From the NCBI GenBank assembly GCA_001508595.1, contig LGHA01000007.1:1-18461 (forward strand): 18,461 nt of DNA. The letters run 5' to 3'. Below, one piece after another: positions 1 through 18,461 of this stretch. Numbering within the stretch: position 1 is the first letter of the stretch; each line of letters opens with the position of its first letter. Origin of the DNA: Anaerolineaceae bacterium 46_22 (GTDB lineage Bacteria > Chloroflexota > Anaerolineae > Anaerolineales > Anaerolineaceae). The notes under the pieces are model-generated. The model searched no databases and was not told where the DNA came from. It worked only from the letters and a program-made list of their open reading frames with translations. Position numbers and translations under genes: made by a program.

Positions 1-612
1 GCCGGCGAAAGGCGCTGGCGAGCTGCACAAAAAGCGGGATTAACCATGGTGCCGGTAATTGAGCGCAGTGTGTCGGAGCAAGGGCAGCTCGAGTTAGCCT
101 TGATTGAAAACCTGCAGCGAGCAGACCTCACACCCTTAGAAATGGCAGAGGCTTATCACACCTTATCAGAACATTTTTCACTCACCCATGAGCAAATAGC
201 GGAGCGAGTCGGTAAAAGCAGAACGAGTGTTACCAACACACTTCGCCTTCTGAACCTGCCTGACCAGGTTAAAAATGCCCTTGCTGAGGATTTAATTAGT
301 GAAGGACATGCAAGAGCGCTTCTGAGTCTGACAACACCCAATGCCCAAAGAGCAGCATTGAGCACCATCCTGAACCTCGGATTGAATGTAAGGCAAACCG
401 AAGCCTTAGTTAAAAAACTAAGCGGCGAAAAACCTCCATCGAGACCTAAACCCGTCCCTTCACCAGAAGCACAGGCGCTCGAGAGCCGTTTACGAAATTT
501 TTTCGGAACAAAAGTTAACCTAAATCAATCAAAAAATGGCGGCAGCCTGGTGATTTATTATTATTCCGATGAGGAATTGAACGATATCCTGGATAAAATT
601 CTGCCAGAATAA
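1..612 (+). CDS. parB: ParB chromosome-partitioning protein, C-terminal part (5' end outside window)
   Basis: The frame is open from base 1, so only the last 203 residues are present; family members are usually about 280-300 residues. ParB is a CTP-dependent DNA clamp that loads at parS sites and works with ParA to segregate the origin. Visible landmarks are the CTP-binding GERRWRA motif (bases 7-27), the second nucleotide motif ENLQR (106-120), and the helix-turn-helix that reads parS (bases about 181-270, LTHEQIAERVGKSRTSV). A proline-rich linker follows, then a C-terminal dimerisation segment. The ATG at 46 is internal and should not be taken as the start, because the GERR motif lies upstream of it. 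ParA would be expected just to the left. I found no sequence resembling the usual parS palindrome in the window. The amidohydrolase starts 4 nt after the stop, so the two genes are probably co-transcribed. Confidence 0.94.
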   Translation, partial: AGERRWRAAQKAGLTMVPVIERSVSEQGQLELALIENLQRADLTPLEMAEAYHTLSEHFSLTHEQIAERVGKSRTSVTNTLRLLNLPDQVKNALAEDLISEGHARALLSLTTPNAQRAALSTILNLGLNVRQTEALVKKLSGEKPPSRPKPVPSPEAQALESRLRNFFGTKVNLNQSKNGGSLVIYYYSDEELNDILDKILPE

Positions 613-616
613 ACCC

Positions 617-2215
617 ATGAAAATATACTACAACGCAAATATCTACACACCAGGTCAACCACGAAAAACAGCCTTTATCGTTGACCACGGCACCTTCATT
701 GCACTTGGATCAGATCAAGAAATTTTAGATTCCTTTTCGCAAGTTAAACGTGCTGTAAACCTTCAAAACAAGACGGTTTGGCCTGGCTTAACGGACAGCC
801 ATGTCCATCTACAAACACTAGCAGACAGCACGGCAATTGTGGATTGTGAAACCCCCACAATAGAAGCTTGCCTTGAACGCGTAAAAGAAGCAGCAGAACA
901 ATTGCCAGCTGGCGCATGGGTGCGCGGACATGGATGGAATCACAACCGATGGAAAAATGGTTTCGGGTCGGCTAAATTACTAGATTCTGTCACAGGAGAT
1001 CATCCTGCTTACCTGACAGCAAAATCTCTGCATGCAGCATGGGCAAATTCAAAAGCATTGGCACTTTCAGGAATAGAAAGCCAAACACCTGATCCACCCT
1101 CAGGCATCATTCTAAGGGACCAAGATGGAAATCCTACCGGCATTTTATTTGAATCGGGTGCGATGGCAAAGCTCGAATCTGCCATCCCAAAACCAGGCCA
1201 AAAGGAAATAATTTCAAACATTAAGAATTTGATACCCAAACTATGGCAAATGGGTTTAATTGGAGTACATGATTTTGATGGATTAGACTGCTGGCAAGCC
1301 TTCCAAACACTTTATCAAAACCAGGAACGATTAATCAGAGTCAGGAAGAGTGTACCCTTCAAGGATCTTGACACCTTCATCAATGCCGGTTTACGTACTG
1401 ATTTTGGAGATGATTGGCTGCAAATTGGTAGCGTGAAGCTTTTTGCTGATGGTGCCCTCGGACCTCAAACAGCAGCGATGCAAAAGCCTTATCTCAACAG
1501 CGAAAACACCGGCACTTTGCTGTTATCAGAAGACGACATTGTAGATATTGGTAAGTATGCGGTGGCGCATGGTCTTGCTTTAGCCATCCATGCCATTGGT
1601 GATCGGGCAAACGAAGTCGTTTTGAACGCTTTTTCAAAACTTCGAGCCTATGAAATCGCATATAAGCTCCCCCATTATAAACACCGAATTGAACATGTCC
1701 AGATCATTGACGATAAGAATCTTCAGCGCATGAAAGAACTGGACATCACGGCATCAATCCAAGCCATCCACGCGCCGTCAGATATGGATATGGCAGACCG
1801 CTATCTTGGGGAAAGAACAAAGAACGCTTATGCCTACCGCTCAATGATAAATCACGGCATAAAAATCCTTTGCGGTTCCGATGCACCTGTTGAACCCATC
1901 AATCCATTTTATGGGCTTCATGCAGCAGTTACTCGCAGAAATTTTAACGGGTTACCCGATGTAAATGGCTGGCATCCTGAACAAAGATTAACAATAGAAC
2001 AGGCAATAAAAGGTTTCACACATAATCCTGCTGCGATTGCATCACGTGGTGGACATCTTGGCAAAATTGAATCGGGTTATAAAGCAGATTTTCTGGTTCT
2101 TAATCAAGATCCTCAGAAAATTGATCCGGAATTGTTAGCAAGTATCAAACCACTTGCCACCTTCATCGAAGGCAATTGTGTATTTAAAGATGATCGGTTG
2201 GACATGGATTTATAA
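617..2215 (+). CDS. YtcJ-type metal-dependent amidohydrolase (Amidohydro_3)
   Basis: A 532-residue cytoplasmic amidohydrolase with no signal peptide. The N-terminal beta-sandwich (residues 1-55) leads into the metal-binding HxH of TDSHVH (His62, His64) and a TIM-barrel. Further family marks are KLFADGALGP (about residue 273), HAIGDRAN (about 324), HRIEHVQ (about 356) and the catalytic Asp in GSDAPVEP (about 420). The C-terminal part (IESGYKADFLVLNQDP) closes the beta-sandwich, as is normal in this family. Members hydrolyse N-acyl, imide or amide bonds, and the substrate cannot be read from the sequence. The start at 617 leaves 4 nt after parB and has no strong ribosome-binding site, which suggests translational coupling. 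The family assignment is firm; the physiological substrate is unknown. Confidence 0.93.
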   Translation: MKIYYNANIYTPGQPRKTAFIVDHGTFIALGSDQEILDSFSQVKRAVNLQNKTVWPGLTDSHVHLQTLADSTAIVDCETPTIEACLERVKEAAEQLPAGAWVRGHGWNHNRWKNGFGSAKLLDSVTGDHPAYLTAKSLHAAWANSKALALSGIESQTPDPPSGIILRDQDGNPTGILFESGAMAKLESAIPKPGQKEIISNIKNLIPKLWQMGLIGVHDFDGLDCWQAFQTLYQNQERLIRVRKSVPFKDLDTFINAGLRTDFGDDWLQIGSVKLFADGALGPQTAAMQKPYLNSENTGTLLLSEDDIVDIGKYAVAHGLALAIHAIGDRANEVVLNAFSKLRAYEIAYKLPHYKHRIEHVQIIDDKNLQRMKELDITASIQAIHAPSDMDMADRYLGERTKNAYAYRSMINHGIKILCGSDAPVEPINPFYGLHAAVTRRNFNGLPDVNGWHPEQRLTIEQAIKGFTHNPAAIASRGGHLGKIESGYKADFLVLNQDPQKIDPELLASIKPLATFIEGNCVFKDDRLDMDL

Positions 2216-2263
2216 TAAACCTCCGGAAAATTAAAATACCCCCAAAATTTAGGTTCGATAAGC

Positions 2264-2269
2264 TATAAT
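2264..2269 (+). promoter_or_regulatory. Candidate -10 box for the tandem-HTH gene
   Basis: TATAAT lies 49 nt before the HTH gene start, in the 103-nt gap after the amidohydrolase. No convincing -35 box is seen 16-18 nt upstream, so this is a moderate candidate only. I see no hairpin terminator in the same gap. Confidence 0.35.
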
Positions 2270-2318
2270 CATCTTAACAAAATTTGATCTGCCAGAATAT
2301 GAGTTCATTGGAAAAAAC

Positions 2319-2978
2319 ATGGAAAAAATTGTTGAACGCATTAAGCAAATTCGCAAATTAAAAAATCGCAGTCTGCATGATTGTGCGAAGGTTCTGAATA
2401 TACCAAAAGAACGCTATCATCATTTTGAGGAAGGCAATGGTGTTCTCAGCTTACCAGAACTCGAATTATTAGCCATTTTTCTTGAAGTTCCAATGCAATC
2501 ATTTTTTCAAGACTTAGATCTGGAATTGGATCAGGCAGCGCTGTTAAGCGAAGAGAAAATGTCCATTTACAAAAACTTGAGAGATAAAATAATCCGAACG
2601 AAACTCAATCTTGAAATGGAAAACAAAGGAATATCATTAGAAAATCTGAATGATAAAACAGGTATCTCGCTGCAATCCTTAAAGTCCTATCAAGAAAATG
2701 GTGAGTCGATACCATTTGATCATTTAACCCAAATAACCGAACACCTTGGTATCCCAATTAATTCGCTTCTTCAAGACACATTTGAATCAGATGAAGAATT
2801 TCTTGTAGAAAAAGATCAAGAACAAACCCAATGGCAGCCCGAATACCAGGATAACAGGGAAATACCTGTTGAAGAAGAAGCTCCTCACACGGTATTGCTG
2901 CAGGGAGTCAAAAGTCTGTCAATAAAGGACCAGGCAGAAATCGCAAAGCTGCTGCTAGAGAAATTAAAAGCCGCCTGA
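2319..2978 (+). CDS. Tandem XRE-type helix-turn-helix protein
   Basis: A 219-residue soluble protein with two weakly similar XRE/Cro-like helix-turn-helix units. The first covers about residues 6-60 (IKQIRKLKNRSLHDCAKVLN, ending at VPMQSFF). The second covers about 92-145 (KGISLENLNDKTGISLQSL, ending at GIPINSLL). Each unit ends in the hydrophobic 'L-x-I/V-P-x-x-x-F/L' turn typical of the family. An acidic, Glu/Gln-rich linker (about 150-190) follows, then a short amphipathic C-terminal helix (SIKDQAEIAKLLLEKLKAA). There is no membrane segment, so it is not a RodZ. It is probably a DNA-binding regulator, but the target is unknown. It is flanked by the parB-amidohydrolase pair and a GNAT gene on the same strand. 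The ribosome-binding site before the ATG is weak. Confidence 0.8.
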   Translation: MEKIVERIKQIRKLKNRSLHDCAKVLNIPKERYHHFEEGNGVLSLPELELLAIFLEVPMQSFFQDLDLELDQAALLSEEKMSIYKNLRDKIIRTKLNLEMENKGISLENLNDKTGISLQSLKSYQENGESIPFDHLTQITEHLGIPINSLLQDTFESDEEFLVEKDQEQTQWQPEYQDNREIPVEEEAPHTVLLQGVKSLSIKDQAEIAKLLLEKLKAA

Positions 2979-2992
2979 TTACTTTTTTACAA

Positions 2993-3015
2993 AATAAATC
3001 CAATGTGGATTTATT
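2993..3015 (+). repeat. Perfect 9-bp inverted repeat between HTH and GNAT genes
   Basis: AATAAATCC and GGATTTATT form a perfect stem around a 5-nt loop (AATGT), starting 15 nt after the HTH gene stop. The stem is AT-rich and has no T-tract on its 3' side, so it is a poor intrinsic terminator. It may be a weak transcript-end hairpin or an operator in front of the GNAT gene. Confidence 0.45.
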
Positions 3016-3034
3016 AATGACATAAAGGTTTCTA

Positions 3035-3904
3035 ATGTTTAATGATAAAACAAGTCCAAAAAAACCTATGATTATCACCGAAGCAAAATCTGAACATTAC
3101 GATCAAATTGCCAGTTTCCTCAACGAAAACAACCAAATTCATCGACATCTGGACTGGTTTGGCACCCTCGATTGGCTTGGGTACCAACCTTATTTATTGT
3201 TGATAAAAGACAAAAAAATTAATGCTGTTTTATGTGCGACACCTGAAAATGACAAATCAGCCTGGATTCGAACCTTTGTGGCAAAAAAAAATCTGCCGCT
3301 CGAAGAAACGTGGCAAAGACTTCTTGATAAAGCAATCAATAAACTCAAAGAGAATGGAATAAATCTACTGGCTGCATTGGCACTGCACAGCTGGTTTGAA
3401 GGGCTGCTGTCCAGTTCTGGATTTAAACATCGACAAAATATCGTCGTGCTCGAATGGGGAGGAAAGCTGCCTTCAGATGCGCCGATAAACCCAGATATAG
3501 AAATTCGCCCAATGAACTTAGCAGATCTCCCAGAAGTCCACGACCTGGACAAAATTGCTTTTCAACCTTTGTGGCAAAATTCTCTCGCCGGGCTAACAAA
3601 AGCTTACGAACAGCCAGGGATCAGCACTGTTGCCGTTTGCCAGGGGATAATTGTCGGGTATCAAATTAGCACTTCCATGACCATTTACGGTCACCTTGCA
3701 CGACTCGCAGTCAATCCTGATTACCAGCGAAGGGGAATTGCATCAGCCCTAGTCTATGATTTGCTGCGTCAATTCGATCAACAAGGGTTTTGGCGGGTAA
3801 CAGTAAACACACAATCTGATAATTCCCCCTCGCTCAAACTCTATAATACATTTGGGTTTGAAAGAACCGGGGAAGAAATCCCGGTCTATAAATTAAATTT
3901 ATGA
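3035..3904 (+). CDS. Two-domain GNAT-family N-acetyltransferase
   Basis: A 289-residue protein that reads as two GNAT folds in tandem. The C-terminal unit (about 157-289) is complete. It carries HLARLAVNPDYQRRGIASAL, with the acetyl-CoA pyrophosphate-binding Q-R-R-G-I-A loop, and ends with the SLKLYNTFGFERTGE segment typical of RimI-like enzymes. The N-terminal unit (about 12-145) has GNAT-like secondary-structure spacing but no clear Q/R-x-x-G-x-G/A loop, so it may be a degenerate half. The predicted reaction is transfer of acetyl from acetyl-CoA to an amine of a small molecule or protein; the substrate is unknown. The start at 3035 is backed by TAAAGG 6 nt upstream. The in-frame ATG 33 nt further on is less likely. 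Confidence 0.9.
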   Translation: MFNDKTSPKKPMIITEAKSEHYDQIASFLNENNQIHRHLDWFGTLDWLGYQPYLLLIKDKKINAVLCATPENDKSAWIRTFVAKKNLPLEETWQRLLDKAINKLKENGINLLAALALHSWFEGLLSSSGFKHRQNIVVLEWGGKLPSDAPINPDIEIRPMNLADLPEVHDLDKIAFQPLWQNSLAGLTKAYEQPGISTVAVCQGIIVGYQISTSMTIYGHLARLAVNPDYQRRGIASALVYDLLRQFDQQGFWRVTVNTQSDNSPSLKLYNTFGFERTGEEIPVYKLNL

Positions 3905-4000
3905 TCAAAATTATTTTCCCTGATTTTTAAGAAACGATTTACAATTAGACTTCAATAAAAATCCAAAATAATTTTCACACCAAAATTACTGAGGGTGACG

Positions 4001-4666
4001 ATGACAAGCAACCAAAACAAACGCGAATTACTACGCCAAAAAAGAAAAGAACAAAAGCGTCGGAAAATTTATACGACGGCAATCATCATAGTCGCTGTGC
4101 TGGCAGTTATTGGCTTATTAGCTTTCTTGCCAAAATTGCTTTCTAAACCCGCCAATTACGATTCCAGCCAGGGTTTTTCCCTCGGAGACCCAAATGCGCC
4201 TGTAAAGGTCGTTACGTTCTCAAGTTATACTTGCGGATACTGCAAAATATTCTCAGAAAGTATGGAGAAAGATTTTATCGAAGATTATGTTGATACTGGA
4301 AAAGTATATTATCGTTACGTGAACATGGCTAACACCAGTGAAGAGTCTATAAACGCTGCAGAAGCGTCCCATTGTGCCGCAGATCAGAACAAATTTTTTG
4401 AATATAAAGGGTTTCTTTATACCTATTCAAGTGCTGCAGAGGGATTTTCTTTAGAAAATCTTATCCGGTACGCAAAATCAGCGCGGCTTGATGCTGAAGC
4501 ATTCGAAGCTTGCATGCTTAGCGACCAATATTCGAAAGCTCATATCGATGATCGTAACTATGCCCAATCCAATGGCGTGACGGCAACACCGACTTTCCTG
4601 GTGAATGACCAGCTGGTTTACAGCAATGAATTGATCACCACTGTTGAAGATCTTTTATCAAATTAA
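4001..4666 (+). CDS. Membrane-anchored DsbA-like thioredoxin-fold protein
   Basis: A 221-residue protein. A very basic N-terminus (residues 8-22) and one transmembrane helix (about 24-44) place the rest outside the membrane. The thioredoxin fold carries a CGYC redox motif (Cys78, Cys81) and the cis-proline loop TATPTFLVN near the C-terminus, as in DsbA and Thioredoxin_4 proteins. It probably oxidises or isomerises disulfides in exported proteins. Two further cysteines (in SHCAADQ and EACMLSD) resemble the extra pair common in this subgroup. I chose the ATG at 4001 rather than the in-frame GTG at 3995 because GAGGG (3991-3995) lies 5 nt before the ATG and overlaps the GTG. A possible -10 (TACAAT, 3940-3945) lies upstream with a weak -35. 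The gene converges on the DUF554 gene. Confidence 0.91.
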   Translation: MTSNQNKRELLRQKRKEQKRRKIYTTAIIIVAVLAVIGLLAFLPKLLSKPANYDSSQGFSLGDPNAPVKVVTFSSYTCGYCKIFSESMEKDFIEDYVDTGKVYYRYVNMANTSEESINAAEASHCAADQNKFFEYKGFLYTYSSAAEGFSLENLIRYAKSARLDAEAFEACMLSDQYSKAHIDDRNYAQSNGVTATPTFLVNDQLVYSNELITTVEDLLSN

Positions 4667-4706
4667 GAAAGATCACATCTCATTGGTCTGAGAACACACA
4701 ATAGAA

Positions 4707-5423
4707 TTAAAAACCCCCAAAAAATCGTTCAATGATGAACACGATCAATGGTGTAACAAATAATGCTGGAAGGAAACTGCCCGTTCTGATTTTCTTGATC
4801 GTTAAAAGGCTGCTTAAGGCAATAGCCATCAAAATTAAGCCGCCGACTGCAGTCATCTCTGTCATCATTCCAGCCGAAAAATACTGACTGAAAAAACCCG
4901 ATAACAAACTGATCAAACCCTGGTAAATAAGTATGGACAAGGCTGAAAAAGCGACGCCAATCCCAAGTGTAGAGGCAAAAGCGATCGAGGCAAATCCGTC
5001 CAATATTGCTTTTATGGTCAGCATTTCATAATTTCCGGTTAATCCATCTTGAATAGACCCGAGGATCGCAATTGGACCAATCACGAAAACCAGAGAGGCA
5101 GTGACAAAACCCTCCACAAAACGCCTCTGTGAAGCATTTTCCTGGTCACTCTTCATAACTGCATTTCTCAGGGTAATCCCGATTCTTTCTAGGCCCTCCT
5201 CAATTTTCCACCATTCACCCAGCATAGCCCCAATTAACAATCCTCCTAGGGGCACAAGTGCATTTTGTGTGTCAATAAAGGAGATTAAGCCGTAACCTAG
5301 GGTAAATAAACCCAACCCAGCAACTATTGTTTCGCGCAATCTTTGTGATAATCGGCCGCCAATTAATACCCCAATTACGGAGCCAACCAGAATTGTCCCT
5401 ACATTGATAAAAGTGCCAATCAC
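4707..5423 (-). CDS. DUF554 family multi-pass membrane protein
   Basis: A 238-residue hydrophobic protein with about seven membrane segments. It matches the DUF554 (YdfK/YqgA) pattern: an N-terminal GTFINVGTILVGSVIGVLIG, the FTLGYGLI segment, GGLLIGAMLGEW, the ASLVFVIGPIAILGSIQDGL block and a C-terminal glycine-rich helix pair. The family is conserved and widespread, and its molecular function is unknown; a transport role is often supposed without proof. The GTG start lies 3 nt after the stop of the adenosyltransferase gene, with AGGGG 8 nt upstream, so the two genes are surely co-translated. No intrinsic terminator with a T-tract was seen in the 40 nt between this gene and the converging DsbA-like gene. 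Confidence 0.92.
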   Translation of the reverse strand: MIGTFINVGTILVGSVIGVLIGGRLSQRLRETIVAGLGLFTLGYGLISFIDTQNALVPLGGLLIGAMLGEWWKIEEGLERIGITLRNAVMKSDQENASQRRFVEGFVTASLVFVIGPIAILGSIQDGLTGNYEMLTIKAILDGFASIAFASTLGIGVAFSALSILIYQGLISLLSGFFSQYFSAGMMTEMTAVGGLILMAIALSSLLTIKKIRTGSFLPALFVTPLIVFIIERFFGGF

Positions 5424-5426
5424 GAC

Positions 5427-5975
5427 CTATGCCCCTTTTACCAATCGAACACCAGGACCAGATAAAGATGCTTCGTAAACCTCAAGAATAAACAATAATG
5501 AGGATAAGCGGTTCAAGTAAGAAATCAGGATTTCCTTAGTGATTTCCTTTGCTTCAAATAAAGCAATTGCTTTGCGCTCTGCTCGTCGAACAATTGTACG
5601 GGCAAGGCTCAATGCCCCGCTTGATGGGTTTTCACCAGGGATGATAAATTCTCGCTGTAAATCGACAAGGCTTTCGACTGCCGCAATTTTTTCTTCAAGC
5701 CACTGAATTTCGTATTCACTGATCTTATCAAAACGGTCGCTGACATCCGGTGAAGCAGACAGCTCAGACATCAAAAAATATAGCTGTTTTTGAATCTCTA
5801 ACAAGATATCTTTTGTGTTCTGCCCAAGAGAAATCGACCTTGCAAATCCTATCGCAGCATTAGCTTCATCAACACTGCCAACAGCGTCGATTCGCAATGA
5901 GTTTTTAGAAATCCGCCCTTCTCCTAAAAACCCGGTATTCCCTGTATCCCCTTTTCCAGTGAAAAATGAAGCCAT
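5427..5975 (-). CDS. pduO: PduO-type cob(I)alamin adenosyltransferase
   Basis: A 182-residue enzyme that transfers the 5'-deoxyadenosyl group of ATP to cob(I)alamin to make adenosylcobalamin. Family marks are the N-terminal ATP loop TGKGDTGNTGFLG, RIDAVGSVDEANAAIGFARS, the FIIPGENPSSGALSLARTIV helix with RRAER, and the closing YLNRLSSLLFIL. It is the MMAB/PduO trimer type, not the CobA/CobO P-loop type. The open frame extends to a GTG at 5996 that overlaps the upstream gene. The ATG at 5975 is preferred because AGGGATGG lies just upstream and MASFFTGKGDTG begins at the usual distance from the ATP loop. It is read between the substrate-binding protein and DUF554. No other cobalamin gene is visible in the window. 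Confidence 0.92.
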   Translation of the reverse strand: MASFFTGKGDTGNTGFLGEGRISKNSLRIDAVGSVDEANAAIGFARSISLGQNTKDILLEIQKQLYFLMSELSASPDVSDRFDKISEYEIQWLEEKIAAVESLVDLQREFIIPGENPSSGALSLARTIVRRAERKAIALFEAKEITKEILISYLNRLSSLLFILEVYEASLSGPGVRLVKGA

Positions 5976-5985
5976 TAATCCATCC

Positions 5986-7689
5986 CTACTCAACACTGTC
6001 AGTTGCTTCTATGTTATTTTCGCCATTCATATCCACACCAGACAGAATGTACCACTCATGAACGTTGTTGAAACGGTCACTGGGTTCAAACAGCGGTCCC
6101 AGTTTGATGCCATTGATATCTTCCGTGACTGCATACGTATAAACAGGATAAAAAAGCGGCAAGGATGGCAGTTCGCGCATGAACAAAACCTGGAAATTTC
6201 GATATAAACGTTCTCGTTCACCAATATCAGACGTCATACGAGCCTGCTCTAAAAATTCACTTGCCGAACGGTTATCCCATTCCGCATAATTTTGGCCTGA
6301 TTGAATCTGTGCCTGTCCCCAAAAGGGATAGGGGTCCGGGTCGGGTGACCGTGTGAAATTGATGTCAACCAGGGCAGTTTCATAATTCCTCAATGAAAGA
6401 TCCTCTAATATATTCTCATACGGCTTAGATTCCAATGTAACATTTACACCCAGCTCTTCCCAATCAGCCTGGATTTGCTCTGCAATCTGCGTGTGTTCTA
6501 CCGTATCAGGATGCATTAAAGTCAAAGAAATTTCAAGATCCGTTTCACTTCGATATACTTCAGCCTCTTCGTCAAAGGTTACACCTGTCGATTCAAACAA
6601 TCGTTTTGCTTCGACCAAATTAAAAGGCACTTTTTCCAGATCATTATAATGTGCCCAGGTGCCTGGCAGAATTGGCCCATTCGCCTGAACGGCTTGTCCA
6701 TTGAATACTTGTTCAATAATTGCATCCCGATTGATTGCCGCCAGCAAAGCTCGCCTGAAATCAGGATTTTCAAGAAAACCTACTTCAGGATTGTTAAGAT
6801 TGAGGTAAGTCATCGTTAAAAGTGGTTCTCGGGTTGTATATACCGATAATTCCGGTTCAGACAGGATATCCGATAGAATGGATGAATGGACTTTTCCTAT
6901 GCCCTCCACTTCACCTTCCCGGTATGCAGTTAAAGCGTCCTGTGAATTCGGATAATAGCGAAAGATGAATTCATCCAAATAAGGGCGTTCAAGAAAATAA
7001 GCATCAAATGCTTCAAGGACGACACCTGCAATTTTTTCATTTTCAACAATCAGACGCTGAAAACGAAAAGGTCCTGTCCCCACTGGCGCAAGGTTATAGG
7101 GGTGATCCACCAATTCATTCATCTCAAGGCCGCCCAGGATGTGCTCTGGGAGGATGCCAAAACTCAAATAATCTAAGAATGGGGCAAAGGGTTCCGGTAA
7201 TAAAAATTGCAGCTGGATGTCGGAAAGCGCAACAACCTCAACCTCAGCCCAAAAATTTCGCAAATCCTCGGGAATTAAATTATGCTTACTTTGGAGCAGC
7301 CCGGTCGTATACAATACATCCTGACTGTTAAAAGGTTCACCATCATGCCAGTACACATCCGTTCGCAGGCTAAAATTGTAAACCGTGCCGTCTCTTGAAA
7401 CGCCCCAGGATTCAGCTAAATCACTTTGTGGAATACCCCTTGAGTCAAATTTCACCAGGCTGTTAAAAATTAGCTGATCAACATCTCGATCCGGTTCATT
7501 ATACAAATCCAAAAAGGGATTTAACCGCATAAACTCACCAATCAATGCCTCAGTATAAACACCGCCTGAAATTGGTGACGGGGTTGATTGGATTTCTTTC
7601 CCATCATCCATTTGCTGAATAATGAGCAATATTCCCACAATCAAGCCGGTTACAAGAACGATCAGTAGTTGCCAACGATATTTTTTCAT
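5986..7689 (-). CDS. Family 5 ABC-type substrate-binding protein (peptide/nickel type), membrane-anchored
   Basis: A 567-residue SBP_bac_5 protein. Residues 5-25 form an N-terminal hydrophobic helix with a basic start (MKKYRW) but no lipobox cysteine and no clear cleavage site, so it is likely held by an uncleaved anchor. A low-complexity linker (about 30-40) leads into the SBP fold. Family marks are LNPFLD, LIFNSLVKFD, DLAESWGVSRDGTVYNFSLR, the VYWHDGEPFNSQDVLYT signature, GTGPFRF, FRRALLAAINRDAII and a C-terminal LPSLPLFYPVYTYAV. Such proteins deliver oligopeptides or similar ligands to an ABC permease, but no permease or ATPase gene is adjacent, so it is an orphan here. The start lies only 12 nt after a hairpin and T-tract, and no Shine-Dalgarno sequence is seen. 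Confidence 0.9.
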   Translation of the reverse strand: MKKYRWQLLIVLVTGLIVGILLIIQQMDDGKEIQSTPSPISGGVYTEALIGEFMRLNPFLDLYNEPDRDVDQLIFNSLVKFDSRGIPQSDLAESWGVSRDGTVYNFSLRTDVYWHDGEPFNSQDVLYTTGLLQSKHNLIPEDLRNFWAEVEVVALSDIQLQFLLPEPFAPFLDYLSFGILPEHILGGLEMNELVDHPYNLAPVGTGPFRFQRLIVENEKIAGVVLEAFDAYFLERPYLDEFIFRYYPNSQDALTAYREGEVEGIGKVHSSILSDILSEPELSVYTTREPLLTMTYLNLNNPEVGFLENPDFRRALLAAINRDAIIEQVFNGQAVQANGPILPGTWAHYNDLEKVPFNLVEAKRLFESTGVTFDEEAEVYRSETDLEISLTLMHPDTVEHTQIAEQIQADWEELGVNVTLESKPYENILEDLSLRNYETALVDINFTRSPDPDPYPFWGQAQIQSGQNYAEWDNRSASEFLEQARMTSDIGERERLYRNFQVLFMRELPSLPLFYPVYTYAVTEDINGIKLGPLFEPSDRFNNVHEWYILSGVDMNGENNIEATDSVE

Positions 7690-7700
7690 ATGTTTAAGAT

Positions 7701-7730
7701 AAAAGGGGCAACCCTTTTGGCGAGTTGCCC
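7701..7730 (-). terminator. Intrinsic terminator behind secG, abutting the SBP start
   Basis: Read on the minus strand, GGGCAAC (7730-7724) pairs perfectly with GTTGCCC (7712-7706) around an 11-nt loop and is followed by CTTTTATCTT. It lies 52 nt after the secG stop. Because the SBP start codon is only 12 nt beyond it, read-through would be needed for SBP expression from the secG promoter, or else SBP has its own promoter inside this short gap. Confidence 0.68.
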
Positions 7731-7765
7731 GATAGTATTAAGTGAGATTTTTTTCGCCAGGGTGC

Positions 7766-7781
7766 TCCGAAAATTTTCGGA
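7766..7781. repeat. 16-bp perfect palindrome next to the secG stop
   Basis: TCCGAAAATTTTCGGA is a perfect 16-bp palindrome that begins directly after the secG stop codon on the minus strand. It has no T-tract on either side, so it is not an intrinsic terminator. It could be an operator for a dimeric regulator of the downstream SBP gene, or a short transcript hairpin. Confidence 0.5.
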
Positions 7782-8009
7782 TTACGCGCCAAACATGACT
7801 GTTAATATGGTTAACAAGAAAAATAAAACACTCAGTCCAATTGTCACCCAAAACAAAACTTTCTCAACGCCTCGACGCTGCGTATAAACGCCGCCCGTGT
7901 CGCCGCCGCCCGTTAATCCTCCCAATCCCACACCCTTACTTTGAAGGATAATGCTCGCTATTAAAGCGATTGAAGTTATAATTAATGCAACACCAAAATA
8001 ATTTGCCAC
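7782..8009 (-). CDS. secG: SecG, preprotein translocase subunit
   Basis: A 75-residue membrane protein with two hydrophobic helices (about residues 3-23 and 50-72). The polar loop between them carries the SecG hallmark, SIILQSKGVGLGGLTGGGD (compare 'LLQ..KG.GL...FGGG'). SecG supports SecYE/SecA protein export. The open frame runs up to 8045 and an ATG exists at 8033. The GTG at 8009 is chosen for three reasons: GGAGG sits 5 nt upstream, the resulting length is typical, and a strong promoter at 8035-8064 would start the RNA near 8028, downstream of the ATG. It is a single-gene unit ended by its own terminator. Confidence 0.92.
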   Translation of the reverse strand: MANYFGVALIITSIALIASIILQSKGVGLGGLTGGGDTGGVYTQRRGVEKVLFWVTIGLSVLFFLLTILTVMFGA

Positions 8010-8034
8010 TCGTGCCTCCTTTTTAACAGACATG

Positions 8035-8064
8035 ATTATACCCACAACCTGAAAATTACGTCAA
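8035..8064 (-). promoter_or_regulatory. Sigma-70-type promoter of secG
   Basis: On the minus strand, TTGACG (8064-8059) and TATAAT (8040-8035) are separated by 18 nt. The predicted RNA start near 8028 leaves a leader of about 19 nt containing GGAGG before the GTG at 8009. Confidence 0.65.
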
Positions 8065-8068
8065 CCCA

Positions 8069-9136
8069 ATGATTGAATCAAAATTTGCTTTACACATACA
8101 TACCACCTACTCTGACGGCCGCGGAACCCACAATGAACTCATCGATATTGCGAGAAAAGCTGGGCTTGATGGCATTATTACGACCGACCATAACATTTGG
8201 GTAGAGGGGCTCGATGGCTATCATGGCGATGGCAAAAACAAAGTGATGCTTCTTGTTGGCGAAGAGGTTCATGATAGAGACCTTGAACCACCCGGCAACC
8301 ACATGCTGATCTTAGGGCAGAATAAAGAACTTTCACCTTTTTCCGGCAATCCCCAAAGGTTAATTGACCAGGTTAATAATGGTAATGGACTGACTTTCCT
8401 TGCCCATCCCGTTGAAGATCCCCTGGAGCGGTTTAATGAAAAAGATTTTTCCTGGCGAAATTGGGACATTAAGGGTTTCACAGGAATCGAGCTGTGGAAC
8501 CAATTGAGTGAATTTAAAAGCGTTTCGCAGGATCTGAATTCTGCAGTTATTAATGCCCTTTTTCCGAAACGCATGTCCCTTGGCCCTCTTGAGAGAACCC
8601 TTAGTTTATGGGATAAACTTATCGCTGCACGTAACGAGCAAATTGTCGCAGTAGCCGGGGTTGATGCGCACCAATTAGAAAAGAATATTGGACCCTTTAC
8701 CCTCAAACTCTATCCTTATCTCCACCATTTCCAAAGCTTAAGAACTCATATTTTGACTGACGAACCTCTGAGTAAAAATTTTGCTGAAGCAAAAAACCAG
8801 ATTCTTTCAGCACTTCGTTATGGACATTGTTTTATTGGTTATGATCTCCCAGCAGCAACCGATGGCTTTCGCTTTACTGTTCACAACGATCAAGGCCAAT
8901 ATATTATGGGAGATGAGGTCAAAGTGACAGGTGGGTTGACTTTCCAGATCAGGCTTCCACAAAAGAACCTTTGCAGATTTTATAAAGATGGAAAATTAAT
9001 CAATGAATGGCAGGATCGTGACGTCTGCACCCACATGACGACAGAACCTGGCGTTTACCGCGTTGAATCCTTTATCCCTTACAAAGGTAAACAACGGGGA
9101 TGGATTTTTAGCAACCCAATCTATGCCTGGCTTTAA
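8069..9136 (+). CDS. PHP-domain metal-dependent phosphoesterase
   Basis: A 355-residue soluble protein. The N-terminal PHP metal site is clear: HIHTTYSDG (His9, His11, Asp16), TTDHN (Asp40, His41), GEEVH (about 64-68), a later FLAHPVEDP and the closing AGVDAHQL. These are the motif I-IV residues of trinuclear-metal PHP phosphoesterases of the TrpH/YciV kind, and unlike DNA polymerase X or C no other catalytic domain is attached. The last 100 residues form a beta-rich domain ([20 protein letters not shown] to the end) as in other stand-alone PHP proteins. The substrate is unknown; 3',5'-bisnucleotides or 5' ends of short oligonucleotides are known for relatives. No Shine-Dalgarno sequence precedes the ATG. 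The stop codon overlaps that of rtcB on the other strand. Confidence 0.89.
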
Positions 9137-10590
9137 CCTTTGATTACAACAAGGGGATGAAGCACAGCAACCTTTTTGGCAATCCCGGCACCAACAACGC
9201 TTTCCACAACCAGATCGACATCCTTATATGCCTGAGGCGCTTCCTCAGCAAGCCCAGCCATCGAGCCTGCACGAATTTCTATGCCCTCCTTTTCAAGGTG
9301 TTTTAGCAAATCTTCCCCCCACACTTCTCGTTTTGCCTGTGATCGGCTCATAACCCTGCCTGCGCCGTGGCATGAAGATCCAAAGGAACGCGCCATACTC
9401 AATTCCGTACCGGTGAGCACCCAGGATGCTGTCCCCATCGAACCTGGAACAAGAACAGGCTGACCGATCTCTGCATAATCATCGGGGATCCCCTCTGATC
9501 CTGGCCCAAACGCGCGAGTTGCGCCCTTTCGGTGAACGCACACAAGCTTTTCTTCCCCATTTACAACATGCTTCTCAAACTTGCCGATATTATGAGCAAT
9601 ATCATAAACTTGTTTGAGATGCCAGTCATCGACTTTTCCAGCCAAAACTTTTTCAAAGGCTTCTCTCAGTCGATTGGTAAGCAGTTGACGATTCAAAAAT
9701 GCGAAATTTGCTCCGCACCTCATTGCCCCTAAATAATCCTGCCCCTCCGATGACTGGATCGGTGCGCACACCAACTGTTTATCAGGCAAGCTGATCCCAT
9801 ACTTCCTGACAGCGTTTTGCAACTGCCTGACATAATCTGTGCAAATTTGATGACCAAAACCACGTGACCCTGTGTGGATTTGAGCTGCAATCTTGCCCGG
9901 GTATAATCCCATCACCTTTGCCGCTTCTTCGTCGAACACTTTTGCAACAATATCGACCTCAATAAAATGGTTTCCCCCGCCCAAAGTGCCAAGCTGCGTT
10001 CTTCCTCGAGACAAAGCCCTTTCGCTCAATTTGCTTGGATCTGCACCATCCAAACATCCATTGGCTTCGGTATGGAGGATATCCTCTTGAGTCGCATATC
10101 CCGCTGATTTAGCCCATTTTGCACCTTTGACACAGGCTTCAATCAGCTCATTTTTAGAAAGTGTCAAATCGCTGTCCACTCCCACCCCGCTTGGACAATA
10201 CTGGTCGATGGTCGTAGCCAAAATGCTCAAGTAGTCCTTGATTTCATCATAACTGAGCTTTGTTGATAACAAACGCACACCGCAATTGATATCATACCCA
10301 ATCCCACCCGGTGAAATGACACCATTCTCAACATCGGCGGCTGCAACACCGCCAATCGGGAACCCATATCCCTGGTGCATATCCGGCATCACCATCACTG
10401 CCCCGACCAAACCAGGTAATGTGCTGACATTTATCGCCTGAATAATGGATTTATCCCGAAAAGAATCCTGCAGAAGAGACTTCGAAGCAAAAATCCGCAC
10501 CGGGACGCGCATATCCGAACGAAAATCTGGTGAAATTTCCCACTCAAATTCCCAAATCTGAGTAAAGATATCAAAACTTATTTCGGTCAT
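9133..10590 (-). CDS. rtcB: RtcB, tRNA-splicing/RNA-repair ligase
   Basis: A 485-residue GTP- and Mn-dependent ligase that joins 2',3'-cyclic phosphate or 3'-phosphate RNA ends to 5'-OH ends. All active-site elements are present: DINCGVR (Asp100, Cys103), LGGGNHFIE (Asn207, His208), HTGSRGFGH (His239), DIAHNI (His333) and SCHGAGR, whose His408 should be the guanylylated residue. The spacing follows the archaeal enzyme, and [12 protein letters not shown] is intact. The length is full for the family. The ATG at 10590 is preferred over the ATG at 10596, because GGAG (10602-10599) is 8 nt from the former and only 2 nt from the latter. That GGAG overlaps the archease TAG stop, so the two genes are translationally coupled. 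No rtcA or rtcR is nearby. Confidence 0.97.
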
Positions 10591-10601
10591 TATCATAACT
10601 C

Positions 10602-11009
10602 CTATACATCAAAAGTAATCGTGGTCTCGCAACCTGTTTTTGTTTCAGTAATATCCAAATTATGGAAGGTGACAGCTTTTATGCTGCGCTGGTAAGATTC
10701 AATTTTATGGCCTATTGCAGAAACAACAAGAACATCCATCGAATTGAGCAAAGAAAAATTGTCGAAATAAATAGCTTTATCATCTATCATGAACAAAAGT
10801 TCATTTAAAAAGTCAACAAGCTGCATTTCCATACTACCCGGGTCAATTTCAAAGCTGACTTCCGTCTTCTGCCCATGTTTTCTTTTGATACCCATCAACG
10901 CATACATCCCCCTTGCAGATTGCTTGAGAAGGTCAAAAAAATCTTCACCCCATACCCTCAGGGCAACATCAGCGGTGTGCTCAACCTCTTCATAACCTGA
11001 TAAAATCAT
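10602..11009 (-). CDS. Archease, RtcB activator
   Basis: A 135-residue archease. The family signature is at the N-terminus ([20 protein letters not shown]), followed by the helix [13 protein letters not shown], the [18 protein letters not shown] segment and the C-terminal [11 protein letters not shown] strand. Archease helps guanylylate RtcB and allows multiple turnover, and its position directly before rtcB fits this well. The open frame extends to a TTG at 11060 that would overlap fhaA; the ATG at 11009 is far better, since the protein then starts just before the conserved strand. A -10 box lies only 10 nt before this ATG, so the mRNA would be nearly leaderless, and no Shine-Dalgarno sequence is present. 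Confidence 0.94.
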
Positions 11010-11013
11010 CTTG

Positions 11014-11027
11014 AGTATAATTATACT
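11014..11027. promoter_or_regulatory. Symmetrical divergent -10 element between archease and fhaA-like
   Basis: AGTATAATTATACT is a perfect 14-bp palindrome in the 30-nt gap between the two divergent starts. It contains TATAAT on each strand (11016-11021 on plus, 11025-11020 on minus). The -35 regions are weak on both sides. It probably drives the archease-rtcB operon leftward and the FHA/cell-wall operon rightward from overlapping sites. Confidence 0.5.
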
Positions 11028-11039
11028 GGATCGGTTCTT

Positions 11040-11804
11040 ATGAATAATAACCTTGAACAATTCGAAAGACGCTTGCGCCTCTTATTTGAAGAAAATCTCA
11101 TCAGGCTAATTCCTGGGATGCATGCACCTCGAAAACTTTTCGATGATTTGCTGGCGGCAATGCATGAAAATGCAATACCTGTATCAGAAGATAAGATTTT
11201 TGCTCCAGATGAATATAAAATTCATGTACCTGAGGAAGATCTGGATAATTGGATAACCCATCAAGACATTTTGAACGAAATGGCAGATTTCCTCCACCAA
11301 ACAGGATTATCAGAAGGTTTCAACTTTAGTTACCCACCAACGATCATTGTCCTTCCCCAGGAAAGATCGCAAAGCAAGGATTTTTACCTGGAATCCAGTA
11401 TCTCTCCTGCCAATCAAGTACTGCCAGACACTGCTGCTATTCCCAACAATGAGCGGCCAAACATTCAGGATGAAATCCCGGGTCGTGCTTTCCTTATTGT
11501 TGGAGGAAATGAAAACTTTTTACTTGAAAAATCAGTGATTGATATCGGTCGACACTCGGAGAATGATTTGATCCTGAATGAACCCCACGTATCAAGGCAC
11601 CACGCGCAGCTTCGGGCGATCAACAAACGTTATGTCATCTTTGATGTGGGTTCAACCGGCGGCCTATTTATCAATGGAAAGAAAATTTCTCAGGCGACTC
11701 TCCAACCCGGGGATGTCATTCGAATTGGTATGGTTAACCTGATTTTTGTACAGGATATCACCTCAGAAAATCCAACAACAGCGATAACCATCGAGGAAGA
11801 TTGA
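11040..11804 (+). CDS. FhaA-like protein: DUF3662 domain plus C-terminal FHA domain
   Basis: A 254-residue soluble protein. Residues 1-105 match the DUF3662/FhaA N-terminal domain (FERRLRLLFEENLIRLI, then VSEDKIFAPDEYKIHVPEED). A low-complexity linker (about 106-147) follows, and an FHA phosphothreonine-binding domain fills 148-240 with IGRHSENDLIL (Gly170, Arg171, His172) and VSRHHAQL (Ser185, Arg186, His188). The usual STNG loop reads STGG (205-208), so the conserved asparagine is replaced by glycine. In Actinobacteria FhaA recruits phosphorylated cell-wall factors such as the MviN pseudokinase. Here it opens an operon with fhaB-like, mtnP and a SEDS-PBP fusion. The ribosome-binding site is weak (GGATCGG, 5 nt upstream). 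Confidence 0.89.
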   Translation: MNNNLEQFERRLRLLFEENLIRLIPGMHAPRKLFDDLLAAMHENAIPVSEDKIFAPDEYKIHVPEEDLDNWITHQDILNEMADFLHQTGLSEGFNFSYPPTIIVLPQERSQSKDFYLESSISPANQVLPDTAAIPNNERPNIQDEIPGRAFLIVGGNENFLLEKSVIDIGRHSENDLILNEPHVSRHHAQLRAINKRYVIFDVGSTGGLFINGKKISQATLQPGDVIRIGMVNLIFVQDITSENPTTAITIEED

Positions 11805-11815
11805 GGCAATAATAA

Positions 11816-12256
11816 ATGAACGCGATATTGGTATTCGCCCTCCGCTTACTGCTCATATTATTGTCCTACACCTTTTTGGGATGGATAATTTATACCATCT
11901 ACATGGATCTGAAAAGAGAAAGCTCTTTGAAAGAGGAGAAAACCACATCTCCAATTGTTCTCTCAGTAAAAATCGACGATGAAGAAATAACAAAACGCTT
12001 CAGACAACCTGTAATTATCCTTGGAAGAGACCCATCCGCTGACTTTTTCTTAAATAACGAAACAATTTCACTCAGGCATTGCAAGGTGTTTTTCCGACAA
12101 AAACAATGGTGGGTAGAGGATCTTGAATCCACAAACGGGACGTATCTAAATCAAGGACAGGTTACAACTAGCACTATTTTGACAGATGGTGATAAATTAA
12201 CACTGGGAAAAGTAGACATCACAATTAGAATCAATCAAAATATCATACTGGAGTAA
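11816..12256 (+). CDS. FhaB-like membrane-anchored FHA domain protein
   Basis: A 146-residue protein. One transmembrane helix (about residues 5-29) is followed by a charged linker and a complete FHA domain (about 48-140). The phosphothreonine-binding residues are intact: LGRDPSADFFL (Gly70, Arg71), ISLRHCKV (Ser85, Arg87, His88) and ESTNGTYLN (Ser105, Asn107). This is the layout of FhaB (FipA) in the actinobacterial cell-division and cell-wall cluster, where it binds phosphorylated partners at the membrane. GAGG 9 nt upstream supports the start, 11 nt after the fhaA-like stop. No Ser/Thr kinase is present in the window to supply the phosphate. Confidence 0.88.
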   Translation: MNAILVFALRLLLILLSYTFLGWIIYTIYMDLKRESSLKEEKTTSPIVLSVKIDDEEITKRFRQPVIILGRDPSADFFLNNETISLRHCKVFFRQKQWWVEDLESTNGTYLNQGQVTTSTILTDGDKLTLGKVDITIRINQNIILE

Positions 12257-12259
12257 GTC

Positions 12260-13126
12260 ATGATCAAAACCCCTATCTTGGCTGTCATTGGCGGATCAGG
12301 TTTGTATAAATTTAAAAATCTGACAGATATCGAAACAATTGAAATGGATACCCCTTTTGGAAAACCGAGCGCCCCGATCACTCTGGGTAATTTGATGGGG
12401 AAACCCGTTGCCTTCCTCGCACGGCATGGGATAGGACATACATACGATCCCAGCGGAGTCCCCTACCGGGCGAATATTTTTGCCCTGAAAAAGCTGGGAG
12501 TCAAGCGGATTGTCAGTGTCAGCGCATGTGGATCATTGCGCGAGGCTTATTCACCTGGCACCATCATCATTCCAAATCAAATTTTTGACTTTACACACAA
12601 ACGAGAAAGAAGTTTCTTTGGCGAGGGGCTGGTTGCACATGTTAGTGTGGCGGATCCTTTTTGTGAAAACCTTTCAAACATTCTTGAGAACGCGGTTAAA
12701 CAAACTGAAGCAAGATTTCATCGCGGTGGTACTTATATCACCATTGAAGGGCCAAGGTTCTCTACGAAAGGGGAATCCAACCTTTACAGGCAATGGGGAA
12801 TTGACATCATCGGGATGACAGCCTCTCCTGAAGCTTTCCTTGCCAGAGAAGCAGAAATTTGCTACACAACCATGGCGCATGTAACGGATTATGATGTTTG
12901 GCACGTCAGTGAAGAGACCGTAACCGTGGATATGGTCATTCGAACCTTATCTAAAAATATCAGTCTTGCCCAGGAAGCGATCAAAAATATGGTTGCTATG
13001 ATTGATGAAAGTGCTGATTGTGATTGCCAACATGCGCTGCAAAATGCAATCATCACCAACCGTGATCATATCGATCCTGTCAAGCAAGCCCAAATTTCTC
13101 TTCTGATTGAAAAATACCTGGATTAA
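12260..13126 (+). CDS. mtnP: S-methyl-5'-thioadenosine phosphorylase
   Basis: A 288-residue trimeric-type nucleoside phosphorylase. It cleaves 5'-methylthioadenosine with phosphate to adenine and 5-methylthioribose-1-phosphate in methionine salvage. Evidence is VIGGSGLY at residues 9-16, the phosphate-site LARHGIGH, the SVSACGSL strand, TYITIEGPRFSTKGES, the substrate-site GMTASPEAFLAREAEICY and ATDYD-like VTDYDVWH. The MT and the TDYDxW motifs favour MTA over the purine nucleoside phosphorylase type, which has GMSTVPE and TNK. Length is normal for the family. GGAG overlaps the fhaB stop and sits 6 nt from the ATG, and the next gene starts 2 nt after the stop, so it is firmly inside the cell-wall operon. 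No other methionine-salvage gene is near. Confidence 0.94.
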   Translation: MIKTPILAVIGGSGLYKFKNLTDIETIEMDTPFGKPSAPITLGNLMGKPVAFLARHGIGHTYDPSGVPYRANIFALKKLGVKRIVSVSACGSLREAYSPGTIIIPNQIFDFTHKRERSFFGEGLVAHVSVADPFCENLSNILENAVKQTEARFHRGGTYITIEGPRFSTKGESNLYRQWGIDIIGMTASPEAFLAREAEICYTTMAHVTDYDVWHVSEETVTVDMVIRTLSKNISLAQEAIKNMVAMIDESADCDCQHALQNAIITNRDHIDPVKQAQISLLIEKYLD

Positions 13127-13128
13127 TT

Positions 13129-15777
13129 GTGATCAACATCTTTCCATATGGGGATAAAAGTTCCCCTAACGATCAAACTCAGGGCAAATTAATATCCCTT
13201 GCGGCAATCATTATTATCACATTTGCCTTGATCTTATCCATATCACCTATGATCCGTTACCATGGAGCGGCAGAAGGATACCGCTTTGACCACTGGTTGG
13301 GCGTAGGCGTTTGGATAGCTGCTTTTGGGCTGCTGCATTATCAGTCATCGCGAAAATTACCCCAAAGAGATCCGTATATTCTTCCAATAGTTTCTCTTTT
13401 ATCTGGTATCGGATTAATGACCATCTGGCGACTGTATCCGAATTTAGGACTCCGTCAAACGATTTGGATAGCTTTAGCTTCAGCATTTGTTTTTTTAGGC
13501 TTAAATTTCCCCATTTTTTTAGATTATTTGCGTCGTTATAAATATATTTGGCTAATTTCAGGTTTATTTCTGACCGGTTTAACCATCTTTATGGGAACCA
13601 ATCCCTTGGGCAACGGACCCACTTTATGGTTGGAATTCCTAGGTATCCACTTTCAGCCTTCAGAGGTTTTAAAAATACTCCTGATTGCTTTTCTGGCGAG
13701 TTTCTTAACAGATCGACAGGTCTTTGTTTACAAGAAATTCGACATCTTGTTACCCACCTTGTTTGTTATTGTTTCTGCACTGGCATTGCTTATCGTTCAA
13801 AGGGATTTAGGAACTGCCACAATTTTTCTGCTGATCTACATTGGCATGATCTTCTCCTCAAAGGGGAATAAAATTCTCTTTTATGGCGCACTAATTTTAG
13901 CAGTGATCCTTATTGGATTTGCTTATTTTTATATCGACATCGTCAAGCTGCGTTTTGATGCCTGGTTGAACCCGTTTAGCGACCCTTCAGGCGCATCTTA
14001 TCAAATACTTCAATCTTTGATTGCAATTGCAGAAGGCAGTACCTTTGGAACAGGACCCGGTTTGGGCAGCCCAGGTTTAATCCCCGTGGCAGTTTCCGAC
14101 TTTATCTTTGCATCTATAACCGAAGAATTGGGTTTGTTTGGTGCTGGCTTGATTATTTCACTCTATATCATTTTGCTTTATCGAGCGATTAAGCTCGTTA
14201 AAATAACCCAGCATTCCTTTGACCGCTACTTAGCATTGGGCCTAACCTTCTATTTTGGTGTTCAAACCATTTTGATCATTGGCGGCAACATCGGACTCCT
14301 CCCCTTGACGGGTGTTACCCTGCCTTTTGTGTCCTACGGTGGGTCATCACTGCTTGTGTCATTTATTGCAATCCTTTTTCTTCTAATCATCAGCAATCGG
14401 ATTCCTGCTAACCCACCAATTGAAATGGTTCACCACCGTCGGACTATTCGTTTGAGCAGCTTTCTCATTGCAATTCTCGGACTGGAAATGCTTGTCACCA
14501 GTCTGGCATCTTTCTGGTTCATGCCGAGTCTGGTCAATCGACCTGAAAATCCCCGCTGGATTGTTCATGACCGCTTCAGCGAACGGGGAAAGATCCTTGA
14601 TCGGGACAACCAAATCATTATTACAAATATTGGCCAAACAGGGTCCTTCCAAAGAGAAAGCAATCACATCCCCCTTTATCCAGTTATTGGCTATACGAAT
14701 CCAACTTATGGCCAAACCGGGCTTGAAGAAAGTATGTTTGACTATTTACGCGGTTATGAAACTTATCCAGCGATGACCCTCTTCTGGCAGGATCTGCTTT
14801 ACAACCAACCCCCTGCCGGATCTGATATCAGGCTAACCATTGATCTTGAATTACAAAAATTTGCGGATTCATTGCTCGGTGAAGAACCAGGAGCAATTGT
14901 AATGATGAACGCCCAATCGGGTGAAGTATTAACAATGGCATCCCATCCTTATTTTGATGCAAAAAACCTGGAAGAAAATTGGCAAGACCTGATTAACAAT
15001 GAAGAAGCACCGCTTGTCAATCGGGCAACCCAGGGTTTATATCCACCAGGATCCACATTGTTTCCCTTTGTTGCATCAACCCAAATTGAGCTTATTCAGC
15101 AAAATGAGAATCCTTTTTCCATCATGAATGGTTCCCCACAATTACAAACCTGTGCGACCTTTCCCGGTTCTGACCTGACCTGGCAAGCTGCCATGACACA
15201 TGGCTGCCAGGACGTTCAGGCAAAACTTGCAGAATTTACGGATGTCACTCAGCTTATTGAATTGTTCCAAAATCTGAATTTCTTCTCTCCACCTGACATC
15301 CGGCTGAATGTCGCCCAGGCTGATTCCCCAGACTATGACACACCTGAAGCGCTTTACACAGGTCAAGCATTCAATCTTACACCGCTTCAATTGGCTTTAG
15401 CTGCCAGTGCTTTGACCAATCAGGGTATACTGCCGGCGCCAAGGCTTGTTAACGCTTATCAAGATTCAAATGGGAACTGGATCACCCTTTCAAAATTAGG
15501 ACAAAATTCTCAGGCATTGGATGCCGATGTAGCTTTCTGGATCACCAGCCTGCTGGAAACGCCTGATTCCCCGCACTGGCAGATCACATCAAACGAAGCA
15601 ACCCAGGATGAGCAAGTGATCACCTGGTTTATCGCCGGCACCACTGCAGATTGGCGGGGTCAACCGACAACAGTCGTTGTTCTTCTCGAGAAAGACGCAC
15701 CTATTCTCGCCGAGGAAATCGGGTTATCACTCTTAGAACAATCCACACAAATCTCATTGACCAATGGGCAGCAGTAA
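13129..15777 (+). CDS. SEDS glycan polymerase (RodA/FtsW) fused to a degenerate PbpA-type transpeptidase
   Basis: An 882-residue fusion. Residues about 20-425 are a SEDS peptidoglycan glycosyltransferase with some 12 membrane helices. Intact motifs are FQPSEVLKI (175-183), QRDLGTATIF (224-233), NPFSDPSGASYQILQS (281-296), VSDFIFASITEELGLFG (322-338) and TGVTLPFVSYGGSSLL (394-409). A further helix (about 443-465) leads to a class B PBP part: RGKILDRDN (486-494), a short pedestal with YPVIGYTNPTYGQTGLE as in actinobacterial PbpA, then the transpeptidase fold (about 565-865). Its catalytic motifs are lost. SxxK reads STLF (642-645), SxN is replaced by GCQ (692-694), and no KTG precedes TWFIAG (832-837). 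It is thus probably an active polymerase with a non-catalytic transpeptidase. The GTG start, 2 nt after mtnP, has only a weak GGA upstream. Confidence 0.94.
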   Translation: MINIFPYGDKSSPNDQTQGKLISLAAIIIITFALILSISPMIRYHGAAEGYRFDHWLGVGVWIAAFGLLHYQSSRKLPQRDPYILPIVSLLSGIGLMTIWRLYPNLGLRQTIWIALASAFVFLGLNFPIFLDYLRRYKYIWLISGLFLTGLTIFMGTNPLGNGPTLWLEFLGIHFQPSEVLKILLIAFLASFLTDRQVFVYKKFDILLPTLFVIVSALALLIVQRDLGTATIFLLIYIGMIFSSKGNKILFYGALILAVILIGFAYFYIDIVKLRFDAWLNPFSDPSGASYQILQSLIAIAEGSTFGTGPGLGSPGLIPVAVSDFIFASITEELGLFGAGLIISLYIILLYRAIKLVKITQHSFDRYLALGLTFYFGVQTILIIGGNIGLLPLTGVTLPFVSYGGSSLLVSFIAILFLLIISNRIPANPPIEMVHHRRTIRLSSFLIAILGLEMLVTSLASFWFMPSLVNRPENPRWIVHDRFSERGKILDRDNQIIITNIGQTGSFQRESNHIPLYPVIGYTNPTYGQTGLEESMFDYLRGYETYPAMTLFWQDLLYNQPPAGSDIRLTIDLELQKFADSLLGEEPGAIVMMNAQSGEVLTMASHPYFDAKNLEENWQDLINNEEAPLVNRATQGLYPPGSTLFPFVASTQIELIQQNENPFSIMNGSPQLQTCATFPGSDLTWQAAMTHGCQDVQAKLAEFTDVTQLIELFQNLNFFSPPDIRLNVAQADSPDYDTPEALYTGQAFNLTPLQLALAASALTNQGILPAPRLVNAYQDSNGNWITLSKLGQNSQALDADVAFWITSLLETPDSPHWQITSNEATQDEQVITWFIAGTTADWRGQPTTVVVLLEKDAPILAEEIGLSLLEQSTQISLTNGQQ

Positions 15778-15813
15778 CAAAAAAGGCTGTCCTTTTTTAG
15801 AAAAGAACAGCCT
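15778..15813 (-). terminator. Bidirectional intrinsic terminator between the SEDS-PBP gene and tyrS
   Basis: AGGCTGT (15784-15790) pairs with ACAGCCT (15807-15813). After one mismatch the stem continues for five pairs around a TTAG loop. On the minus strand a run of six T (15783-15778) follows, so it is a strong terminator for tyrS, whose stop is 21 nt before it. On the plus strand the tract after the stem is poorer (CCCTGTTTATA), but the hairpin starts only 6 nt after the fusion gene's stop codon. Confidence 0.8.
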
Positions 15814-15834
15814 CCCTGTTTATACTTTGTGTAT

Positions 15835-17049
15835 TTATTTTTCAACCCTTAAAAACCGCCGTTTGCCTACCTGAACAATAACAGGGAGGCTCAACACCAA
15901 ATAGGGGTCAGTAACTGCTTCCCCATCGATCTTTACGCCATTCTGGTCAATCAACCGGCGAACCTGGGATTTACTGCGGACCAGGCCGCTGTCCACCAGC
16001 ACGTCCAGTAAGATCGGCTCTCCAGAAGGCTTAAACACTTCCATATCATCCGGGGTGTCCTTTTTTTGAAACAGGGTGATGAAATGTTCTTGCGCTTTTT
16101 CTGCCTTTTCGTCATCAAAGAATGCTGAGGTAATTTCCTTCGCCAACTCTAATTTGGCGTCCCTGGGATGCAATTCCCCCTTTTCAATGGCCGATTCAAA
16201 TTTGTCAATCTTATCAACGGTCCAGCGTGTGACAAGACGTGCATAACTTGACATTGCTTTATCGGGCACACTCATCACCTTACCAAACATATCCTCGGGT
16301 GTTGTGTTCAGAGGGATATGGTTCCCAAGGGATTTGCTCATCTTCACTTCGCCATCGGTGCCGGGCAAAATTCCCAGGATAATCCCAATGTTCGGTTTTT
16401 TACCATAATATGACATGATCTTTCGGGCGGCAGTCATGATGTTAAACATCTGGTCTGTGCCGCCCACCTGCACATCTGCATCCAGTGCGTAGGCATCATA
16501 ACCCTGCATGATCGCATAAAACAATTCATGAAAATAAACCGCTTCGTCATTTTCAAAGCGCTTTTTAAAGTTTTCTCTCGTAAAAAATTGCTGCAGTGTA
16601 AAATTCGATGCCAAGTGGATCAAGTCCTTTAATTTTAAATCTGAGAGCCATTCAGCGTTGTAACGCATCTCTGTCTTATCGCGATCAAGAATACGAAATG
16701 CCTGCTCGGCATAGGTTTCAGCGTTCACCTGTGCTTCTTTAGGAGAGAGCTGTGCCCTCAGCTTATCTTTGTCAGAGGGATCGCCGATCAGGGCAGTATA
16801 TGTCCCCACAACAAAAATGACATGGTGGCCCAGTTCCTGGAATTGGCGTAGTTTGCGCATTGTAACGGTATGCCCAATATGTAAATCTGATGTTCTGGGA
16901 TCGTATCCGCAGTAAACCCTCAGCGGTCTTCCAGAGCTTTCTGATTCAACCAGGCGGTCCCTGAGCTCTTTTCTCATGGACTCGTGCATCGCTTGGTCAC
17001 CATATGCAGTTCCTCGCATCAAATAAGTTACCTGTTGATCAATATTCAT
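15835..17049 (-). CDS. tyrS: Tyrosyl-tRNA synthetase
   Basis: A 404-residue class I aminoacyl-tRNA synthetase that charges tRNA-Tyr. The Rossmann fold has the HIGH signature in SDLHIGHTVTMRKLRQF and the KMSKS loop as KMSKSLGNHIP. Tyrosine-site elements include YCGYDPRTSDLHIGH and QVGGTDQMFN. The C-terminus (about 340-404) is an S4 RNA-binding domain (LVDSGLVRSKSQVRRLIDQN). The HIGHTVTM and KLRQFQELGH context is of the TyrZ-like (TyrRS-II) branch rather than the E. coli TyrS branch. The ATG at 17049 is chosen over an in-frame codon at 17079 because AAGGAG lies 6 nt upstream. A hairpin and T-tract lie 33-65 nt before the start and may control expression. Confidence 0.97.
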   Translation of the reverse strand: MNIDQQVTYLMRGTAYGDQAMHESMRKELRDRLVESESSGRPLRVYCGYDPRTSDLHIGHTVTMRKLRQFQELGHHVIFVVGTYTALIGDPSDKDKLRAQLSPKEAQVNAETYAEQAFRILDRDKTEMRYNAEWLSDLKLKDLIHLASNFTLQQFFTRENFKKRFENDEAVYFHELFYAIMQGYDAYALDADVQVGGTDQMFNIMTAARKIMSYYGKKPNIGIILGILPGTDGEVKMSKSLGNHIPLNTTPEDMFGKVMSVPDKAMSSYARLVTRWTVDKIDKFESAIEKGELHPRDAKLELAKEITSAFFDDEKAEKAQEHFITLFQKKDTPDDMEVFKPSGEPILLDVLVDSGLVRSKSQVRRLIDQNGVKIDGEAVTDPYLVLSLPVIVQVGKRRFLRVEK

Positions 17050-17082
17050 ACTTATCTCCTTAAAATTTCCCGGTACCAATAC

Positions 17083-17114
17083 AAAAGAAAACGCGCCCCG
17101 TCACACAAGGCGCG
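17083..17114 (-). terminator. Terminator-like hairpin in the tyrS leader (possible attenuator)
   Basis: Read on the minus strand, CGCGCC (17114-17109) pairs with GGCGCG (17097-17092), extended outward by one G-U and one A-U pair, and is followed by TTTTCTTTT. It ends 33 nt before the tyrS ATG. Just upstream, CCGTC (17131-17127) can pair with GACGG (17102-17098). This alternative stem would trap the left arm of the terminator. No T-box consensus or tyrosine specifier loop was found. Confidence 0.62.
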
Positions 17115-17188
17115 CTATCGGCCAAGGACGGTTTAACATCAATCATGCATAATAATTAGAATCCAACATAAATGCATCCACAGCCATA

Positions 17189-17194
17189 ATTATA
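17189..17194 (-). promoter_or_regulatory. Candidate -10 box for tyrS
   Basis: TATAAT on the minus strand, 140 nt before the tyrS ATG and 75 nt before the leader hairpin. The -35 region is weak (no TTGACA-like hexamer at 16-18 nt). If used, it gives a leader of about 130 nt that contains the hairpin. Confidence 0.32.
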
Positions 17195-17270
17195 ACGAAT
17201 AATTTAAGGATTTGCATCAATCTCAAGTAGAAATAACTCGAATTTCAGCGACGAAACTCATAATTTGAAC

Positions 17271-17753
17271 CTAAACACCTTTATCAACCAAATCAAAGTT
17301 CGCTGTTCGATCATCAAGAGATGCAAAAAATCGTTCTTCTTTTTTTCCCAGGTCCATAAAAGTCCGAGAGAAATGAAAAAGAATGGATGCGTAATCCCAC
17401 ATCTGATGGAAGATAAATTTTGATGTCGTTCACAAAACCCAAAACTTTGATTTTTGCTTCTCCCTCTGGAAAAATTGCATTAGAAAAATCCAATCTCGTT
17501 TCTCCAACAAACCACCAGAATTCATGCCTTCTTGCTTCCCAACTTCCTGTTTTATGGATATCCCCCAAAACCGACATCCGAACCTCCGCACCAGGACCCG
17601 CCATTGATTACGAAATATTATCAGGAGTCCGATCCTAATTAATATTAATGGTCCGATAAATCCGCTGAAATTAATTTCGAATATGACATCTACTAATGAA
17701 AATACGCCCAGGGTAATCAATACAATTCCTATGATGATCTGCAACTTTTTCAT
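17271..17753 (-). pseudogene. LiaF-like membrane protein gene broken by two compensating frameshifts
   Basis: Frame 1 (from ATG 17753) gives two membrane helices typical of LiaI/LiaF-like N-termini (IIIGIVLITLGVFSLVDVIF, then FIGPLILIRIGLLIIF). After the residues FRNQ the family sequence continues in another frame (MAGPGAEVRMSVLGDIHKTG, then WFVGETRLDFSNAIFPEGEA, VNDIKIYLPSDVG). That frame ends early, but skipping one A in a run of seven (17340-17346) restores the first frame and gives GKKEERFFASLDDRTANF to a TAG at 17271. The joined product would be about 160 residues. LiaF-like proteins act in envelope-stress sensing. The first break (about 17590-17610) is not in a homopolymer; the second is. 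AAGG 7 nt before the ATG is a good ribosome-binding site. It is either a decaying gene or one with sequence errors. Confidence 0.75.
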
Positions 17754-17813
17754 CTCATCGCCTTTTCTTAGGCATGTTTTAAGTTTATCTATTTCATCTT
17801 CTTTGTAGAAATA

Positions 17814-17819
17814 ATTATA
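17814..17819 (-). promoter_or_regulatory. Candidate -10 box for the LiaF-like gene
   Basis: TATAAT on the minus strand, 60 nt before the ATG at 17753. A TTAGAT hexamer 17 nt upstream is a weak -35. An additional TATAAT on the plus strand (17833-17838) lies close by without a good partner. Confidence 0.33.
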
Positions 17820-17845
17820 AGGATGACGTGATTATAATCTAAGGA

Positions 17846-17917
17846 GGGCATTTCCCCGCAGCTTGCTGCGAGAATGTTCCACAAAATCCGTCCCGAAGGG
17901 TGAAATCCTGTAATGCC
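17846..17917. repeat. Structured intergenic element, repeat-like (REP/MITE-type remnant?)
   Basis: Terminal inverted repeats GGCATT (17847-17852) and AATGCC (17912-17917) enclose two hairpins. The first is CGCAG-CTTG-CTGCG (17857-17870), the second CCC-GAA-GGG (17892-17900). The direct repeat AAATCC flanks the second. The element is more GC-rich than its AT-rich surroundings and has no open frame. It resembles short palindromic units that recur in bacterial genomes, but only one copy is in the window. No target-site duplication is clear. Confidence 0.4.
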
Positions 17918-17929
17918 GCGAAATTTAAA

Positions 17930-17958
17930 TTAACATGCAAATTCAAAACTGATATAAT
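17930..17958 (+). promoter_or_regulatory. Sigma-70-type promoter of the HNH gene
   Basis: TTAACA (17930-17935) and TATAAT (17953-17958) with an ideal 17-nt spacer. The predicted RNA start near 17965 leaves a leader of roughly 9 nt before the ATG at 17974. Confidence 0.68.
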
Positions 17959-17973
17959 CATTATGGTGAAATT

Positions 17974-18461
17974 ATGAACGATCCTGTTCTTGTGTTGAAT
18001 GCAAATTTTCAACCAATCAACATCACATCGACCTACCATGCGATAAATATGGTCCTCTCTGAAAGGGCAACTCTGGTCATGAATGGACGAGGGGTGATTC
18101 GATCCGTATCGCAAACTTTCCCGCTGCCATCAGTCATCCGCCTGACCCGCATGATTAAACGCCCCAGGCCAATCGTCAAGCTGACAAGGAAAGAAATCTT
18201 TCGAAGGGACAATTTCACATGTCAATACTGCGGTCGCCAAGTTAGCAACCTGACAATCGACCATGTCACTCCACGCCGGCTCGGCGGCGAAACAGATTGG
18301 GATAATGTGGTCGCCGCCTGCCCCCGTTGCAACCATCTGAAGGGCGGCATGACTCCTGCACAATCCGGCATGTACCCTATGAAACAGCCTAAACATCCCC
18401 CTAATACTGCCAAATATTTATTCGGCAAACACCTCAATCAATGTGAGGAATGGGAAGATTT
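17974..18461 (+). CDS. HNH endonuclease family protein (3' end outside window)
   Basis: The frame is open to the last base and gives 162 residues without a stop, close to the usual full length. The N-terminus VLVLNANFQPINITSTYHAI is typical of the stand-alone HNH family found next to housekeeping genes. The nuclease core follows: LTRKEIFRRDNFTCQYCG (first zinc CxxC), LTIDHVTPRRLGG (DH of the HNH motif), then NVVAACPRCNHLKGG (second CxxC and the Asn). The four cysteines form the structural zinc site, and the His and Asn residues the beta-beta-alpha-metal active site. Such proteins are metal-dependent nicking or cutting nucleases of unknown role. They are not restriction-type in this context, because no methylase is adjacent. 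GGTGA 4 nt before the ATG is a fair ribosome-binding site. Confidence 0.91.
   Translation, partial: MNDPVLVLNANFQPINITSTYHAINMVLSERATLVMNGRGVIRSVSQTFPLPSVIRLTRMIKRPRPIVKLTRKEIFRRDNFTCQYCGRQVSNLTIDHVTPRRLGGETDWDNVVAACPRCNHLKGGMTPAQSGMYPMKQPKHPPNTAKYLFGKHLNQCEEWED

Follow-up and report, generated by a model that had tools for sequence, protein, structure and literature searches.

Can a SEDS glycan polymerase be served by a class B penicillin-binding protein (bPBP) that has lost its own catalytic motifs? A bPBP is thought to serve its SEDS polymerase in two indispensable ways, by cross-linking and by allosteric activation, and these two roles are difficult to tell apart where the partner is catalytic. 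The question is raised by a stretch of 18,461 nucleotides from Anaerolineaceae bacterium 46_22 (contig LGHA01000007.1, positions 1–18,461, forward strand; hereafter the window). It contains an 882-codon open frame on the + strand (13129–15777), which begins with GTG 2 bases past the stop codon of the preceding phosphorylase gene and encodes a SEDS domain followed by a PBP without transpeptidase motifs. The features of the locus are as follows.

11040..11804, + strand: FhaA-like gene (FhaA_N and FHA domain; Pfam), which stays beside the module in relatives
11816..12256, + strand: FhaB/FipA-like FHA protein (Pfam), kept in relatives
12260..13126, + strand: MTAP-like nucleoside phosphorylase (PF01048) separating FhaB from the fusion, position conserved
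13129..15777, + strand: SEDS polymerase/pseudo-transpeptidase fusion gene, 882 aa (AlphaFold2 model, pLDDT 87.2, pTM 0.80)
13450..14397, + strand: SEDS (FtsW/RodA) glycan polymerase domain, residues 108–423 (PF01098, E 5e-68)
14098..14100, + strand: catalytic Asp of the SEDS domain, D324 (in VSDFIF), which the 8tj3_B alignment pairs with E. coli RodA D262
14437..14514, + strand: helix 437–462 between the SEDS and PBP parts, probably transmembrane (DSSP on the predicted model)
14584..14826, + strand: PBP pedestal/PbpA dimerisation domain, residues 486–566 (PF21922, E 5e-7)
14827..15774, + strand: pseudo-transpeptidase domain, residues 567–882 (PF00905 match at 588–815, E 4e-17)
15052..15063, + strand: SxxK site, reads STLF, without the catalytic Lys (alignment, motif scan)
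15151..15153, + strand: Cys675, matched by a Cys in the alignment to M. tuberculosis PbpA and invariant in 112/112 close homologues
15202..15210, + strand: SxN site, reads GCQ, with C693 invariant in close homologues (alignment, motif scan)
15574..15600, + strand: strand 816–824, the expected KTG carrier, reads HWQITSNEA, without KTG or KSG (predicted model)

A first-pass annotation, made from the DNA letters, had described the N-terminal half as a SEDS polymerase that keeps the motifs checked and the C-terminal half as a bPBP with a PbpA-like pedestal, and both descriptions are borne out. The PF01098 match of the protein exceeds the gathering score, with a SEDS fold, and the hallmark residues of the domain are present, including D324. 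The C-terminal half matches PF21922 and PF00905 and aligns with PbpA; with its N-terminal helix, PF21922 pedestal and PF00905 transpeptidase fold, the architecture of a PbpA-type bPBP is complete (Pfam, AlphaFold2 model). Both members of a cognate SEDS-bPBP pair lie on one chain in the window, and FhaA and FhaB adjoin the SEDS and PbpA parts, as expected of an Fha-linked RodA-PbpA locus.

The three motifs that define an active D,D-transpeptidase (SxxK, SxN and KTG) are not found in this protein. As the annotation had stated, Lys is changed to Phe at codon 15061–15063 within STLF, GCQ replaces SxN, and KTG is absent: a scan of the entire 882-aa protein found neither KTG nor KSG, and past residue 440 it found neither S-x-x-K nor S-x-N, so that no displaced SxxK or KTG exists elsewhere in the transpeptidase domain. 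Two alignments confirm where the annotation placed the lost motifs: one with live PBPs of the same genome (SVFK/SLN/KTG and SVYK/SCN/KTG), in which four loci without a fusion frame (L016, L020, L033, L037) are not included, and a profile-based one with PbpA of M. tuberculosis (3un7). Despite the loss, the AlphaFold2 model predicts that the transpeptidase fold is retained. Transpeptidation and penicillin binding by the fusion would thus not be expected from its sequence.

Of 7996 candidates scored against residues 440–882, 1037 were homologues; the best 120 of these were analysed together with the query. The Lys position of SxxK was occupied by F, L, M, A, I or S in all 121 sequences. The Ser of SxxK, which the window retains, was present in only 19 of them, so the Lys loss reported for the window is general and the kept Ser is not. 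The Ser of SxN occurred in none of the 121, with Gly in its place in 116, whereas C693, W833 and Q754 were invariant throughout (W833 and Q754 in 121/121). Because these homologues were ranked by likeness to the window's own dead half, the best 120 are uninformative on live relatives.

The orthologue survey across the Anaerolineae class therefore used the whole protein as query against 298 genomes, with a best match of about E 2e-54 or lower in 120 of them by a hand count. One hundred loci were fetched, and SEDS and PBP frames were both readable in 89, where they were either fused or adjacent. The same motif losses recurred: 77 of the 89 were dead, that is, without the catalytic motifs (45 fused and 32 as separate genes), and the Lys was missing from every one of these 77. 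All 10 live loci consisted of separate genes. Two loci were counted apart, namely L246, which ends before KTG but has SxxK and SxN intact, and L231, an odd, unscored row from a live family. By family code, transferred by hand from the genome list of this survey, 20 families were dead, six were live and none contained both states. Separate genes show the loss as commonly as do the fusions, which span several families. Left out of these counts were 11 of the 100 loci, whose stretch lacked either a SEDS or a PBP frame, among them L240 (PBP present, SEDS absent) and five loci whose stretch ends less than 0.8 kb past the SEDS gene (L039, L049, L224, L227 and L237). A KTG picked up by regular expression in L063 falls in the pedestal and not in the transpeptidase, and this locus was counted as dead. 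In L231 (genome G006) the PBP partner has a KTG, but its SxxK-to-SxN stretch is swapped for a GELEE-type repeat, while the near sister L235 is intact; this is either an assembly artefact or a second independent loss.

The dead domains differ in how much of the head they keep. The SxN position was empty in 31 of the 77 dead class rows, which indicates that the head was trimmed in several families and that part of it is expendable. In the listed rows of the f2 family the PBP part is ~60 residues shorter and both Cys are lost. Pro occupies the position of the SxN Asn in 43 of the 77.

The best 80 loci from a scan of GTDB contigs provided a second survey of named genomes, which is not to be added to the first since the genomes partly overlap. 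Twenty-nine of these loci were dead, all with Chloroflexota-type titles (21 fused, four separate, and four without SEDS in the stretch). The 51 intact loci were mostly from Firmicutes and Actinomycetota, plus one Thiorhodococcus; L100, L120 and Tepidiforma L122 were the intact loci with a Chloroflexota title, and in all 48 loci without such a title SxxK, SxN and KTG were intact. Only one of the 51 was fused: L140, from a Lachnospiraceae MAG, is a separate, live natural SEDS-PBP fusion with SxxK, SCN and KTG intact. The shortened type of dead fusion was also seen in L082, whose SEDS clusters with those of the f2 loci in the tree and whose title, Herpetosiphon sp., may be a misnomer. Thermanaerothrix daxensis GNS-1 (L089), a named strain with a record not marked as a MAG, carries the dead module.

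How often catalysis was lost was assessed on trees built from the SEDS domain alone, without use of the PBP sequence. On all four SEDS trees the dead state required a single change. The most careful tree comprised 69 rows, with near-copies among the dead rows as well as L140 and L130 left out; it recovered the dead clade with UFBoot 93 and SH-aLRT 92, and a single change was obtained in 95% of 200 bootstrap trees. L140 and L130 were included in two quick trees, in the second of which the window represents its congener L059 (counted in the class census). In the last quick tree the dead clade had a support of 94 with no live rows inside, and the live class members branch below it. The node is well but not maximally supported, and the loss of catalysis looks single and ancient. 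In contrast, the fusion state required eight and seven changes on the two quick trees, one change being the outgroup L140; such counts cannot separate fusion from fission. Because the live class relatives all have separate genes, it is most parsimonious that catalysis disappeared before the genes were joined, and we infer fusion rather than fission on each branch.

These trees also make a prediction for genomes in which the two genes are unlinked. No PBP was found at E 10 in L216, L217, L223, L238 and L245, each with at least 2.7 kb past the SEDS gene; in the last quick tree the first three lie inside the dead clade and the last two outside. Matches of PBP frames obtained by tblastn in such loci overlap the SEDS gene and stem from stop-to-stop frames over the neighbouring SEDS, and were not counted. 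Elsewhere in the genome, the PbpA-type PBP was dead in G177 (L223, L257) and G124 (L217, L258), whose SEDS belong to the dead clade, and had SxxK, SxN and KTG intact in G153 and G033, whose SEDS lie outside it. The state of the unlinked partner was thus as predicted from the SEDS tree in all four genomes, and the dead PBP of G177 and G124 has been kept even when neither fused nor adjacent. For G241 (73% complete, dead-clade SEDS L216) the genome search found no PbpA-type PBP; this reflects either missing data or a partnerless polymerase, the latter of which would oppose an obligate activator.

Selection on the fusion was estimated by comparison with L059. The dN/dS ratios were 0.075 for SEDS, 0.046 for the pedestal and 0.096 for the transpeptidase domain, compared with 0.112 for MTAP, 0.140 for FhaB and 0.210 for FhaA; ratios against L060 are uninformative, because synonymous sites are saturated. 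Judged from these ratios, the fusion is under purifying selection, its transpeptidase domain included. Together with the class-wide sharing of the losses, the low ratio of the latter domain upholds the earlier proposal of a selected non-catalytic domain rather than random decay. The polymerase residues are preserved in the dead clade: D324 is D in 76 of 77 rows (the other being a gap) and in 23/23 live rows, Q176, P177, E179, D226 and G405 are likewise kept in 76 of 77 with a gap in the remaining row, and K182 is retained in 61 rows and replaced by R in 15. Constraint within the PBP has shifted, as seen from the conservation of the transpeptidase domain minus that of the pedestal (10 rows drawn 200 times). 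This difference was +0.26 bit in 49 live named loci of the best 80, with 0/200 draws negative, and +0.15 bit in the 10 live class rows, versus −0.22 bit in the dead clade with 200/200 draws negative. The KTG strand scored 3.42 bits in the 49 live named loci and 2.19 bits in the dead clade.

The order of genes around the module, with FhaA, FhaB and the MTAP-like gene upstream of the fusion and archease and RtcB divergent beyond, is kept in near relatives. In mycobacteria, the Fha-linked RodA-PbpA cluster comes with a linked Ser/Thr kinase and phosphatase. Fha-like genes also occur near live SEDS-PbpA pairs of Firmicutes and Actinomycetota among the best 80 named loci, suggesting that the locus is old and the dead PBP a derived state. 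The complete genome G253 (L252, L253), from the window's own family, yielded just two SEDS matches and lacked a full FhaA match, and the module was absent; this suggests loss as a unit, and the module is therefore dispensable there. The frames of archease (10602–11060, − strand) and FhaA (11040–11804, + strand) overlap at their divergent starts, and archease-RtcB adjoins FhaA in several relatives (L059–L062 and L068), linking RNA ligation with wall genes. In many class loci, some of them with a live PBP (L056, L057), the SEDS gene is preceded by an MTAP-like phosphorylase.

Other transpeptidases are encoded in these genomes. In the window's genome (G000, 71% complete), PF00905 matched five times and PF01098 three times; these matches probably represent, besides the fusion, a PBP beside a RodA-like SEDS, an FtsI-sized PBP, an FtsW-like SEDS and two class A-sized loci. 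Three of its four other PBP loci have all motifs, SxxK included, and the fourth is truncated by the contig end. PF00905 matched five to seven times in each of ten further genomes, a count that covers the dead fusion wherever it scores. The motif screen was passed by 32 of 34 PBP loci, the failures being L004 (contig end) and L165 of G253, and YkuD matches were present in 13/13 genomes, with two to 10 in each.

We consider it probable that this module is a SEDS-bPBP synthase turned polymerase-only, whose PBP is a pseudo-transpeptidase kept to hold and switch on the polymerase. The SEDS half, judged by its conserved residues, would still polymerise lipid II, and the membrane helix, pedestal and folded head of the PBP would hold and activate it. 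Catalysis would have been lost once, in the ancestor of a large Anaerolineae-type clade in which SEDS and PBP were still encoded separately near FhaA/FhaB; several descendant lineages would later have fused the two genes, giving a fixed 1:1 complex. Cross-linking of the product would be delegated to the other D,D- and L,D-transpeptidases of the cell. That the catalytic residues appear to have been lost once, long ago, and that the partner is fused in many lineages suggests survival as activator or scaffold; in the fusions such activation would occur in cis. The purely activating role proposed by the first-pass annotation goes beyond what sequence evidence can carry, and fits published cases of dead bPBPs that still support their SEDS partner.

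Known systems share parts of this picture. The RodA-PbpA pair of Actinobacteria (M. tuberculosis PbpA, PDB 3lo7/3un7) and its Fha-linked relatives in Firmicutes resemble the window in PBP fold, PF21922 pedestal, SEDS adjacency and, at many loci, nearby FhaA/FhaB-type genes, but the 48 named loci without a Chloroflexota title all have intact motifs, whereas the window has one chain and three lost motifs. A single chain is shared with the natural SEDS-PBP fusions mentioned in PMC10449877 and with the engineered RodA-PBP2 fusion of PMC6207328; the latter fusion is reported to bind bocillin, and a PBP2 variant stimulates RodA in the purified fusion, an effect blocked by RodA D262A. Division of B. 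subtilis is reported to be supported by dead PBP2B S309A if PBP3 provides catalysis (PMC5656894), and C. difficile SpoVD S311A acts through, and needs, SpoVE (PMC12713402). In both cases a dead bPBP still serves a SEDS partner or division complex, like the role proposed here; they are, however, engineered point mutants of live enzymes, whereas in the present clade evolution has removed the motifs throughout. The titles and abstract openings searched revealed no naturally occurring clade of dead bPBPs, and the searches found no papers on a SEDS and class B PBP fusion in Chloroflexi or on FtsW/PBP in Anaerolineae peptidoglycan synthesis, most subscription papers lying outside this scope. The text of PMC8406291 does not contain the words fusion, fused, Chloroflexi, inactive or pseudo.

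A folded head under selection would be superfluous for an activator that works through its pedestal only, and counts against the activator reading to that extent; stability, activation or sensing may underlie its retention. The last of these leads to the alternative that the pseudo-transpeptidase head is a sensor or ligand-binding domain that recognises stem peptide, the wall or another protein and gates the polymerase, perhaps together with FhaA/FhaB. The retained fold and its purifying selection, the invariant W833 and Q754 in the query and best 120 homologues, the frequent Pro at the SxN Asn position and the FHA genes that remain linked at many loci are all compatible with such a role. We nevertheless regard it as rather unlikely, as the active-site segments do not stand out, the KTG strand being the least conserved of five regions compared, and the SxN segment is absent from two-fifths of the dead rows (31/77).

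Ongoing decay, with the transpeptidase as a functionless relic carried by the polymerase, would account for the same missing segment, for conservation that is relaxed compared with live relatives, and for the module gone from G253 and the partner not found in G241. It is much harder to reconcile with a transpeptidase dN/dS near that of SEDS and below that of MTAP, with frames open in 20 families, and with dead PBPs that persist as separate genes, even away from the SEDS gene in G177 and G124, and we judge it improbable.

Still less credible is a non-canonical active site in which other residues, such as a conserved Cys, perform peptide-bond chemistry. C675 and C693 are invariant in 112/112 close homologues, but both align with Cys of live M. 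tuberculosis PbpA, C693 aligns with the Cys of SCN in 8 of the 10 live rows of the class, and its position is missing in the 31 trimmed rows. Since live PbpA and live class rows have the aligned Cys, the two look ancestral, and they may form a structural disulfide (C675–C693) in the fusion. A sequence error or misalignment concealing intact motifs can practically be dismissed, because the congeneric locus L059 (92% identical) and the 120 listed homologues likewise have no Lys, the identical loss extends to 121/121 sequences and 20 families, and the alignments to live PBPs and 3un7 and the motif scan, with no KTG or S-x-x-K in the domain, leave no room for a hidden motif.

A SEDS-bPBP synthase with a pseudo-transpeptidase throughout a large clade is real, conserved and unusual. 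Its wider interpretation is that of a clade-wide polymerase-only synthase, in which the pseudoenzyme PBP activates SEDS or reports the state of the wall via FHA proteins, and separate D,D- or L,D-transpeptidases finish the uncross-linked strands; in this full form we hold the proposal to be as apt to fail as to stand. Evolution seems to have split the two roles of the PBP, through one ancient loss with fold and pedestal kept, repeated fusion and trimming of the head. The clade offers a comparative data set for mapping the PBP surfaces that are important to the SEDS enzyme, and with Thermanaerothrix daxensis GNS-1 as a carrier the module may be testable in culture. At its pseudo-transpeptidase site the module should be blind to beta-lactams. 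If the proposal is true, polymerisation and cross-linking would have been uncoupled in nature, and this separation would have endured in 20 families or more.
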